Source: Devosia sediminis
GTDB taxonomy: Bacteria > Pseudomonadota > Alphaproteobacteria > Rhizobiales > Devosiaceae
Assembly (NCBI RefSeq): GCF_016411825.1
Contig: NZ_JAEKMH010000002.1
Coordinates: 186,001 to 250,000, forward strand
DNA: 64,000 nucleotides
Reading direction: 5' to 3'
Of the stretch, positions 1 through 64,000 are shown piece after piece. Position numbers and translations under genes: made by a program. The first letter of the stretch is position 1, and every line of letters begins with the position of its first letter. The notes under the pieces were generated by a model. It searched no databases and was not told the DNA's origin. It was given only the letters and a program-made list of their open reading frames with translations.

Positions 1-1139
1 AGGGCTTCTGCCAGCGCCAGCCAACGGTCCCATTGATCAAACGCCGATGAAAGATGCGCAGGCTCTTCTGGCAACGCACTTTCGCCGCCGGCATAGGGTG
101 CAAGCGCATCGGTGGCGACGATCCAGTCGAGGATGTCGCCCACGGTTTCCCGATCCACCCGGTTGAGGCCAAAGGAGAGGCTGCCGAATTGGGCGCGCAC
201 CGCATCCGCGTCGTAGCCGGCGCTATCCAGCGCGCGCAGCGTCACCAGCCAGCCTGCATCGAGCGGCCCGGCCGCCGACAGCTCGCCGGCGCTGAACTGC
301 TTGAGCAGCGCCTTCGCCACCTGCGCACTGGCGGCATAGTCGCCGGTCTGGTTGAGGAAAGCCATCAGCAGCGAGATTTCCGGTTGCTGCGCGGCGGCCC
401 AGGTCGCGAGGCGAATGGGGTCCGCCGACGCCTCGGCTAGCTCCCCGGTGGGCGCGGTGCTGCGCCGCTGGACCGGATTGCCATGCAGGGCCGGCATCCA
501 CCCCCAGAGGCCGATGAGATCGTCCTTTTGGGCGACGCTGAGCCCCTTCATCTGCCCGTCCCAGTCTGCCGGGTCCTCCTGCGCCGCCGCAAAGCCCGCG
601 GCGAGCCAGTCGAGTCCGGCGCTCTCGGCGGCAGCCGCCAGCTCGGCCTTCACCGCGTCAGATTGGTCGTACGTGACCGTCACCGCCTGCTGGCCGAGAT
701 CCATCCGGCTGCCGTCGGGCAATGCGGCGATCGCTGCCATCACCGCATCCTCCTGGCCGCCGAGCAGTAGTGCCCGCGCCGCCGAAGGAGTGGCGGTGTC
801 CACCATGGAGGCCAGCACCTCCGGAGCAAGCTCCGCGCCGCCATACACGCGCCAGGCGGCGTCGAGGTCGGTCGCGCCGTGCATGCGGCTCTCCACCGCT
901 TGCGCCAGAAGGTCATTGATCGCCCTGTCGTCGAGGTCGCCATAGCGCATCAGCAGGTAAATCGCGCGGGTTCCGAACCGCCTCGCCTGCAGCGGCGGCA
1001 GCGTCTCCCGGCCGGCTAGGACAATTTCGGAAAGCGACTGGATCGCGGGGCCGCAAAGCTCCTGCGCCTGTGCTGCCGGCAGGGCCGCGCTCAGTCCCAG
1101 AACTACCACGCCAAGTCGTGCAACCACAGACCGGACCAT
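1..1139 (-). CDS. Exported hypothetical protein, 3' end beyond the window
   Basis: The frame is open from an ATG at 1139 to the left edge, so about 379 residues are visible and the C-terminus is missing. The protein begins with a basic residue pair and a hydrophobic stretch followed by a typical signal-peptidase site (AAQA before QELCGPA, about residue 25), so it is probably periplasmic. The rest is alanine- and leucine-rich and looks wholly helical, without a catalytic motif I recognise. It resembles the long helical exported proteins common in Hyphomicrobiales. It lies about 100 bases downstream of hemA on the same strand and could be cotranscribed with it. Function unknown. Confidence 0.7.
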   Translation of the reverse strand, partial: MVRSVVARLGVVVLGLSAALPAAQAQELCGPAIQSLSEIVLAGRETLPPLQARRFGTRAIYLLMRYGDLDDRAINDLLAQAVESRMHGATDLDAAWRVYGGAELAPEVLASMVDTATPSAARALLLGGQEDAVMAAIAALPDGSRMDLGQQAVTVTYDQSDAVKAELAAAAESAGLDWLAAGFAAAQEDPADWDGQMKGLSVAQKDDLIGLWGWMPALHGNPVQRRSTAPTGELAEASADPIRLATWAAAQQPEISLLMAFLNQTGDYAASAQVAKALLKQFSAGELSAAGPLDAGWLVTLRALDSAGYDADAVRAQFGSLSFGLNRVDRETVGDILDWIVATDALAPYAGGESALPEEPAHLSSAFDQWDRWLALAEA

Positions 1140-1236
1140 GCCAACCTCCGCTCGCCGAGGTCGTCACTATATCCCGGCGCGTCGGCGGCTCCAACGCCCC
1201 GATCGGTCGATGCTCAGGTCGGCGGAATCGTGCGGC

Positions 1237-2517
1237 CTAGCCGCCGAGGCTGGGCAGCGTCAGGTCGCCGGAGGTGAGCTTGCTCGCAGTGATCGCGGCG
1301 TCGGCACGCTCGCGCGACAGCCCGAGGCTGGTCCAGACGCTGACCAGCGCATGGCGCAACTCGAAGATCATCTCGTCCGTGTGGAGCGGGGTCGGGGTGA
1401 TGCGCAGACGCTCGGTGCCCTTGGGCACGGTGGGGTAGTTGATCGGCTGGATATAGATGTTGTGCTTGTCGAGCAGCATGTCGCTGGCCGCTTTAACCGC
1501 CCGCGCATCGCCCACGATCAGCGGCACGATATGGGTGGAGGTTTCCATGACCGGCAGGCCCGCATCGGCGAGGATCGCCTTGGTCAGGCGCGCCTGGCGC
1601 TGGTGCATCAGCCGCTCTTCGCCATTGCCCTTCAGGTGCTCGATCGAGGCGCGAGCCGCGGCGCAGAGCGCCGGGGGCAGGGCGGTGGTGAATATGAACT
1701 CGGGCGCATAGGAGCGCACGGCATCGATGATGGCGCGGTTGGCGGTAATATAGCCGCCCATGACGCCAAAGCCCTTGGCCAGCGTACCCTCGATGACGTC
1801 GATACGCTCCATCAGCCCTTCGCGCTCGGCAATGCCGCCGCCGCGCGGGCCATACATGCCCACGGCATGGACTTCGTCGATATAGGTCAGCGCGCCGAAT
1901 TCTTCGGCCAGGTCGCAGATTTCCTTGATGGGGGCGATGTCGCCATCCATCGAATAGACGCTTTCGAAAGCAATCAGCTTGGGCCGCTTGCGGTCCACCT
2001 GGCTCAGGAGCTCGCGCAGATGCGCCACGTCATTGTGCCGGAAGATTTTCTTTTCCATGCCGCTCTGGCGCACGCCCTGGATCATCGAGGCGTGGTTGAG
2101 CTGGTCCGAGAAGATGATGCAGTCCGGCATCAGCCGCGCGATAGTGGAAATCGCCGCCTCGTTGGAAACGAACCCGGAGGTGAAGACCAGGGCGGCTTCC
2201 TTGCGGTGCAGGTCGGCGAGCGAGCGCTCGAGCTCGACCAGTGGGCGGTTGGTGCCCGAAATATTGCGTGTGCCACCGGCGCCCACGCCCATCGTGCCGG
2301 CGGTATCCTGCATGGCGCGCACGACCTTTTCGTGCTGGCCCATGCCCAGGTAGTCGTTGGAACACCAGATGGTGATTTCGCGGGCATTGTCGGCATCGTC
2401 GCGGTAGACGGCGCGGGGGAAGCGCCCGGCAATGCGTTCGAGGTCCGCAAAGACGCGATAGCGCTTCTCCGACCGCAGCGTGTCCACTGCATCCTCGAAA
2501 ATTCCGCGATAGTCCAT
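1237..2517 (-). CDS. hemA: 5-aminolevulinate synthase
   Basis: Catalyses the PLP-dependent condensation of glycine with succinyl-CoA to 5-aminolevulinate, the first step of heme synthesis by the C4 (Shemin) route used by alphaproteobacteria. The 426-residue protein starts [14 protein letters not shown] and carries the family landmarks CSNDYLGMG, the GGTRNISGT loop, [12 protein letters not shown] and the PLP-lysine motif [11 protein letters not shown]. The length is slightly above the usual 400-410 residues because of a short C-terminal extension. The ATG at 2517 was chosen because AAAGGA lies just upstream and the product aligns with the family N-terminus; the frame is open further upstream but without family-like sequence. 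An FNR/FixK-type box lies about 83 bases upstream. Confidence 0.95.
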
Positions 2518-2848
2518 GGAGCCGTTCCTTTGCGAGCGCTGATACGGCGGGGCAGCCGATCGGGGCTCTCTAGCTCTACCTAATCCCCGCGACGCCGCAT
2601 TGACATAGGTCAATTCGACGCGCCGAACGGCTAACCCCTTATCGGTATTAGGGGTCGGCAGCCAACATCAGAACCATTCTAGACAATGCCGCCTTTCCTG
2701 CCAACCTCCCGCGCGGCGGGGCGGGCGCGCAACACACGGTCCGGCAAGCATAACCCGGGTTAACCGGACAGCATGGTCTTTGTTGATACTTTGTTCTAAC
2801 TGCGCTTAGATCGAACGTCCCGGTGGGGCGTGTGGGGGAGTTTTTGGC
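2518..2848. other. Intergenic region between hemA and the acyltransferase-like gene
   Basis: About 330 bases between two divergent genes. It holds the FNR-type box and a short inverted repeat, ACCCCT (2634-2639) and AGGGGT (2650-2655), separated by 10 bases. A loose sigma-70-like pair (TTGATA near 2783, TAGATC 18 bases further on) could serve the rightward gene. I see no gene or RNA structure here. Confidence 0.5.
2600..2613. promoter_or_regulatory. FNR/FixK-type binding site upstream of hemA
   Basis: TTGACATAGGTCAA is a perfect TTGAC-N4-GTCAA dyad, the form recognised by FNR/FixK/FnrL proteins. It lies about 83 bases upstream of the hemA start, a plausible distance for an activator. In related rhizobia and Rhodobacter, hemA is known to respond to oxygen through FnrL or FixK proteins; applying that here is inference. 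Confidence 0.7.
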
Positions 2849-4174
2849 GTGAAGAGTTTTTCGTCGTCGAGTTTTGCAGGCCAGCATGGCGATGCGCTGG
2901 CTTTGGCCAATGCCGCGGTCCAGCGGAACCCCCAGGCCCTGTTCACCGATTTCCAGTGGTTCCTGTTCAAGGGCCGGGATACCGTCTTCTTCACGGCCTT
3001 TTCGACCGAGACCTATGACAAGGATCGCCTTGGCAACATGGTCGCCGAGATGATCGCCCTGGCGCCGCAGCTCACCCATGGCTTTGTCGGCGCGCATCCG
3101 GGGCAGCCCTTTCCCAAGCATCTGCTCGATGCCATCACCTCGGTGGAAATGGTCGACGAGTTCGATGGCTATCCCGACAAGTGGCTGGGCAAGTCCGACG
3201 ACATCTTCGAGCGCGAGGACCTGCCGCTGTTCCGCGTCATGGCAGCCGTCCGGCGCGGCGGTCCCGATGCCCAGGGTCGCACCGCCATCCTCCAGGTCCG
3301 CTCCAGCCATGCTTTGCTCGAAGGCTCCGATTCGGCCTTGCTCACCCGTTCGGCCGCCGCCGGCCATGGCGTGCAGTCCGATCAGTCCAACAAGCTGCCC
3401 TTCGGCGACCGCCTCAAGAGCGCGCTGCGCGGCGGGCTAACCACGTTCATCTACTTGGTTTTGGCCAATATCCTGGCGCCCAAGGAACAGCCCTGGGGCT
3501 TCAAGACCCTGGCCATCCAGCGCCATCGCTTGCGCCAGCTCGCCAACAAGCTCGGCGTCCGCCAGCGCTCACTGATGTTCGCGCTCGTCACTCATGCGCT
3601 CAATGGCGACGGCGCCGAAAAGCACATGAGCAAGAAGGTGATCGGCGCCAACTACACCATGCTCGACACCAAGCGGAACAACACCGACGACGACTTCTTC
3701 CGCGTCCGTGCGCTCGAAGCCAAGTTCACGGTCATGGATGATTTCGTCGATTATGTCCGCGCCGTCGACGATACCGTGGCCGGCATCGAGCAGAAGGACA
3801 TTACCTCGTTCCAGGTGGTCATCATGGCCATGTTCAAGGCCATGCGCACCCTCAACCGCGTGATCCCCAGCCTGCCCAACAAGCGCTTCTGGCGTTTCAA
3901 CGGCGGCAATCACATCGTGCTCACCCTCGTGCCGCCCCACCGCACCTATGGGCCCATGACCCACGGCATGGTGGAACCGCTTTATTGCGGCGCCTGGCAC
4001 GCCGAGGTGAACATCTGCACCTTCTGCCCCGGCCGCGAATACGTGACCTTCAACTTCTCCATGGAGCAGCGTCACATCGCCAATGTCGACAAGGTCATGG
4101 CCTTGCTCGAAGAAGTCGAGCGGCGCGATGTCACCCCGCATACCATGGCCCCGGCCGTCGAACGCCTGCGCTGA
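2849..4174 (+). CDS. WS/DGAT-like acyltransferase-fold protein (degenerate active site)
   Basis: 441 residues, starting at a GTG with GGGGGAG eight bases upstream. The layout resembles wax ester synthase/diacylglycerol acyltransferases of the condensation-domain superfamily: an N-terminal half ending in a short motif SSHALLEGSD where the catalytic HHxxxDG is expected, then a hydrophobic segment (GLTTFIYLVLANIL), and a C-terminal half ending in a beta-rich stretch (HAEVNICTFCPGREYVTFNF) followed by a helix, as in the family. The motif here reads S-H154-A-L-L-E158-G, so the first His and the Asp are replaced. It may use a changed acceptor or have lost acyl transfer. It has no signal peptide and faces the DUF4334 gene tail-to-tail. 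Assignment is by eye and moderate. Confidence 0.5.
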   Translation: MKSFSSSSFAGQHGDALALANAAVQRNPQALFTDFQWFLFKGRDTVFFTAFSTETYDKDRLGNMVAEMIALAPQLTHGFVGAHPGQPFPKHLLDAITSVEMVDEFDGYPDKWLGKSDDIFEREDLPLFRVMAAVRRGGPDAQGRTAILQVRSSHALLEGSDSALLTRSAAAGHGVQSDQSNKLPFGDRLKSALRGGLTTFIYLVLANILAPKEQPWGFKTLAIQRHRLRQLANKLGVRQRSLMFALVTHALNGDGAEKHMSKKVIGANYTMLDTKRNNTDDDFFRVRALEAKFTVMDDFVDYVRAVDDTVAGIEQKDITSFQVVIMAMFKAMRTLNRVIPSLPNKRFWRFNGGNHIVLTLVPPHRTYGPMTHGMVEPLYCGAWHAEVNICTFCPGREYVTFNFSMEQRHIANVDKVMALLEEVERRDVTPHTMAPAVERLR

Positions 4175-4177
4175 AGC

Positions 4178-4747
4178 TCAGGCCAGCGGCCGCGCGCCTT
4201 CCCGGCGCAGCACGAAGAAATAGGGCACGTCGTAACCGCGCATATCCATGGCGCCGACCACCGTATCGGCATCCACTGTGCGGAACACGTCGTTGATCGG
4301 CAGCGCGTCATAGATCATGGTCGCCGAGACCACATCCCGAAACCGGGTCATGCGGAGCCGGGCACGGGGCCTTGTCGTCCTGGCGAAGGCCGATGCCAGC
4401 CGAACGAGGCCCGGCCGGGCCAGCCGCTGCGCCAGCGCTACCTGCGACGTCAGCAGCGACATCGGCAACCAGGCAGGGTCGATGGCAAAGAGGCTGCCAT
4501 CGGGTCGTTCGAACACCAAGGGATGGACGGTTTCGCTGTCGTCGAACCGCTTCCCATGCCACCCGGCCTTGGCAAGCAGGCCATCCAGTCGGTGCCCGGT
4601 CGGCAACTCGGTGCCGCGCCAGTTCCCGATCAGATCCTCGATCTCGGTGGGCTTCAGGCCGTCGAAAAATTCCAGCGCGGTGTTGGCATCAGTGCCCGGT
4701 TCAAGCTCGGCAAGGCCGCTCTGCGCGGAGGTCATCGTATTTGCCAT
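4178..4747 (-). CDS. GXWXG / DUF4334 domain protein
   Basis: 189 residues from the ATG at 4747 (GGGAA just upstream; the longer frame to 4924 lacks family sequence and would run into the next gene). Residues about 35-80 hold the GXWXG-type segment (LIGNWRGTELPTGHRLDGLL, AGWHGKRF), and the C-terminal 60 residues match the DUF4334 pattern (MIYDALPINDVFRTVD, VVGAMDM, YFFVLRR). Proteins of this two-domain family are small, cytosolic and of unknown function. It is divergent from a sugar-dehydrogenase-like SDR, with a perfect 16-base palindrome between them, so the two may share a regulator. Confidence 0.8.
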   Translation of the reverse strand: MANTMTSAQSGLAELEPGTDANTALEFFDGLKPTEIEDLIGNWRGTELPTGHRLDGLLAKAGWHGKRFDDSETVHPLVFERPDGSLFAIDPAWLPMSLLTSQVALAQRLARPGLVRLASAFARTTRPRARLRMTRFRDVVSATMIYDALPINDVFRTVDADTVVGAMDMRGYDVPYFFVLRREGARPLA

Positions 4748-4846
4748 GGCGTTCCCGTTGATCGGGCAGCCCACCAGCCGCCATGAACCGTCTTGAAGCC
4801 TGGCGAGGTCGTTGACAAGTCCGACCTCTACAACTGGATGCGGCAC

Positions 4847-4862
4847 TGACGTACGTACGTCA
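4847..4862. promoter_or_regulatory. 16-bp perfect palindrome, candidate operator
   Basis: TGACGTACGTACGTCA reads identically on both strands. It lies in the 170-base gap between the divergent DUF4334 and SDR genes, about 55 bases upstream of the SDR start. The size and symmetry fit a TetR- or GntR-type homodimer site, but no regulator gene lies beside it. Confidence 0.55.
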
Positions 4863-4916
4863 TGACCCTTGCAGCGTGTCGACGGTCGGGATATCTGACG
4901 ACGCAGTTTCCTCCGG

Positions 4917-5696
4917 ATGATCACAATGACCGCCTTTGCCCTTTATCCCAGCCTCAAGGACCGCGCGGTCGTCATCTCAGGCGGCGCCTCCGGCATCGGT
5001 GAGGCCATGGTGCGCGCCTTTGCCGAGCAGGGGGCGCGGGTCGGCTTTGTCGATATAGCCGAGGCCGCTGGCATCGCGCTGGCGCAGGAACTGACCCAGA
5101 AGGGCCAGACCGCCCACTTCATCCGCTGCGATGTCACCGACATATCAGCCTATCAGGCGGCCATCGCCGAGTTCGCGCGCCTCCATGGCGATGCGCTGAC
5201 GCTCGTCAACAATGCCGCCCATGACGACCGCCATGACTGGCGGGAGGTCACGTCCGAAAGCTGGGACCAGCGCATGGGCGTCAATCTCAAGCATGCCTTT
5301 TTCGCGGCTCAGGCCGTGGCCCCGGGCATGGTCAAGGCGGGTAAGGGCGCCATCATCAATTTCGGTTCGGTGAGCTGGATGATCCTGGTCCCCAGGATCC
5401 CGGTCTACGAAACGGCCAAGGCCGCCGCCCATGGCCTTACCCGGGCGCTGGCCCGCGACCTCGGCGCCTCCGGCATCCGCGTCAACACTCTCGTGCCCGG
5501 CGCGGTGATGACGCAGCGCCAGCGCGATCTCTGGGTCACCGATGCCGATCTCGAGGGCATCAAGCAGAGCCAGGCCATCCCCGAGGCCCTGGCGCCGGAA
5601 GATTGCGCGCGCATGGCGCTGTTCCTCGCCGCGGACGACAGCGCCATGATCACCGGCCAGCAGTTCCTGGTCGATGCCGGCTGGGCCAACGTCTGA
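4917..5696 (+). CDS. SDR oxidoreductase, sugar 1-dehydrogenase-like
   Basis: Classical short-chain dehydrogenase of 259 residues with the nucleotide loop SGGASGIGEA, the NNA motif (LVNNAAHDDRHDW), catalytic Ser in NFGSVSW and YETAK for the Tyr/Lys pair. The NNAAxDDRH motif and the C-terminus (ITGQQFLVDAGW) resemble NAD-dependent D-xylose/L-fucose-type 1-dehydrogenases such as Caulobacter XylB, which oxidise aldoses to lactones. The aspartate after the second beta strand (FVDIAE) favours NAD over NADP. A second ATG at 4926 is also possible. A lactonase-like gene (SMP-30 family) lies 2 kb away but is not in the same operon. The substrate is not proven. Confidence 0.8.
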   Translation: MITMTAFALYPSLKDRAVVISGGASGIGEAMVRAFAEQGARVGFVDIAEAAGIALAQELTQKGQTAHFIRCDVTDISAYQAAIAEFARLHGDALTLVNNAAHDDRHDWREVTSESWDQRMGVNLKHAFFAAQAVAPGMVKAGKGAIINFGSVSWMILVPRIPVYETAKAAAHGLTRALARDLGASGIRVNTLVPGAVMTQRQRDLWVTDADLEGIKQSQAIPEALAPEDCARMALFLAADDSAMITGQQFLVDAGWANV

Positions 5697-5795
5697 CAGC
5701 CGTTCATGTCAGGTTCATCCCCTTCCCCTCATCACGCTCCTGCCTTATTCAATGGCAACACAAGGCCACCAACCACGAATCCTTTTGGGGGAATC

Positions 5796-6461
5796 ATGAA
5801 GTCGAAGGTACTCGTCGCCCTTGCCGCGACGCTGGCACTCAGCGCCTGCACCACCACCAATCCCTATACCGGCCAGAGCCAGCTCTCAAACACCGCGGGC
5901 GGCACGCTGCTCGGCGCCGGTGGCGGCGCCATTGCCGGTGCCATCGTCGGCACGGCCGTTGGCGGTGATCCGCGCATTGGCGCGCTGATTGGTGCGGGCG
6001 TCGGCGGCCTCACCGGCGCTGCCATCGGCAGCTACATGGATCAGCAGGAAGCCGAGCTCCGTGCCCAGCTTCAGGGCACCGGCGTCTCGGTCACCCGCGT
6101 CGGCGACCAGATCATCCTCAACATGCCGTCCAACATCACCTTCGCCACCGACCAGGCGACCGTGCAGCCGCAGTTCAACCAGACCCTGGTTTCGGTCGCG
6201 CTCGTGCTCAAGAAGTTCGACAAGACCATCGTCGATGTGTACGGCCACACCGACTCGACCGGCAGCGCCCAGCACAATCTCGAGCTCAGCCAGCGCCGCG
6301 CCGTTTCGGTGGCCACTGTCCTCTCCAGCCAGGGCATCGATCAGCGCCGCTTCTATATCGAAGGCAAGGGCGCCTCGAGCCCCATCGCGTCCAACGCCAC
6401 CGAAGCCGGTCGCGCCCAGAACCGTCGCGTCGAAATCCAGCTCTCGCCCATCCGCGGCTGA
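5796..6461 (+). CDS. OmpA-family peptidoglycan-binding lipoprotein
   Basis: 221 residues. An N-terminal lipoprotein signal ends in the lipobox LSAC (Cys19). Residues about 35-85 are a glycine-zipper segment (GGGAIAGAIVGTAVGG, GVGGLTGAAIGSYMD), likely membrane-inserted. The C-terminal 115 residues are an OmpA_C domain with YGHTDSTGSAQHNLELSQRR and NRRVEI, which binds diaminopimelate in peptidoglycan. The protein therefore ties the outer membrane to the wall, like YiaD/Pal-type lipoproteins. The ATG at 5796 follows a strong GGGGGA; a strong hairpin terminator follows the gene. Confidence 0.9.
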   Translation: MKSKVLVALAATLALSACTTTNPYTGQSQLSNTAGGTLLGAGGGAIAGAIVGTAVGGDPRIGALIGAGVGGLTGAAIGSYMDQQEAELRAQLQGTGVSVTRVGDQIILNMPSNITFATDQATVQPQFNQTLVSVALVLKKFDKTIVDVYGHTDSTGSAQHNLELSQRRAVSVATVLSSQGIDQRRFYIEGKGASSPIASNATEAGRAQNRRVEIQLSPIRG

Positions 6462-6480
6462 TCCCGGTCTCGACACAAGC

Positions 6481-6511
6481 AAAAGGCGCAGCCCGCGGGC
6501 TGCGCCTTTTT
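6481..6511. terminator. Bidirectional rho-independent terminator
   Basis: AAAAGGCGCAGCCC and GGGCTGCGCCTTTT form a nearly unbroken 14-bp stem with a two-base turn, followed by T-rich sequence on both strands. It separates the OmpA-type gene from the convergent small membrane-protein gene and can serve both. Confidence 0.9.
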
Positions 6512-6528
6512 CATTTTCGGTGCCTTTG

Positions 6529-6843
6529 TTATTGCGGCGAGACCGGCGTCGGTTCCGCCGGTGTCTCGACCATCGGCGCCGCTGTCGGCGAGCCCGGTTC
6601 GGTGTCCGTGCCCGGCGCGCCGGAGAACATCTGCAGCAGGAACAGGATGGCGACGATGATCGCAAATGCGATCATGCCGTAGAACACCCAGTTCGTGGGC
6701 CCGGTCGAGGCGACTGACTCTTCGTGTTCGCCCGCCACCTTCAGCCCCGACCCATCGGGCACGTCGAGGCGCGACCCGTTCTCGTCGACCAGATAGTCGA
6801 CCTTGGCCACTTGCGGTGAATGTAAATCGCGCGGTTCGGCCAT
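6529..6843 (-). CDS. Single-span membrane protein, hypothetical
   Basis: 104 residues starting MAEPRDLHSPQ. A soluble N-terminal region of about 45 residues is followed by one transmembrane helix (WVFYGMIAFAIIVAILFLLQ) and a proline/threonine-rich tail, giving a single-span inner-membrane protein. AGGAG precedes the ATG, which overlaps the stop of the upstream 85-residue gene (TGATG), so the two are translationally coupled. No known domain. Context and the promoter upstream of the operon suggest a general-stress role. Confidence 0.7.
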   Translation of the reverse strand: MAEPRDLHSPQVAKVDYLVDENGSRLDVPDGSGLKVAGEHEESVASTGPTNWVFYGMIAFAIIVAILFLLQMFSGAPGTDTEPGSPTAAPMVETPAEPTPVSPQ

Positions 6844-7100
6844 CAGAAATCTCCTCGCAGCACGGTCTCTGTGCCCACGCCGCTCTCCACGCCCTCGCGC
6901 ACTTCGGCAATGGCGCGGTCGATTTCCTCGGGTTCGAAGTCGACGGGTTTTCCCTCGGCCAGGGCGCCATTCGCCTCCGCCTTGAGCTGGTTGAGCAGGT
7001 CGATCTTTTCGCGCGCCGTGAACAGCGTGTGATGCGCGATCAGCATGGGGTTGAGGTTGTCGCCTCCGCCCATGGCTTGCTTGAGCGTATCGAAGACCAT
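6843..7100 (-). CDS. Small conserved-looking hypothetical protein
   Basis: 85 residues, MVFDTLKQAMGGGDN at the N-terminus, acidic, mostly helical, with no signal peptide or membrane span. AGGAGA precedes the ATG. It is the first gene of a two-gene operon with the membrane protein below it. A candidate EcfG (general stress sigma factor) promoter lies about 47 bases upstream. I do not recognise the family. Confidence 0.65.
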   Translation of the reverse strand: MVFDTLKQAMGGGDNLNPMLIAHHTLFTAREKIDLLNQLKAEANGALAEGKPVDFEPEEIDRAIAEVREGVESGVGTETVLRGDF

Positions 7101-7146
7101 CGTCGTCTCCTTTGAAAAAACTCGGCCCAGTATGGCCTCTTAGCTC

Positions 7147-7171
7147 AATGCAGCACCGGGCCTGCGGTTCC
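7147..7171 (-). promoter_or_regulatory. Candidate EcfG (general stress) promoter
   Basis: On the minus strand GGAAC is followed after 16 bases by CATT, close to the alphaproteobacterial EcfG consensus GGAAC-N16/17-CGTT with one mismatch. It would start transcription near 7140, about 40 bases before the 85-residue gene. The same form and leader length occur upstream of the stress operon near 25.3 kb. Confidence 0.55.
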
Positions 7172-7275
7172 TGATCCTGGCCTTCCAGCCGGCCAATCAC
7201 ATTTTTCTGTGCTCTCGAAACCGCATCGGCTTTCGCTGCGTTCACCCCCCACAACCCCAGCCAAGGAGGAAAGAC

Positions 7276-7665
7276 ATGGCTTACGATGACAACCGCGTCG
7301 CAACCGCCGACGTCAAGGAAACCCATGACCTCATCGCCTCGGACAAGGTCGAAGGTACCAAGGTATATGGAATCGACGGCGAGCATATCGGCTCGATCGA
7401 ACGTATCCTGGTCGAAAAGCGCAGCGGCAAGGTTTCCTATGCCGTCCTGAGCTTCGGTGGCTTCCTCGGCATCGGCCACGACCACTATCCGCTGCCCTGG
7501 TCCAAGCTCGAATATGACGAAAGCCTCGGTGGCTACCGGATCGACATCTCCCGTGAGCAGATCGAAGGCGCCCCGCGCTACGACGACACGGATGACAGCT
7601 TCTGGACTGCCGAAAACGGCCGTCGCGTCCACGACTACTACGGCGTGACCCCGTACTGGATCTAA
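7276..7665 (+). CDS. PRC-barrel domain protein
   Basis: 129 residues with a strong AAGGAGG eight bases before the ATG. Residues about 20-90 fit a PRC-barrel (ETHDLIASDKVEGTKVYG, GEHIGSIERILVEKRSGKVSYAVLSFGG, YPLPWSKLEYD). The fold is known from RimM and photosynthetic reaction-centre H subunits and mediates protein contacts. Stand-alone proteins of this type in Hyphomicrobiales are often stress-related and of unknown partner. It is monocistronic, followed by two terminator hairpins. Confidence 0.85.
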   Translation: MAYDDNRVATADVKETHDLIASDKVEGTKVYGIDGEHIGSIERILVEKRSGKVSYAVLSFGGFLGIGHDHYPLPWSKLEYDESLGGYRIDISREQIEGAPRYDDTDDSFWTAENGRRVHDYYGVTPYWI

Positions 7666-7701
7666 CCAGTTCAAGCCATTTCATGACCAGATGATTGCAA
7701 G

Positions 7702-7729
7702 GCCGGTGCCCTCAGGCACCGGCTCTTTC
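7702..7729 (+). terminator. Rho-independent terminator, copy 1 of a tandem pair
   Basis: GCCGGTGCC, a four-base loop CTCA, GGCACCGGC, then TCTTTCTT. The stem is perfect over nine pairs. It terminates the PRC-barrel gene. Confidence 0.8.
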
Positions 7730-7731
7730 TT

Positions 7732-7759
7732 GCCGGTTGCCTCAGGCACCGGCTCTTTC
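7732..7759 (+). terminator. Terminator copy 2 (decayed tandem duplicate)
   Basis: GCCGGTTGC, CTCA, GGCACCGGC, TCTTTCG: the same unit repeated 30 bases on, with two mismatched pairs near the loop. It looks like a tandem duplication of the first terminator whose left arm has since drifted. It ends a few bases before the stop of the convergent gluconolactonase-like gene. Confidence 0.65.
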
Positions 7760-7764
7760 GTGTC

Positions 7765-8682
7765 TCACGGCGTCTGCGCGCCCCGTGCATTGACATAGAG
7801 CGCATAAAGCGAAGTGGTGGCGGTGATGAACAGCCGGTTGCGCCTTTTGCCGCCAAAGGTCAGGTTCGACACCCGCTGCGGCACGAGGATTTTGCCGGTA
7901 AGCGCGCCGGTATCGTCGAAAACATGCACGCCATCGCCCGCCGAGCACCAGACCCAGCCATCGCTGTCGACGCGGAAACCATCGGGAATGCCATTGTCGA
8001 TCACCGCGAAGGGTCCGGCATCGCGAACCGCCTTGCCGCCGTCGACCACGTCGAATGCCCGTATGTGCCGCGGCGCCTCAGGGTCGTGGCTTGCCCCTGA
8101 ATCGGCGACATAGAGCCGACTCTCGTCGGGCGAAAAAGCGAGCCCGTTGGGCTGGATGAAGTCGGAAATGACGAGGGTGACCGCGCCGGTCTCGCCATCG
8201 ATCCGATAGACCCCGTGGACGCTCTGCTCCTGCGGCGAGAGGTAACCCTCATAATCGGAAATGATGCCGTAGCTAGGGTCGGTGAACCAGATCGATCCGT
8301 CCGAGGCGACCACCACGTCATTGGGCGAGTTGAGCTTTTTGCCGCCAAAACCGTCCGCCAACACCGTCACCGACCCGTCCGGCTCGGAGCGTGTGACGCG
8401 CCGTGTCCCATGTTCGCACGAGATGAGCCGCCCCTGCCGGTCGCGAGTATGGCCGTTGGCGAAGTTCGATGGCGAGAGATAGGTCGAGACCGAATTGTCC
8501 GACGCCAGATAGCGCAGCACGCGCTGGTTCGGGATGTCGGAAAAGTAGAGGCAGTCATGGTCCGAAAACCAAACCGGCCCCTCGGTCCAGCGGCAGCCTG
8601 TATGCAATTCCTCGAGCCGCGCACTCCCCAGCACTTTGCGGCTGAACCGCTTGTCCGTCACCTCATAGAGCGCTTCGGCCAT
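7765..8682 (-). CDS. SMP-30/gluconolactonase/LRE family protein
   Basis: 305 residues from MAEALYEVTDKRF; GGGAGGA precedes the ATG at 8682. It is a six-bladed beta-propeller of the SMP-30 family with its landmarks: TEGPVWF, the metal-ligand region SPNDVVV and DGSIWFTDPSYG, PNGLAFSPDESRLYVAD, and PDGFRVDSDGWVW. Such enzymes use a divalent metal to hydrolyse sugar lactones such as gluconolactone. No signal peptide, so cytosolic. It has no clear operon partner. Confidence 0.9.
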   Translation of the reverse strand: MAEALYEVTDKRFSRKVLGSARLEELHTGCRWTEGPVWFSDHDCLYFSDIPNQRVLRYLASDNSVSTYLSPSNFANGHTRDRQGRLISCEHGTRRVTRSEPDGSVTVLADGFGGKKLNSPNDVVVASDGSIWFTDPSYGIISDYEGYLSPQEQSVHGVYRIDGETGAVTLVISDFIQPNGLAFSPDESRLYVADSGASHDPEAPRHIRAFDVVDGGKAVRDAGPFAVIDNGIPDGFRVDSDGWVWCSAGDGVHVFDDTGALTGKILVPQRVSNLTFGGKRRNRLFITATTSLYALYVNARGAQTP

Positions 8683-8809
8683 CTCATCCTCCCGTCGACC
8701 CGCAAGGAATAGAGGCCATGCCCTCAAGGGGCAAGCGACGGAGCGGGCCTGCTGTCAGTGAACGGCAAGGATTGGCGCACACTACTGGCCGCGATGCGGG
8801 CGCCAGATC

Positions 8810-9169
8810 ATGCAAGACAGTAAGGTCAGATTTTTCACCGAGGCGTCCCGCGACCTCTGCCGTGCCCTCGCCGTGCTGGCACTGTTCCTCGGCATGCTGG
8901 CCGCAACCCCCGTTTCGGCCGGAGTCTATCCGGGCGGCGCGCCTCTACTCGACATCTGTGGCGAACTCTCCGACGCCGACGACACGGAGGCGCATGGCGC
9001 CTGCCACGCTTGCCGGCCGACGCCACTGATCCTGCCCACCCCGCCGGTCGTGCCGTCCATGGCATTCGGCGCACCGGCCTTCTGCCTCGTCCTCCAACCG
9101 GCGCCCGTTGTCGTCAAGGGTGTCAGGCACTCGCATGCACCGAGGGCGCCACCACCACGTCTCGCTTGA
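8810..9169 (+). CDS. DUF2946-like exported copper-operon protein
   Basis: 119 residues with an N-terminal membrane/signal segment (ALAVLALFLGMLAATPVSAG), a Cys-containing middle (LLDICGELSD, CHACRP) and a proline-rich end ARAPPP-like (RAPPPRLA). This order (signal, CxxC, short hydrophobic segment, R-A-P-P ending) is that of DUF2946 proteins, which commonly precede copper uptake or export genes. It is the first gene of the MbnP/MbnH operon, 53 bases upstream of mbnP. Function of the family is unknown; copper binding by CHAC is inference. Confidence 0.6.
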   Translation: MQDSKVRFFTEASRDLCRALAVLALFLGMLAATPVSAGVYPGGAPLLDICGELSDADDTEAHGACHACRPTPLILPTPPVVPSMAFGAPAFCLVLQPAPVVVKGVRHSHAPRAPPPRLA

Positions 9170-9222
9170 GCCATCGGCGGCACACCGCCGCCATCTCGAT
9201 CGAACCTCGTGGACCCCAACCA

Positions 9223-10086
9223 ATGAAACACGTTCTCGCGGGCGCGCTCGCGCTCATCGCCGCTGCTTTTCTCCCTGTCGCAAGCTGGGCCGAGGCGCCC
9301 GCCACCCCCGTCTCCATATTCTTTGCCGGCGAGGTCAACGGATCGCCATTTGCCTGCGGACAGACCTACGATGATCTGGGCCAGCCGCCCAGTTCCATCA
9401 CTCCCAGTGACTTCCGCTTCTACATAATGGACGTCGCCCTCATCGATGCAGGGGGAGAGGCCGTGCCGGTCACAATCGCCGAGCGCAGCCCCTGGCAGGC
9501 CGACGGCATTACCCTCATTGATTTCGAGGACGGCACCGGTCCCTGCGACGGTGGCAATCCGGGCCTTAATGATCGCATAGAGGGCCATGTGCCTGAGGGC
9601 CACTACCAAGGGCTCCGCTTCACCATGGGCCTGCCCTTTCTCGAGGCGCATGGCGACGTGACCATCGCTTCTGCGCCGCTCGATCTCAGCGCCATGTTCT
9701 GGAGCTGGCAGTCCGGCTATCGCTATCTCAAGGTCGACATGGTCGGCGACATGACCGGCGGCCACGGCGGCCGTCCCACCGGCTTTTCCGTCCATCTGGG
9801 AGATTCAGGCTGCGTCGGCCCCACCTTCAGCCAGCGTCCGGTCGGCTGCGCCCATATCAATGTCGTCAGCGGCGAATTCGCCGATTTCGACCCATCCAAC
9901 AACCGCATCGTAGCCGATCTCGGGCGTTTGCTGGCTGAAACCGACGTGGCCGCCAATACGCCCGACACGGCGCCCGGCTGCATGTCCGAAATGCATGATC
10001 CCGATTGCATCGGCGTGTTCGCCCGGCTTGGTCTCGGCTTTGTCGGTACGGCGCCGGGCCTGCAGACCTTCTTTGAAAGCCGCTGA
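9223..10086 (+). CDS. mbnP: MbnP family copper-binding protein
   Basis: 287 residues with a signal peptide cut near SWAEA. The body matches the MbnP (metallo-mystery pair) family: PFACGQTYDDLG, SDFRFYIMDVALID, a WQ...LIDFEDGTGPC segment, GHVPEGHYQGLRFTMGLPF and the aromatic motif FWSWQSGYRYLKVD (W160 and W162). In the characterised Methylosinus pair, the diheme partner MbnH converts a Trp of MbnP to kynurenine and MbnP binds copper. The mbnH gene follows one base after the stop, so the pair is intact. No methanobactin precursor gene is visible nearby, so this is a stand-alone MbnP/MbnH pair within a copper and cytochrome oxidase assembly operon. The ATG at 9223 gives the proper signal peptide. 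Confidence 0.88.
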   Translation: MKHVLAGALALIAAAFLPVASWAEAPATPVSIFFAGEVNGSPFACGQTYDDLGQPPSSITPSDFRFYIMDVALIDAGGEAVPVTIAERSPWQADGITLIDFEDGTGPCDGGNPGLNDRIEGHVPEGHYQGLRFTMGLPFLEAHGDVTIASAPLDLSAMFWSWQSGYRYLKVDMVGDMTGGHGGRPTGFSVHLGDSGCVGPTFSQRPVGCAHINVVSGEFADFDPSNNRIVADLGRLLAETDVAANTPDTAPGCMSEMHDPDCIGVFARLGLGFVGTAPGLQTFFESR

Positions 10087-10087
10087 C

Positions 10088-11212
10088 ATGCGCTGGGCCA
10101 TTGTCCTGATCCTGGGCCTTTTCGGCTTGCCCGCGCTTGTCCCCGCGGCACCCGCCGAAACGCCTTACCGCTATCCCACGCCCGATTGGGTGCCGCTCCC
10201 CGTCACGCCACCCGACAACCCCATGTCCGAGGCGAAAGTCGCGCTGGGGCGGCATCTCTTCTACGAGACCGCCCTCTCCGCCGATGGCTCCATGTCCTGC
10301 TCATCCTGCCACCACCAGGAACTGGCCTTCACCGATGGTCAGCCGACCCATGCCGGCGTTCATGGCGAGCCCGGCCTGCGCAACGCTCAGAGTCTCGCCA
10401 ATGTCGCCTACTTCCCGACCCTGACCTGGAGCAATCCCAATCTCACCCGTCTCGAGCAACAGATCCTCGTGCCGCTGTTCGGCGACCGGCCGGTGGAACT
10501 GGGCATGGCGGGACGGGAGCGGGACCTGTTCGCGGCCCTTGCCGCCAATCCCGTCTATCCCCCGCTCTTCGACGCGGCCTTCCCGGATACCGGTGGCGCG
10601 ATCGACCTGTCTTCGGTGACCAGGGGGCTGGCAGCCTTCATGCGCTCGATAATGAGCTTTTCGAGCCCCTATGACCGCTTCGTGCGCGAGGGTGATACGG
10701 CGGCCATGTCCGCGGCCGCACTACGAGGCGAGGCGCTGTTTTTCAGCGAAAAGCTCGAATGCGCCCACTGTCATGGCGGGCTGAACTTTACCGACAACAC
10801 CCACCGGCAGGGCCAGTCCTATCCGGAAACGGGCTTTCACAATACCGGCCTCTACAACCTCGATGGGGCAGGGGCCTATCCGGCTCCAAATGTCGGTCTG
10901 CGCGAGTTCACCCTCGAAAAAACCGACGAGGGCCGCTTCCGCACCCCCAGCCTGCGCAATGTCGCGGTCACCGGTCCCTATATGCACGACGGCTCCATTC
11001 CGACGCTCGAGGCGGTCATCCGCGACCACTACGCCCTGGGCGGTCGCGCCGCTTCCGGCCCGCATGGACGCAGCCCGCTGCGAGATCCCTTCATCGAGGG
11101 CTTTTCCATCACCGATGGGGAAATTGCCGACCTCGTCGCCTTTCTCGAAAGCCTCACCGACGAGGCCTTCCTTGCCGATCCTCGCTTCTCCAATCCCTTT
11201 GCCGGACAATAG
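10088..11212 (+). CDS. mbnH: MbnH diheme peroxidase-like enzyme
   Basis: 374 residues, signal peptide ending around PAAPA, then a bacterial diheme cytochrome c peroxidase (MauG/CcpA) fold. Two heme c sites are visible: CSSCH at residues 71-75 and CAHCH at 225-229. Other landmarks are GRHLFYETALSADGSMSC, LRNAQSLANVAY and RTPSLRNVAVTGPYMHDGS. By family it modifies its MbnP partner oxidatively through a high-valent bis-heme state in the periplasm. It starts one base after mbnP ends. The next gene begins two bases after its stop. Confidence 0.9.
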   Translation: MRWAIVLILGLFGLPALVPAAPAETPYRYPTPDWVPLPVTPPDNPMSEAKVALGRHLFYETALSADGSMSCSSCHHQELAFTDGQPTHAGVHGEPGLRNAQSLANVAYFPTLTWSNPNLTRLEQQILVPLFGDRPVELGMAGRERDLFAALAANPVYPPLFDAAFPDTGGAIDLSSVTRGLAAFMRSIMSFSSPYDRFVREGDTAAMSAAALRGEALFFSEKLECAHCHGGLNFTDNTHRQGQSYPETGFHNTGLYNLDGAGAYPAPNVGLREFTLEKTDEGRFRTPSLRNVAVTGPYMHDGSIPTLEAVIRDHYALGGRAASGPHGRSPLRDPFIEGFSITDGEIADLVAFLESLTDEAFLADPRFSNPFAGQ

Positions 11213-11214
11213 CC

Positions 11215-11703
11215 ATGCCTTCCCAAATCTCTCTTGCGGCGCTGCTCCTGCTTCTCGCCGGCACCGGCGTGGCCCATGCCCATGCGACGGCCGGCGGCGC
11301 CAGCGCCGGGGCAGGGCAGCCATTCACCCTGCTGCTCACCGTGCCCCATGGGTGCCAGGGCCAACCCACGACTGAAGTGGTGGTCGGCATTCCCGAAGGC
11401 TTCCTCGTGGCCGAAGGCCTGGCTGTTTCCGGCTGGACGGTATCGAGCGTAACAGCCCCACTGTCCCGCCCCTACCGCCTGAATGATCAGACGATTTCGG
11501 AGGGCGTCATCGAGATCACCTGGATCGGCGGCAGTCTGCCGGACGACGAGACGGGTGTCTTTGCCGTCCAGGGCATCTTTGCCGACGACATGGCGCCGGG
11601 GCCTGCGCGGTTTCCGCTGCTGCAGCTCTGCCCGGATGGCGAAGAAGCCTGGATCGATGCCGGCGGCGACCGACCGGCTCCCTTTGTCGACGTGCTCCCA
11701 TGA
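11215..11703 (+). CDS. YcnI-like DUF1775 copper-binding protein
   Basis: 162 residues. The signal peptide ends in AHA and would leave a mature N-terminal His (HATAGG), as in YcnI-family copper proteins, where that His helps bind the metal. The family motif VPHGCQGQPTTEVVVGIPEG is clear. It lacks the C-terminal membrane anchor of Bacillus YcnI, so it should be soluble and periplasmic. It lies between mbnH and an SCO gene, whose ATG overlaps its stop. Likely a periplasmic copper carrier. Confidence 0.85.
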   Translation: MPSQISLAALLLLLAGTGVAHAHATAGGASAGAGQPFTLLLTVPHGCQGQPTTEVVVGIPEGFLVAEGLAVSGWTVSSVTAPLSRPYRLNDQTISEGVIEITWIGGSLPDDETGVFAVQGIFADDMAPGPARFPLLQLCPDGEEAWIDAGGDRPAPFVDVLP

Positions 11704-12320
11704 TGGCCGAAAACCGCGAAGCGGCCGGCGGAAGGCGGCTACTGCAGGCCGGGCTCTGGTTGTTGATCGGCGCGGCCGCGATCATCGCAACCGCCGCCTG
11801 GTATTGGCCCGGTCAGCAAACGCTCGATATCGCCGACTATGGCGGCGGCAGCTATGCGCTGGTCGACCACAGGGGTAATCCCTTCACCCCGGAAAGCCTC
11901 ATCGGACAGCCCGCGCTTCTGTTCTTCGGCTACACCAACTGTCCCGATGTGTGTCCCATCACCCTCGGTCAGATTGCCGCTTGGTTCGAAGAGCTGGGCG
12001 CGGATGCGAAGGATGTCGGCGCCTACCTCGTCACCGTCGACCCCGCGCGCGACACCGCTCCCGCGCTGGCCGACTATCTGAGCTGGGCCGGAAACAGGGT
12101 CACGGGCGTCACCGGTTCGCCCGACCAGGTCTCCAGCCTGATGAAAGCCTGGCATGTCACGGCGGAACAGGTGCCTGGCCTCGACGGGTCCTACACCGTC
12201 GATCATACCGCCTCGGTCTTCCTGGTCGATGCCGGGGGCCGCTTTCGCGGCACCATCGCCTATCTTGAAGCCTGGGACACGGCCGTCGCCAAGCTCAGGC
12301 GCCTGGCCACCACGCCATGA
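11700..12320 (+). CDS. SCO1/SenC family copper chaperone (first copy)
   Basis: 206 residues with an N-terminal membrane anchor (LWLLIGAAAIIATAAWYW) and a thioredoxin-like domain in the periplasm. The copper ligands are intact: C81 and C85 in CPDVCP and H169 in VDHTASVF. SCO proteins deliver copper to the CuA site of cytochrome oxidase or act as thiol reductases on it. The gene overlaps both neighbours by ATGA, showing one transcript. Confidence 0.92.
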   Translation: MMAENREAAGGRRLLQAGLWLLIGAAAIIATAAWYWPGQQTLDIADYGGGSYALVDHRGNPFTPESLIGQPALLFFGYTNCPDVCPITLGQIAAWFEELGADAKDVGAYLVTVDPARDTAPALADYLSWAGNRVTGVTGSPDQVSSLMKAWHVTAEQVPGLDGSYTVDHTASVFLVDAGGRFRGTIAYLEAWDTAVAKLRRLATTP

Positions 12321-14326
12321 TGGCGCGCCTGCTCCTCACGCTGCTTGCGCTCTGGCTCCACGCGTCTCCCGCAGTGGCGCATAGCGGCCTGGTCTCCTCC
12401 GCCCCGCCCGACAATGCCCTGCTCGACAGGCCACCTGCCGAGCTGGTGCTCGATTTTACCGAGGCCGTCACGCCCCTTGTCGTGATGTTGCACCAGACCG
12501 ACGGCACCATTCTCGACCTGACCGATCGCCTGGAACCGGGGAGCAGTCTGGTGATCGATCCCGCCCCGCCCCTCGCTGAGGGAACACACGTCCTCAGTTG
12601 GCGGGTGGTTTCCGCCGACGGTCACCCGATTTCCGGTTCGCAGGTCTTTTCGGTCGGCAGGGCAAGCGCGGCGCTGCCCGAAATCGCATCCGCCGACCAT
12701 GCTGTGCTGGCCGCCATCTGGCTCGCGCGCGTCCTCGTCCTGACCACCGCCTTTGCAGTGGTGGGCGCGGCGCTGTTCAGGGGTCTCATCGCCTCATTGC
12801 CTCCCGCCATGGTGCCGATCCTGGTCGTGGCCGCCCCCATAGGCCTGTCCTCTGTTGCCCTTTCAGTCGGTCTCCAGGGCCTTGATGCCGCCGGTCTGCC
12901 CTTGACGGCAATCCTCTCGCCACGTCCATGGACCATCGGCTTCGGCACCGCCTATGGAGCCGCCCTGGTGGTCACCTTCATGGCCATCCTGCTGGGTGCC
13001 GTGTCGCTGACGCATGCGGGGCTGTTGAGCCGCGTCCTCTCCGTTGTGGCCACTCTCGCGCTGGCGGTCTCCTTTGCGATCGCCGGTCACGCCGGCACGG
13101 CCGAGCCGCAATGGCTGACCAGGCCAGCCATCGTTCTGCACATCGTGGCCCTGGTGTTCTGGCTGGGCGCGCTGCTGCCGCTTCGGGGGCATCTTGCCGC
13201 GCGAAGCCGAGAAGCGACGCTGGCTTTGTCGCGGTTTTCTGCCTTTGCGCCCTTCGCCATGGCGCCGTTGCTGCTGTCGGCCATCCTCCTCGCCGTGGCC
13301 CAACTGGGCCCGCCCGGCCGCCATTATCTCTCGGCCTATGGGGCCATATTGGGCGGCAAGCTGGTGCTTATCGGCCTGCTCCTGGCGCTCGCGGTGGTCA
13401 ACCGCTTCCGGCTGACCGGGCCGATTCTCGCGCAGGGGCCCGTCAGCGGCATGGTGCGCTCCATCCGCGCGGAAGTTGTGCTGGCGGTGCTGATCCTCGC
13501 TCTGGTGGCGGCGTGGCGATTCACCCCGCCGCCGCGGGTGCTGAGCGTGCTCTATCCGGAGCCGGCGCTTGCCCGCCTCACCGGCGGAGGCTGGCAGGCG
13601 GATGTGGCTATCGATCCGGGCGTTCCGGGCCTCGCGCTCGTCGATCTGCTCATCTCGGGCGGCAATGGTGGGCAGGAACCCCGCGACATTACCCTGTCGC
13701 TCAGCCAGCCCGAACTGGGCATCGAGCCTTTCTCGCGCCCGGCCCGCCAGGTGGCGCCGGGCCACTGGCGCGTCGAGGGGCTCAACCTGCCCACCCATGG
13801 CCAGTGGGACCTCGCGCTCGACATCCGCGCGACACGGCTGCATCGCGTCACGCTTGAGGGGCAGATAGAGCTGCGCAGCCGGTCCGGCGAAACCAGCCGC
13901 CAGCCCATCGTCGTGGCAAGCCTGGGCGACCTCCAGATCGCCGATGCCTTCAGCCGCGCCACCCTGCCCGGCGCATCGGTCGCCGGCGCCTATTTCACCA
14001 TCCTCAACACCGGCACAAAGCCGGATCGGCTGCTTGGCGCCACCACGCCCAAGGCAGCACGGATCACCGCGCATGGCATGCAGGTGGACAACCAGATCAT
14101 GCGCATGCGCCAGACCGCCGACGGCATCGACATCCCCGCCGGCGCGACCACCCGGCTCGAACCCGGAGGGCTCCACCTGATGATGGAAGATCTCGTCGAA
14201 CCGGTCGTCGAGGGGGAGACGGTCCCGATCACCCTGACCTTCGAGACCTCCGGCACGGTCACTGTCAATCTCGAAGTGCTGGGCTTTGCCGCCGACGGCT
14301 TTGCCAGTCACGAACAACACCCATGA
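12317..14326 (+). CDS. CopC-CopD-PCuAC fusion, copper uptake and delivery protein
   Basis: 669 residues combining modules usually on separate genes. Signal peptide to residue 21, then a CopC domain (22-115) with the mature N-terminal His22 and DGHPISGSQVFSVG; a CopD membrane domain with about eight helices (125-405); a periplasmic linker domain of beta type (about 410-525); and a PCuAC domain (about 536-660) with H586, M597, H620 and M622 in the HX10MX22HXM pattern. CopC binds periplasmic Cu(II), CopD imports copper, and PCuAC hands Cu(I) to SCO or the oxidase. The fusion therefore joins capture, transport and delivery. It overlaps the SCO genes on both sides by four bases. Confidence 0.88.
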   Translation: MMARLLLTLLALWLHASPAVAHSGLVSSAPPDNALLDRPPAELVLDFTEAVTPLVVMLHQTDGTILDLTDRLEPGSSLVIDPAPPLAEGTHVLSWRVVSADGHPISGSQVFSVGRASAALPEIASADHAVLAAIWLARVLVLTTAFAVVGAALFRGLIASLPPAMVPILVVAAPIGLSSVALSVGLQGLDAAGLPLTAILSPRPWTIGFGTAYGAALVVTFMAILLGAVSLTHAGLLSRVLSVVATLALAVSFAIAGHAGTAEPQWLTRPAIVLHIVALVFWLGALLPLRGHLAARSREATLALSRFSAFAPFAMAPLLLSAILLAVAQLGPPGRHYLSAYGAILGGKLVLIGLLLALAVVNRFRLTGPILAQGPVSGMVRSIRAEVVLAVLILALVAAWRFTPPPRVLSVLYPEPALARLTGGGWQADVAIDPGVPGLALVDLLISGGNGGQEPRDITLSLSQPELGIEPFSRPARQVAPGHWRVEGLNLPTHGQWDLALDIRATRLHRVTLEGQIELRSRSGETSRQPIVVASLGDLQIADAFSRATLPGASVAGAYFTILNTGTKPDRLLGATTPKAARITAHGMQVDNQIMRMRQTADGIDIPAGATTRLEPGGLHLMMEDLVEPVVEGETVPITLTFETSGTVTVNLEVLGFAADGFASHEQHP

Positions 14327-14955
14327 GCACGTCCATGACCCTTCTCCGCATCGCCCGGTTTGCACTCTGGTCCAGCGTCCTCGTCGTTGGCACAGCGACC
14401 GCCACGCTCTACCTCGTCCGCCCCGCACCCCAACTGCAAGCCGCGGCTGTGGTCAGCAATGGGCAATCCTCGCTGGGCAAGGCTCCCTACGAACTCGTCG
14501 ACACGCGCGGCAATGCGTTCAATCCGCAGGTCATGACCGGCGCGCCGACGCTCCTGTTCTTCGGCTTCACCCAATGTCCCGATATCTGTCCCACCAGCGT
14601 GGCCGATATCATGCTCTGGTACGAGCAACTCGGCGAGGAGGCGGCGGACTTGCGCAGCTACTTCGTCACCATCGACCCGGAACGCGACACCTATCGTCGG
14701 ATTGCCGAATACCTGTCCTGGACCAAGCGGATCGTCGGCGTCACCGGCACGCCCGAGGAAATTGCGGCCGTCGCGGCATCATGGGGCGTCCACTACGAAA
14801 AGATCTCCGAGCCCGATGGCGGCTACACCATGGATCACACCTCCGCCGTCTACCTGATCGACCGGCAGGGCGAGTTCGTCACCTTCATCAGCTATGGCGA
14901 AGAGACATCCGTGGCGGTCGAAAAGCTCCGTTCATTCCTGAGGTCGCAGCCATGA
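14323..14955 (+). CDS. SCO1/SenC family copper chaperone (second copy)
   Basis: 210 residues with an N-terminal anchor helix and a periplasmic thioredoxin fold. Copper ligands C85 and C89 (CPDICP) and H172 (MDHTSAVYLID) are present. It differs clearly from the copy three genes upstream, so the two are not a recent duplication. Its start overlaps the CopCD-PCuAC stop and its stop overlaps the ctaG start. Two SCO proteins in one operon may separate copper loading from thiol reduction. Confidence 0.92.
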   Translation: MSTSMTLLRIARFALWSSVLVVGTATATLYLVRPAPQLQAAAVVSNGQSSLGKAPYELVDTRGNAFNPQVMTGAPTLLFFGFTQCPDICPTSVADIMLWYEQLGEEAADLRSYFVTIDPERDTYRRIAEYLSWTKRIVGVTGTPEEIAAVAASWGVHYEKISEPDGGYTMDHTSAVYLIDRQGEFVTFISYGEETSVAVEKLRSFLRSQP

Positions 14956-15509
14956 TCCTCGATCGATCGGTCCAGCCCGCATCAACGACCTCCCTGCATC
15001 ACCGCAACCGCCGCACCTTCCGCCTTCTCTTGTGTGGCGCGACTGGCATGCTCGGATTGGCGTTTCTCGCCGTGCCACTCTATGGGCTCTTCTGCTCGGT
15101 GACCGGCTATGGCGGCACGCCGGGCCAGTCTGAAGGCAACGTGAAGGGCGTGGTGGATCGCCCGATCACCGTCAGCTTCGACGCCAATATCGATCGGGGC
15201 CTACCTTGGGCAATACGGCGCGCCGATCCGGTGACCAGCAGGATCGGCAGCGTCGAAGTGGTCAATTATCGGGCCACCAACCTCTCCGATCAGCCGGTTA
15301 CGGGCATGGCGGTGTTCAACGTCACGCCGGATCGCGCCGGCTATTACTTCAACAAGGTCGAGTGCTTCTGCTTTACCGAGCAGACCCTCCAGCCCGGGGA
15401 GACGCTCGATATGCCCATTCAGTTCTTCGTCGATCCCGATTTCGCCGGAAACCCCGAGCTCGACACTATCGGCGAGATCACGCTGTCCTACACCTTCTAT
15501 CGCAAGTAA
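14952..15509 (+). CDS. ctaG: Cytochrome c oxidase assembly protein CtaG/Cox11
   Basis: 185 residues: a short cytosolic N-terminus, one membrane helix (LLLCGATGMLGLAFLAVPLYGLFC) and a periplasmic beta domain with the Cu(I) motif CFCF at 138-141 and GYYFNKVECFCFTEQ. Cox11 inserts CuB into subunit I of aa3 oxidases. Usually the gene sits in the ctaC-ctaD operon; here it is at the end of a copper-handling operon, so it may be a second copy for a special oxidase. Oxidase structural genes are not in this window. Confidence 0.93.
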   Translation: MILDRSVQPASTTSLHHRNRRTFRLLLCGATGMLGLAFLAVPLYGLFCSVTGYGGTPGQSEGNVKGVVDRPITVSFDANIDRGLPWAIRRADPVTSRIGSVEVVNYRATNLSDQPVTGMAVFNVTPDRAGYYFNKVECFCFTEQTLQPGETLDMPIQFFVDPDFAGNPELDTIGEITLSYTFYRK

Positions 15510-15579
15510 TGAGATGCGAAGTGTCAGCTTCCAGTCAGCCGGATAAGGGACCCTGCCGCCTCAACTGAGGACGGTACAC

Positions 15580-15951
15580 ATGAAGCGCATGACGTTGATG
15601 GCGGTCTTGGCCGCATTGTGGGCCGGCCCCACCCAGGCCTGCGACCAGGCCTTGCAGGCAAAGGCCGACGAGATATTTCAGGCACGGTGCAGCTCCTGCC
15701 ACAATGACCGGGCGCGGATTTCCGGGCTCTCCCTGGCTGAGGGTGGCGCTGCGCTCATCGGCCAGGCCAGCACGCAGGTATCTGGCATGGAGAGGATCGC
15801 GCCCGGCGACCCTGAAAACAGCTACGTGTTCAGGAAAATCATGGGCACGCATGCCGATGTCGGTGGCAGTGGGTCGCGCATGCCGATAGGTCCTGCTCTC
15901 GGCGACACGCAACTGGCCGACATCGAGCAATGGATCCGTTCCTGCCAATAA
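15580..15951 (+). CDS. Small periplasmic cytochrome c
   Basis: 123 residues with a signal peptide ending TQACDQ. One heme site CSSCH (residues 37-41) and a Met ligand region (SRMPIG) near residue 101 make it a class I-like monoheme cytochrome. It follows ctaG by 70 bases on the same strand and probably ends the copper operon; it could feed or drain electrons for MbnH. It faces the response regulator gene tail-to-tail, eight bases apart. Confidence 0.85.
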   Translation: MKRMTLMAVLAALWAGPTQACDQALQAKADEIFQARCSSCHNDRARISGLSLAEGGAALIGQASTQVSGMERIAPGDPENSYVFRKIMGTHADVGGSGSRMPIGPALGDTQLADIEQWIRSCQ

Positions 15952-15959
15952 CCGGGCCG

Positions 15960-16637
15960 TCAGGTATCGTCGATGAGATAACCAACGCCGCGCACCGGGT
16001 GGATCACCGCCCCGGCGTCGAGCAGGGACAGCCGCTTCCGCAATCGCGAGACATGGGCTTCGAGCGTATTGGAGCTCGGTTCCTCGCCAAAGCCGTAGAC
16101 GGCTTCGATGAGCAGTTCACGCGTGACCACCCTGCGGCAACGGAGCAGCAGGCTTTCGATGATCAGCAATTCGCGCCGCCGCAGATGCAGCACGTCTTCG
16201 CCCACCCGCACTTCGCGGGTGTCCGGATGGTAGGTGATCCGGCCGCAGGTGATCGGTTGCACGCTGCGCCCGGCCAACCGGGTCCGCCGCAATGCCGCGC
16301 GGATGCGGGCGCGCAATTCATCCCAGTCGAATGGTTTTGGCAGGTAGTCGTCGGCACCGGCGTCCAGACCTTCGATCCTGGCATCGGCCGACCCCATTGC
16401 ACTGAGCACAAGCACGCTTGCCTGCGGCTGCAGCGCATGGACCTCGCGCAACAGGCTGATGCCATCGCCATCGGGCAGGCGGCGGTCGAGCAGAATCAGG
16501 GCGTAGCGGACCAGCTTGAGGGCCGCCGAGGCTTCGTCCAGCCGCTCTGTCCGGTCCACCACCAGCCCCTGGTCCTGCAACTCCCGCTGCAGGCGGCCCG
16601 CCAGGTCGGACTGGTCTTCGACGAGCAGCACTCTCAT
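15960..16637 (-). CDS. OmpR-family response regulator
   Basis: 225 residues. The receiver domain has the acidic pair E7/D8 (LLVEDQS), phospho-acceptor D51 (ALILLDRRLPD) and the KP lysine in DDYLPKPFD. The C-terminal winged helix carries RELLIIESLLLRCRRVVTRELL and VSRLRKRL. It is transcribed away from the histidine kinase gene, with a 13-base palindrome between them. The position beside the copper operon suggests it may control that operon, as CopR/CusR types do, but this is inference. Confidence 0.93.
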   Translation of the reverse strand: MRVLLVEDQSDLAGRLQRELQDQGLVVDRTERLDEASAALKLVRYALILLDRRLPDGDGISLLREVHALQPQASVLVLSAMGSADARIEGLDAGADDYLPKPFDWDELRARIRAALRRTRLAGRSVQPITCGRITYHPDTREVRVGEDVLHLRRRELLIIESLLLRCRRVVTRELLIEAVYGFGEEPSSNTLEAHVSRLRKRLSLLDAGAVIHPVRGVGYLIDDT

Positions 16638-16776
16638 GGGACGTCATCCTCCATTCCGTCAGGCACCGACATGTCTACCACAAGGCGATCGGGGATCATG
16701 ACGAAGCTGGCAATGCCTGCCGAAAGAATGGGGCATGTCCGTGCCCTCCGGTAGTCGCCTGCCGACATAACCGCGC

Positions 16777-16789
16777 ATGCAAGTTGCAT
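16777..16789. promoter_or_regulatory. Palindrome ATGCAAGTTGCAT, candidate operator
   Basis: A six-base arm ATGCAA, one central G, and TTGCAT. It lies between the divergent response regulator and kinase genes. A nearly identical 16-base palindrome occurs upstream of the aac(3)-like gene at 18.7 kb, which makes a shared regulator plausible. Confidence 0.5.
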
Positions 16790-16865
16790 CTTGCTGACAG
16801 CGGCAAGACCTGTTCCCATCGCGCTGCCCGTCGGGCGCGCATTGTTTGCCGAGCGAGGCTTCCCA

Positions 16866-18215
16866 GTGAGTTCTCCGAAAAGCCTGGCCCAGCGCCTGAT
16901 CAAGGGCATCGTCATCGCGCAGGCGGTGACGCTGACAGTCTGGGTGCTGATCGTCATGGTGGTCTCGCCCTACATTTCATACGAGGAACTGGCTGCGTTC
17001 TCGGCCAAGCAGGTGGTCGCCTCGGCGGTCGAAATGCGCGACGGCGCCCTGGTCGTTGCCCAGACGGGCGACCTGGCCGAATATGTGCAGCGAAGACCGG
17101 GCTTTGCCTTTGCCGTGCTGGTCGCGGGATCGCCTATCGAGGGGTCGTCACCCGAGCTTGCCGGGCGCTGGGCAACCTCTGCGGCGCCCCTGCCGATTTC
17201 GGGACAGTTCCGCTTCGCCGATGGGCTGATCGGCTACGCGCAGCAACTCCCCTGGAGGCAGTCGACCGTGACCGTTGTCACCGTTGGCAACCAGTTTCGC
17301 ATCGACGATCTGCCCGTGTTCTTCCAGATCTATCTTCCGCAATTCCTGCTGATGTTCGCCCCGGCATTCCTGGCAGGCGCAATCGCCACGCAGATGGTGG
17401 TGGTGCGCGCCCTGCGGCCGCTACGCGCGGCGTCTGCCCAGGCTGCCGCCGTGCAACTGTCCTCGCTCACCTCGCGGCTGGAGCGCGACAGCACGCTGCC
17501 CTCCGAGATCGTGCCGCTGATCGACGCCATCAATGAGCTGCTGGAGCGCCTCGACGGCGAGATCGGCAAGCAGCGCCTGTTTGCCGCCAATGCCGCCCAC
17601 GAGTTGCGCACGCCCGTTGCCGTGCTCGGCGCCCGCGTGGAAAGCCTGCCCGATGGTCCCGAGCGCATTGCTTTGCGGCGCGACGTCATGCAGCTCTCGA
17701 CCCTTGTCGATCAATTGCTGGCGGCGGCGCGGCTCGAAAACGATCCGGCCCAGGTCAACCTGCCCGTCGATCTCGTCCACACGACGCGCCAGGTGATTGC
17801 CGACATGGCGCCCCTCGCACTGCGCGACGGGCGCAATCTGTCCTTCCGCACTAGGCCGAGTGCAGCACTGGTCCTGGGCGATTGCGATGCCATCGCTTCC
17901 ATGGTGCGGAACGTCCTGGACAATGCGCTGCGGGTCGAACCGGTCGGCGGCACGGTGGCGGTGCAGGTCACCCAGGGCGAGGATCACTTCGCCATCCTCG
18001 TTCACGATCATGGCCCCGGTATTTCCTCCGAGGATCAGGCCCATATGTTCGATGCCTTCTGGCGCAAGCGGCAGGATAGCGGAGCAGGGTTGGGCCTGCA
18101 GATTTCCCGTCAGATCGCCATGGCCCATGGCGGCACCATCACCTGCGACAGCCGGATGGGCGCCGGATCGACATTCAGGATCAGCTTGCCCTTTCCGCCG
18201 GCAGGCATGTCCTAG
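16866..18215 (+). CDS. Sensor histidine kinase
   Basis: 449 residues from the GTG at 16866 (MSSPKSLAQRL); a longer frame from 16791 is open but less like a kinase N-terminus. A first membrane helix (GIVIAQAVTLTVWVLIVMVV), a periplasmic sensor of about 110 residues, a second helix (YLPQFLLMFAPAFLAGAIAT), then HAMP-like sequence, the H-box with H245 (HELRTP), N-box (NVLDNALR) and G-boxes (HDHGPGIS, GAGLGLQIS). No obvious Cys- or His-rich copper site is seen in the sensor part. Its last 35 bases overlap the convergent SRPBCC gene. Confidence 0.9.
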   Translation: MSSPKSLAQRLIKGIVIAQAVTLTVWVLIVMVVSPYISYEELAAFSAKQVVASAVEMRDGALVVAQTGDLAEYVQRRPGFAFAVLVAGSPIEGSSPELAGRWATSAAPLPISGQFRFADGLIGYAQQLPWRQSTVTVVTVGNQFRIDDLPVFFQIYLPQFLLMFAPAFLAGAIATQMVVVRALRPLRAASAQAAAVQLSSLTSRLERDSTLPSEIVPLIDAINELLERLDGEIGKQRLFAANAAHELRTPVAVLGARVESLPDGPERIALRRDVMQLSTLVDQLLAAARLENDPAQVNLPVDLVHTTRQVIADMAPLALRDGRNLSFRTRPSAALVLGDCDAIASMVRNVLDNALRVEPVGGTVAVQVTQGEDHFAILVHDHGPGISSEDQAHMFDAFWRKRQDSGAGLGLQISRQIAMAHGGTITCDSRMGAGSTFRISLPFPPAGMS

Positions 18216-18615
18216 AGGCGGCCCATTTTGCAAAATTGTCCAGGTTGCCGCTGACGATTTTGCCCAGCAGCGGGCGCAGGAGCCGGGGCGCCGAAAATTC
18301 GATCCGCGTCTCCAGAATGGTGCCATGATCGGCCGGCACGATGACATACGACCAGTAGCCGGCCATGACGCCGCGTTCATATTCATAGTCGAGCTGGTAC
18401 GGACGGTTGTATTGGCGCACCACGCCGTCGATCGGGAAATACCACGAGCCGATCACGGCATCCTGCGTGAACCGCGTCTCCTGACCCAGAGGGCCCGGCG
18501 ACAGAAGCCGGGCGCTGCGGATCGTGGGGATCCAGTGTGGAATGGCGGCAATATCGGTGAGGGCGTTAAACACCCGCACCGGATCGGCGTCGATAGGGTT
18601 GGTCTTGTGAAACAT
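18181..18615 (-). CDS. SRPBCC family protein
   Basis: 144 residues with the polyketide-cyclase/dehydrase-like START fold pattern: ADPVRVFNALTDIAAIPHWIPTI, a beta-rich middle (YQLDYEYERGVMAGYWSYVI) and a long C-terminal helix. Such proteins bind hydrophobic ligands; the function here is unknown. It overlaps the kinase gene end by 35 bases on the opposite strand. Confidence 0.8.
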   Translation of the reverse strand: MFHKTNPIDADPVRVFNALTDIAAIPHWIPTIRSARLLSPGPLGQETRFTQDAVIGSWYFPIDGVVRQYNRPYQLDYEYERGVMAGYWSYVIVPADHGTILETRIEFSAPRLLRPLLGKIVSGNLDNFAKWAASRTCLPAERAS

Positions 18616-18701
18616 CGCATCGGTCTCCAGACCGCATGCACCTAGCCGGAGCGGATTGCTTCAATCTGACAGGCGCAAACACTGGAAGCTGCCGTCAGCC
18701 C

Positions 18702-18717
18702 GATGCAAGCTTGCATC
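18702..18717. promoter_or_regulatory. 16-bp perfect palindrome upstream of aac(3)-like gene
   Basis: GATGCAAGCTTGCATC is fully self-complementary and ends 36 bases before the chosen start of the acetyltransferase gene, where an operator is expected. TATAGG follows it directly and could be a -10 element, which would put the palindrome in the promoter spacer. It shares ATGCAAG...TTGCATC with the palindrome at 16.8 kb. Confidence 0.55.
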
Positions 18718-18753
18718 TATAGGCCGATGAAAGTGTCGAATGGGGAGGCCGTC

Positions 18754-19581
18754 ATGCTCTTGGAGCAAAAAGAACTTGGCGCTGACGACTTCGTCGCTCA
18801 GTTGCGCTCACTCGGCGTTGTCGAGGGTGACCGGTTGATGGTCCATGCCTCCATGAAAGCGCTCGGGCCGATGACCGGCGGCGCGATGGGGGTGGCCGAG
18901 GGCCTGCTTGCCGCCGTCGGCCCTTCCGGAACTCTCATGGCCTATGTGTCCTGGGATCACTCGCCCTATGAAGAGACCCTGGGCGGCGCCAGCATGACCA
19001 TTGCAGAACGGGACGCCTGGCCGGTCTTCGACCCGGCGGATGCGCCGCCCTATTCCGGCTGGGGTATCCTCAACACCTATCTGCTGCGCCTGCCGGGTGC
19101 CCGGCGCAGCGGCAATCCCGATGCCTCCATGGCCGCCGTGGGCAAGGATGCCGACTACCTTATCGCCGACCACCCCCTCGGCACCGGCTATGGCCCGGGC
19201 AGCCCGCTGGAGCGCTTCGTGAAGCTTGGCGGCAAAGTGCTAATGCTTGGCGCGCCGCTCGATTCCGTCACTCTGCTTCACTACACCGAAGCTGTGGCTG
19301 ATATCCCCGGCAAGCGCTGGGTGACCTATGAAGTCCCGGTGCTCCGGGACGGGCGCAAATCCTGGGAAATGGTGCGCGAGCTGGATTCCAACGGCATCAT
19401 CGATGTTTATGCGCGCGAGGGTGAACCCGACGCAGTCGAGACCATCGCGACAGCCTATGTTGCCGAGGGTCGCCACCGGGAGGGAAGGGTCGGCCAGGCA
19501 CACTGCTACCTTTTCGACGCCACCGACCTGCACAAATTCGGCCTCGACTATCTCGAAACTCGGCACGGGAGCGGCCAATGA
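18754..19581 (+). CDS. Aminoglycoside N(3)-acetyltransferase family protein
   Basis: 275 residues. The antibiotic N-acetyltransferase fold is clear from DRLMVHASMKALGP near the N-terminus, GTLMAYVSWDHSPYEET, FDPADAPPYSGWGILNTYLL, SMAAVGKDADYLIADHPL, GPGSPLERFVKLGGKVLMLG and DSVTLLHYTEA. The family transfers acetyl from acetyl-CoA to the 3-amino group of 2-deoxystreptamine drugs; some members act on other amines. Two upstream ATGs (18703, 18727) are in frame; 18754 was taken because GGGGAGG lies before it. The next gene overlaps the stop by ATGA. Confidence 0.85.
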   Translation: MLLEQKELGADDFVAQLRSLGVVEGDRLMVHASMKALGPMTGGAMGVAEGLLAAVGPSGTLMAYVSWDHSPYEETLGGASMTIAERDAWPVFDPADAPPYSGWGILNTYLLRLPGARRSGNPDASMAAVGKDADYLIADHPLGTGYGPGSPLERFVKLGGKVLMLGAPLDSVTLLHYTEAVADIPGKRWVTYEVPVLRDGRKSWEMVRELDSNGIIDVYAREGEPDAVETIATAYVAEGRHREGRVGQAHCYLFDATDLHKFGLDYLETRHGSGQ

Positions 19582-20168
19582 AATTGTCCATGCGCCTCAT
19601 TGCGGCGGCCTTTGTGCTGACGGCCGCCACGGCCAGCGCAGCCGACATCGTCATCGTCGGAGACAGCACCGGCAAGGGCGACGGCGCGCAGACAAGCTGG
19701 GCCACCCGCCTCCTCGAAAAGCTCGACGGCGAGTATCAGGTAGAAAACCTCTCCCGCAGCCGCAATTCCATGGCAGCCATCCTCAAATCGCTCGAAACGC
19801 TGCCGGGCGGCGAGGAGCGCGTGGTGATCCTATATGACCGCCGGAATGCGGGCGAGAGCGTGGACGAATACATGGCGAGCCTCGCCGAGGCCAAGGCGAA
19901 GATCGGCGACGATCGCTTGCTGATCCTGCCCCAGGTGCCGGTCTCGGGCGGGCGTGAAGATGGCCTGACATTGCCTGTATTGCTGGGCATCAACGAGCGC
20001 CTGTTGACGGAATTCCCGGAGAACAGTTTCGACGCGGAGGTCCAGGCCGCGTTCCTCGAAGCGCTGGCAGGAGACGAGACCCGGTCTGACCGTATCCACC
20101 GCAACGATGTCGGCCAGGAAATCGAGGCCGGGTTCATTGCCGACTGGCTGCAACAGGCCGAAGATTGA
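19578..20168 (+). CDS. Exported SGNH/GDSL-type hydrolase-like protein
   Basis: 196 residues with a signal peptide ending TASAA. The SGNH pattern is present but reduced: the nucleophile block GDSTGKGDG, an N-containing block (LSRSRNSM) and a DxxH pair (DRIHRND) near the C-terminus. Such enzymes are periplasmic esterases or lipases with broad substrates. Its ATG overlaps the acetyltransferase stop, so it is cotranscribed with it. Confidence 0.7.
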   Translation: MKLSMRLIAAAFVLTAATASAADIVIVGDSTGKGDGAQTSWATRLLEKLDGEYQVENLSRSRNSMAAILKSLETLPGGEERVVILYDRRNAGESVDEYMASLAEAKAKIGDDRLLILPQVPVSGGREDGLTLPVLLGINERLLTEFPENSFDAEVQAAFLEALAGDETRSDRIHRNDVGQEIEAGFIADWLQQAED

Positions 20169-20190
20169 GATGACGGGCAGGGGAGGCGAC

Positions 20191-20388
20191 GTGGATACCA
20201 TTGCCGACTATCAGGAATTCATTGCCATGGCGTCGGACGGTGACATTGCCCTCCCTGCCATCGAGGATGCTTTGGCTTCGGCCCGCCAGCGGCTGGAAGA
20301 CGCCCAGGCCGCCAACCGGGATTTTGGCGACTGGCAGCACCTCGTGGTGCAGATCGAAGCCCTGATCGACGATCTGACCAAGGCCTGA
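20191..20388 (+). CDS. Small hypothetical protein
   Basis: 65 residues from a GTG preceded by GGGAGGCGAC; an ATG seven codons upstream (20170) is an alternative. The sequence is acidic and helical (LPAIEDALASARQRLEDAQAANRDFGD), with no known motif. It lies between two same-strand genes and fits the operon spacing, so it is probably real. Confidence 0.5.
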   Translation: MDTIADYQEFIAMASDGDIALPAIEDALASARQRLEDAQAANRDFGDWQHLVVQIEALIDDLTKA

Positions 20389-20398
20389 TGCACCGCCA

Positions 20399-21301
20399 AT
20401 GACTGTCGACATCACCCAGGACCTCGTCGCCGCGCTGCTCCGCGAGCAGCATCCCGACCTGGCGCACCTGCCGCTGGCCCTCGGCGCCGTTGGCTGGGAC
20501 AACCAGTTGTGGCGTCTGGGCGACGACCTCGCGGTTCGCCTGCCTTGGCAGACCGACGATGCCGATGAATTGCTGCTCAAGGAATATGGTCTAGTGCCGG
20601 CCTTGGCATCCAGACTGCCGCTGCCGATTCCGACGCCCATGCGGCTCGGCCGGCCCAGCGAACGGTTTGGGCGCACCTGGATCGTCACCACCTGGGTTGA
20701 GGGAGAGCCTGCAGATAGGGCGCCAGTGACTCCGGGTGCAGGCGGGGAGACCGCATTGGCCGCATTCCTGTCGGCGCTCCACCGGCCTGCTCCCCCCGAC
20801 GCGCCAATTGGCCGTCACGGCCGGGGCGGGTCTCTCGCGGCCACCAGCCAGGGCGTCGCGCATTTTCTCCGCCTTGCCGTCGAGCGTGGGCTGATACACG
20901 ACGCACGCACCCTTGAGACCATATGGGGAGATGCGGCGAGCGCCCCGGATTGGAGCGGACCACCCATCTGGATCCATGCCGATCTTCATCCCGCCAACGT
21001 CCTGACCCGCGACGGCGCCCTTTGTGGCGTCATCGATTTTGGCGACCTCTGCGCGGGCGATCCGGCCTGCGACCTCGCCGCCGCCTGGTTGCTGCTCCCT
21101 GATGGTGCCACGGACAGCTTCTATCGCGCCTGTGAGCCGGGTCCAGACGAAGCGACGAGGCGACGCGCTCGCGGCTGGGCCCTGAGCAAGGCGCTCGTTT
21201 GCCTCATCATCGGCGATGACGGGACACATGGCCGCCCCGGCGGCAAACCGAGTTGGGGGCAGCCCGCCGCAGCCGCCCTGAAGCGGCTGGCGGCTCTCTG
21301 A
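20399..21301 (+). CDS. Aminoglycoside phosphotransferase family protein
   Basis: 300 residues with the APH kinase fold: an N-lobe ATP site (AVGWDNQLWRLGDDLAVRLPW), the hinge segment IVTTWVEGEPADR, the catalytic loop IHADLHPANVLTRDG and the metal-binding GVIDFGDLCAGDPACDLA. It phosphorylates small molecules; the aminoglycoside name is a family label and the natural substrate is unknown. It closes a cluster with the AAC(3)-like gene and faces the alcohol dehydrogenase gene tail-to-tail. Confidence 0.88.
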   Translation: MTVDITQDLVAALLREQHPDLAHLPLALGAVGWDNQLWRLGDDLAVRLPWQTDDADELLLKEYGLVPALASRLPLPIPTPMRLGRPSERFGRTWIVTTWVEGEPADRAPVTPGAGGETALAAFLSALHRPAPPDAPIGRHGRGGSLAATSQGVAHFLRLAVERGLIHDARTLETIWGDAASAPDWSGPPIWIHADLHPANVLTRDGALCGVIDFGDLCAGDPACDLAAAWLLLPDGATDSFYRACEPGPDEATRRRARGWALSKALVCLIIGDDGTHGRPGGKPSWGQPAAAALKRLAAL

Positions 21302-21325
21302 GGTCGGGGAGCAGCTACCGGCAGA

Positions 21326-22507
21326 TCAGGCGACGCCGCCGGGCTTGAGCACCACCTTGGTCCACTCGTTCTGCTTGTCGTGGAAGTTCTTGTAGCCTTC
21401 GGGGGCCTCTTCCAAGGACAGCCGGTGGCTGATCAGGAAAGTCGTGTCGATCTCGCCATCCTGGATACGGCGCAGGAGGTCGGCCGTGTATTTTTGCACA
21501 TGGGTTTGGCCGCCCTTGATCTGAATGCCCTTTTCCATCATCGCGCCCAGCGGCCATTTGTCGAGCATGCCGCCATAGACGCCGGGCACCGAAACGCGGC
21601 CGCCCTTGCGGACGGCCAGCAGCGCCTGGCGCAGCGCATGGCCGCGATCCGCGCCGGGAGCCATCTTCTGCTTGATGACGTCGAGCACATTGTCGGCCAC
21701 CCAGCCATGGGCCTCCATGCCGACAGCATCGATCACCGCGTCTGGACCAATGCCGCCGGTCATTTCCATCAGTGCTTCGCGGACATGGGTCTCCTCGAAG
21801 TTGATGATCTTGGCGCCGAATTTCTGCGCCAGTTCGAGGCGGCGCGGGAAGTGATCGATGGCGATGACCTGGGCGGCGCCCATCAGTACGGCACTTTGCA
21901 CCGCAAAGAGCCCGACGGGCCCCGCGCCCCAGACGGCGACCGTGTCGCCAGGCTGGATCTGCGCATTCTCCGCCGCCATCCATCCGGTGGGCAGGATGTC
22001 AGAAAGAAACAGCACGTCGTCATCCGCCATACCATCGGGAATGACGATGGGCCCGACATCGGAGAACGGCACGCGCACATACTCGGCCTGTCCCCCGGCA
22101 TAGCCACCTGTCAGGTGCGAATAGCCGAAAGCCGCGCCCATGGGCTGGCCATAGAGCATTTCCGAGGCGTCCTGATTGACGACCGGATTGCCGTTGTCAC
22201 AGGCCGAATACTGCTGCTGTTCGCAGAAGAAGCACTTGCCACAGGAAATGGTGAAAGGCACGACCACGCGTTGGCCCTTTTGCAGCGTGCTCTTGGGACC
22301 CACTTCCACGACTTCGCCCATGAATTCATGGCCCAGAATGTCGCCCGACTTCATGCCGGGGATCACCCCGTCATAAAGGTGCAGGTCCGAGCCGCAAATG
22401 GCGGTCGAGGTCACCTTGAGGATGGCGTCGCGGGGATTGATGATTTCTGGGTCGGGATGCGTATCGACGCGGACGTCGTTGGTTCCATGCCAGGTCAGCG
22501 CGCGCAT
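21326..22507 (-). CDS. Zinc-dependent alcohol dehydrogenase (FDH-like)
   Basis: 393 residues. Medium-chain dehydrogenase with catalytic zinc region ([24 protein letters not shown]), the four-Cys structural zinc loop ([15 protein letters not shown]) and the NAD fold [16 protein letters not shown] with acidic IDHFPRR at the end of the second strand. The length and [12 protein letters not shown] segment match the glutathione-independent formaldehyde dehydrogenase-like subgroup. The ATG shares a base with the stop of the upstream SRPBCC gene (TGATG). It is the last gene of the stress operon. Confidence 0.9.
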
Positions 22508-23058
22508 CAAACTTCTCCGTCAGTCGAATTGGTGTAGGCTCCGGTGGCGACTTCTCCCGCTTCCATCAATTGCTTGAAGCGCTTGAGTTCGTGCCGGGCC
22601 TGAATGTTGGGTTCAGCCTGGAACAGTTTGGCGATCAGCCGGCCGACATCGCCGCCCGGCGGCTCATAGGCAATCTCTGCCGTCACGATGGTGCCGCGTC
22701 CGGCCGGCGCATCGGTGAAGGTGACATGGCCGGTGGTCTTGATCTGCGAGTGCTCGGTCGAACGCCAGCCGATAGCCTCGTTCTCGATCACGTCGACCAG
22801 TTCGGTCTCCAGCGTCACATGCTGGCCGGCCGGTGCCTTGATTGTCCAGGTCGATCGTTCGCCGTCACCTATCGCCACGCTCTCGACGGCATGCATGAAG
22901 GTCGGCAGTTTGGTGAAATCCCGCCAATAGGCGAAGAGTTCACTGCGCGGCCGGTTGATCAGGACGCTGCGGCCGACAATGGCATAGTCCCCGTCCTTGT
23001 CGTCGCGCTGCGCCCGCTTAGGAGCGTCGTCATGTGTCTGGTCGTGTGCCATCGACAT
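22507..23058 (-). CDS. SRPBCC family protein (cyclase/dehydrase-like)
   Basis: 183 residues. An acidic N-terminal tail is followed by a START-like domain: [30 protein letters not shown], a beta-rich core, and a C-terminal helix ([16 protein letters not shown]). This is the YlxX/CoxG-type polyketide-cyclase pattern often paired with alcohol dehydrogenases in rhizobial stress operons. AAGGTG precedes the ATG. Likely a lipid or small-molecule binding protein, role unproven. Confidence 0.8.
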
Positions 23059-23094
23059 GCACCTTTTTTGGATTTGTCATGGGTGGAGAGGGAA

Positions 23095-23113
23095 GGGGAG
23101 GCCAAGCCTCCCC
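23095..23113 (-). other. Intercistronic hairpin in the stress operon
   Basis: GGGGAGGC, a three-base loop, GCCTCCCC: eight perfect pairs between the DUF3618 and SRPBCC genes, without a following T-run. It could slow exonuclease decay or cause partial termination between the two halves of the operon. Confidence 0.5.
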
Positions 23114-23120
23114 CTCGCCA

Positions 23121-24266
23121 TCAATTGCTGCGATAGCCCGAGCCGGACGATCCGGGGGTTCCATACGAGCCCGAGGCGCTGGACGAACCGTACGAGCCTG
23201 AACCCGACGACCCGGACGAGTCGGACTGGTCGGCGGCGCCCGTCGCCCCATCCTTGACCTGCTGGTAGAGCTCGCCGGCCTTGTCGGCAGCGCTGGAATA
23301 GAGATCGGCTGCCTTTTCCTTGCCCTGGTCGTAGAGTTCGGAGGCTGTCTCACCGACCTTGCCCTTCACCGCATCGGCGGCCTCGCCCATCAGCGCATCT
23401 TCCTGTGCTGTATGGGGCAAGGTGGAGCCCAGTGCCGCCCCGAGGGCGAAGGCCAGTGCCCCGCCCACCAGCGGCTGGTCGCGGAACTGGTTGATGATGG
23501 TCTGGTTGAGGTTTTCCATCTGTCCGTGCAGCATGTCGCCGGCCTGGCCGGCACGGGCCTTGCCCGAGCTGGCGCCCGTCTGCATGGCGTCCCGCGCATC
23601 ATGCATTTTCTCGCGCGCCATCTGCCAGGTATGCGAGGCCCAGCCCGTCGCTTCGTCGAGCAGGTTGCCCGCCTCGTCGCGGAAGTGCTCGATGCGCTCG
23701 CCGGCACTGTTGGTGAAGCCGCGGAACATGTTGCCGGTTTCGTCCACGAAATGGCCGGCGCGCTTGCCTGCTGCGTCTGTGCGGGCCTTGAACGTCTTGC
23801 CGGCGTCGTCCGAGAATTCGCTATAGGTGTCACCGCGTTCATCGGTCGAGCTGCCCCGCCGCTGCAGGCTGGCGCCGCTGATAATGGTGACGGGATAGTC
23901 GTCATCCGCGTCGTAATCGTCGCTGGTACGATAGCCGCGGCGGCTGTTGATGCTGTCGTCCCAGTGGCGATCGCTGCGGATGGTGCTTGGCTGGCTCGTC
24001 GGTGCGGCGCCGGCAGGCTTGGCCATCAGCCAGGCTAGGCTCACGCCTAAGAGGGCCACCGGCAGCGGGTTGGCGGTGACATTGCGCTGCAGGCTCGCGA
24101 CGAATTCGCCGCCGCCGCCCTTGGTATAGGCCAATAGTTCATCGACCAATTGGCCCGGCGATAGCTTGTCCTGGATCTGGTCGATGGTGCTTTCCACGCG
24201 GCTGCGCTGCATTTCGATTTCGCGCTGCAGTTCGGCCGAGCTCTTGTGTTCGCTGTCGTAAGCCAT
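23121..24266 (-). CDS. DUF3618 domain protein with glycine/serine-rich tail
   Basis: 381 residues. The first 55 residues match DUF3618 (SSAELQREIEMQRSRVESTIDQIQDKLSPGQLVDELL), followed by a hydrophobic helix (NPLPVALLGVSLAWLMA). The middle is acidic with YSEFSDDAG-type repeats, then a second hydrophobic stretch (GGALAFALGAALGST), a lysine/alanine helix and a Gly/Ser tail of low complexity. Such proteins are envelope-associated and stress-linked in Hyphomicrobiales. The start shares a base with the holin-family stop. Confidence 0.85.
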   Translation of the reverse strand: MAYDSEHKSSAELQREIEMQRSRVESTIDQIQDKLSPGQLVDELLAYTKGGGGEFVASLQRNVTANPLPVALLGVSLAWLMAKPAGAAPTSQPSTIRSDRHWDDSINSRRGYRTSDDYDADDDYPVTIISGASLQRRGSSTDERGDTYSEFSDDAGKTFKARTDAAGKRAGHFVDETGNMFRGFTNSAGERIEHFRDEAGNLLDEATGWASHTWQMAREKMHDARDAMQTGASSGKARAGQAGDMLHGQMENLNQTIINQFRDQPLVGGALAFALGAALGSTLPHTAQEDALMGEAADAVKGKVGETASELYDQGKEKAADLYSSAADKAGELYQQVKDGATGAADQSDSSGSSGSGSYGSSSASGSYGTPGSSGSGYRSN

Positions 24267-24685
24267 CACAGCCTCTCCTTGACGATATCAGCATCCCGCC
24301 CGAGCGAAGCTGCGGTGCGGTTCATGTTGAGATTGGTTGCCTTGAGGGCGTTGAGGCCCTTTGAGATGAAGCTCCAGCCAACAAGGCCCACGACCACCGT
24401 GACGATCACGGCAGCCAGTGCGTTGGCGAAGGTCGGGTCCATGCCCATGTTGATGAGGAATGCCGCGATCAGCGTGACGACCGCGGCGAGGAAGACGCCG
24501 AGCGCGCCGAGCGCCAGCACGCCGCCGATGGCAATCGAGCTGATTGCGCCGGTGGCTTCCGAAACCTTTTCCGAAGCTTCCACCTTGGCAAGTTGCACTT
24601 CCTTGCGGAAGAGCGTCGAAATATCGCTGACAAGGCCGCCGAGCAGATCGGCAATGGGCCTGTTTTCACCGGTGGCGGCCATCAT
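24266..24685 (-). CDS. Phage holin superfamily (DUF1469-type) membrane protein
   Basis: 139 residues: an amphipathic N-terminus (DISTLFRKEVQLAKVEASEKV) and two transmembrane helices (SSIAIGGVLALGALGVFLAAVV and ANALAAVIVTVVVGLVGWSF). This matches the Phage_holin_3_6/YqjE-type family, which are chromosomal membrane proteins and not phage genes. It is translationally coupled to both neighbours and normally accompanies DUF3618 proteins, as here. Confidence 0.88.
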   Translation of the reverse strand: MMAATGENRPIADLLGGLVSDISTLFRKEVQLAKVEASEKVSEATGAISSIAIGGVLALGALGVFLAAVVTLIAAFLINMGMDPTFANALAAVIVTVVVGLVGWSFISKGLNALKATNLNMNRTAASLGRDADIVKERL

Positions 24686-25305
24686 TCGCCTCCCATGCTG
24701 CTGCTGGAGGGCGCGCCGGAGGCGTAGTTCTGGGAGCCCTCGGACTGGTAGGACGACCGGCTGGCCGAGGCGGCCGAGCCGGACTGCGACGCCTTCTGCT
24801 CACGACGCTGGTTGGAGGCCATTGCGAAGCGGCTGGCGACAAAACCGGCCAGCGCTGCAGCGCCGAGAAAGGCCACCGGCTGCCTGCGGCCGAAATCCTG
24901 CGCCAGGCCCATAAGGTCGTCGACATCACGATCCTGCACCGTCTTGCCCATGCTGGATATTCCCGAGGCGAGGTCGCGCGCATAGCGGGCAATCGTCTGC
25001 TGGTCCGAGCCGTCCAGTTCATCGGCGACCTTGCCGATCGCCGCGGCGACGCCGTTGATCTGGTTGGCGGCCAGATCCTTCTGATCGGTGGCGAAGGATT
25101 TCACGCTCTCGGTGGCTTCCGACACCTTGGCGCCGGCCTCTTCGCCCAGCGCGCGGGCATCTGCCTTGGCGCGCTGTGCAATGGCGTCCAGGTCGTGCTT
25201 GGCATGTTCGGTGGCGGTCTCCAGATCGTGGCCGACCTGGCTTTTCAACGCATCCGTGTTGCGGGTCGAGCCGCCGTTCGGATTGCTGGAATCATCGATG
25301 CTCAT
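24682..25305 (-). CDS. Nutrient-deprivation-induced-like stress protein
   Basis: 207 residues, strongly helical and charged for the first 125 (HDLETATEHAKHDLDAIAQR, GEEAGAKVSEATESVKSFATD), like LEA-type proteins, then one hydrophobic helix (PVAFLGAAALAGFVASRFAM) and a Ser/Gly tail. The pattern fits proteins annotated as nutrient deprivation-induced in rhizobia. It heads the operon running to the alcohol dehydrogenase gene and has two EcfG-like promoters upstream. Confidence 0.75.
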   Translation of the reverse strand: MSIDDSSNPNGGSTRNTDALKSQVGHDLETATEHAKHDLDAIAQRAKADARALGEEAGAKVSEATESVKSFATDQKDLAANQINGVAAAIGKVADELDGSDQQTIARYARDLASGISSMGKTVQDRDVDDLMGLAQDFGRRQPVAFLGAAALAGFVASRFAMASNQRREQKASQSGSAASASRSSYQSEGSQNYASGAPSSSSMGGE

Positions 25306-25352
25306 CTTTGAACTCCTGAAGGAGGGCCAGGGCTGGCCAGTTAGGCATGGTC

Positions 25353-25377
25353 AATGGCTCGGGTCCGAAACGGTTCC
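25353..25377 (-). promoter_or_regulatory. Candidate EcfG promoter, proximal
   Basis: Minus strand GGAAC-N16-CATT, one mismatch from the EcfG consensus in the -10 element. Transcription would start near 25346, giving a leader of about 40 bases to the stress-operon start. It is the same form as the element near 7.15 kb. Confidence 0.55.
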
Positions 25378-25489
25378 GAAATTATTCAATGACTTCAATT
25401 GGTTGTGTAGGCGCATAGAGAGCCCTCCGCGACCGCGTGACGGTGCGGGGAACGAAGTGGTCCGGGTTTACGGCGTTCCGCTTGGCCGC

Positions 25490-25514
25490 AACGGTCGCTG
25501 GCGCAGACCGTTCC
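25490..25514 (-). promoter_or_regulatory. Candidate EcfG promoter, distal (perfect match)
   Basis: Minus strand GGAAC-N16-CGTT matches the EcfG consensus exactly. It would give a leader of about 178 bases to the stress operon. General-stress operons of Hyphomicrobiales are commonly driven this way. A weaker rightward element (GCAAC-N16-CGTT, 25535-25559) lies just upstream of the divergent SDR gene. Confidence 0.65.
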
Positions 25515-25584
25515 CCGCATTCTCCAGTTTGTCGGCAACCTAGCGGGCGACGAACCGTTGGCCGCTCACACAAGGAGAGCCGAC

Positions 25585-26592
25585 ATGTCCATCACGCTTG
25601 CCCCATTGGATCAGCAGACCATCGTCGTCACCGGCGCGAGTTCGGGCATTGGCCTGGCCACGGCGCGCCTGGCTGCCCAGCGCGGCGCTCGGGTCGTCCT
25701 CGCCGCCCGCGACGTCGAGGCCCTGGCCCGGATCAGCGCCGAACTCAATGCCGAAGGCGGCTCGACCATCTATGTCGGCACCGATGTCAGCGACGAGGCG
25801 CAGGTGCAGCGTCTGGTCGAGGCGACCATTGAGCGCTTCGGCGGCTTCGACACCTGGGTCAACAATGCCGGGCTCGGTCTCATCAGCACGGCCGATGCCA
25901 CCAGTACTGCCGACCATCACCGCCTCTTCGAGATCAACTATTTCGGGCTCGTTTACGGCTCGCTGGCAGCGGCGCGGCATTTCCGTGAAACCGGCAAGCC
26001 CGGCGCCATCATCAATCTCGGCTCCGCCGTTTCCGACATGCCGCAGATGCTGTCCGTCGCCTATTCGGCCAGCAAGCACGCCATCAAGGGCTTTACCGAT
26101 GGCCTTCGCGTGGAGCTGGGCCAGGAAGGCCTGCCGGTTTCCGTGACGCTGATCAAGCCCAGCGCCATCGACACGCGCTTCTTCGATCATGCCAAGACCA
26201 ATATGGGCGGCATGGGCAAGGCGCCCGGCGCCCAATATGCCCCCGAAGTCGTCGCCGAGGCGATCCTCGTCGCCGCCGAACATCCGCGCCGCGACATTGC
26301 CGTGGGACAGACCTCGGCCCTGGGTGGCCGCCTGGGGGCGCTCGCGCCGCGCGTCATCGAAGGCGTGCAGAAGACCTGGACCTATGACCAGCTCATCGAC
26401 TACGAGCACATGCCCGACGCGGAAAGCCTCTACGAAGTGCCGCGCGAGGGCAACGAACGATCCCGCTACGGCCACGGCCGCAACTTCAGCGTGACCACCG
26501 GCCTCCAGATGCATCCAGCCCTCAGCATGGGGGCCATGGTCATAGCCGGCGCAGCGCTCATCCTCGCCATCTCCGGCAGCAGGCGGCGCTAA
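25585..26592 (+). CDS. SDR family oxidoreductase with C-terminal membrane anchor
   Basis: 335 residues after AAGGAG. SDR motifs are complete: TGASSGIGLA, WVNNAGLG, Ser in NLGSAVSD and YSASK. Past the usual 250 residues there is an extension of about 85 ending in a hydrophobic helix (MGAMVIAGAALILAISGS) and RRR, which likely tethers it to the inner membrane. Its divergence from the EcfG-type stress operon suggests a stress role. The substrate is unknown. Confidence 0.85.
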   Translation: MSITLAPLDQQTIVVTGASSGIGLATARLAAQRGARVVLAARDVEALARISAELNAEGGSTIYVGTDVSDEAQVQRLVEATIERFGGFDTWVNNAGLGLISTADATSTADHHRLFEINYFGLVYGSLAAARHFRETGKPGAIINLGSAVSDMPQMLSVAYSASKHAIKGFTDGLRVELGQEGLPVSVTLIKPSAIDTRFFDHAKTNMGGMGKAPGAQYAPEVVAEAILVAAEHPRRDIAVGQTSALGGRLGALAPRVIEGVQKTWTYDQLIDYEHMPDAESLYEVPREGNERSRYGHGRNFSVTTGLQMHPALSMGAMVIAGAALILAISGSRRR

Positions 26593-26664
26593 TTCAACGG
26601 CTCAGCACGGCCGTACCAAACCCGCCCATCCGAGCCGCCAAACGTTAGCTATCGGGAGGAAAAC

Positions 26665-26739
<75 letters not shown>

Positions 26740-26861
26740 ATATCGCGGGGGTGCAGTGCGGGACTGCCGCGGCGACGGGGGCTCCTTTGCCATAGTGCCT
26801 CCCTCGACGCAAGACCAAAAAAAGCCTATCAACCGCCGCGATGGAATCGACGGGCCAAAGC

Positions 26862-27023
26862 ATGGGCAAATCGGAGCAAAACCAGTTGCGCGAGCAAAGA
26901 TTGGCCGCAAAGCTGCGTGAGAACCTGAAGCGCCGCAAGGATCAGGCTCGGGCGCGTTCGGCAAGCGACGCCGCCCAACCCGACCCTGTGGTCCCCGAAA
27001 CGGACGCGGACAAGAAACCGTAA
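26862..27023 (+). CDS. Small basic hypothetical protein upstream of murA
   Basis: 53 residues, MGKSEQNQLREQRLAAKLRENLKRRKDQAR-type: a highly charged helix followed by an acidic tail (PVVPETDADKKP). An ATG seven codons upstream (26841) is possible; neither has a clear ribosome site. Small genes of this kind precede murA in many Hyphomicrobiales, which supports it. Function unknown. Confidence 0.6.
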   Translation: MGKSEQNQLREQRLAAKLRENLKRRKDQARARSASDAAQPDPVVPETDADKKP

Positions 27024-27149
27024 ACCATTTTCGGGCGATTCTGTTTCGCATCACTTTCTGAGAACGGCTGGTCTGGCCTACGTGGCAACGAAGACCTCGC
27101 CTACCTCCCCCAGGTAGCAGGCCCCAAGGGCCAGTTTTGAGGACTTCTT

Positions 27150-28442
27150 ATGGATCGTATTCGTTTGGTCGGTGGCAACGAGCTGCGGGGCGAAATCCCC
27201 ATTTCGGGCGCCAAGAACGCTGCCCTGCCGCTGATGATCGCCTCGCTCTTGAGCGCTGAGCCGCTGGTTCTGAACAATGTGCCGCGCCTTGCCGACGTCA
27301 AGCAGCTCGAGCGCATTCTCGAGAATCACGGCGTCGATATTGCCGTGCATGGCCGCCGTCGCGGCGAGGACGAAGGCGTTGGCCAGCGCATGACCTTCCA
27401 TGCCGCCGACATCGTCGACACCACCGCCCCCTATGACCTCGTGTCCAAGATGCGCGCCAGCTTCTGGGTCATCGGGCCCTTGCTGGCCCGTTGCCACGAG
27501 GCCCGCGTGTCGCTGCCCGGCGGCTGCGCCATCGGCACCCGTCCGGTCGATCTCTTCCTTTACGGTCTCAAGGCCTTGGGCGCCGAAATCGACATCGATG
27601 ATGGCTATGTCGTCGCCAAGGCCCCCAAGGGCGGGCTGGTGGGCACCACGATCAGCTTCCCGAAGGTCTCGGTCGGCGCCACCCACACCATCCTGATGGC
27701 CGCTACCCTGGCCCGCGGCACCACCGTGCTGGAAAATGCCGCGCAGGAACCGGAAATCACCAATGTCGCCGAATGCCTCGTGGCCATGGGCGCCAAGATT
27801 TCCGGCATCGGCACCCGCACCTTGACCATCGAGGGCGTCGAAAAGCTCCATGGCGCCACCGTCGACGTGATCCCCGATCGCATCGAAACCGGCACTTTCG
27901 CCATGGCCGCTGCCATGACCGGGGGCGATGTGCTGCTCAAGGGCGCGCGCCCCGAACACCTGCAGTCGGCGCTCGATATTCTCGCCCAGACCGGCGTCGA
28001 GCTTACGCCTGAGGCCGGCGGCCTGCGCGTGCGCCGCAATGGCAATGGCATTCGCCCGGTCGATGTGGAAACTGAGCCCTTTCCCGGTTTCCCCACCGAT
28101 CTCCAGGCCCAGTTCATGGCCCTGATGACCATGAGCAACGGCGTCAGCCAGATCCGCGAGACGATCTTCGAGAACCGTTACATGCACGTCGCCGAACTCG
28201 CCCGTTTCGGCGCCGACATCGCCGTCAATGGCCAGGTCGCCACCATCACCGGCAAGCCTCAGCTGCGGGGCGCCCAGGTCATGGCGACCGACCTGCGTGC
28301 CTCGGTGTCGCTGGTGATCGCCGGCCTTGCCGCACGGGGCGAAACCGTCGTCAACCGCATCTACCACCTCGATCGCGGTTTTGAGCGGCTGGAAGACAAG
28401 CTCTCGCGCTGCGGCGCCGAGATTGAAAGGGTGGCTGGCTAG
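27150..28442 (+). CDS. murA: UDP-N-acetylglucosamine 1-carboxyvinyltransferase
   Basis: 430 residues. Transfers enolpyruvate from PEP to UDP-GlcNAc, the first committed step of peptidoglycan synthesis. The N-terminal [20 protein letters not shown], the catalytic Cys loop [13 protein letters not shown], and PDRIETGTF are intact. The Cys at the loop makes it sensitive in principle to fosfomycin. DUF2948 and hisD follow, the normal alphaproteobacterial order, with two extra genes inserted. Confidence 0.97.
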
Positions 28443-28458
28443 GCCCCGTGCCGAAGGC

Positions 28459-28487
28459 AAAATCGCGCCAGTGGCGCGATTTTAGGG
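28459..28487 (+). terminator. Rho-independent terminator after murA
   Basis: AAAATCGCGCC, a three-base loop AGT, GGCGCGATTTTA: eleven perfect pairs ending in a T-run, 16 bases after the murA stop. Confidence 0.85.
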
Positions 28488-28530
28488 GACTAAGCCCGAA
28501 GAGCTATGCTCGCAGGGCCGGTAGCCGCCT

Positions 28531-28590
28531 CTTTCCTCCCCCGTTTACGGGGGAGGGGGACCATGCGTAGCATGGTGGGGGGGGGTGCAA
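28531..28590. repeat. Intergenic palindromic repeat, family A (variant)
   Basis: Contains CCTCCCCCGTTTACGGGGGA-type arms followed by a second small hairpin (CCATGCGTAGCATGG) and a G-run. Related C-rich/G-rich dyads recur at 34.2, 42.6, 56.5, 58.1, 58.5 and 58.6 kb in intergenic positions. Confidence 0.6.
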
Positions 28591-28690
28591 CAGGCGGGAA
28601 CGAGCGGAGCTCGCGCAAGCGGCTTCCCTCTCCACCGCCTGACGGCAGTCCCCCTCTCCCGCAAGCGGAAGAAGACTACCGGAGGCTCCT

Positions 28691-29065
28691 ATGACAACTC
28701 CCCACGGCACCTTCGTCTGGAATGACCTGCTGACCACCGACGTCGAGAAGGCAAAAGCCTTCTTCGCCCGCACATTGGGCTGGACCTACGAGGATTTCTC
28801 GCTCGAAGGCCAGCCCTATTTCGTCATCAAGTCTGGTGCGGAAATGGTCGGTGGCCTCGGCGCCATCGAGCATGGCGATGTCGAAACCACTTCTTCCTAT
28901 TGGATCGGCTTCATTGAAGTGGAGGGGATCGACGAGCGTTTTGCGACCGCCCTCGAGGCTGGCGCCGTCGCCATCCGCCCGCCCCACGACGTCGAAGGCA
29001 TCGGCCGGGTCTGCGTCCTTCGCGATCCCACCGGGGCCGCCGTGGGCTGGATGCAGTCGGCCTGA
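28691..29065 (+). CDS. VOC family (glyoxalase-like) protein
   Basis: 124 residues with two beta-alpha-beta-beta-beta modules: WNDLLTTDVEKAKAFFARTLGW opens the first and IGFIEVEGIDERFATALEAGA the second, ending RVCVLRDPTGAAVGWMQS. The pattern is of the PhnB/glyoxalase-like VOC enzymes, metal-dependent isomerases or dioxygenases. The substrate cannot be told. It follows a repeat and the murA terminator and may be an insertion in the conserved block. Confidence 0.85.
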   Translation: MTTPHGTFVWNDLLTTDVEKAKAFFARTLGWTYEDFSLEGQPYFVIKSGAEMVGGLGAIEHGDVETTSSYWIGFIEVEGIDERFATALEAGAVAIRPPHDVEGIGRVCVLRDPTGAAVGWMQSA

Positions 29066-29165
29066 CCGTTTCTCTCACCCAACGCATTGCCCCTCTGCGC
29101 GCAAACTTGTAGATCGGAGGCGTCGTGACCAGATAGGGTCATCGCCACCCCATAGGGCCTTTCTC

Positions 29166-29597
29166 ATGACCGATCTCAAGCTGATTGCGCTTGATACCGA
29201 AGACCTCGAAATCATCTCCGCCCATGCTCAGGATGCCATCATCCGCACCGCCGACATGGGCTATGCCAAGGGCGACAAGCGCTTTGCGCTGCTCATGAAC
29301 CGCTTTGACTGGGAAAGCGACAAGCCGCGGGGCAAGGGCCTGCGCAAGCGCTCGGCGCTTTATTTCAACGGCGTCACCCATGCCGCCTTTGCCGGCTTCG
29401 ATCCAGCTGCTCCCGAAGGCGTGGTCGAGCTCCTCGCCATTGTCTTCGAGCCGACCGACGCGCCCTCGGGCATCATCGAGCTGCGGCTTGCCGGCGGCGG
29501 CACGGTGCGCCTCACCGTCGAGTATATCGAAGCTCGCCTCGCCGATCTCGGCGCCGCCTGGGCCGCCGCCGCCAAGCCGTCTCACCGCCTCGACTGA
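29166..29597 (+). CDS. DUF2948 family protein
   Basis: 143 residues, MTDLKLIALDTEDLEIISAHAQDAI at the start and a central NRFDWESDKP. This family of unknown function sits between murA and hisD across Hyphomicrobiales and Rhodobacterales, exactly as here apart from the intervening VOC gene. No signal peptide. Confidence 0.88.
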   Translation: MTDLKLIALDTEDLEIISAHAQDAIIRTADMGYAKGDKRFALLMNRFDWESDKPRGKGLRKRSALYFNGVTHAAFAGFDPAAPEGVVELLAIVFEPTDAPSGIIELRLAGGGTVRLTVEYIEARLADLGAAWAAAAKPSHRLD

Positions 29598-29653
29598 GCC
29601 AACCCTTTGCCCGCTGCCGCGTTGCCCTCCTCAGATCAAACAGGAGAGATGCG

Positions 29654-30259
29654 ATGCGGATCGGAGTTTTGGGCAGCGGCGAGGTTGGCGGCCATATTGC
29701 CAAAAAGCTGGCGGCGCTCGGCCATGAGGTCATGCTGGGTTCGCCCCATGCGAAGGACAAGGCTGACGAGTTTCCGGGCATAGCCCTCGGCACGGCGCCG
29801 GAGGCGGCGCAACACGGGGAGTGGGTGGTCAACGCCATGGAAGGCGCAACCGCCCTTCGAGTGCTGAAGGATTGTGACCTCGACGGGAAGATTCTCGTCG
29901 ATATCGGCAATATCGAAAGCTCGATCGATGGGCCGCTCGAAACGCCGCTTGGCCAGCAGATCCAGGAAAACCATCCCACGGCGCGTGTGGTCAAGACCCT
30001 CAACAGCACCAGTGCCCATCTGATGGTCGATCCCGGCCAGTTGCCAGCGCGGCACACGGTCTTCGTTGCCTCCAACGACGACAAGGCAAAAAGCGAGGTC
30101 GTTTCGCTGCTCGAGGATTTCGGCTGGCAGGACATTGTCGACCTTGGCGACCTGTCCGCCTGCCGCGGCATGGAATACCTGGCCGCAGCCTGGATCCCGA
30201 TCAACAAGGCACTGGGCACGACCGATTTCGCGCTCTCGCTGGTGCGCAAGGAGAGTTGA
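29654..30259 (+). CDS. NADPH-dependent F420 reductase-like oxidoreductase
   Basis: 201 residues with the N-terminal dinucleotide loop GVLGSGEVGGHIAKKLAALGHEV and a Rossmann fold ending in a helical segment (RGMEYLAAAWIPINKAL). It matches the F420-reductase/ProC-related NAD(P)-binding family. Members in organisms without F420 reduce other substrates, so the name is a family label. AGGAGA precedes the ATG. It lies between DUF2948 and hisD, where most relatives have no gene. Confidence 0.82.
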   Translation: MRIGVLGSGEVGGHIAKKLAALGHEVMLGSPHAKDKADEFPGIALGTAPEAAQHGEWVVNAMEGATALRVLKDCDLDGKILVDIGNIESSIDGPLETPLGQQIQENHPTARVVKTLNSTSAHLMVDPGQLPARHTVFVASNDDKAKSEVVSLLEDFGWQDIVDLGDLSACRGMEYLAAAWIPINKALGTTDFALSLVRKES

Positions 30260-30336
30260 ACTCGGCTGCCTCCCCCTTGCCCCATCCGCCTCCATGGGGA
30301 TAGATCGCGCCACATGTTTCCACCTGTGGACGATTG

Positions 30337-31629
30337 ATGCCCCTTAGACTCGATAGCGCCCAGCCCGATTTCGAACAGCGTTTCGTCGACCTGCTTGGCG
30401 CCAAGCGCGAATCCAGCAAGGACGTCAACGATGTTGTTGCCGGCATCATTGCCGATGTGCGAGCGCGCGGCGATGAGGCGGTGGTCGAACTGACCAACAA
30501 ATTCGATCGCACCAGTTTCACCACTGCCGACATCGCTTTCACCGCTGAGGAAATCGCCGCCGCCGCGGCCGAAGTTCCCGCCCACGTGCGTGCCGCCCTC
30601 CAGACCGCGCATGACCGCATCAAGTCCCATCACGAAAAGCAGAAGCCGCAGGATCACGTTTATACCGACGCGCTTGGGGTTACCCTCGGCTCGCGCTGGA
30701 CTGCTGTCGATGCTGTAGGCATTTACGTGCCGGGGGGCCTCGCCTCCTATCCGTCCTCGGTGCTGATGAATGCGGTGCCTGCCCGCGTGGCAGGTGTGTC
30801 GCGCATTGCCATGGCCGTGCCCACGCCCGATGGCGAGATCAACCCGACTGTGCTGGCCGCCGCGCAGATTGCCGGCATCACCGAGATTTACCGGATCGGC
30901 GGCGCGCAGGCCGTTGCGGCTCTGGCCTATGGCACGGCGACCATTCCCCGCGTCGACAAGGTCACGGGCCCCGGCAATGCCTATGTCGCCACGGCCAAGC
31001 GTCAGGTTTTCGGTCAGGTCGGGATCGACATGATTGCCGGCCCGTCGGAAGTGCTGGTCATTGCCGACAGTTCGGCCAACCCAGCCTGGGTGGCCGCGGA
31101 CCTCATTGCCCAGGCCGAGCATGGGGCAGGGGCTCAGTCCATTCTCGTCACCACCGACCCGCGCCTTGCCGATGCGGTCGAAGCCGAAATGGATCGCCAG
31201 CTCTCGCTTCTGCCCAAGCAGGCGATAGCCCGCCAGGGCTGGAACGAGCTGGGTGCCATCATCACCGTCACCTCGCTCGACCAGGCGGCCGACCTCGCCA
31301 ACCGCATTGCCTCGGAACACGTGGAAATCGCCACCGACGACCCCCAGGCGCTGGTTCCCAAAATCCGCCATGCCGGCGCGATCTTTCTCGGCCACCACAC
31401 GCCCGAGGCGATCGGCGACTATGTCGGCGGGTCCAACCACGTTCTGCCCACGGCCCGGTCGGCGCGCTTCGCTTCGGGCCTCGGCGTGCTCGATTTCATG
31501 AAGCGCACCTCGATCCTGGGTTGCACCCCGTTCTCCCTTGCCGCCTTGGCTGAACCCGCCGTGACCATTGCCGGCGTCGAGGACCTCGATGGCCATGGGC
31601 GGTCCATTTCCATCCGGCTCAACCGTTGA
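30337..31629 (+). CDS. hisD: Histidinol dehydrogenase
   Basis: 430 residues. Oxidises L-histidinol to histidine with two NAD, the last steps of histidine synthesis. Motifs: GIYVPGG, GGAQAVAALAYGT, GPGNAYVATAKRQVFG, the signature IDMIAGPSEVLVIAD and AQAEHGAGAQ, and GGSNHVLPTA. The ATG at 30337 follows an in-frame TTG. The next gene overlaps or abuts its stop. Confidence 0.97.
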   Translation: MPLRLDSAQPDFEQRFVDLLGAKRESSKDVNDVVAGIIADVRARGDEAVVELTNKFDRTSFTTADIAFTAEEIAAAAAEVPAHVRAALQTAHDRIKSHHEKQKPQDHVYTDALGVTLGSRWTAVDAVGIYVPGGLASYPSSVLMNAVPARVAGVSRIAMAVPTPDGEINPTVLAAAQIAGITEIYRIGGAQAVAALAYGTATIPRVDKVTGPGNAYVATAKRQVFGQVGIDMIAGPSEVLVIADSSANPAWVAADLIAQAEHGAGAQSILVTTDPRLADAVEAEMDRQLSLLPKQAIARQGWNELGAIITVTSLDQAADLANRIASEHVEIATDDPQALVPKIRHAGAIFLGHHTPEAIGDYVGGSNHVLPTARSARFASGLGVLDFMKRTSILGCTPFSLAALAEPAVTIAGVEDLDGHGRSISIRLNR

Positions 31630-31637
31630 GCATCACC

Positions 31638-32579
31638 ATGGGCACAGAGCCGACGGCGACCGACCAGGACAGGCTGGTCACCGTCACGCTCGATCCCAAT
31701 ACCATCACCTCGATCAATCCCGACGAGGTGCATGAATGGCGCATCGCCATCTACGACCTGCTCGAGGACAACAGCTTCAAGCCCGCCCGCGTCAGCGCCG
31801 AAGGTCCCTATGCCCTGCACATGTCGATCATCGGCAACTACATCCTGCTCGACGTGCGCAATCCCGAGACCTTTCAGCCCATCGCCGCCCACTATCTCTC
31901 GCTCACCCCGTTTCGCCGGCTGATCCGCGACTATTTCCGCATTCGCGACGCCTATTACGAAGCCATCCGCTCGGCCCAGCCCTTCCAGATCGAAACCGTC
32001 GACATGGCGCGGCGCGGCATGCACAACGAGGCGGCCGAACTCCTGCGCACGCGGCTCGACAACAAGATCATCCTCGATCTCAATACCGCCCGGCGCCTTT
32101 TCACCCTCATCTGCGCCGTCCAGCCTTATGCCAGCCGCATCGACGAGGCGACCAGCGAACTGCCCACAGTGCTGTTCGTCTGTTCCATGAATTCGGTGCG
32201 CTCGCCCATTGCCGCTGCGCTCGCCCGTCAGGCCTTTCCCGGCCGCGTCATTGCCCGCTCGGTGGGCGTCAATGGCGGCAAGGCCGATCAGTTTGTGCAC
32301 GAAGTCATGGAAGAGGTCGGCATTGATATGAGCGTGCATACGCCCCATATTCTCGATGAGCTGGTTGCCAATCATTTCGATCTCGTCATTACCCTGTCCG
32401 ACGACGCCCCCGAGGCGGTGCGCCGCAAGGGGCTCGAAATGGGCGCGCTCGAAGAGTGGCAGGTCGCCGATCCCTCGCTGGTCGAAGGCAACAGGGCCCT
32501 GGTGCTCGACGCCTATCGCGACCTGCGCGACAGCCTACGCAAGCGGGTCAAGACGCGGCTCGAAACACTGGTCATTTGA
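31638..32579 (+). CDS. UPF0262 / low-molecular-weight phosphatase fusion
   Basis: 313 residues from ATG 31638; a TTG at 31626 overlapping the hisD stop is an alternative, and neither has a good ribosome site. Residues about 8-160 are UPF0262 (VTLDPNTITSINPDEVHEWR, FRRLIRDYFRIRDAYYEAIR). Residues about 170-313 are a low-molecular-weight protein tyrosine phosphatase/arsenate reductase-like domain with the P-loop VLFVCSMNSVRSP (C-X5-R) and the acid DP in VADPSLVEG. In most relatives these are two neighbouring genes; here one frame runs through both without a stop. The enzyme half looks catalytically complete. Confidence 0.88.
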   Translation: MGTEPTATDQDRLVTVTLDPNTITSINPDEVHEWRIAIYDLLEDNSFKPARVSAEGPYALHMSIIGNYILLDVRNPETFQPIAAHYLSLTPFRRLIRDYFRIRDAYYEAIRSAQPFQIETVDMARRGMHNEAAELLRTRLDNKIILDLNTARRLFTLICAVQPYASRIDEATSELPTVLFVCSMNSVRSPIAAALARQAFPGRVIARSVGVNGGKADQFVHEVMEEVGIDMSVHTPHILDELVANHFDLVITLSDDAPEAVRRKGLEMGALEEWQVADPSLVEGNRALVLDAYRDLRDSLRKRVKTRLETLVI

Positions 32580-32603
32580 CCGGATACATCTGTGCCTCCC
32601 GAC

Positions 32604-32640
32604 CATCGTCACTGACCGGCTCGACCGGGCAATCCATCCA
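32604..32640. repeat. Remnant of palindromic repeat family C
   Basis: GTCACTGACCGGCTCGACCG and the following GGGCAATCCAT match part of the fuller copies at 42.5 and 44.4 kb. The rest of the 254-base gap before infA shows nothing recognisable. Confidence 0.45.
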
Positions 32641-32833
32641 ACGGCAGGGCAGCTGGCTTGCCCTTGAACGTCACTCGAACCCTCAGGAAGTCGGCGGCTT
32701 TTGTCCCGATATCCTTCTTTGTGACACCACTCCGGCCAGGTGGTTCACAAATCCATTGATTTGCAGTAGGTAGAGGCCACTTTCCGACCCGTGGCCGGCA
32801 AGCAATGCCCCTATGGGTCCATCAGGAGACAGT

Positions 32834-33052
32834 ATGGCGAAGGAAGAAGTGCTCGAATTTCCGGGCGTCGTCACCGAATTGCTTCCCAACGCGACATTCC
32901 GCGTGAAGCTCGAAAACGATCATGAGATCATAGCTCACACCGCTGGGCGCATGCGCAAGAACCGCATCCGCGTTCTCGCCGGCGACAAGGTGCTGTGCGA
33001 AATGACCCCCTACGACCTCACCAAGGGTCGCATCACTTACCGCTTCAAGTAG
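32834..33052 (+). CDS. infA: Translation initiation factor IF-1
   Basis: 72 residues, an S1/OB-fold protein: [40 protein letters not shown] and ITYRFK. IF-1 binds the 30S A site during initiation. The length is the normal alphaproteobacterial one. AGGAGA precedes the ATG. It lies in the conserved order before maf and yacG. Confidence 0.98.
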
Positions 33053-33164
33053 GTTTGGCGCGACCACCGCAGCTGGTCAAAACGATCCGGTGGATCGTTT
33101 TGAGCGACGAACGCCCTGAGCCAAGCGAAGGGCCGTCCTTTTTCAACGGAGCTCGATTGCTGCC

Positions 33165-33803
33165 ATGGCCGGACGTCCCGACCTGATTCTGGCTTCCGCC
33201 TCGCCGCGCCGGCTGGCGCTGCTCAACCAGATCGGCATCGAGCCCGAGCATCTGGTGCCGGCCCATGTCGATGAGACCCCCGAAAAGGGCGAGCTGCCGC
33301 GCAAGCTGGCGCAGCGCCTGGCCGACCTCAAGGCCCTGACCGCCCAGCACAAGGCGCGGGTGGCCGGTTTCGGCACCAATTCGCTGGTGCTGGCCGCCGA
33401 TACGGTCGTCGCCGTGGGCCGTCGCGTCCTGCCCAAGGCCGAGACCATGGAAGAGGCATCCGATTGCCTCCGCCTGCTCTCGGGCCGTGCACACCGCGTT
33501 TATACCGGCATGACGCTGATCACGCCCTCCGGCGCCCGCCGTCATCGGCTGGTCGAAACCCGCATCCGCTTCAAGCGCCTCTCCGCCAAGGAGATGGAAG
33601 CCTATCTCGCCAGCGCCGAATGGCGCGACAAGGCGGGCGGCTATGCCATCCAGGGCATTGCCGGCTCCTTCGTGGTCAAGCTCGTCGGCTCCTATTCGGC
33701 CGTGGTCGGTCTGCCCCTGCACGAAACCGCCCAGCTCCTCGCGGGCGAAGGCTATCCGGTGCATTTCAACTGGCTCAATCAGTCGAGCCTTTCGGGCGTC
33801 TGA
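33165..33803 (+). CDS. maf: Maf family nucleotide pyrophosphatase
   Basis: 212 residues. Hydrolyses non-canonical or modified nucleoside triphosphates to monophosphates. Motifs [26 protein letters not shown] and [11 protein letters not shown] are complete. Its stop overlaps the yacG start. Confidence 0.95.
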
Positions 33804-33979
33804 TGCCTGCAACGACACAAAAGAAATGCCCCATCTGCGGCAAGCCGGCCGTGGAAGAGTTCAAGCCCTTTTGCTCGAAGCGCTGCGCCGACGTGGACCT
33901 CAACCGCTGGCTCACGGGCAACTACGTCATCCCCGCCAGGGACGACGAACCCCTCCCGGACATCGACGACGAGAACTAG
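33803..33979 (+). CDS. yacG: DNA gyrase inhibitor YacG
   Basis: 58 residues with a four-Cys zinc site (KKCPICGKPA and FCSKRCADVDLNRWL) and the typical acidic tail. YacG binds GyrB and blocks DNA binding in E. coli. Coupled to maf by a TGATG overlap. Confidence 0.95.
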   Translation: MPATTQKKCPICGKPAVEEFKPFCSKRCADVDLNRWLTGNYVIPARDDEPLPDIDDEN

Positions 33980-33995
33980 GCGGTGTACCTCTCTT

Positions 33996-34050
33996 TTCAC
34001 CTCTCCCTCCGGGGGAGAGGTCGGCGCATAGCGCCGGGTGAGGGGGCCTT
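33996..34050. repeat. Palindromic repeat, family B
   Basis: CCTCTCCCTCCGGGGGAGAG hairpin followed by GGCGCATAGCGCCGG and TGAGGGGG. A second copy with the same order (GGGGAGAAGGTGGCGCACAG, then GCGCCGGATGAGGGGG) lies at 42.4 kb. Confidence 0.7.
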
Positions 34051-34155
34051 CGGGCCGTTCCGCAGCCCCGTGGTGACGCGGTTTGGGAAGTGAAAGCCAC
34101 CAGAATTAAGTTCGAATGGCAGGATGCGCCACACCGGGCCTTCGCCTCCTTCGTC

Positions 34156-34231
34156 GCCTCCCCCTGGACGGGGGAGGTAGCGCCGCTCGGCCCATCAGGG
34201 CCGTAGCAGAGCTAGGTGGGGGTGGTGTCGG
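34156..34231. repeat. Palindromic repeat, family A (long form)
   Basis: CCTCCCC-loop-GGGGGAGG, then GTAGC, a small dyad CTCGGCCCATCAGGGCCGTAG-like region, GCTAGGTGGGGGT. The same order recurs at 56.55 and 58.62 kb. Confidence 0.7.
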
Positions 34232-34360
34232 GCATCGACTCCATCCCGTCGGACCGCCCCACCAAAACCCTTTATCCACACCAGCTTTTTCCCGCTTGCG
34301 CGGCAAAAACCGTTCCCCTATAAGGCCCGTGGCTCGCAGCTGATGTTGCAAAAGCCCGAT

Positions 34361-34436
34361 GCCCAGATAGCTCAGTTGGTAGAGCAGCGGATTGAAAATC
34401 CGCGTGTCGCTGGTTCGATTCCGGCTCTGGGCACCA
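34361..34436 (+). tRNA. tRNA-Phe (anticodon GAA)
   Basis: 76 bases with encoded CCA. Acceptor GCCCAGA/TCTGGGC, D arm AGCTCAGTTGGTAGAGC, anticodon stem GCGGA/TCCGC around TTGAAAA (anticodon GAA), T arm with GGTTCGATTCC. Confidence 0.98.
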
Positions 34437-34519
34437 CTCCTCTTCAGACATCAAGCGATATCCTCGATAAGCCTCATCGGCTTGCCGGGTGTCCTCGTCC
34501 GTTCGCGACCCCCGACAGC

Positions 34520-34546
34520 AAAAAGCGGCCGGGTTGCCCCAGCCGC
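34520..34546 (-). terminator. Terminator of the rhamnosidase/ABC operon
   Basis: On the minus strand GCGGC-TG-GGG, loop CAA, CCC-GG-CCGC followed by TTTTT, 30 bases beyond the stop of the ATPase gene. Confidence 0.75.
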
Positions 34547-34575
34547 CGTGCATGTCGTCACCCTGATCCGATGGC

Positions 34576-35661
<1,086 letters not shown>

Positions 35662-35666
35662 AGTGG

Positions 35667-36494
35667 TTACCCCTTGACGGCGCCAGCGGTCATGCCTGCC
35701 ACGATCTGTCGATTGAAGAACATGAAGACGATCAGCGGCGGAATGGTGATGAGCAGAATATTGGTGAACAGCAGGTTGTAGGCGGTGTTGAACTGGCTCT
35801 GGAAATTATAGAGCGTGAGCTGCACCGTCGCGTTCTGGTTGCCCGGCAGGTAGTAGAGCGGGTTGGTGAAGTCGTTGAAGATGCCCACCGACTGGACCAC
35901 GATATTGGTCACGGTCACCGGCCAGAGCAGCGGCAGGATTACCCGGAAGAACACGTCCAGCGGCCGTGCCCCGTCGATAACAGCCGCCTCGTCCAGCTCG
36001 CGCGGAATGGTGGCGATGAAGGCGCGGTAGAGGATGATCGAGAAGGGCAGGTTATAGGCCACCTGGATCAGCACCATGCCGTGCAGCGTGCCGAAGAGTT
36101 TCAACCCCTGCAGTAGCCAGATGGTCGGCACCACGGCGGGCGGGATCATGAGGCCGGCAAGGATCAGGAATTCGATGAGCCCATTGTAGCGCGTCTTGCG
36201 CCGCGCCAGGACGAAGCCGACCATGGCCGCCAGCACGATCAGCAGCGTCACGCTGGCCACGGTGATCAGGGTGGAATTGATGAAGGCGGTGACCATCATC
36301 CAGTTCCGTGTCTGCACCACCTGCACCACATTGTCCCAGAGGTGGAAGCCATTGGGCCAGGAGAAATCGCGCAACGCCGATTGCTGGCGATCCTTGAACG
36401 CCATCAGGATGATGAACAGGAACGGGATGACGAAGACCACGAAGGTCGCGGCAATGGCAGCCACGCCGCCGATGACAGAGGCCCGGGACTTCAT
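35667..36494 (-). CDS. Carbohydrate ABC transporter permease, MalG type
   Basis: 275 residues with six predicted helices and the EAA loop [25 protein letters not shown] that contacts the ATPase. It forms the inner-membrane channel with the MalF-type partner, whose gene overlaps its start by ATGA. Confidence 0.93.
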
Positions 36495-37405
36495 TCGTGA
36501 CCCTGCTTGCGATTGAGGAACATGGTCAGCGGCACGACCAGCACGGCGATGAGGATGAAGAGCACCACATTGCCCGCCGTGGAGAGGCCATAAAAGCCCG
36601 CCTGATACTGCTTGTAGATCACCGAGGCGACCGTGTCGGAGGCAAAGCCCGGCCCGCCCTTGGTCATTGCCCAGATAAGATCAAAGGTCCTGAGCCCGCC
36701 GATGAAGCTCAGCGTGATAACGGTCGCCGTCGCCGGCCGGCAGAGCGGCAGCGTCACGTAGAAGAAGTTCTGCAGCGGAGTTGCCCCATCAATGCGGGCG
36801 GCTTCGTAATAGTCGCGCGGGATGGCGACGAGGCCGGCAATATAGATAACCGTGGCAAGGCCCACGCCCTTCCACACATCCACCAGCGCCACCGAATAAA
36901 GCGCCAGTTTCGGGTCCACCAGCCAGCCTGGCCCCTTGATGCCGATCAGCGCCAGGCCCTGGTTGATGGCGCCGGCAGTGGGATGCATCAGCACGGTAAA
37001 GGTAATGCCGACGCCGACGGTCGAGACCAGCACCGGAAAGAAGATGACCGAGCGCAGGTAGCCCCGCGCCATGATCTGGCTGGTCAGCATGACCGCCAGC
37101 AGCATGCCGATCACCACCTTGAGGCTCGATGTCACAACGGCATAGATCACCGTGTTGACGAGGCCCTGCACGAGGAACGGCTCGCGGAAGAACTGCACGA
37201 AGTTGTCGAGCCCGATAAAGGTCGAGTCAAACAGCGTCCAGCGCGTCAGGCTGAAATAGAGCGAGGCGAAGGTCGGCGCCAGAAACAGCACCGAATAGAT
37301 GATGGCCGCAGGCAGGAAGAACCAGCCCGGATAAGGCGAGCGCGAGCGCATGGGCCGGTTGGCGGCGGCTACGTCGGATACGCCGGCAATGCTGGACACA
37401 GCCAT
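36491..37405 (-). CDS. Carbohydrate ABC transporter permease, MalF type
   Basis: 304 residues, six helices, with the EAA loop DYYEAARIDGATPLQNFFYVTLPL. Partner of the MalG-type permease. It starts 71 bases after the binding-protein gene, across a strong hairpin. Confidence 0.93.
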   Translation of the reverse strand: MAVSSIAGVSDVAAANRPMRSRSPYPGWFFLPAAIIYSVLFLAPTFASLYFSLTRWTLFDSTFIGLDNFVQFFREPFLVQGLVNTVIYAVVTSSLKVVIGMLLAVMLTSQIMARGYLRSVIFFPVLVSTVGVGITFTVLMHPTAGAINQGLALIGIKGPGWLVDPKLALYSVALVDVWKGVGLATVIYIAGLVAIPRDYYEAARIDGATPLQNFFYVTLPLCRPATATVITLSFIGGLRTFDLIWAMTKGGPGFASDTVASVIYKQYQAGFYGLSTAGNVVLFILIAVLVVPLTMFLNRKQGHE

Positions 37406-37429
37406 CGCCTACTCCTCGGAAAAGAGATT

Positions 37430-37460
37430 GGCCCGGGGTGCCGCTTGAGCATCCCGGGCC
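37430..37460 (-). other. Intercistronic hairpin after the binding-protein gene
   Basis: GGCCCGGG and CCCGGGCC pair over eight bases with a 15-base loop, between the solute-binding protein and MalF-type genes and with no T-run. Such structures in ABC operons usually stabilise the 5' part of the mRNA so the binding protein is made in excess. Confidence 0.65.
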
Positions 37461-37476
37461 GCATCATGACAGGTGG

Positions 37477-38766
37477 TTACCAGCCGGCAAGGCCGAGCTG
37501 CTGGGCCTGCTTCTTGACGTCCTCGTCATAGAGCGCGGCGCCATCGGCGGCCGGACGGATGCCCGAGCCGACTTCGACCGTGATCTGCTCGAGGGCAGGG
37601 CCCTTGACCGGCGACAGGAATTCGAGCGCCGGAGCGTTCTGGCCGCCTTCCTGGAAGTAGGGCAGCATGTCGGCGAGTGCCGGCGGCACGTCGTCGGGTA
37701 GGGTGCAGCCTTCGATCATGTAGGGACCGGTGGCGCCCACGGCTTCGTTGCGGATGTCGCAGCCTTCGGGCGAGCCGATGAAGCCGACAAATGCCTTGGC
37801 GAGGTCCGGATTGGCCGTGGTCTTGGCGATATAGATCGAGTCCGGCATCCAGGTAGTGAGGCCGTTGCTCTCGGCGCTGTCACCCGGCTGGGCGAAGAAG
37901 CCTACGTCCTGGAGGTTGTCCGGCAGGGTTTCGGCGATGGCGCCGATGCCGAAGGTCAGCATCGGATAGTGCGCGCCTTCGCCGGTGGCGACCATGCGCA
38001 GGCCATCGGGATAGGTGGCAGCGCCGAAGTCGGCATTGAGATAGCCGGCTTCATAGACTTCCTGCAGCTTTTCAAAGCCGCGCAGCGCCGCCGGGGAGGT
38101 GGCGAACTTGGCTTCGTTGGCAGTGAACTTCTCGGCAAAGTCCGGCTCGGCGGCCAGGACGTTGAAGAAATCGGCCAGCACGAAGAGCTGGCTGGTCCAG
38201 GTTTCGCCATAGGTCTGGATCACGGCCGTCTTGCCGGCAGCCTTGATCTTCTCGTTGTTGGCCATGAACTCGTCCCAGGTCTTGGGAATTTCGAGGCCGA
38301 GTTCTTCATAGATCGGGCGGTTGTAGAAGATGCCGCCGCCCATGGCCGGGGCAAATGGGGTGCCATAGACTTCGCCGCCGGCCGAAACGACCGACTTGAA
38401 GCTCTCCTGGATACCGGCCTGCCAGGGTTCGTTGGTCACCGGCAAGAGGTTCTGGGTCGGGTTGATGGCCTGGAACAGCGAGCCCGAATTATAGAAGAAC
38501 ACGTCGGCCATGGCGCCGGTGGCGAGGCGGGTCTTGACGATGTTATCGCCTTCACCGCCGCCGGGGCGCACTTCGATGTCGATGGTCACATCGGGGTTCT
38601 GCTCGGTATAGGCGGCGACCCAGGCTTCGGCCACGGCTACCGACTGCGGGCCGTTGTCGATCAGGAATGTCAGATTGCCCGACTGCTGCGCGCTGACGGC
38701 GCTGGCCGACAGCATAAGCCCCAGCGTGCTGGCGCCCATCAGGGCAATGAGTTTGGTCTTGGTCAT
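37477..38766 (-). CDS. Extracellular carbohydrate-binding protein (ABC importer)
   Basis: 429 residues with a signal peptide cut after AVSA. Family 1 (MalE/UgpB-like) binding protein: NPDVTIDIEVRPGGGEGDN near the N-terminus and a central IPKTWDEFMANNEKIKAAGK hinge region. It captures an oligosaccharide or glycoside in the periplasm. The gene lies directly downstream of the rhamnosidase with a small hairpin in the gap, so the ligand probably carries rhamnose; this is inference. Confidence 0.9.
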   Translation of the reverse strand: MTKTKLIALMGASTLGLMLSASAVSAQQSGNLTFLIDNGPQSVAVAEAWVAAYTEQNPDVTIDIEVRPGGGEGDNIVKTRLATGAMADVFFYNSGSLFQAINPTQNLLPVTNEPWQAGIQESFKSVVSAGGEVYGTPFAPAMGGGIFYNRPIYEELGLEIPKTWDEFMANNEKIKAAGKTAVIQTYGETWTSQLFVLADFFNVLAAEPDFAEKFTANEAKFATSPAALRGFEKLQEVYEAGYLNADFGAATYPDGLRMVATGEGAHYPMLTFGIGAIAETLPDNLQDVGFFAQPGDSAESNGLTTWMPDSIYIAKTTANPDLAKAFVGFIGSPEGCDIRNEAVGATGPYMIEGCTLPDDVPPALADMLPYFQEGGQNAPALEFLSPVKGPALEQITVEVGSGIRPAADGAALYDEDVKKQAQQLGLAGW

Positions 38767-38829
38767 GGTTGGTCTTCCTCCCTGTAGAACCCGCCTGTGC
38801 GGGCTGTTGGTAGTCTTGGATACGCGCCG

Positions 38830-41214
38830 TTACGGCGTGTTGGTGCTCGCCGGCGACTTCTGGCGCTCGCTGCGCTTTGGCGCGGTGTAGTTGAAGGTGA
38901 CGACATGCTTGCCTTCCGCGAGGGCCGCCTCGCTGCCGCTGACCGCGGCGCCGTCGAGCGTGGCGTCGCGATAGGTCGGGGCGAGTTTCAGCACGCCCTT
39001 CGAGCCGGCTGGCACCTCGATCTCGTAGCGCACCGCCTCGCCGGTGATCGTCCACGCGGCGCGGATCGTGCCGGCCGGGCTCTCATGCTCGGCTTTGACC
39101 GGCGACAGGTCGGGCAGGATCAGTGGCTCGAAGATCACCGTCTTGAACGCCGGGTCCTTCTCGTCCGGACGGAAACCGGCAACCCCTTCCAGCAGCCACT
39201 GGCACACCGCGCCATAGGCATAGTGGTTGTAGGAATTCATCTGCGGATTGTAGATCGTGCCATCGGCCTGGATCGCGTCCCAGCGCTCCCAGATGGTCGT
39301 GGCGCCCATCTTCACCTGGTAAAGCCAGCCCGGCACTTCTTCCTGGAGGAAGACTTCGCTGGCCAGACCCCACTCGCCGATCTTGATCAGTGCCGGCAAC
39401 AGGGCAGGGGTGCCGATGAAGCCAGTGCCGATGCGCCCGTCGGCGCGGGCAATGGTATTCTTGAAATAGCCCTTGGCCGCTTCATATTTGTCAGCGGGGA
39501 TCAGGTCATGGACGATGGCCAAGGCATAAGAGGTCTGGTCGTCATAGGCCAGGCGCCCCGACGCGGTGATGAATTCGCGCTGGAAGGCCGCCTTCACCTC
39601 TTCGGCCATATGCGCGAGGCGCTGCGCCGTCTTGGCGTCGCCGGCGATGCCTGCAATGTCGCTGACCTGCTTGGCGGCGATATGGAGATAGATGGTCGCC
39701 GCAGCATCGTCGCCGATGGTCGGCAGCGGCTTGGCGCTCGGGCCCTTGGGCTGCAGCCAGTCGCCGAACGAGAAACCGCGGGCGCCCCACGCGCGTGGCG
39801 GCGAAACGATCGGGCCGTCACTGATCGACCACACGAAGTCGACCCACTTGACCATGTTGGGCAGCACTTCCTTGAGGAAGGCGGTGTCGCCATAGTGCAG
39901 GTAAACCTGCCATGGCACCTGCCAGATGGCGTCGCCCCAGCCGGTCGAGCCATAAAAGCCGGGATAATGCTCGGGCTGCATGCGGGTCGGGTCGGGACAG
40001 ACATGGGGCACGGCGCCGTCTTCGCGCTGGTCCACCATCAGGTCGCGCACCCACTTGTGGAAGAAGCCGTGCACGTCGCCGAGATAGGCAGCCGTGCCGG
40101 CAAACACCTGCGCATCGCCGGTCCAGCCCAGGCGCTCGTCGCGCTGCGGGCAGTCGGTCGGCACTTCGATGAAATTGCCGCGCTGGCTCCAGAGCGTATT
40201 GAGGAACAGCCGGTTGACCAGCTTATTGCCCGAGGTGAACGTCGCCTTCTGCTCGGTCACCGAGCTGATCGGGATCGCCTTGATGTCGTCGAACTTGGCG
40301 TCGCCTTCAATGGTCACGCGGGCATAGCGGAAGCCCTGGAAGGTGAAGTGTGGACGATAATGCTCGGTGCCATTGCCCGAGAGCGTATAGGTAATGGTCG
40401 CTTCGGCGGTGCGGTAATTGACGTTGTAGAAATTGCCGTCCTTGTCGAGCACTTCGGCATGCTCGACCTTAACCGTGGCGCCGGCCTTGCCGGTTACCGC
40501 GATGGCGACATAGCCGCCGATATTCTGCGCAAAGTCGAAAACCGTGCGGCCATCGGCATCGGTCCAGGTCTTGGCGGCGACCAGCGCTTCGAGCTCGCGC
40601 ACCGGCGTCGTTTCATGGGCGACGAGCCGATCGGTGTTGAAATCGACCGCTGCCGTGCCGGCCGAAACTGTCGGCTCGATCCGCGCGTCAAAGGTTTCGC
40701 CGAAATAGATGCCAGACTTGCGGATCGGCAATTCGCCGCTTTCCCACGAGGCATCGGTGACGAGCACAGGCTCGGCATCGCCCGCCTGACCGCGCAGTTC
40801 TGCCATGGCCGCGATCTCGCTGCCCCAGACATTGTAGATCGGAAACTTGCCCCACATCATCTGCGAGCGCATCCAGCCGTCGCCCAGCCAGATTTCAATG
40901 CGGTTCTCGCCTTCTCTCAGCAGCGAGCCGACCGCATAGGTCTGATAGCTGAGGCGCGCGTCATAGGCGGTCCAGCCCGGCGTCAGCACATCCTTGCCCA
41001 CGCGCTGTCCGTTGATGAAGCAGACATAGAGCCCGAGCGCGGTGATATCGAGCACTTCGCTGCCCGAAACTGTGCTGAGCGTGAAAGTCTTGACGACAAA
41101 GCTGGCCGGCGTGCCGACGCCCTGATCGGCAAGTGGGCGGACCATCTTGGCCACCCAGTTGCGCGAAGCGGTTCGCGAGCTCGATGCCAGCTCGGGCGCA
41201 GTTTCATTCAGCAA
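38830..41214 (-). CDS. Alpha-L-rhamnosidase, GH78, intracellular
   Basis: 794 residues. A beta-sandwich N-terminal part includes the rhamnose-binding region (VFDFAQNIGGYVAIAVTG, FTFQGFRYARVTIEG). The (alpha/alpha)6 catalytic barrel carries the GH78 acid motif CPQRDERLGWTGDAQVF and later GATTIWERWDAI, which provides the base. A C-terminal beta domain follows. The start is taken as TTG at 41214 because GAGGAGAC lies nine bases upstream; no better start is in frame, and the frame upstream lacks family sequence. No signal peptide, so imported rhamnosides would be cut inside the cell. It is the first gene of the importer operon and divergent from a LacI-type regulator. Confidence 0.92.
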   Translation of the reverse strand: MLNETAPELASSSRTASRNWVAKMVRPLADQGVGTPASFVVKTFTLSTVSGSEVLDITALGLYVCFINGQRVGKDVLTPGWTAYDARLSYQTYAVGSLLREGENRIEIWLGDGWMRSQMMWGKFPIYNVWGSEIAAMAELRGQAGDAEPVLVTDASWESGELPIRKSGIYFGETFDARIEPTVSAGTAAVDFNTDRLVAHETTPVRELEALVAAKTWTDADGRTVFDFAQNIGGYVAIAVTGKAGATVKVEHAEVLDKDGNFYNVNYRTAEATITYTLSGNGTEHYRPHFTFQGFRYARVTIEGDAKFDDIKAIPISSVTEQKATFTSGNKLVNRLFLNTLWSQRGNFIEVPTDCPQRDERLGWTGDAQVFAGTAAYLGDVHGFFHKWVRDLMVDQREDGAVPHVCPDPTRMQPEHYPGFYGSTGWGDAIWQVPWQVYLHYGDTAFLKEVLPNMVKWVDFVWSISDGPIVSPPRAWGARGFSFGDWLQPKGPSAKPLPTIGDDAAATIYLHIAAKQVSDIAGIAGDAKTAQRLAHMAEEVKAAFQREFITASGRLAYDDQTSYALAIVHDLIPADKYEAAKGYFKNTIARADGRIGTGFIGTPALLPALIKIGEWGLASEVFLQEEVPGWLYQVKMGATTIWERWDAIQADGTIYNPQMNSYNHYAYGAVCQWLLEGVAGFRPDEKDPAFKTVIFEPLILPDLSPVKAEHESPAGTIRAAWTITGEAVRYEIEVPAGSKGVLKLAPTYRDATLDGAAVSGSEAALAEGKHVVTFNYTAPKRSERQKSPASTNTP

Positions 41215-41246
41215 GGCGTAGTCTCCTCGAACCGCTTGAGCGGGTA

Positions 41247-41278
41247 TTGTAAACTGTTCTACGTGTAGCGTTCTACAA
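41247..41278. promoter_or_regulatory. Candidate LacI-family operator region
   Basis: The gap between the divergent rhamnosidase and LacI genes holds TTGTA (41247-41251) and TACAA (41274-41278) framing the smaller dyad CTACGTGTAG (41259-41268) and two direct GTTCTAC units. The symmetric, AT-richer patch is where the regulator would be expected to bind. The exact half-sites are uncertain. Confidence 0.45.
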
Positions 41279-41339
41279 AACTGCGACCTTTGCAATAGTG
41301 AAAGTGAGCGGCTATGGCGTGCTGTGGAGGAAAACGCGC

Positions 41340-42359
41340 ATGAATGAGCCGAAAAGCAGCAAGCGCCAAGGTCGGGTCACCATTCGGGAAGTGGCCGAGG
41401 ACGCCGGCGTCTCCGTCGCTGCCGTGTCCAAGGTGCTGCGCGACGCCTATGGCGTCAGCGATACGCTGCGCGACAAGGTACGTGCCTCCATGGGCAAGCT
41501 CAACTACCGCCCCCTGGCCTCGGCCCGCGGCTTGCGCGGCCGCACTTATACGCTGGGGCTGATCTTCCCCGATCTGCGCAATCCGTTTTTCGGCGACGTC
41601 TTTGCCGGCGTGAACACGGCGCTCGAACGCACCCAGTACCAGGTCATGCAGGGCATCGGCACGACGATCGGCGCCCTGGCTGAAGCCATGATCGATCGCC
41701 AGATGGACGGCATTCTGCTCGTCGGCCCCAACGAGGCGCCGGCCTATCTGAGCGAACTCGCTCTGCGCAAGCCCATCGTCGCCATCGGCCATCACGACGA
41801 CCTGACGCCCATGCCCTTCGACACCGTCAACAACGATGACCAGCTCGGCGCCCGCCTCGTCGTCCGTCACCTCATCGCCAATGGTCACCGCAAGATCGCC
41901 ATGCTCAGCCTCCTGCAGGAGCCGTCCACGGTCGTGCGCCAGCGCGAGCTCGGGTATCGCCTCGAAATGATGGACCAGGGTCTTGGCGCCAACATCAATG
42001 TCGGCCGCGCCACGCAGGTGGCCCGCGACGTGCAACTCAGCGTCAAGCGCATGCTCGAAAGCGCCGACCGCCCCGACGCCATCTTCTGCTGGACAGACCT
42101 CATGGCCTTCGAGGCCATCAGTGTCGTCACCGAAATGGGCCTCTCCATCCCCGACGATGTCGCCATCGTCGGCTATGACAACACCATGTATTGCGACTTC
42201 GCGCAGAACCGCCTGACCAGCGTCGATCAATCCGGCGAACTCCTCGGCCTCCAGGCCGCCCGCCTCCTAATCGAACGCATCGAAGGCCGCACCGAAGCCG
42301 AACACTTCGTCGTCACCCCCCGCATCGTCGCCCGCGCCAGCTCACGGAAGCGGGGATAG
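41340..42359 (+). CDS. LacI-family transcriptional regulator
   Basis: 339 residues from ATG 41340, ten bases after GTGGAGG; an earlier in-frame start (41298) adds non-family sequence. The N-terminal helix-turn-helix (VTIREVAEDAGVSVAAVSKVL) and hinge helix (LNYRPLASARGLR) are followed by a periplasmic-binding-protein-like sensor domain. Divergent from the rhamnosidase operon and very likely its repressor, with a rhamnose-related sugar as inducer. Confidence 0.93.
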   Translation: MNEPKSSKRQGRVTIREVAEDAGVSVAAVSKVLRDAYGVSDTLRDKVRASMGKLNYRPLASARGLRGRTYTLGLIFPDLRNPFFGDVFAGVNTALERTQYQVMQGIGTTIGALAEAMIDRQMDGILLVGPNEAPAYLSELALRKPIVAIGHHDDLTPMPFDTVNNDDQLGARLVVRHLIANGHRKIAMLSLLQEPSTVVRQRELGYRLEMMDQGLGANINVGRATQVARDVQLSVKRMLESADRPDAIFCWTDLMAFEAISVVTEMGLSIPDDVAIVGYDNTMYCDFAQNRLTSVDQSGELLGLQAARLLIERIEGRTEAEHFVVTPRIVARASSRKRG

Positions 42360-42362
42360 GCC

Positions 42363-42419
42363 CCTTCTTTTCTTCTCGCCCTCGGGGAGAAGGTGGCGCA
42401 CAGCGCCGGATGAGGGGGA
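42363..42419. repeat. Palindromic repeat, family B
   Basis: Directly follows the LacI stop. GGGGAGAAGGTGGCGCACAG then GCGCCGGATGAGGGGG, matching the copy at 34.0 kb over most of its length. Confidence 0.65.
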
Positions 42420-42475
42420 TATCTGTGCGAACTCATGCCCATGAAAAATCCCCAGCAGCAAACCCTCCGTTCACC

Positions 42476-42549
42476 GTCACCACCCGGCTTGACCGGTTGG
42501 TCCATGTCCTTGCGCATTGGATTGCCCGGTCAAGCCGGGTAATGACGAA
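42476..42549. repeat. Palindromic repeat, family C
   Basis: GTCACCACCCGGCTTGACCG at the left, GGATTGCCCGGTCAAGCCGG at the right, ending GTAATGACG. The right half is nearly identical to the copy at 44.4 kb, in the same orientation. The two copies bracket the apiosidase-like gene. Confidence 0.75.
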
Positions 42550-42580
42550 GGGTTGACGATGAATACCAAAGCCTAAGCCT

Positions 42581-42622
42581 GCGCCTCCCTCCCCTTGAGG
42601 GGGAGGGAATGAGGGTGGGGTG
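42581..42622. repeat. Palindromic repeat, family A (short form)
   Basis: CCTCCCTCCCCTTGAGGGGG-type hairpin followed by GAATGAGGGTGGGG, 33 bases before the end of the apiosidase-like gene. Confidence 0.65.
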
Positions 42623-42655
42623 ATGCAACGCACGAAGAAGCTTTGGAAGCCCCCA

Positions 42656-44161
42656 CTACTTCTTCCGCACCCTAATCGCCAGATACGGCTTTACTGGCAG
42701 CTTCACCGCAAAAGCCGCATCCGGTTCCGTCTTGAGCACCACCGCTCCATGTCGCACCGGGTGGTTTTCCGGTGCCGGCACGCGTTCGGCCGGCGTCACT
42801 GTCATCGCCCAAGTGTCGATCACGTCCACCTGGTAGCCGCCATCGTCCTTGGGCAATCCATAGGGCCAGATTTCCGGCTGATGCTCGCCGAGATAGATGA
42901 TGGTCGTATCGCCATCCCGCGCCGCCGACACACGCCCGGCAAAGCGCATGCCCGTTTCGATGGGCTCGAAGCCGTTCCGCGCATCTTCTTCCAGCAGGTC
43001 GCGCATGAAGCCGATGCGTTTCCACGCTTCACCGCGCAATTCGCCACCCTTGGCCCACCAGATGAGATCATCGGGGTGCCGGAACGTCTCGCCATGGCCG
43101 GCATAGCCACCACGCAGCGTGGTGGTCCAGAAGCGGTTGACCAGTTCCTCGGCCGAGATATTGCCCCAGGCCTCGGTGATATTGCCCTCATATTCGGGCT
43201 CGTCATTGACCACCGGCTTGCCATAAGCCGCGCGCCATTCCAGCGTCCGCTTCACGTCCCAATGCTGGATGCAGACATGGCTCACCCAGGCCTTGCGGTG
43301 ATCGTAATTGGCCTTGGGGTCGCCATTGTGGATCGAGCGCAGATGCCCATAGGGGTCGTTCTCCTCGATGATGTGGAAATATCGATCCCATTGCCGCATC
43401 GGCTTGGTGTCGAGCATGAAGTCATATTCATTGGCCAGCGCCCACCACACATTGTGGTACGCCGCCAGCCGCGCCGTTGCGTAAGCGAAATAGCGATAGT
43501 CCTGTTCTTCGCTCATCCCCGAATAGCCCCAGCGGTCATAGGGATGGAGCATGATGATATCGGCCTGGATGCCGAGTTCCCCCAGCGCCGCTACCTGGCT
43601 TTCGAAATGCCGGAACGCCTCCGGGTTGGGCCGATCGAAATCGAGTTCCCCATCCGCCCCGCGCTGGTAGATATCATGCAGCGGCTCGTTGACGTTGTAC
43701 GGATAGTCCTTGGGAAAGATGCCCATGCGGATCTTGTTGAATCGCGCCTTCTTGAGCGTCCCCAGCGTCTTCTGCTGCTCGCTCAGTGGCTGATGCGTCC
43801 AGGCATAACAGGTGGTTCCGAAGCTCAAGAACGGCGTGCCGTCGGCATGGGCGAAGTGGAAGCGATTGGCCACCTGCACCGGGCCATGATTGCCCGCGCG
43901 CGGCGCGGTCACCTCAACCGTGCCGGTCTGCCCGTCCAGCCCGGCAATGTTCGACCGGGTCACGAAACTCCAGGCCCCGGGATTGTCGGGCATGAAGCGG
44001 ACCTTGTAGACGCCCGCGCCATCATAGAACCCCGGCACGCGCACCACGCGCCCACCCTGCCGGAACTCCGCCGCCAGCGTCACATCGACAAAGGGATTGC
44101 CCTCGCTCGGCCCCGTGAGCTCGACTTCGAACATGTCCCACTGGGCGATGGTCTTGGTCAT
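42656..44161 (-). CDS. Apiosidase-like glycoside hydrolase (DUF5060-DUF4038-DUF5605)
   Basis: 501 residues without a signal peptide. Residues 1-90 form a DUF5060 beta domain (QWDMFEVELTGPSEGNPFVD, GFYDGAGVYKVRFMP), about 95-400 a DUF4038 (beta/alpha)8 barrel, and the last 75 a DUF5605-type beta domain. In the barrel, ALANEYD (E245) and VNDEPEYEG (E321) are placed as acid/base and nucleophile in clan-A retaining enzymes. DUF4038 includes the GH140 apiosidases acting on rhamnogalacturonan-II. Its position beside apiose-pathway genes supports apiose release, inside the cell. It is read toward the rhamnosidase region and has a terminator upstream, so it needs its own promoter. Confidence 0.82.
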   Translation of the reverse strand: MTKTIAQWDMFEVELTGPSEGNPFVDVTLAAEFRQGGRVVRVPGFYDGAGVYKVRFMPDNPGAWSFVTRSNIAGLDGQTGTVEVTAPRAGNHGPVQVANRFHFAHADGTPFLSFGTTCYAWTHQPLSEQQKTLGTLKKARFNKIRMGIFPKDYPYNVNEPLHDIYQRGADGELDFDRPNPEAFRHFESQVAALGELGIQADIIMLHPYDRWGYSGMSEEQDYRYFAYATARLAAYHNVWWALANEYDFMLDTKPMRQWDRYFHIIEENDPYGHLRSIHNGDPKANYDHRKAWVSHVCIQHWDVKRTLEWRAAYGKPVVNDEPEYEGNITEAWGNISAEELVNRFWTTTLRGGYAGHGETFRHPDDLIWWAKGGELRGEAWKRIGFMRDLLEEDARNGFEPIETGMRFAGRVSAARDGDTTIIYLGEHQPEIWPYGLPKDDGGYQVDVIDTWAMTVTPAERVPAPENHPVRHGAVVLKTEPDAAFAVKLPVKPYLAIRVRKK

Positions 44162-44192
44162 TGATTTCCCCTGTTAGTTTGCCCATCCACGA

Positions 44193-44294
44193 GGTCATTC
44201 CGGCGAAGGCCAGAATCCAGATCCGTGGGCGGCCACGTACATCCAGCTTCAGGACGTGTCACGCGCATGGATTCCGGCCTCCGCCGGAATGACA
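44193..44294. repeat. Palindromic repeat, family D (diverged)
   Basis: GTCATTCCGGCGAAGGCC at the left and ATTCCGGCCTCCGCCGGAAT followed by GACATC at the right form inverted ends about 100 bases apart. It resembles the compact copies at 45.6 and 54.6 kb. Confidence 0.6.
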
Positions 44295-44335
44295 TCGCAA
44301 TCGTCTCCTCGACGTCCGCAATCTCTGGTTCCGTC

Positions 44336-44408
44336 GTCACCACCGGGCTTGTCCCGGTGGTCCATCTCGCACCGCACTGGATTGCCCGGTCAAGCCGGGC
44401 AATGACGC
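44336..44408. repeat. Palindromic repeat, family C
   Basis: GTCACCACCGGGCTTGTCCC at the left, GGATTGCCCGGTCAAGCCGG at the right and CAATGACG at the end. Same orientation as the copy on the other side of the apiosidase-like gene. Confidence 0.75.
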
Positions 44409-44441
44409 GAGAGCTGGGTGCTAGGGTGCCCCCATAAAGAC

Positions 44442-44469
44442 AAAAAAGGCCGGGCTTTGTAGCCCGGCC
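44442..44469 (-). terminator. Rho-independent terminator of the sugar-binding protein gene
   Basis: Minus strand GGCCGGGCT, loop ACAA, AGCCCGGCC, then TTTTTT: nine perfect pairs and a six-T tail, 20 bases after the stop. Confidence 0.92.
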
Positions 44470-44490
44470 CCTGTCCGTCGGGGAGGACGG

Positions 44491-45525
<1,035 letters not shown>

Positions 45526-45607
45526 TCAAACGAGAGAGAGTCAATGTGATCCGCAACGCTCGCGCGCAAAATCGCAAGCACTGTCACCGTGTCAGTCAGA
45601 CATGCGG

Positions 45608-45678
45608 TGTCATCCCGGCGAAAGCCGGGATTCATCCTGAGATCTCAAGATGGGCCCCGGCCTGCGCCGGGGCGACAA
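45608..45678. repeat. Palindromic repeat, family D
   Basis: TGTCATCCCGGCGAAAGCCG, a centre TCATCCTGAGATCTCAAGAT, then a matching right arm ending GGGGCGACA. It closely matches the copy at 54.6 kb. Confidence 0.8.
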
Positions 45679-45709
45679 TGGTGGTTGAAGGGAGCGTTTC
45701 GAACGCCGC

Positions 45710-46525
45710 CTACCTGGCGACGATGACCTCGATCCCGCGCCGCTCGAATTCGGCCCGGTCAGAGTCGGAAATGCCCTCGTCGGTGATGAATCCGCCGATG
45801 AGGTCGATCGGCCCCAGCGAGGAGAACGAGGTCCGCCCGATCTTGGAGCTGTCGGCCACGAGATAGACCTTCGAGGCCGCCTTGATCATCGCCCGCTTCA
45901 CATAGAGGTCCGCCATGGCCGGAAAGGTCAGCCCGGCCTCGAACGACACGGCAGCAGTGGCCAGGAACAGTTTTTCGGCAAAGATCCCGGTGAAGAAATC
46001 ACCCGATTTCTCGCCCGTCACCGACAGGGTCGGCGCCTTGAACAGCCCGCCGGAGAGATGCACCGACATCGAGGGCAGGGCGCCCAGGGTCAGCGCGATA
46101 TTGATGGCATTGGTGATGACATTGAGGTTCTGGTGCCCGACGAGCGCATTGGCGATCTCGGTCGTGGTCGATCCGGAGTCGAGAATGATCGTGTCGCCAT
46201 TGCCCACCATGGCAGCGGCGGCCCGGCCGATGCGCTTCTTGGCGTCCATATTGGTCAGGTGCTGCAGCGACATCGACTGCACCTGCTGCGGCACCGATTT
46301 CAGATACGCCCCGCCATGCTCACGCACCACATAGCCGTCATTGTCGAGCCGCTCGAGATCCTGCCTGATTGTGGCTTCCGACACTGCAAAGGCCACGCTG
46401 AGGTCGCGCACCCTTGCGCTGCCTTCCTCCTGCAGCCATTCGAGGATTTTCATCCGGCGCGGCTCGGCCAGGAGGTTCTGACGCGTCGTCTCCGCCGCTG
46501 CCTTGCGACCGCGTTTTGCAGGCAT
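45710..46525 (-). CDS. DeoR-family transcriptional regulator
   Basis: 271 residues starting MPAKRGRKAAAE. N-terminal winged helix (RRMKILEWLQEEGSARVRDLSVAFAVSEATIRQDLERL in outline) and a C-terminal DeoR sensor domain related to sugar-phosphate isomerases (ILDSGSTTTEIA, VYLVADSSKIGR). It probably represses the apiose-type cluster in response to a sugar phosphate such as apulose 4-phosphate. It follows the permease gene by 58 bases on the same strand. The start is the ATG at 46525; longer frames overlap the permease gene. Confidence 0.9.
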   Translation of the reverse strand: MPAKRGRKAAAETTRQNLLAEPRRMKILEWLQEEGSARVRDLSVAFAVSEATIRQDLERLDNDGYVVREHGGAYLKSVPQQVQSMSLQHLTNMDAKKRIGRAAAAMVGNGDTIILDSGSTTTEIANALVGHQNLNVITNAINIALTLGALPSMSVHLSGGLFKAPTLSVTGEKSGDFFTGIFAEKLFLATAAVSFEAGLTFPAMADLYVKRAMIKAASKVYLVADSSKIGRTSFSSLGPIDLIGGFITDEGISDSDRAEFERRGIEVIVAR

Positions 46526-46583
46526 GTCGCTGCTCGCCCTGGAATCGGCCAATGATCGCTCCCCGAAAGCCCTGCCGCTTGGT

Positions 46584-47633
46584 CTAGCCTTGGCGCGAAT
46601 TGGCGGCAAGCCTCCGCTGCAACTGGTCCAGCACCACGGCCGCGATGATCACGAGCCCCTTGATCACCATCTGCCAGAATTCCGACACGCCCATCATCAC
46701 GAGGCCATCGCTGAGCACGCCGATGACGAAGGCGCCGATAATCGTCCCGCCGATGAGCCCGCGCCCGCCGGAAAGCGACGTCCCGCCCAAGACGGCCGCC
46801 GCAATGGCGTTGAGCTCAAAGGTCTCGCCGCTCGCCGGGTGGCTGGCCACGAGCTGCGAGGAAACGATCAGCCCCACCACGGCGGCGCAGAACCCCGAAA
46901 TCATGTAGACGGCGATCTTGATGCGATCGACGCGCACGCCCGAAAGGGCGGCGGCCCGCTCATTGCCGCCCACGGCATAGACCTTGCGGCCAAACGGCGT
47001 GCGCTGCGCCACATAGGCGGCGACCAGCGCCAAGACGATCAGGATCAGCACCGAAACCGGAATGCCCAGCACATTGCCCGAGCCGATGATCGGATAGCCC
47101 TGGTTGCCCAGCTCCTCCTTGCCCACGAGGTTGGAAAAGGTCGAGCCGCCCGACAGCAGCAAGGCCGCGCCGCGCGCCACATAGAGCGTGCCCAGCGTGG
47201 CGATGAAGGGCGCCACCCCTAATTTGGTCACCAATAGTCCGTTTATCGCCCCGATCGCCGTGCCCACCAGAAGGGCAATGCAGATCACCTCGAGCACATT
47301 GGGATAAATGATGATCCCGAGCATCGGCAGTTGCAGCCCGTGGGCCAAGAGGCCACCCGCCACCATGCCGGTCAGCCCCACGATCGAGCCCACCGAAAGG
47401 TCGATGCCCCCGGTTAGGATCACATAGGTCATGCCGATGGCGAGGATCGCGTTGATCGCCACGTGCTTGGAAATGATGATGGCATTGGCCACCGAAACGA
47501 AGTTCGGTGCCATTAGCGCAAAGAACAGCGTCACCGCGATCAGCGCGATGAAGGTGCGGAGTTTGAGGACCAGCAGCAGGGCCGATTGATTGCCATTGGC
47601 GCCGGATTTCGCAGATACGGTTGCAGCGGACAT
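46584..47633 (-). CDS. Sugar ABC transporter permease, RbsC type
   Basis: 349 residues with about nine to ten helices and the conserved segments NAILAIGMTYVILTGGIDLSVGS and NAIAAAVLGGTSLSGGRG. It forms a homodimeric channel for a monosaccharide. GAGGTG precedes the ATG at 47633, ten bases after the ATPase stop. Confidence 0.93.
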   Translation of the reverse strand: MSAATVSAKSGANGNQSALLLVLKLRTFIALIAVTLFFALMAPNFVSVANAIIISKHVAINAILAIGMTYVILTGGIDLSVGSIVGLTGMVAGGLLAHGLQLPMLGIIIYPNVLEVICIALLVGTAIGAINGLLVTKLGVAPFIATLGTLYVARGAALLLSGGSTFSNLVGKEELGNQGYPIIGSGNVLGIPVSVLILIVLALVAAYVAQRTPFGRKVYAVGGNERAAALSGVRVDRIKIAVYMISGFCAAVVGLIVSSQLVASHPASGETFELNAIAAAVLGGTSLSGGRGLIGGTIIGAFVIGVLSDGLVMMGVSEFWQMVIKGLVIIAAVVLDQLQRRLAANSRQG

Positions 47634-47643
47634 GTGTGGCACC

Positions 47644-49164
47644 TCAGGCGGCTGATTGTTCGAGTTTGTAGGTGGAGGCGCGCACCAGCGCCTCGTCGGT
47701 CGCCTCGTCGGCGCGCAGGTCGGCAGTGATCCGGCCATAGGCCATCACCAGGATGCGGTCGGCCACGGCATGGGTCTCCTTGAGGTCCGAGGTCGTATAG
47801 ACGACGCAGAGCCCCTGGTCGGCCAGGTCGCGCATGGTCGAGAACACCTCGGCCTTGGCGCCGATATCGATGCCGCGGCTGGGTTCGTCGAGCAGCAGCA
47901 CCCGCGGCTCGGTGAGCAGCGATTTGCCGATCACGACCTTCTGCTGGTTGCCGCCCGAGAGCGAGGTGATCGGCGCATCCGGCCCGGCCGTCTTGATGCG
48001 CAACTGGTCGATCACCTGTTTCAGGAGCGGCGCTTCCTCGGCCTTGGAAATCGAGAAGAATTTGGTGAAGCGGCGGAGGCTGGCGATCCCCAGATTGCCG
48101 CCCACCGACAGGTTCTGCAGCAAGCCGTCACGCTGCCGGTCCTCGGGCACCAGCAACAGGCCCGCCTTCATGCGACTGGTGATCGAATGCCCGCCCAGCT
48201 CGGCCCCGTCGAGCCGCACCGAGCCCTTGGCATTGCGCCTGAGGCCATAAAGGCTCTCGAACAGTTCCGTGCGCCCGGCGCCGAGCAGTCCGTAGATGGC
48301 GGTGATTTCCCCGGTCCGGAACGACACCGAGACATCATCCAGTGCCAGCCCATGGCCGCGTCCGGGGAGCGACAGATTGTCGACCGTCAGAATGGCAGCG
48401 CCCGCCGCGATGGCCGGCGGCCGCTTGGCCACGACTTCGCCGGCGCCCAGCATCTTCTCGATGATCCAGGGGATGGTGACGTCCGCCCTGGGTGCGGTGG
48501 CGGCAAGCTTGCCGTCGCGCAGCACGGTAAAATAGTCGCCGATGCGGATCAGCTCTTCCAGCCGGTGCGAAATGTAGATGATCGCGACGCCCGAGCGCTT
48601 GAGCTCCCCGATCACCTTGAACAGCACTTCCACTTCCGAGGCCGAAAGGGCCGAAGTCGGCTCGTCCATGATCAGGATGCGCGCATCCTCGGCCAGCGCC
48701 TTGGCGATTTCGACGATCTGCTGTTCGCCGATCATCAGGTCGCCCACCAGCGCATCGGGGTCGATATCATGCTCCAGCCGCCCGATCAGTTCGGCCGCCC
48801 GCGCCCGTTGCGCCGCCCGGTCGATATGGAAGCCGGCTCTGGTAATGTCGCGCCCGAGGAAGATGTTCTCGGTGACGCTGAGATTGGGGCAGAGATTGAG
48901 CTCTTGGAAGACGATGCCGATGCCGTGTTTGCCGGCATCGCGGATCGAGCCGAAGCTGACTGTCTCGCCAGCCATGGTCATGGTGCCCAGGGTCGGCTGT
49001 TCCACCCCGGCCAGGATCTTCATCAGCGTCGATTTGCCCGCGCCATTCTCCCCGATCAGCACATTGACCGCACCGGCATGGACGTCGAAATCCACCTCGT
49101 TGAGCGCAAGCGTGCCCGGAAAAGCCTTGGTCATGCCGCGCGCCGAAAGGACCACCTCGCTCAT
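47644..49164 (-). CDS. Sugar ABC transporter ATPase, RbsA type (two NBDs)
   Basis: 506 residues with two ATPase domains. The first has Walker A GENGAGKST and EDARILIMDEPTSALS; the second has the altered loop GLLGAGRTE and LSGGNQQKVVIGKSLLTEPR, the normal asymmetric pattern of this class. The start overlaps the DUF2291 stop by ATGA. Confidence 0.95.
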   Translation of the reverse strand: MSEVVLSARGMTKAFPGTLALNEVDFDVHAGAVNVLIGENGAGKSTLMKILAGVEQPTLGTMTMAGETVSFGSIRDAGKHGIGIVFQELNLCPNLSVTENIFLGRDITRAGFHIDRAAQRARAAELIGRLEHDIDPDALVGDLMIGEQQIVEIAKALAEDARILIMDEPTSALSASEVEVLFKVIGELKRSGVAIIYISHRLEELIRIGDYFTVLRDGKLAATAPRADVTIPWIIEKMLGAGEVVAKRPPAIAAGAAILTVDNLSLPGRGHGLALDDVSVSFRTGEITAIYGLLGAGRTELFESLYGLRRNAKGSVRLDGAELGGHSITSRMKAGLLLVPEDRQRDGLLQNLSVGGNLGIASLRRFTKFFSISKAEEAPLLKQVIDQLRIKTAGPDAPITSLSGGNQQKVVIGKSLLTEPRVLLLDEPSRGIDIGAKAEVFSTMRDLADQGLCVVYTTSDLKETHAVADRILVMAYGRITADLRADEATDEALVRASTYKLEQSAA

Positions 49165-49790
49165 GGCGCGGTCTTTTCCAGCACGACCGGGGTCACCTGC
49201 AGCCGGTCCGAGGCATTGGCCATGCTGATTGCGCCGGTGAATACAACGGTATCGCCCACCGCGATGGCTTCGGAGATGGGCGCGGTTGCGGCCAGCGCAA
49301 TCGCCGTCAGTGCCTTGCCCGCATCGGCGAATTCGAGCTGGTTGGTAAAATCCTGGAACGACACGAAGGGCAGGGCGTCACGCACCGCATTGCCGCGAAT
49401 GACCGGTCCGATCTGCAGCACCACCGGATCAGGGAGACCCTCGACCGTTACCTCCATCGTCCCCGCCCGCGACTCGGTATTCTTGGCCGCCACCACGCCC
49501 GTGCCAGTAACCACAAAGCTCCAGGGCGAGCCCTCGCCGGGGCGATAGCCGAATTCCGCCCCCGCCGACGGCAGGTCCCCGACGATGGCCGGCAACACCT
49601 CCGCCACCGGCCGCGCCGTTTCCGTAAAATGCGGAAGCGCTTGCTCGATCCACAGCCCTTCGGCATAGGCCGTGGCGTTGAACCCGGCGGGCGCGGCGGC
49701 TTCCTGGTCGGCGATCTGCACGATCTTGCAGCCCGCCAGGGCAGGCAGGAAAAGGGCCAGGGCCACCGGGGCCAGCCACCGTTTTCTCAT
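49161..49790 (-). CDS. DUF2291 family lipoprotein
   Basis: 209 residues with a lipoprotein signal and lipobox LAGC (MRKRWLAPVALALFLPALAGC). DUF2291 proteins of unknown function accompany RbsABC-type importers in Hyphomicrobiales and are placed first in the operon, as here. GAGGAG precedes the ATG at 49790. A role in ligand access or importer assembly is plausible but unproven. Confidence 0.85.
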   Translation of the reverse strand: MRKRWLAPVALALFLPALAGCKIVQIADQEAAAPAGFNATAYAEGLWIEQALPHFTETARPVAEVLPAIVGDLPSAGAEFGYRPGEGSPWSFVVTGTGVVAAKNTESRAGTMEVTVEGLPDPVVLQIGPVIRGNAVRDALPFVSFQDFTNQLEFADAGKALTAIALAATAPISEAIAVGDTVVFTGAISMANASDRLQVTPVVLEKTAP

Positions 49791-49940
49791 TCCGGCACTC
49801 CTCGTTCGCAACGTGCGACATTGCGATTATTTTCGTTTTGTCCATGACCATCATGTCAAAACCGCCCTGTCAATGCGGGCGGGGGTCACAAAGGATCGCC
49901 GAAACTCCGCTAGAACGCTGATTTGAAACGGCAAAATCAG

Positions 49941-49953
49941 AAACGCAAAAAAT
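49941..49953. promoter_or_regulatory. Shared 13-base motif in divergent promoter region
   Basis: AAACGCAAAAAAT, the reverse complement of the motif upstream of the sugar-binding protein gene. It lies between the importer operon and the transketolase operon, with more T-rich half-sites around it (TTTTCGTTTTG at 49829-49839). Candidate DeoR operator controlling both directions. Confidence 0.5.
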
Positions 49954-50045
49954 CACAAATTTTCTCGTTGCCAGCATGCTTGGCCGGGCGGTACGTTTGC
50001 CGCACGTGTCAGACCGGCCATGGTGCCGCGACAGGAAAGTTTCTC

Positions 50046-50885
50046 GTGACCTCAACTGCCCCCGATCTTCGCAACGACCAGGTTGCCGCCATTGCCGACA
50101 AGGCGCTGTGGATTCGCCGCCGCAGCTTCCAGATGGTCTACGAGGCCCAGCAAGGCCATCCGGGCGGCGATTTCAGTGCCACCGACATCCTGGCCACGCT
50201 CTATTTCGGCGTCCTGCGCTACGATCCGAAAAAGCCGCGCGATCCCGATCGCGACCGCTTCGTCATGAGCAAGGGCCACTGCACCGGCGCCTTTTATTCG
50301 GTGCTCGCCGCAGCCGGCTATTTCCCGGAGGCGGACCTGTCGACCTATATGGAGCCGCTCTCCATGCTCAACGGTCACCCCAACCGCAATTACCTGCCCG
50401 GTGTCGAAACCAATACAGGTCCCCTCGGCCATGGCCTGCCGGTTGCCACAGGCATCGCCATTGCCGGCCAGATCGACAACGCCGATTTCCGCACCTTCGT
50501 GCTGACCGGCGATGGCGAATTGCAGGAAGGCAGCAATTGGGAGGCGGCGCTCACCTGCGCCCATCGCAAGCTCGAAAACCTGACCCTGATCATCGATCGC
50601 AACCGCCTGCAGCAGGGGGCCCGCACCGAGGACACCGCCTCGCTCGATCCGCTCGACGACAAGTGGCGCGCCTTCGGCTGGCATGTCGAAATGGTCGATG
50701 GTCACGATCATGCCCAGTTGCTGGACGTGCTCTCTGCCTCCCCCAAGGGTCGCGGCAAGCCGCTCTGCGTCATCGCCAATACCTTCAAGGGCAAGGGCGT
50801 CAGCTATATGCATGACAATGTCGCCTGGCATCACGGCGTGCCCAACAAGGAACAATACGAACAAGCCATGCGGGAACTTGTCTGA
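50046..50885 (+). CDS. aptA: Split transketolase N-terminal subunit, probable apulose-4-phosphate transketolase A
   Basis: 279 residues from GTG 50046 with AGGAAAG upstream. It holds the thiamine diphosphate pyrophosphate-binding half: GHPGGDFSATDILATLYFGVL, GPLGHGLPVATGIAIAG and GDGELQEGSNWEAA. On its own it is only half an enzyme; the next gene supplies the rest. Two-gene transketolases are common, but next to an FGGY kinase, this isomerase and an apiosidase-like enzyme it fits AptA of the D-apiose pathway, which splits apulose 4-phosphate with transfer to glyceraldehyde 3-phosphate. Confidence 0.78.
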   Translation: MTSTAPDLRNDQVAAIADKALWIRRRSFQMVYEAQQGHPGGDFSATDILATLYFGVLRYDPKKPRDPDRDRFVMSKGHCTGAFYSVLAAAGYFPEADLSTYMEPLSMLNGHPNRNYLPGVETNTGPLGHGLPVATGIAIAGQIDNADFRTFVLTGDGELQEGSNWEAALTCAHRKLENLTLIIDRNRLQQGARTEDTASLDPLDDKWRAFGWHVEMVDGHDHAQLLDVLSASPKGRGKPLCVIANTFKGKGVSYMHDNVAWHHGVPNKEQYEQAMRELV

Positions 50886-51844
50886 TGAGCGCTGCTGCCC
50901 CCTCCAAAAGCGGTTTCTTCGATTGCCGCGACAGCTTTGCCGCCACCATCGAGGCCCTGGCCGAAGCCGATCCGCGCATCGTCACCGTGGTCAGCGACAG
51001 CGTCGGTTCGTCCAAGCTCGGTAACTTCCGCAAGAAATTCCCCGATCGCATGGTCAATGTCGGCATTGCCGAGCAGACGCTCGTCGCGGTCGGCGCCGGC
51101 CTTGCCAATGGCGGCAAGGTGCCCTTTGTCTCGGCCGCATCGTGCTTCATCACGGGCCGCGCCCTCGAACAGGTCAAGGCCGACATTGCCTATTCCAATG
51201 TCAACGTGAAGCTGATCGGCCAATCCTCCGGCGTCGCCTATGGCGAGCTGGGCCCGACCCATCACTCCATCGAAGACCTCGCCTGGCTGCGTCTCTTCAA
51301 CAATATGAAGCTGATCGTCCCGGCCGACCCGTGGCAGACAGCAGAAGCCATCAAGGCCGCTGCGGCCCATGACGGCCCGGTCTTCGTCCGCGTCAGCCGC
51401 ATGGCCGTCCCGGCACTCGAACGGCCTGAAGGGGCAAAGTTCGAAATCGGCAAGGCCGAGACGCTGGTCGAAGGCACCGACGCCACCATCATCGCCAATG
51501 GCACCATGGTCCACCGCGCCGTCGCCGCTGCGAAAACCCTTGCCGCCGAAGGCATCTCTGCCCGCGTCGTCAACATGGCGACGGTCAATCCGCTGGACGA
51601 GGCCGTCATTGCCTCTGCCGCCGAAACCGGGGCCATTGTCACCGTCGAAGAGCATTCCGTGCGCGGTGGCCTCGGCGGAGCCGTCGCCGAAGTCGTCGCC
51701 ACCACCAATCCCGTGCCCATGCGCATTCTCGGCTTCCCCGGCTTTGTGCCCACCGGCTCGGCCGAGTGGCTGTTCGACCATTTCGGCCTCAATGAAGCTG
51801 GCATCGCCGACGCCGTTCGCCAGACCATCGCGCGGAAAAAATGA
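50885..51844 (+). CDS. aptB: Split transketolase C-terminal subunit, probable apulose-4-phosphate transketolase B
   Basis: 319 residues with the pyrimidine-binding domain (the catalytic Glu in VNVGIAEQTLVAVGAGLANG, ELGPTHHSIEDLAWLR) and the C-terminal transketolase domain (VNMATVNPLDEAVI, VTVEEHSVRGGLGGAVAE). The ATG shares a base with the stop of the A subunit and the kinase ATG overlaps its stop, so subunits and kinase are made together. Confidence 0.78.
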   Translation: MSAAAPSKSGFFDCRDSFAATIEALAEADPRIVTVVSDSVGSSKLGNFRKKFPDRMVNVGIAEQTLVAVGAGLANGGKVPFVSAASCFITGRALEQVKADIAYSNVNVKLIGQSSGVAYGELGPTHHSIEDLAWLRLFNNMKLIVPADPWQTAEAIKAAAAHDGPVFVRVSRMAVPALERPEGAKFEIGKAETLVEGTDATIIANGTMVHRAVAAAKTLAAEGISARVVNMATVNPLDEAVIASAAETGAIVTVEEHSVRGGLGGAVAEVVATTNPVPMRILGFPGFVPTGSAEWLFDHFGLNEAGIADAVRQTIARKK

Positions 51845-53334
51845 CCTCCGGGCTGATCCTCGCCATCGATCAGGGCACCACCAACACCAAGGCGCTGCTG
51901 GTGGATGCCACCGGTAGCGTGCATCATCAGGCTTCGGTGCCCAACGTGGTCACCTATCCCCAGCCCGGCTGGGCCGAGCAATCGGCCTCCGCGCTGGTCG
52001 ATGGCGTGAAACAGGTTATCTCGGAAGTCGTCGCCAAGGCCGGCACCGCCGAAATCCAGGGCATCGGCATCTCCAATCAGCGCGAATCCATCGTGGTCTG
52101 GGATGCCGCGACGGGTCAGCCCATCGGCCCCTGCATCATCTGGCAGTGCCGCCGCTCCGCGCCCAAATGCGACGCCCTCCGCGCCGCCGGCTATGCCGAC
52201 GCCATCGAAGCCAAGACTGGCCTCGCGCTCGATCCGCTCTTCCCCGCCGCCAAGATCGCCTGGCTGCTCGACAATGTCCCCGGCGCCCGCCAGCGCGCCG
52301 AAGCTGGCGAACTCCGCGTCGGCACGGTCGATGCCTGGCTGCTCTGGACCCTTACCGGCGGCGCCGTTCACGCCACCGATCATTCCAACGCCTCCCGCAC
52401 CCAGCTCTTCAATACCGAAACGCTGAGCTGGGATGCTGACCTCTGCGCTCTCTTCGATGTGCCGCCGAAAATGCTGCCCGAAGTGCGCTCCTCCGATTCC
52501 GAGTTTGGCCGTGTCGCCGCCGGGGTCTGTGCCCTGCCTCCTGGTACACCGGTACGTGCCATGATCGGGGATTCCCACGCAGCCCTCTTCGGTCATGGCG
52601 TTCGCGCGCCGGGCACGGTCAAAGCCACCTATGGCACCGGCACGTCGCTGATGGCGCTGACGCCGCAGCGCGTGCGTTCGCGCCATGGTATATCGAGCAC
52701 TATCGCCTGGAGCCAGAACGGGGTCGTGCAGCACGCGCTCGAGGGCAATATCTCTGTGTCCGGACAGACGGCCGCCTTTGCCGCCGAACTCCTGGGCCTT
52801 GCCGATGCCGCCGCCCTCTCGGCCCTCGCCCAAACCGTCCCAGACAGCAATGGCGTCGCCTTCGTCCCGGCGCTGGTTGGCCTCGGAGCGCCCTATTGGC
52901 GGGCCGATGCGCGCGGCACCATCACCGGCATGACGCTGGGCACCAAGCCCGCGCACCTCGCCCGCGCCGCCCTGGAAGCCATCGCCTTCCAGGTCGCCGA
53001 TGTCTATGCCGCCATGGAGGCCGACATGGGCTCTCCCTTGGGCGAACTTCGGGCCGATGGCGGCGCCTCGCGCAATCCGCTGGTCATGCAGTTCCAGTCC
53101 GACATCCTCGGCCGGCCCGTGGCCGCTGCCGCCGCGCCCGAAGTCAGCGCCCTCGGCGCCGCGGCCCTGGCCTTTGCCTCCCTCGGCATTTCCATGCCCG
53201 GCGTCCCCGCTGCCGGTCACTTCGCCCCGCAGATGGACGAGACTTCCCGATCCACACACCGCCAGCGCTGGCTCACTGCCGTGGCGCAGACGCTCGCTAC
53301 CAATGATAAGCAGACTTCCGGAGGAAACCCATGA
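51841..53334 (+). CDS. apsK: FGGY-family sugar kinase, probable D-apulose kinase
   Basis: 497 residues, two actin-like domains: LAIDQGTTNTKALLVD, ISNQRESIVVWD, a hinge with IGDSHAALFGHG, YGTGTSLM, and the late FGGY region LRADGGASRNPLVMQFQSD. The family phosphorylates ketoses, polyols or glycerol; the sequence has glycerol-kinase-like features (NQRES). Between a split transketolase and a TIM-barrel isomerase the best prediction is apulose kinase, which makes the transketolase substrate. Stop overlaps the next ATG. Confidence 0.75.
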   Translation: MTSGLILAIDQGTTNTKALLVDATGSVHHQASVPNVVTYPQPGWAEQSASALVDGVKQVISEVVAKAGTAEIQGIGISNQRESIVVWDAATGQPIGPCIIWQCRRSAPKCDALRAAGYADAIEAKTGLALDPLFPAAKIAWLLDNVPGARQRAEAGELRVGTVDAWLLWTLTGGAVHATDHSNASRTQLFNTETLSWDADLCALFDVPPKMLPEVRSSDSEFGRVAAGVCALPPGTPVRAMIGDSHAALFGHGVRAPGTVKATYGTGTSLMALTPQRVRSRHGISSTIAWSQNGVVQHALEGNISVSGQTAAFAAELLGLADAAALSALAQTVPDSNGVAFVPALVGLGAPYWRADARGTITGMTLGTKPAHLARAALEAIAFQVADVYAAMEADMGSPLGELRADGGASRNPLVMQFQSDILGRPVAAAAAPEVSALGAAALAFASLGISMPGVPAAGHFAPQMDETSRSTHRQRWLTAVAQTLATNDKQTSGGNP

Positions 53335-54311
53335 CCACACCACGCTTCGGCGCCGGCATCTGGCATTTCGCCACCTATCTCGATCGCTACGCCACCGACG
53401 GCTACGGCACGCCCCGCACCATCATCGACGCCATCGACCTCGCCGGCCAGGTCAAGGACCTCTCGGTCGTCGATCTCAACTGGCCCTATTTTGGCGGCGA
53501 GTTTTCGAACGAGCAGATCAAGACCGCGCTTGATCGCAACAATCTTTCGGTCATTGGCATCACGCCCGAAATCTACACCCGCGATTTCGTCAAGGGCGCC
53601 TTCACCAACCCCGACGCCGGCATCCGCCGCAAGGCCCACGAACTCGTCACCGCCGCCTGCGACGTCGTCCGCTTCCATAAGGCGGATTACGTAAAGCTCT
53701 GGCCCGGCCAGGACGGCTGGGACTACCCCTTCCAGGTCGATTATTCGACCCAGTGGCAGCGCTCGCTCGACGGCGTCGGCCAGCTCGCTTCCGAAAACCC
53801 CGACCTCAAATTCGTCATCGAATACAAGCCGCGCGAACCGCGCGTGCGCATGAGTTTCGGTTCGGTCGCCCGCACCATTCTCGGTATCGAAAAGATCGGC
53901 CTCCCGAACGTCGGCATCCTCTTGGATTTCGGCCACGCCATCATGGGCGGTGAATCGGCCGCTGACTCGGCCCAGCTCGCCATCGATCACGGCCGCCTCT
54001 TCGGCATGGACGTCAACGACAACTACCGCTCCTGGGACGACGATCTCGTCGCCGGCAGCCTCCACCCAATCGAGCTCTTCGAGTTTTTCTACGTCCTCAA
54101 GAAGAACAAGTGGGAAGGCGTCTGGCAGCTCGATCAGTTCCCGTTCCGCGAGGACTCGGTCGCGACGGCCACTCACGCCATCGATTTCCTCAAGGCCGCA
54201 GCCAAGGGTCTCGATGCCCTTGACGTCGATGCGCTCGAGGAAGCCCAGAGCCGCCACGATGCCATCGGTGCATTGAAGATCGCCCAGAAGGCCCTGTTCG
54301 GCGCCATGTGA
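53331..54311 (+). CDS. apsI: TIM-barrel sugar isomerase, probable D-apiose isomerase
   Basis: 326 residues of the xylose isomerase-like (AP endonuclease 2) family: FGAGIWHFATYLDRYATDGYG at the N-terminus, a central FVIEYKPREPRVRM with a metal-binding Glu, LLDFGHAIMGGE and DVNDNYRSWDDD with further metal ligands. The FGAGIWHF...DRYATDGYG start is that of the apiose isomerase group as I know it. It would convert D-apiose to D-apulose for the kinase encoded just before. GGAGG precedes the ATG. Confidence 0.78.
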   Translation: MTTPRFGAGIWHFATYLDRYATDGYGTPRTIIDAIDLAGQVKDLSVVDLNWPYFGGEFSNEQIKTALDRNNLSVIGITPEIYTRDFVKGAFTNPDAGIRRKAHELVTAACDVVRFHKADYVKLWPGQDGWDYPFQVDYSTQWQRSLDGVGQLASENPDLKFVIEYKPREPRVRMSFGSVARTILGIEKIGLPNVGILLDFGHAIMGGESAADSAQLAIDHGRLFGMDVNDNYRSWDDDLVAGSLHPIELFEFFYVLKKNKWEGVWQLDQFPFREDSVATATHAIDFLKAAAKGLDALDVDALEEAQSRHDAIGALKIAQKALFGAM

Positions 54312-54322
54312 TCGGAAAATGA

Positions 54323-54465
54323 AAAGGCCCGGATCTCGTTGGAGGGATCCGGGCCTTTGGCTCTGGCGCCAGCGCTGCGGGTCGCCGGGGGAGGGAGACC
54401 GCGCCCCGCATGCGGGTTTCGCCGAGCTTTGGGACGCGCGCCGGGGGGAGGCGCTGCGCCCTTGC
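54323..54465 (-). ncRNA. Candidate small RNA with two C-rich loops and a terminator
   Basis: On the minus strand a promoter-like pair (54471-54498) is followed by a hairpin with stem GCGCC/GGCGC and loop TCCCCCC (54438-54454), a second hairpin (54377-54402) with CCCTCCCCC in its loop, and a 13-bp hairpin (54323-54358) whose minus-strand side ends in TTTTCATTTT. Two C-rich anti-Shine-Dalgarno-like loops before a terminator is the plan of the alphaproteobacterial CCUCCUCCC-type (cuckoo, alpha-r14/CcsR) RNAs; the motif here is CCUCCCCC. The terminator is better on the minus strand than on the plus, but may also stop the apsI transcript. No other gene lies in this 350-base gap. Confidence 0.5.
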
Positions 54466-54470
54466 AGCTT

Positions 54471-54498
54471 TAGATAAGTGCAGCGGCGACGGTTTCAA
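54471..54498 (-). promoter_or_regulatory. Candidate promoter of the small RNA
   Basis: Minus strand TTGAAA, 16-base spacer, TATCTA. The -35 has five of six consensus bases; the -10 is weaker. Transcription would start near 54465. Confidence 0.45.
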
Positions 54499-54541
54499 GG
54501 GACAGCCCAGCCGCCTACACAAGACATCCCCCAAACGCGGC

Positions 54542-54612
54542 TGTCACCCCGGCGAAGGCCGGGGCCCATCCTGAGATCTCAAGATGGATCCCGGCCTTCG
54601 CCGGGATGACAC
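54542..54612. repeat. Palindromic repeat, family D
   Basis: TGTCACCCCGGCGAAGGCCG, central CATCCTGAGATCTCAAGATG, then GGATCCCGGCCTTCGCCGGG and ATGACA. The two ends are mutually inverted, and the centre is itself a near-perfect dyad identical to that at 45.6 kb. Confidence 0.8.
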
Positions 54613-54665
54613 TGTGAATGTATTGGCCCACGTGCGTCAGCGCCAAAATCGACGCATCAACCGCC

Positions 54666-54830
54666 CTAGATCAGATTTGTAAGAAGCGTCGCCGCCACTG
54701 CCACCATGCCGAAGGCGCTGAGACCAGCCGCCAGCAGCATGACCCGCGCCTGCTGCGCATGGGCGCTGCGGCGCACGGCGCGCCGGACGCTGTCCATATC
54801 GGTGAGATGTTCGCTGTCGAGATTGGCCAT
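54666..54830 (-). CDS. Small single-span membrane protein
   Basis: 54 residues: a charged start (MANLDSEHLTDMDSVRRAV), then RRSAHAQQARV and one transmembrane helix (MLLAAGLSAFGMVAVAATLL) to the C-terminus. GGCGGAAGC precedes the ATG. Codon positions look coding, with a G/C-rich third base. Family unknown. It lies divergent from uxaC and upstream of the candidate small RNA. Confidence 0.55.
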   Translation of the reverse strand: MANLDSEHLTDMDSVRRAVRRSAHAQQARVMLLAAGLSAFGMVAVAATLLTNLI

Positions 54831-55047
54831 GCTTCCGCCCCGCTTGCCGGCGTTTCGTCAACGCCGTTCCTCTGCTGGGCAGCCGCCTTGCTGAGCTGTT
54901 TCTCACCCTCGGTGCCGACGATACGCCCGCCCCGGGCGCCAGCGAACCGCAGCCTCGAAACGCGGTTAATTTGTTTCAAACACCATGTAATCGCATCTTG
55001 TATGGTAGATATTGAAACCGCCGGGCGAACATGGCAAAACCGCTGCC

Positions 55048-56466
55048 ATGACCCAGCCAAGCCATCTCCATCCCGATCGTCTCTTCCCCGCGTCCGAGCC
55101 CGCGCAATCCATCGCGCGCGATCTTTATCCGGCGGTGAAGGACCTGCCCATCGTCAGCCCCCACGGCCACACCGATCCGTCCTGGTTCGCCCAGAACGGC
55201 CGCTTCGCCAGCCCGACGGCGCTGTTTTTGACGCCCGATCATTACGTGCTGCGCATGCTCAAGAGCCGCGGCATTTCCTATGACGCGCTGGGCATTCCCC
55301 GCAAGGATGGCAAGCCCGTCGAGGCCGACGGACGCAAGGCCTGGCGGCTCTTTGCCGACAACTATTATCTCTTTGCCGGCACGCCCTCTAAGACCTGGAT
55401 CGATCATTCGCTCCACGCCGTCTTCGGCATCACCGAGGAACTGTCCGGCGCCACCGCCGACAGCATCTATGACGCCATCGACGCCAAGCTGTCCTCGCCC
55501 GATCTCCTGCCGCGCGCAATTCTCGACAACTTCAAGGTCGAGGTCATCGCCACCACCGAGTTCGCGCTCGATCCCCTGACCCATCACCAGTCCATGCTGG
55601 AGCAGGGCCTTATCGGCCAGGTGCGCACCACCTACCGTCCTGATGACGTCTGCGACCCCAGCCGCGCCGCCATCGTCGAAAACCTGCAGAAGTTCGGCGA
55701 ACTGACCGGCGAGAATGTTTCCACCTGGTCTGGCCTCATCAATGCCCACCGAAATAGGCGCGAATATTTCCGCCGCTTCGGCGCCGTGGCCACCGACCAT
55801 GGCGTGCCCACCGCCAACACCGCCGATCTTTCGGCGCCCGAAAAGCAGGCGCTGCTCGACAAGGTCCTGGCCGGCAAGCACGACGCCAATGACGCCGAGC
55901 TCTTCCGCGCCCAGATGATGACTGAAATGGCGTTGCTCTCCGTCGAGGACGGCATGGTCATGCAACTCCATGCCGGCTCTCGCCGCAATACCGATCCGCT
56001 GCTCTTCGGCGAACGTGGTGCCGATCTGGGCGCCGACATTCCCGGCCCCACCGACTATGTCGGCGGTCTCCGTGCGCTGCTCGGCCGCTGCGGCAACGAG
56101 CCGAACCTCAAGCTCATCATGTTCGTCCTCGACGAAACCACCTATGCCCGCGAACTGGCGCCCATGGCCGGCTACTGGCCCAGCCTGCTGATCGGGCCGC
56201 CCTGGTGGTTCCACGACAGCCCGCAGGGCATCCGTCGCTATCTCGACCAGGTCGTCGAAACCGCCGGCTTTTACAACCTGGCCGGCTTCAACGACGACAC
56301 CCGCGCGCTGCTCTCGATTCCCGCCCGCCACGACGTCTGGCGCCGCGAAGTCTGCGGCTTCCTCGGGCGCTGGGTCGGCGAAAATCGCATCAGCAAGTCC
56401 ACCGCCCAGGACATCGCCGTCCACCTGAGCTACCAGGCCGCCAAGGACGCCTACAAGATCGGGTAG
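55048..56466 (+). CDS. uxaC: Uronate isomerase
   Basis: 472 residues. Converts D-glucuronate and D-galacturonate to fructuronate and tagaturonate in pectin sugar catabolism. Amidohydrolase-superfamily protein with the metal motif SPHGHTDP near residue 40, WIDHSLHAVFGI, STWSGLINAHRNRREYFRRFGA in part, and PPWWFHDSPQG and FYNLAGFNDDTRA near the end. The ATG at 55048 was chosen by family alignment; an earlier frame start adds 12 residues. Upstream, ACCAT (54982-54986) and ATGGT (55002-55006) form a spaced dyad that might be a GntR-type site, which is weak evidence. The next steps of the pathway are not in this window. Confidence 0.95.
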   Translation: MTQPSHLHPDRLFPASEPAQSIARDLYPAVKDLPIVSPHGHTDPSWFAQNGRFASPTALFLTPDHYVLRMLKSRGISYDALGIPRKDGKPVEADGRKAWRLFADNYYLFAGTPSKTWIDHSLHAVFGITEELSGATADSIYDAIDAKLSSPDLLPRAILDNFKVEVIATTEFALDPLTHHQSMLEQGLIGQVRTTYRPDDVCDPSRAAIVENLQKFGELTGENVSTWSGLINAHRNRREYFRRFGAVATDHGVPTANTADLSAPEKQALLDKVLAGKHDANDAELFRAQMMTEMALLSVEDGMVMQLHAGSRRNTDPLLFGERGADLGADIPGPTDYVGGLRALLGRCGNEPNLKLIMFVLDETTYARELAPMAGYWPSLLIGPPWWFHDSPQGIRRYLDQVVETAGFYNLAGFNDDTRALLSIPARHDVWRREVCGFLGRWVGENRISKSTAQDIAVHLSYQAAKDAYKIG

Positions 56467-56494
56467 TTCGAGGGCTGCGGGTGTTGATGCCAGT

Positions 56495-56531
56495 GTTCAT
56501 CGTCACCCTCCCCCTCAAGGGGAGGGAGGCG
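56495..56531. repeat. Palindromic repeat, family A (tandem copy 1)
   Basis: GTTCATCGTCACCCTCCCCC and the GGGGAGGGAGG arm. A near-identical start recurs 55 bases on. Confidence 0.7.
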
Positions 56532-56548
56532 CAGGCCTGATTGCCGGG

Positions 56549-56627
56549 GTTCATCGTCACCCTCCCCCTTGAGGGGAGGGTAGCAAAGCTAGGCCGGAAG
56601 GCCGTAGCGGCGCTGGGGAGGGGTGTC
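56549..56627. repeat. Palindromic repeat, family A (tandem copy 2, long form)
   Basis: GTTCATCGTCACCCTCCCCC, loop, GGGGAGGGTAGCAAAGCTAG, GCCGGAAGGCCGTAGC, then CTGGGGAGGGGTGTC. The dyad and tail match the copies at 34.2 and 58.6 kb. Confidence 0.75.
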
Positions 56628-56727
56628 GGCGTCTCCCGAACTCCACCCCCGCCTCACTTTCATCACCTTCTCGCGCGACCTGCACAGTGCCGTCGAATCG
56701 CTCGCCCGCTTCTGCTCTAATGGCGCC

Positions 56728-57579
56728 ATGATGAATCAGTCTCCCGTCGAAACGGCGCTCAGCCGCGCTTTGATCCGCTGGTCGCTGACCAAGTCCACGC
56801 CGGTGGCCGAAACGCCGCGTAGCTGGATTTTCCGCGTCGAGCAGAATGGCCGCAACCACGCCGCCCTCAAAATCCTCAAGCCCGTTGTGGCCGAGGAAGA
56901 GGGCAGGGGCTCCCGTCTCCTGCAATGGTATGCCGGCGATGGCGCCGCGACTGTCTTCGACATTCACGGCAATACCATCTTCATGGAATGGCTCGATGGC
57001 GGCACCCTGGGCGATGCCGCCCGCGCCGGCCGCGACGACGAGGCCACCATCGCCATTGCCACCCTCGTCGGCCAATTGCATCGCCCGCGCGATGGCGACC
57101 TGCCGGAACTGCAGCCATTGCGTGAGCGCTTCGAGCCTCTGTTCAAGTCCGACGTGCGGACCTGGCCACATACCGCGCGCGACCTTTATGCGCGGTCCAG
57201 CGGCATTGCCCTGCGGCTCTTTGATCGCCCGACCGCGCTGGTGCCGCTTCATGGCGACCTCCATCACGACAATATCCTGTCCTCAGGACGTGGCTGGCTC
57301 GCCATTGACCCCAAGGGTGTCCTGGGCGATCCGGCCTACGAACTCGCCAATGTCTTCATCAATCCCATCAATGCCGACAACATGGCGGCCGATCCGCAGC
57401 GCATCGCTGCCCGTGCCGACATCCTCTCCCAGCGCCTCGGCTATCCGCGCAAGCGCATCCTGGGTTGGGCCTGCGCCCACGCGGCTCTGTCCGCGTCCTG
57501 GGACCTGGCCGAGGGGCAGCCGATCACCGGCATTTTGGCATGCCTCCCAAATCTTCTCAGCGCATACGATCAGGCCTGA
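56728..57579 (+). CDS. Aminoglycoside/hydroxyurea resistance kinase-like, APH(6) type
   Basis: 283 residues from ATG 56728 (or the next codon, also ATG). APH(6)/StrB-like kinase: SWIFRVEQNGRNHAALKIL for the N-lobe lysine, FMEWLDGGTLGDAAR hinge, VPLHGDLHHDNILSSGRGWL catalytic loop and AIDPKGVLGDPAYELANVF for the metal Asp. Clinical members phosphorylate streptomycin; chromosomal relatives in soil bacteria often have unknown substrates. It follows the repeats and is only five bases from the CAP-domain gene. Confidence 0.86.
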   Translation: MMNQSPVETALSRALIRWSLTKSTPVAETPRSWIFRVEQNGRNHAALKILKPVVAEEEGRGSRLLQWYAGDGAATVFDIHGNTIFMEWLDGGTLGDAARAGRDDEATIAIATLVGQLHRPRDGDLPELQPLRERFEPLFKSDVRTWPHTARDLYARSSGIALRLFDRPTALVPLHGDLHHDNILSSGRGWLAIDPKGVLGDPAYELANVFINPINADNMAADPQRIAARADILSQRLGYPRKRILGWACAHAALSASWDLAEGQPITGILACLPNLLSAYDQA

Positions 57580-57584
57580 CACCC

Positions 57585-58088
57585 ATGCCCAACCTTTCCC
57601 GCCGCGCCGTCATTATCCTGGGCACGGCTTCGCTGGTCTCGGCCTGTGCCGCCACCATTCCACCGCTGCCGGCAAAGGTGTCCGACCGCCCCGAGGACCT
57701 GACGCGCGAGCAGATCGTCGCCACCATCAACCAGGTGCGTCGCGCCAATGGCGCCGGCCCCTGGACCTATAATCCGTCGCTGGAAACCGCCGCCCGCTCG
57801 CAGGCCCGGCTGATGGCCAGCCAGGACAAATTGAGCCACGATCTCGGCGTCACCCTGCGCCAGCGCGTTACCGAGGCGGGATATCTGCTCGCCGTGGGCG
57901 AAAATGTCGCCAAGGGCTACAAGACCCTCCCGGCCACCATCGAAGGATGGCTGGCGTCGTCAGGCCATCGCAACACACTGCTCTCCACCCGCTTCACCGA
58001 ATTCGGCCTCGCCTTCGCTCGCACCAATTCCGGCAAGATGTACTGGGCCCTGATTGCTGGCGGACCATACGAAGCTTGGAAGGTCTGA
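57585..58088 (+). CDS. CAP/SCP domain lipoprotein
   Basis: 167 residues with a lipoprotein signal (lipobox LVSAC). The CAP domain runs from about residue 40: QIVATINQVRRANGAGPW, SLETAARSQARLMASQDKLSH, GENVAKG, and SSGHRNTLLSTRFTEFGLAF. Extracytoplasmic CAP proteins bind lipids or have unknown roles. It is on the same strand and likely cotranscribed with the StrB-like kinase. Confidence 0.9.
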   Translation: MPNLSRRAVIILGTASLVSACAATIPPLPAKVSDRPEDLTREQIVATINQVRRANGAGPWTYNPSLETAARSQARLMASQDKLSHDLGVTLRQRVTEAGYLLAVGENVAKGYKTLPATIEGWLASSGHRNTLLSTRFTEFGLAFARTNSGKMYWALIAGGPYEAWKV

Positions 58089-58118
58089 GGATAGCATCCG
58101 TTAGCGCACGTCGCCGGT

Positions 58119-58183
58119 GTTCATCGTCTCCCTCCCCCCTGTGGGGAGGGATCAAGGGTGGGGGAGGGATCAAGGGTGGGGGT
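58119..58183. repeat. Family A repeat, left inverted end of the DUF559 cassette
   Basis: TTCATCGTCTCCCTCCCCCC, then GTGGGGAGGGATCAAGGGTG. The unit AGGGATCAAGGGTGGGG occurs twice (58148-58164 and 58166-58182) with an 18-base period. A near-identical inverted copy lies at the other end of the DUF559 gene. It contains the last codons of that gene. Confidence 0.75.
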
Positions 58184-58534
58184 GCGATACGAGGGGGACC
58201 TTTCATCGAGTTCCAGCAAGATTTTGGTCATGACGCCTTCGAGGTTGCGCATGACATCAGAATTCAGCACGCGGACGACGCGAAAGCCGTCCGCTGCAAT
58301 CCTGGCATCGCGCGCCGCATCCCTCATTTCAGCCCCGGCGACAAAATGGGTTTCACCATCGACCTCAATGACCAGCTTTGAACGGTGGCAGGCGAAATCG
58401 GCATAGTAGGGTCCAATCGGCACCTGCCGACGAACGTGGTGACCCAGCGCACGCAACTGCCTCAACGCAGCCCAAAGCCTCGCTTCCGGCGCGCTCATCG
58501 CCTTGCGCAACTGCCGTGCCCGCTGGACGCTCAT
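58121..58534 (-). CDS. DUF559 endonuclease-like protein
   Basis: 137 residues from MSVQRARQLRKAMSAPEARL. The domain of the Vsr/PD-(D/E)XK type is complete: APEARLWAALRQLRALGHHVRRQVP, PYYADFACHRSKLVIEVDGETH (the D...ExD/GE nuclease core) and DAARDARIAADGFRVVRVLNSDV. The last about 20 residues (TLDPSPTLDPSPQGGGRR) are encoded by the flanking repeat and are not part of the domain. Both ends of the gene are framed by the same repeat in opposite orientation. Function in repair or element movement is unknown. Confidence 0.85.
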   Translation of the reverse strand: MSVQRARQLRKAMSAPEARLWAALRQLRALGHHVRRQVPIGPYYADFACHRSKLVIEVDGETHFVAGAEMRDAARDARIAADGFRVVRVLNSDVMRNLEGVMTKILLELDERSPSYRTPTLDPSPTLDPSPQGGGRR

Positions 58535-58574
58535 ACCCCCACCCTCGATCCCTCCCCACAAGGGGGAGGGAGGC
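58535..58574. repeat. Family A repeat, right inverted end of the DUF559 cassette
   Basis: TACCCCCACCCTCGATCCCT and CCCCACAAGGGGGAGGGAGG. Its reverse complement matches the left end over about 36 bases with about two differences. It sits directly upstream of the DUF559 start. Confidence 0.75.
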
Positions 58575-58623
58575 GTGGTTGATATCCCTCAGCAAACTGA
58601 CCTATCGAATGCCTGGATGCAAT

Positions 58624-58700
58624 TGTTCATCCCTCCCTCCCCTTTGTGGGGAGGGTATCGTAGCTAGGCCGGAGGCCGTAGCAAAGATGGGTGGGGGTGT
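58624..58700. repeat. Palindromic repeat, family A (long form)
   Basis: TTCATCCCTCCCTCCCCTTT, then GGGGAGGGTATCGTAGCTAG, GCCGGAGGCCGTAGCAAAG and GGGTGGGGGTGT. It abuts the end of tlyA. Confidence 0.75.
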
Positions 58701-58717
58701 TGGCGCTAGGGCGAACG

Positions 58718-59449
58718 CTAGCGCCCAAACACCAGCACCGTCTCCACATTCCCGTCGCCCCCGGCAATCGGCGACGTCACACGGGTCCGCAGCGCAAAGC
58801 CCGCGCTTTCGACAAAAGCCAAGACCTCGCCCAGCGCCCGCTCGCTTGCCGCGGCATCCCGCACGATCCCGCCGCTCCCGACAAAATCGCGCCCCACTTC
58901 GAACTGCGGCTTGAACAGGATGACCGCTATCGCCGCCGGCCCGCACAGTCCCAGCGGCGCCGCCAGCACCTTGGTCACCGAGACAAAGCTGACATCGGAT
59001 ACCAGGAGGTCGATCACATCGGGGATGGTCTCGCGAGCCAGTTCCCGCGCGTTGAGACCCTCGAGGCTCACCACCCGCGCATCGCCCCTGAGGCTTTCAT
59101 GCAGTTGGTCATGCCCCACATCTACGGCAAACACCTTTGCCGCCCCGCGCTCCAGCAGCACCTGAGTAAAGCCGCCGGTGGACGAACCCACATCAAGGCA
59201 GGTGCGGCCCGCGACATCGATCCCGCCCGCATCGAGCCCGGCAATCAGCTTCAGCGCCGCGCGCGAAACATAGCCGGCAGCGGGATCGTCCACGGTCAAA
59301 ACATCGCCGTCATCGACCATCTGGTTGGGCTTTTTCGCCGCCGCGCCATTCACCGACACGGTGCCGCGCAGGATTGCATCGCGCGCCCTGGCCCGGCTGG
59401 GCATCAGCCCGCGCTCTTCGAGTGCCAGGTCGAGCCGGGTCCGGCTCAC
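58718..59449 (-). CDS. tlyA: TlyA family rRNA (cytidine-2'-O)-methyltransferase
   Basis: 243 residues from a GTG. An N-terminal S4 RNA-binding domain (SRTRLDLALEERGLMPSRARARDAILRG) precedes a FtsJ-like methyltransferase with the SAM loop CLDVGSSTGGFTQVLLE and the K-D-K-E type residues (DLLVSDVSFVSVTKV, FKPQFEVG). It methylates 2'-OH of cytidine in 16S and/or 23S rRNA; in mycobacteria it sets capreomycin sensitivity. The start overlaps the SCO gene stop by GTGA. Confidence 0.93.
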   Translation of the reverse strand: MSRTRLDLALEERGLMPSRARARDAILRGTVSVNGAAAKKPNQMVDDGDVLTVDDPAAGYVSRAALKLIAGLDAGGIDVAGRTCLDVGSSTGGFTQVLLERGAAKVFAVDVGHDQLHESLRGDARVVSLEGLNARELARETIPDVIDLLVSDVSFVSVTKVLAAPLGLCGPAAIAVILFKPQFEVGRDFVGSGGIVRDAAASERALGEVLAFVESAGFALRTRVTSPIAGGDGNVETVLVFGR

Positions 59450-60045
59450 CTCTTGACGAGCCGTTCGATCTTGGCCAGCGCCGTATCGCTCGCCTCTTCA
59501 TAGGCAATGGTGCCCTCGAACGTGCCGTCGTCGTCGATCAGGAAGGTCAGCGCGGTGTGGTCGACGAGATAAAACTCGCTTTCCACGTCGCCCGACTTTT
59601 CCGAGAATACGCCAAAGGCCGCCTTGGCCTTCTCGGTTTCCTCGGTATTGCCGACGAGCCCGATGACACTGGGGTCAAAGCCCTCGACATAGTCCCGAAC
59701 CATCTCCGCCGTGTCGCGCTCCGGGTCGACGGTTACGAAGATGATCCTGAGGTCCTCCTCGGTCAGCCCCAGTTGCGCGCGCCAGGCGGTGGTTTCGGCC
59801 AGCGTCGTCGGGCACACATCCGGGCAGAACGTGTAGCCGAAGAAGATAAGGCTCGGCGTACCGCGCAGGTCATCCTGGGTGAATGTGCCACCCTTGGTCG
59901 AGGCCAGGGCGAACTGCTGGCCCGTCACGCCCAGCGGACGCTCGGGCGGCCGAAACATGTAAAGCGCCGTCGCGCCGATGGCCGCCACGGCCACCAGCAC
60001 CCACAGCACGATGCGGAAGTTGCGCAGGGTATTGTTCGTGGTCAT
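59446..60045 (-). CDS. SCO1/SenC family copper chaperone (third copy)
   Basis: 199 residues with an N-terminal anchor helix (IVLWVLVAVAAIGATALYMF) and a periplasmic thioredoxin fold. Copper ligands C74 and C78 (CPDVCP) and H163 (LVDHTAL) are present. Unlike the two copies in the copper operon, this lies in a housekeeping cluster beside xseB and tlyA, so it may be the general aa3-oxidase chaperone. Confidence 0.92.
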   Translation of the reverse strand: MTTNNTLRNFRIVLWVLVAVAAIGATALYMFRPPERPLGVTGQQFALASTKGGTFTQDDLRGTPSLIFFGYTFCPDVCPTTLAETTAWRAQLGLTEEDLRIIFVTVDPERDTAEMVRDYVEGFDPSVIGLVGNTEETEKAKAAFGVFSEKSGDVESEFYLVDHTALTFLIDDDGTFEGTIAYEEASDTALAKIERLVKR

Positions 60046-60048
60046 GGA

Positions 60049-60300
60049 TCAGTTCGCGTCGAGCGGCTCGGTACCCACGGCCTTGCCGTCGCGGTTGAGC
60101 GTGATCTTTTCGATCCGCGCCTCGGCAGTCTTGAGCAGGGTTTCGCAATGCGCCTTGAGCGCTTCGCCGCGCTCATAGATGGCGATGGATTCGGCCAGCG
60201 GCGCGCGGCCGCTTTCGAGCTTCTGGACGATCTGCTCGAGCTGTTCCAGCGCCGCTTCGAAGCTTAGCGATTTCACATCGTCATATGCAGTGTCGACCAT
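60049..60300 (-). CDS. xseB: Exodeoxyribonuclease VII small subunit
   Basis: 83 residues from [20 protein letters not shown]; an ATG eight codons upstream (60324) is an alternative. The XseB pattern is clear: [40 protein letters not shown] and [12 protein letters not shown]. Helical coiled protein that assembles with XseA. Its partner xseA is not in this window, as is usual in alphaproteobacteria. It follows the histone-deacetylase-family gene closely. Confidence 0.93.
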
Positions 60301-60329
60301 TCGTTCCGCCCGTTCAGAATACATTCACT

Positions 60330-61256
60330 TTAGCGACCCTGGAGGGTGGCCAGGTGTTGGCGCACGCCCCCGGCGAGGCCCTTGAGGTCATAGCCACCTT
60401 CGAGCAGCGACACAATCCGGTTGCCGCAGCGTCGTCCGGCGACCTCCATCAACTTTCCCGTGACCCAGCGGAAATCCTCGTCCACCCATTCGAGCTGCGC
60501 CAGCGGATCGCGGATATGGGCGTCGAATCCGGCGGAGATCAGGAGGAGGTCCGGCGCGAAATTATCAAGCGCCGGCAGGATGATACGGTCATAGGCCTCG
60601 CGCATGGCCTCCCCGCCCGAATGGCTCGGCAGCGCCGCGTTGACGATATTGCCGACCCCGGTGTCGTGCGGGTGACCCGTTCCGGGATAGAGCGGCATCT
60701 GGTGGCTCGAGGCATAAAAGACGCTCGGATCGTCCTTGAAGATGTCCTGCGTGCCATTGCCGTGATGCACGTCGAAATCGACGATCGCCACCCGCTCCGC
60801 CCCATATTTCCGCTGCGCTTCCCGCGCCGCGATGGCCACCGTATTGATGAGGCAAAACCCCATGGGCGTTGAGATTTCCGCGTGGTGACCCGGCGGCCTG
60901 ATGGCGCAGAAGGCGTTCTCCACCTCGCCCAGCAGCACCGCATCGAGCCCCATCAGCGCACCACCCAGCCCGGTGGCGATGGCATCCATCGACCCGTCCG
61001 AAATATAGGTATCGGCATCGAGCTGGCCGATCCCCTCGGCCGGCCGCGCATCGCGCAGCCGCCCGAGATAGGCGCCGTCATGCACGAGTTCGGCCAGCAT
61101 CAGATCGGCATAGGGTGCGTTGCGGCGTAGCAATCCGGCAAATTCCGGACCGGCCAGCGCCTCCTCGACCGCGCGGATGCGATCGGCCCGCTCCGGGTGA
61201 CCCTGCGGGGTGGCGTGATCGGCAAAATTGGGCTGGCTGACCAGAAGCGTCGTCAC
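60330..61256 (-). CDS. Histone deacetylase family protein (acetoin utilisation/APAH type)
   Basis: 308 residues from a GTG. Zinc amidohydrolase with the family motifs IRPPGHHAE, GFCLINTVAIAA, VDFDVHHGNGTQDIF, YPGTGHPHDTGVG and SAGFDAHIRDPLA. Known members deacetylate polyamines or small acetylated molecules; the substrate here is unknown. Neighbouring xseB is typical for Hyphomicrobiales. Confidence 0.93.
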   Translation of the reverse strand: MTTLLVSQPNFADHATPQGHPERADRIRAVEEALAGPEFAGLLRRNAPYADLMLAELVHDGAYLGRLRDARPAEGIGQLDADTYISDGSMDAIATGLGGALMGLDAVLLGEVENAFCAIRPPGHHAEISTPMGFCLINTVAIAAREAQRKYGAERVAIVDFDVHHGNGTQDIFKDDPSVFYASSHQMPLYPGTGHPHDTGVGNIVNAALPSHSGGEAMREAYDRIILPALDNFAPDLLLISAGFDAHIRDPLAQLEWVDEDFRWVTGKLMEVAGRRCGNRIVSLLEGGYDLKGLAGGVRQHLATLQGR

Positions 61257-61333
61257 GAGGGCTCTCCATACGGCACCGCGCCAGGCGTCCTCCCGTCTTG
61301 ACGCGGGCAGGGCCTCTTGTCAAACACCGCCCC

Positions 61334-62272
61334 ATGACCGAGCCCGACCCCAAAGCCATTGCCGAAGCCGCAGCGCTGCTGCGCGCGGGAAAGCTTTGCG
61401 CGTTTCCCACCGAGACCGTCTATGGTCTCGGTGCCGATGCCACCAATGCCGATGCGGTGCTTTCGATTTACGAAACCAAGGGCCGCCCGCGTTTCAATCC
61501 GCTGATCGTCCACTGCGCGGACCTGGCGATGGCCGAGCGCTATGCGCTGTTCTCGCCGCTGGCCCGGCAACTGGCCGAGGCATTCTGGCCCGGTCCCCTG
61601 AGCCTCGTCCTGCCGCTGCGGGCCGGGCATGGCCTCTCTGACATCGTCACCGCAGGCCTCGACACGGTAGCGCTGCGCGTGCCGGATCACCCCGTGGCTC
61701 TCGCGCTGCTGCGCGCCGCCGATCGGCCACTGGCCGCGCCATCGGCCAACCCGTCCGGAAAGCTTTCGCCCACCAGCGCCGAGCAGGTGCGCAAGGGCTT
61801 TGCCGGTCGCGTGACGGTCCTTGATGGCGGGCCCAGCCAGCGCGGCGTCGAATCCACAATTCTTGCGGTCGACGGCGAGCGGCTGATCCAGTTGCGCGCC
61901 GGTGCCCTGGCATTGGACGAAATCGAGCAGCGCCTCGGCCGCCCGGTCGAGCGCGCGAAAAAGGGCGCGGCAATTTCCGCGCCCGGCATGATGCTGAGCC
62001 ATTATGCGCCCGACGCTGCCCTGCGCCTCGATGCGATGCCGCAGCCGGGCGAGGCTTTCCTCGCCTTCGGCCCGACCCCGCTTTTCTCTGGCACCATGCG
62101 CAATCTCTCGCCTACCGGCGATCTCCACGAAGCCGCGTGCAATCTCTTCGCCATGCTGCACGAACTCGATGCGTCAGGCGCTACCGCCATCGCCGTCGCG
62201 CCCATCCCGCAAACGGGTTTGGGCGAAGCCATCAACGACCGCCTGCAACGCGCCGCCGCGCCGCGAAGCTAA
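61334..62272 (+). CDS. tsaC: L-threonylcarbamoyladenylate synthase, Sua5 type
   Basis: 312 residues. The first 200 are the YrdC/TsaC domain (LRAGKLCAFPTETVYGLGADATN, KGRPRFNPLIVH, APSANPSGKLSPT and GVESTI), and the rest is a Sua5 C-terminal domain (PGMMLSHYAPDAALRLD). It makes threonylcarbamoyl-AMP for the t6A modification at A37 of ANN-decoding tRNAs. Its end overlaps the convergent membrane-protein gene by four bases. Confidence 0.95.
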   Translation: MTEPDPKAIAEAAALLRAGKLCAFPTETVYGLGADATNADAVLSIYETKGRPRFNPLIVHCADLAMAERYALFSPLARQLAEAFWPGPLSLVLPLRAGHGLSDIVTAGLDTVALRVPDHPVALALLRAADRPLAAPSANPSGKLSPTSAEQVRKGFAGRVTVLDGGPSQRGVESTILAVDGERLIQLRAGALALDEIEQRLGRPVERAKKGAAISAPGMMLSHYAPDAALRLDAMPQPGEAFLAFGPTPLFSGTMRNLSPTGDLHEAACNLFAMLHELDASGATAIAVAPIPQTGLGEAINDRLQRAAAPRS

Positions 62273-62601
62273 AAGGTCTGCGCCAGCATGAAGGCCAGCG
62301 CCCAGAGATAGACCCCAATCGCAACCCAGCCTGTCGCTTCCAGCCATCCTGCCTCGGGCCGCAGCCACTGCCGCAGCCATACGGCCAGCGGCAGAGCCGG
62401 CGGCACGACCATGGTCATCCAGATCGCCATAGGCCAGGCCCGGTCGCCCTCGATGAGGCTCCCCTGCGGCAGGCCGCGGAGCGCCTCGGCAACCGGCGCG
62501 GTGACCAGCGCGTAGATTGCGCCCGGCAGGCCCAGCAGGGCCATGCCGCCGACGATCAGGATCACCGCGACGATCACGGATACCCAGAAGGCGCGACCCA
62601 T
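62269..62601 (-). CDS. Small membrane protein, hypothetical
   Basis: 110 residues with three predicted helices (FWVSVIVAVILIVGGMALLG, AIWMTMVVPPALPLAVWL, WVAIGVYLWALAFMLAQ). No known domain or catalytic motif. It lies 21 bases after the dnaJ-family gene on the same strand and could be cotranscribed with it. Confidence 0.7.
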   Translation of the reverse strand: MGRAFWVSVIVAVILIVGGMALLGLPGAIYALVTAPVAEALRGLPQGSLIEGDRAWPMAIWMTMVVPPALPLAVWLRQWLRPEAGWLEATGWVAIGVYLWALAFMLAQTF

Positions 62602-62622
62602 CAGCAGCGCTCCATCTGGCCG

Positions 62623-63576
62623 TCAGTCCCTGACCGTATAGGGCTTCTGGTCGCGCATGAAGCGGGCCAGCGCCTCGAGGTCGGCATCGCCGCCCGGCGG
62701 CAGCACGACGCGGATGTTCACGTAGAGATCGCCCTCGCCATAAAGGCCCTTGCCCTTGAGGCGCAGCGCCTTGGACGTGTCGACGCCCGGCGGCAGGGTC
62801 AGCTCCACCGATCCATCCAGCGTCGGCACGCGCACCTTGGCGCCCAGCACCGCTTCATAAAGCGTCACCGGCACGTCTGTGCGGACGTCATTGCCGTCCT
62901 TGCGGAAAGTCTTGGACTTCTCGAACTTCACCGTCACCAGCGCGTCGCCCGGCTCGCCATAGGGGCTGGGCGAACCCTGGCCCTTGAGGCGGATCTGCTG
63001 ACCCTCCTCGACCTTCTCGGGAAGCTTGACCGACAGCACCTTGCCCGAGGGCATGCGCACCGGCACCGAGGCCGCCTTGTGCGCGTCCTCGAGCGAAATG
63101 GCGACATTGACGACAATGTCGTCGCCCTTCATGCGGGCTCCGGCGCCGCCACCGGCTGCCGCGCCGGCAAAGGGGTCCCACTGGGCGCCCCCGGTTGGTC
63201 CGCGTGCGCCCGCGCCGCCGCGCGGCTGGCCGCCGAAGCCGCTCATGAATTCCTTGAGAATATCCTCTGCCGAAAAGCCGCCCGCGCCGGCGCCAGGCCG
63301 TGCACCGGGGCGCGCGCTGCCAAAGCCGCCATTGCCGAAGCCGGCAAAGCGGGGATTGCCCTCGGCGTCGATTTCGCCGCGGTCGAACTGGCCGCGCTTT
63401 TCGGCGTCGTTGAGCAGGTCATAGGCATGGGTCGCCTCGGCGAATTTGCCGTGGGCGGAAGGGTCATCAGGGTTCTGGTCGGGATGATACTTCTTGGCCA
63501 GCTTGCGATAGGCGGACTTGATGTCCTTCTCGCTTGCGGACCGCGACACCCCAAGGACGGTGTAAGGATCGCGCAT
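62623..63576 (-). CDS. DnaJ-type co-chaperone (CbpA-like, no zinc finger)
   Basis: 317 residues. N-terminal J domain with the HPD tripeptide (YRKLAKKYHPDQNPDDPS), a Gly/Arg/Phe-rich linker with many GGF/GA units (about 80-150), and a DnaJ C-terminal substrate domain (SLEDAHKAASVPVRMPSGK, IRLKGQGSPSPYGEPGD). The CxxCxGxG zinc repeats are absent, so it is a type II/CbpA-like protein that stimulates DnaK. It is divergent from pdxH across a dyad. Confidence 0.92.
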   Translation of the reverse strand: MRDPYTVLGVSRSASEKDIKSAYRKLAKKYHPDQNPDDPSAHGKFAEATHAYDLLNDAEKRGQFDRGEIDAEGNPRFAGFGNGGFGSARPGARPGAGAGGFSAEDILKEFMSGFGGQPRGGAGARGPTGGAQWDPFAGAAAGGGAGARMKGDDIVVNVAISLEDAHKAASVPVRMPSGKVLSVKLPEKVEEGQQIRLKGQGSPSPYGEPGDALVTVKFEKSKTFRKDGNDVRTDVPVTLYEAVLGAKVRVPTLDGSVELTLPPGVDTSKALRLKGKGLYGEGDLYVNIRVVLPPGGDADLEALARFMRDQKPYTVRD

Positions 63577-63596
63577 TCAGGTCCAATCTTTGACAT

Positions 63597-63613
63597 GGGA
63601 CATTGTTTGTCCC
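63597..63613. promoter_or_regulatory. Inverted repeat between dnaJ-family gene and pdxH
   Basis: GGGACA, five bases, TGTCCC: a perfect dyad in the gap between the divergent genes, 20 bases upstream of the dnaJ-family start and about 75 upstream of pdxH. Possible operator; no matching regulator is visible. Confidence 0.45.
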
Positions 63614-63688
63614 GCAATTGCAGTCCTATATGGCGACGCCCCCCGCCCTTGTCCAGTTGCGGCGCGGCTCCCGCGCAGGAAATATCAC

Positions 63689-64000
63689 TATGCTGCAGAC
63701 GCTCACCGAACGCCTCTTCGACGACAGCGACCGCTCCCAGCTCGATCCTTTTGCCCTCTTCGAAGAGTGGTTTGCCCTCGCCCAGGAGAGTGAACCGAAC
63801 GATCCCCATGCCATGGCCCTGGCGACATCGGATGCGTCGGGTCTGCCCGATGTCCGCATGGTGCTGCTCAATCGGCGCGACGAGCGCGGCTTCTGCTTCT
63901 TTACCAATTTCGAAAGCGCCAAGGGCCAGCAGCTCCTTGCCAATCCGCAGGCGGCCATGGTCATGCACTGGAAGAGCCTGCGCCGCCAGGTGCGCATGCG
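63689..64000 (+). CDS. pdxH: Pyridoxamine 5'-phosphate oxidase, 3' end beyond the window
   Basis: The first 104 codons are visible, from ATG 63689 with AGGAAAT upstream. The FMN-binding fold is clear: [57 protein letters not shown] and [16 protein letters not shown]. It oxidises pyridoxine/pyridoxamine phosphate to PLP. Divergent from the dnaJ-family gene, the usual order in this group. Confidence 0.95.

Follow-up and report, generated by a model that had tools for sequence, protein, structure and literature searches.

What would an MbnP/MbnH (MbnPH) pair do in a bacterium outside the methanotrophs? This question is raised by a 64,000-nucleotide stretch of Devosia sediminis DNA (hereafter, the window), in which the pair lies among copper-handling genes. 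To our knowledge, the role of MbnPH outside methanotrophs has been poorly tested. An earlier sequence-only reading of the window stressed that methanobactin genes are absent, and MbnB (PF05114), the sole methanobactin gene examined, indeed gave no match in the whole genome at E 0.01. However, this absence is not remarkable in itself, as conservation of the pair "far beyond" methanobactin producers has been in print since 2013 (PMC3621798), and copper operons headed by DUF2946 genes, with MbnPH-like genes accompanied by SCO, PCuAC, YcnI and CopC, since 2022 (PMC9426467). Comparable gene sets are already known, and the set in the window is unusually complete and stands in DNA that close relatives lack. 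The genes probably form an accessory copper-starvation operon, which would capture scarce copper and load heme-copper oxidases.

Nine adjacent genes on the + strand, i.e., the cruR-type leader, mbnP, mbnH, ycnI, SCO A, the CopC-CopD-PCuAC fusion, SCO B, ctaG and a cytochrome c gene, make up the operon (Table 1), and from mbnP onwards the Pfam and NCBIfam families agree with the names and order given in the sequence-only reading. That reading also proposed one transcript with most genes sharing stop and start bases. Four of the eight junctions do overlap by 4 bases and two more are near-touching (gaps of 1–2 bases), whereas the remaining two are real gaps, of 53 nt between the leader and mbnP and 70 nt between ctaG and the cytochrome c gene; judged by this spacing, a single transcript is likely. 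A promoter and terminator scan was uninformative (1 and 7 sites versus 1.3 and 5.5 expected), and an Rfam scan of positions 8000–20000 returned no family at the gathering score.

Table 1. Features of the operon and its surroundings, in window positions.
Feature	Position	Strand	Basis
SMP-30 gene, one flank of the block	7765–8727		flank
Accessory block holding the operon and two-component system, ~17.9 kb	8728–26664	.	empty site in congeners
cruR-type leader ORF, 119 aa	8810–9169	+	CXXC...RAPP signature as in PMC9426467
Leader–mbnP intergenic region, 53 nt	9170–9222	+	sequence
mbnP, 287 aa	9223–10086	+	TIGR04052, 244.6 bits (cut-off 140); PDB 7l6g, E 5e-42
mbnH, di-heme enzyme, 374 aa	10088–11212	+	TIGR04039, 461.1 bits (cut-off 362.85); PDB 6e1c, E 9.7e-99
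ycnI (DUF1775), periplasmic copper-binding protein	11215–11703	+	PF07987
SCO family protein A	11700–12320	+	PF02630
CopC-CopD-PCuAC fusion, 669 aa, one frame	12317–14326	+	PF04234, PF05425, PF04314
SCO family protein B	14323–14955	+	PF02630
CtaG/Cox11, CuB insertion factor	14952–15509	+	PF04442, 171.6 bits (cut-off 25)
Small cytochrome c (CSSCH), separated from ctaG by 70 nt	15580–15951	+	PF00034/PF07635
OmpR-type response regulator (RR), convergent with the operon	15960–16637	-	PF00072, PF00486
Sensor histidine kinase, TTG start (later start possible), divergent from RR	16791–18215	+	PF02518, PF00512
tRNA-Thr, other flank of the block	26665–26739		flank

MbnP and MbnH are intact, as had been claimed, since both exceed their curated cut-offs and keep the predicted copper-site and heme residues. 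MbnP carries a WxW motif at 160/162, where the two Trp had been placed before, together with His 143, His 191 and six Cys, and an alignment of 113 rows has W160 in 110, W162 in 109, H143 in 110 and H191 in 111 of them; beside the conserved H143, the window protein has A142 versus N in 111 of the 113 rows. MbnH contains CxxCH at 71–75 and 225–229, both invariant across 108 aligned rows, as well as Y298 and H300. The residues for the proposed Trp-to-Kyn chemistry (W160, W162, H143, H191 and both CxxCH) are therefore present. The two proteins are clear homologues of those in 7l6g, deposited as a metallo-mystery pair four-Cys protein, and 6e1c, with which they have the WxW and both heme motifs in common, although the window pair does not lie beside methanobactin genes and A142 replaces the N next to the conserved His. 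Both structures are presumably from Methylosinus trichosporium, and the chemistry of MbnP was reportedly described for the Methylosinus protein (Manesis 2021, PNAS). By analogy, the first Trp of WxW would be oxidised to kynurenine and the protein would bind Cu(I). A kynurenine copper site beside a MauG-like di-heme gene, with copper-repressed expression, is also known from CorA/CorB and MopE/SACCP of methanotrophs (PMC3912023); however, CorA has WxH (read from Kyn62/His64) rather than WxW, CorA and MopE/SACCP are surface proteins, and the sequence of MbnP is described as not markedly similar to CorA or MopE/SACCP (PMC3621798). Since the authors on CorA assign its Kyn to the copper ion's second coordination sphere (PMC3912023), the copper-site analogy is loose.

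The genes downstream would lead copper from the periplasm to the oxidases. The CopC-CopD-PCuAC fusion has 8 predicted membrane spans (11 hydropathy windows merged by hand), which would place both of its end domains on the same, periplasmic side, and among 385 genomes a full-length one-chain version was found in Devosia sediminis only. The genome has three copies of CtaG, and that of the operon is 70% identical to the paralogue C11 and 65% identical to the copy in the cta operon. The genome also contains three heme-copper oxidase subunit I genes, which are thus candidate targets for the copper-loading factors of the operon. The small cytochrome c had no relative across the 89 loci searched.

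How the operon is controlled is suggested by its first gene, which the sequence-only reading called DUF2946-like. The leader ORF had no Pfam or NCBIfam match; up to E 10 there was none to PF11162 and a sole, irrelevant one at 0.49. In a search of 41 genomes, most PF11162 matches were weak (9 of 41 above the cut-off), and the two in Devosia sediminis both fall below the cut-off and do not lie at the operon leader. Because the matches of this family are mostly weak and the leader is unmatched, the published motif was used instead, and the leader was named CruR-type and kept out of the Pfam family. What stands of the DUF2946 label is the family's published signature: after an N-terminus that is hydrophobic by eye, the leader has CHAC at 65–68, 43 residues, RAPP at 112–115 and a 4-residue tail, a spacing that fits the one described for CruR (45 residues, give or take one or two). 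When a strict form of the signature (CXXC, 40–47 residues, RAPP, tail of 2–6) was scanned on 80 named MbnP loci, 35 matches were found on the MbnP strand and 0 on the opposite strand; with RGPP allowed, the counts were 54 and 1, and five triplet shuffles of all 80 loci gave 4 matches. Elsewhere in the Devosia sediminis genome, a small RAPP-ended ORF also stands before a second YcnI-CopCD-PCuAC-SCO cluster (C10), and a CHGC-44-RAPP ORF before another ctaG (C11).

In the CruR-headed operons, e.g., cruR-bfrG-bp2921 of B. pertussis (PMC9426467), a CXXC/RAPP leader likewise occupies the first position and the copper-acquisition families are common to the window. Translation arrest in vitro has been reported for the B. 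pertussis CruR (PMC12992588), and a cruR homologue in Bradyrhizobium heads a copper-starvation-induced operon for oxidase biogenesis (PMC9426467). The window operon differs in that neither a TonB-dependent transporter nor a PepSY_TM domain is among its Pfam matches, in the leader missed by Pfam, in the addition of CtaG, cytochrome c and the CopC-CopD-PCuAC fusion, and in the gap of 53 nt, which is short compared with the 162 nt after cruR in B. pertussis and the long gaps usual for such operons (PMC9426467). Based on the CXXC-43-RAPP signature, the leader is likeliest a CruR-type copper-sensing arrest peptide through which copper would keep the operon switched off. The signature thus yields a sharp prediction of the sign of control that the sequence-only reading lacked, and it makes the leader a better candidate sensor than MbnP, to which that role had been given.

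The short gap bears on an opposite sign of control, since CutF-like leaders, which mostly have short gaps, can turn a gene on with copper, as CutF of R. capsulatus does (PMC9973294). Copper on the leader would then prolong stalling and open the mRNA over the mbnP start, and the operon would serve tolerance or buffering in copper excess. The 53-nt gap does hold a GGCGG/CCGCC hairpin, and in the predicted fold some of the sequence ahead of mbnP is paired; however, this fold does not stand out from those of shuffled sequences (z −1.05), the leader has the CXXC and RAPP of CruR rather than the CxxxC of CutF, and the genes downstream are for uptake and oxidase assembly rather than detoxification. 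Together with the starvation-induced Bradyrhizobium operon, these points make CutF-like control rather unlikely. Among the strongest C>G stretches is that at 9030–9107, within the leader's 3′ half, which is possibly a Rho-utilisation region.

The sequence-only reading instead assigned copper sensing to the operon's "own" two-component system, with MbnP as a copper store or sensor. The RR and kinase genes directly follow the operon in the same accessory block, and among NCBIfam families the kinase best matches the heavy-metal sensor kinases (CusS/CzcS/SilS/CopS, TIGR01386). Yet its 145.9 bits are half of the cut-off of 292.55, and the RR lies on the other strand. In heavy-metal sensor kinases, the periplasmic sensor domain carries residues that bind metal, whereas the 122-residue periplasmic stretch of this kinase contains no His or Cys and a single Met. 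With a probable leader-type copper sensor already at the operon head, control by the neighbouring system is improbable. As a conserved partner of MbnPH, the two-component system was rejected, because only distant relatives were seen among the matches listed: over the aligned parts, the RR shares 27–42% identity with the RRs of other MbnPH loci, and the best kinase match in 40 congeners reaches 34% over the full length and at most 39% over the kinase core. The location of the operon in accessory DNA raises a further alternative. In 4 of the 8 congener regions examined, SMP-30 lies about 45–85 bp from tRNA-Thr, i.e., the site is empty, and MbnP occurs in one of 61 genomes (the host and 60 relatives), namely the host itself. 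The operon could therefore be horizontally transferred cargo, unexpressed or unneeded in its host, with its likeness to copper operons inherited from donors, and the MbnH tree fits this, since the enzyme stands alone there on a long branch (0.62), away from any close relative, and no donor lineage emerges. However, none of the nine frames is interrupted, the catalytic and ligand residues are preserved, and the GC content of the block resembles that of its flanks, so that idle cargo is very improbable. No exact repeat of at least 14 bases from the tRNA-Thr edge was found elsewhere in the window as an att site, and no integrase among the larger plausible ORFs of the block scanned against Pfam.

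Co-occurrence of MbnPH with copper genes, for which a genome search had been suggested, was found in part. The comparison covered 109 other MbnP loci (80 named, 9 from a class draw whose tenth locus is the same place as L118, 19 from a phylum draw of which 4 fall below the TIGR04052 cut-off, and one plasmid), and CtaG was found at none of them, its profile matching only the window, L039 and L040. Similar sets occur at L225, from another genome of the class, which follows the window order apart from the first SCO (cruR-mbnP-mbnH-ycnI-copCD-PCuAC) but keeps CopCD and PCuAC separate, and at L184, on a Paracoccus seriniphilus plasmid, which has a RAPP-ended ORF, MbnP, MbnH, two PCuAC-domain proteins and two SCO but no CopCD found; within the stretches read, neither has CtaG. 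When genomes were drawn evenly, by contrast, PCuAC, CopC/CopD, YcnI or SCO was found within 9 kb at only 5 of 29 MbnP loci (2 of 10 in the class draw, 3 of 19 in the phylum draw). All these neighbour counts rely on profiles built from the window proteins, which divergent relatives may escape, and many of the loci are short contigs. MbnPH is thus not always accompanied by copper chaperones.

By analogy with the named families, the copper-starvation operon would work as follows. The CruR-type leader peptide would be translated first, and under scarce copper the ribosome would stall at its C-terminal RAPP, allowing transcription to continue, whereas copper on the leader CXXC would relieve stalling, and transcription would then probably end before mbnP. 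MbnH would oxidise W160 in MbnP, and the resulting kynurenine would make MbnP a Cu(I) protein of high affinity; copper would also be bound by YcnI and CopC, and CopD may carry it across the inner membrane; and PCuAC (fused to CopC-CopD), the two SCO proteins and CtaG would insert it at the CuA and CuB sites of heme-copper oxidases. That MbnP passes copper to YcnI, PCuAC or SCO can only be guessed.

It is possible, though doubtful, that the operon represents a transferable "capture-to-insertion" kit for respiratory copper, in which a leader-controlled transcript combines a Kyn-type Cu(I) scavenger, a one-chain CopC-CopD-PCuAC and a private SCO/CtaG set. If so, copper would move within one CopC-CopD-PCuAC chain from uptake to chaperone, and a bacterium that has gained the block could sustain its heme-copper oxidases on so little copper that congeners equipped with only the ordinary YcnI-CopCD-PCuAC-SCO module may fail. 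The one-chain protein offers a test of whether a membrane protein can deliver copper straight to a chaperone. With MbnPH in a compact operon headed by a CruR-type leader, in a host with no MbnB match, a role of the pair in the copper supply of oxidases becomes testable by ordinary deletions.

The operon is probably one for copper starvation; its genes, key residues, leader motif and location are shown here. All of the genes listed in the sequence-only reading were found by ORF reading and Pfam/NCBIfam searches, in the order it gave (window G000:C9:186001-250000, in a genome of 4.09 Mb). The identities of MbnP and MbnH were confirmed, with both proteins scoring above the curated NCBIfam cut-offs and matching the structures solved as 7l6g and 6e1c. 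When 113 MbnP rows were aligned, the window among them, Trp occupies position 160 in 110 rows and position 162 in 109, and His occupies positions 143 and 191 in 110 and 111 rows, respectively; residue 142, adjoining the conserved His 143, is Ala in the window and Asn in 111 of the 113 rows. The Cys and His of both CxxCH motifs, as well as Y298 and H300, show no variation across 108 aligned MbnH rows (window counted), of which 105 carry Trp at position 114. The copper site of CorA consists of two His, with kynurenine (Kyn) as a second-sphere ligand (PMC3912023). By analogy, H143, H191 and the first Trp would form a putative copper site in MbnP.

MbnP is present in 1 of 61 genomes, i.e., only the source genome, and was found in none of the 36 congeners (0/36) or 24 other genomes of the order (0/24) in which it was sought. 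With the source genome counted, it occurs in 11 of 385 genomes drawn from the class and 20 of 398 drawn from the phylum, 16 of the latter over the cut-off. Within 4 kb of MbnP, the best 80 of 268 confirmed relatives, a biased set, showed MbnH at 79 loci, PCuAC at 40, SCO at 5, CopC at 3, CopD and YcnI at 1 each and CtaG at 0. The even draws comprised, apart from the window, 10 loci from the class and 19 from the phylum (4/19 below the family cut-off), with MbnH near MbnP at 9/10 and 16/19, respectively. A copper partner within 9 kb was found at few even-draw loci (2/10 class, 3/19 phylum). Linkage to copper chaperones is therefore common in some groups, including many of the Burkholderiales examined, but not general. 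CtaG was not found in the MbnP cluster at any of the 109 other loci within the stretches examined. A one-frame CopC-CopD-PCuAC fusion occurs in the window alone among the MbnP loci compared, and at full length in the source genome alone among the 61 and among the 385 genomes (for the latter, matches with E no higher than 1e-40 and up to 3 scored candidates in each genome). Separately, a divergent MbnP-like protein at L031/L199 shows WPA where others have WxW and lacks the His of the NH position, and no MbnH was found within 9 kb of it; this form may have lost the Kyn site.

The first ORF had been called DUF2946-like; in it, CHAC is separated by 43 residues from RAPP, which 4 further residues follow, but Pfam gave no match. 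In CruR, the nascent chain stalls at RAPP without copper and transcription proceeds, whereas Rho-dependent termination follows with copper (PMC9426467); its in vitro arrest depends on RAPP (PMC12992588). With the 80 named loci oriented with MbnP on +, the strict leader pattern gave 35 matches on + and 0 on −, and the relaxed pattern, which allows RGPP, gave 54 and 1, as compared with 4 relaxed matches altogether in five triplet shuffles of all 80 loci. Within 6.5 kb upstream of the MbnP end, 30/80 loci had a relaxed and 25/80 a strict match, and in the even draws a CXXC-RAPP/RGPP leader lies upstream on the same strand at 5/10 class and 2/19 phylum loci. However, the leader-to-mbnP gap of 53 nt counts as doubt about CruR-like control, and CutF-like leaders with short gaps can act in the opposite sense (PMC9973294).

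Related copper clusters were found in the source genome, which has three genes for CtaG, three for subunit I of heme-copper oxidases and, on contig C9, a canonical cta oxidase operon. Contig C10 holds a second cluster, RAPP-ended ORF-ycnI-copCD-pcuAC-sco, and contig C11 a second CruR-type leader, CHGC-44-RAPP (L040 9561-9905, −), upstream of another ctaG copy. A RAPP-ended small ORF lies just upstream of YcnI-CopCD in 6/7 clusters (six fetched from congeners and that on C10). These ORFs (L038, L041-L045) fit only a looser pattern without CXXC, and the source-genome one (L038 8894-9388) has CPAS at the expected CXXC place, suggesting that their metal site may differ from that of CXXC leaders.

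The left flank (SDR, OmpA, PRC-barrel, SMP-30) is kept in 8/8 congener regions examined. SMP-30 and tRNA-Thr are 17.9 kb apart in the window and about 45-85 bp apart, with murA beyond, in four congeners (G001, G010, G004, G024); judged by SMP-30 (84-85% identical), the nearest is G001. In G447 some 9.6 kb of other DNA separates SMP-30 from tRNA-Thr, in G008 only a partial tRNA-Thr-like sequence was seen and nothing matched the window's right flank up to the contig end, and G003 and G033 showed neither tRNA-Thr nor a right-flank match within the part fetched. The interval (window 8728-26664) thus appears to vary within the genus. Gain of the block is favoured over repeated loss by the four cleanly empty sites, which include that of the nearest congener; the two are not separable for certain, as no attachment repeat was found and no integrase among its ORFs scanned against Pfam. 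In GC content the block resembles its flanks.

Further features of the window
Feature	Coordinates (strand)	Location	Basis
Antibiotic_NAT (PF02522) family gene	18703-19581	accessory block	Pfam; family with many functions
APH-type phosphotransferase (PF01636) gene	20399-21301	accessory block	Pfam; family with many functions
Further SCO-family ORF	59449-60048 (−)	elsewhere in window	

The view that the two-component system is the operon's own was not upheld. The regulator lies on the strand opposite the operon, its 3' end facing that of the cytochrome gene, and regulator and kinase are transcribed away from each other. The best kinase match in 40 congeners is 34% identical over its length, with kinase-core identity up to 39% among the matches listed, and the regulator gave 27-42% matches over aligned parts at other MbnPH loci (best, L065, 40% over 222 residues). 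Inspection of the kinase periplasmic stretch for His or Cys revealed none. From this strand layout, these levels of identity and this sensor stretch, the system is treated as a neighbour sharing the accessory block.

Conservation of the MbnPH pair extends well outside the methanobactin producers (PMC3621798), and cruR-headed operons include MbnPH-like genes with ScoC, PCuAC, YcnI and CopC (PMC9426467). Another genome of the class (L225) has leader-MbnP-MbnH-YcnI-CopCD-PCuAC in this sequence, and a Paracoccus seriniphilus plasmid (L184) has a RAPP-ended ORF without CXXC-MbnP-MbnH-PCuAC domain-PCuAC-SCO-SCO. On that plasmid, the gene at L184 10780-11949 bears the label of a MATE exporter for methanobactin (MbnM) and encodes an MbnH-like di-heme protein, so that the label is probably a misannotation. 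Public annotation names 9/11 plasmid homologues "MbnP family copper-binding protein". Searches of the literature, largely outside subscription journals, listed no paper on such an operon that also has CtaG and the triple fusion and lies in an accessory block. Given the two clusters, these papers and this annotation, the present operon is a new, unusually complete representative of a known operon type. In the copper-starvation reading, Kyn would be formed in MbnP, MbnP would capture Cu(I), copper would switch the operon off, and copper would be supplied to CuA/CuB.
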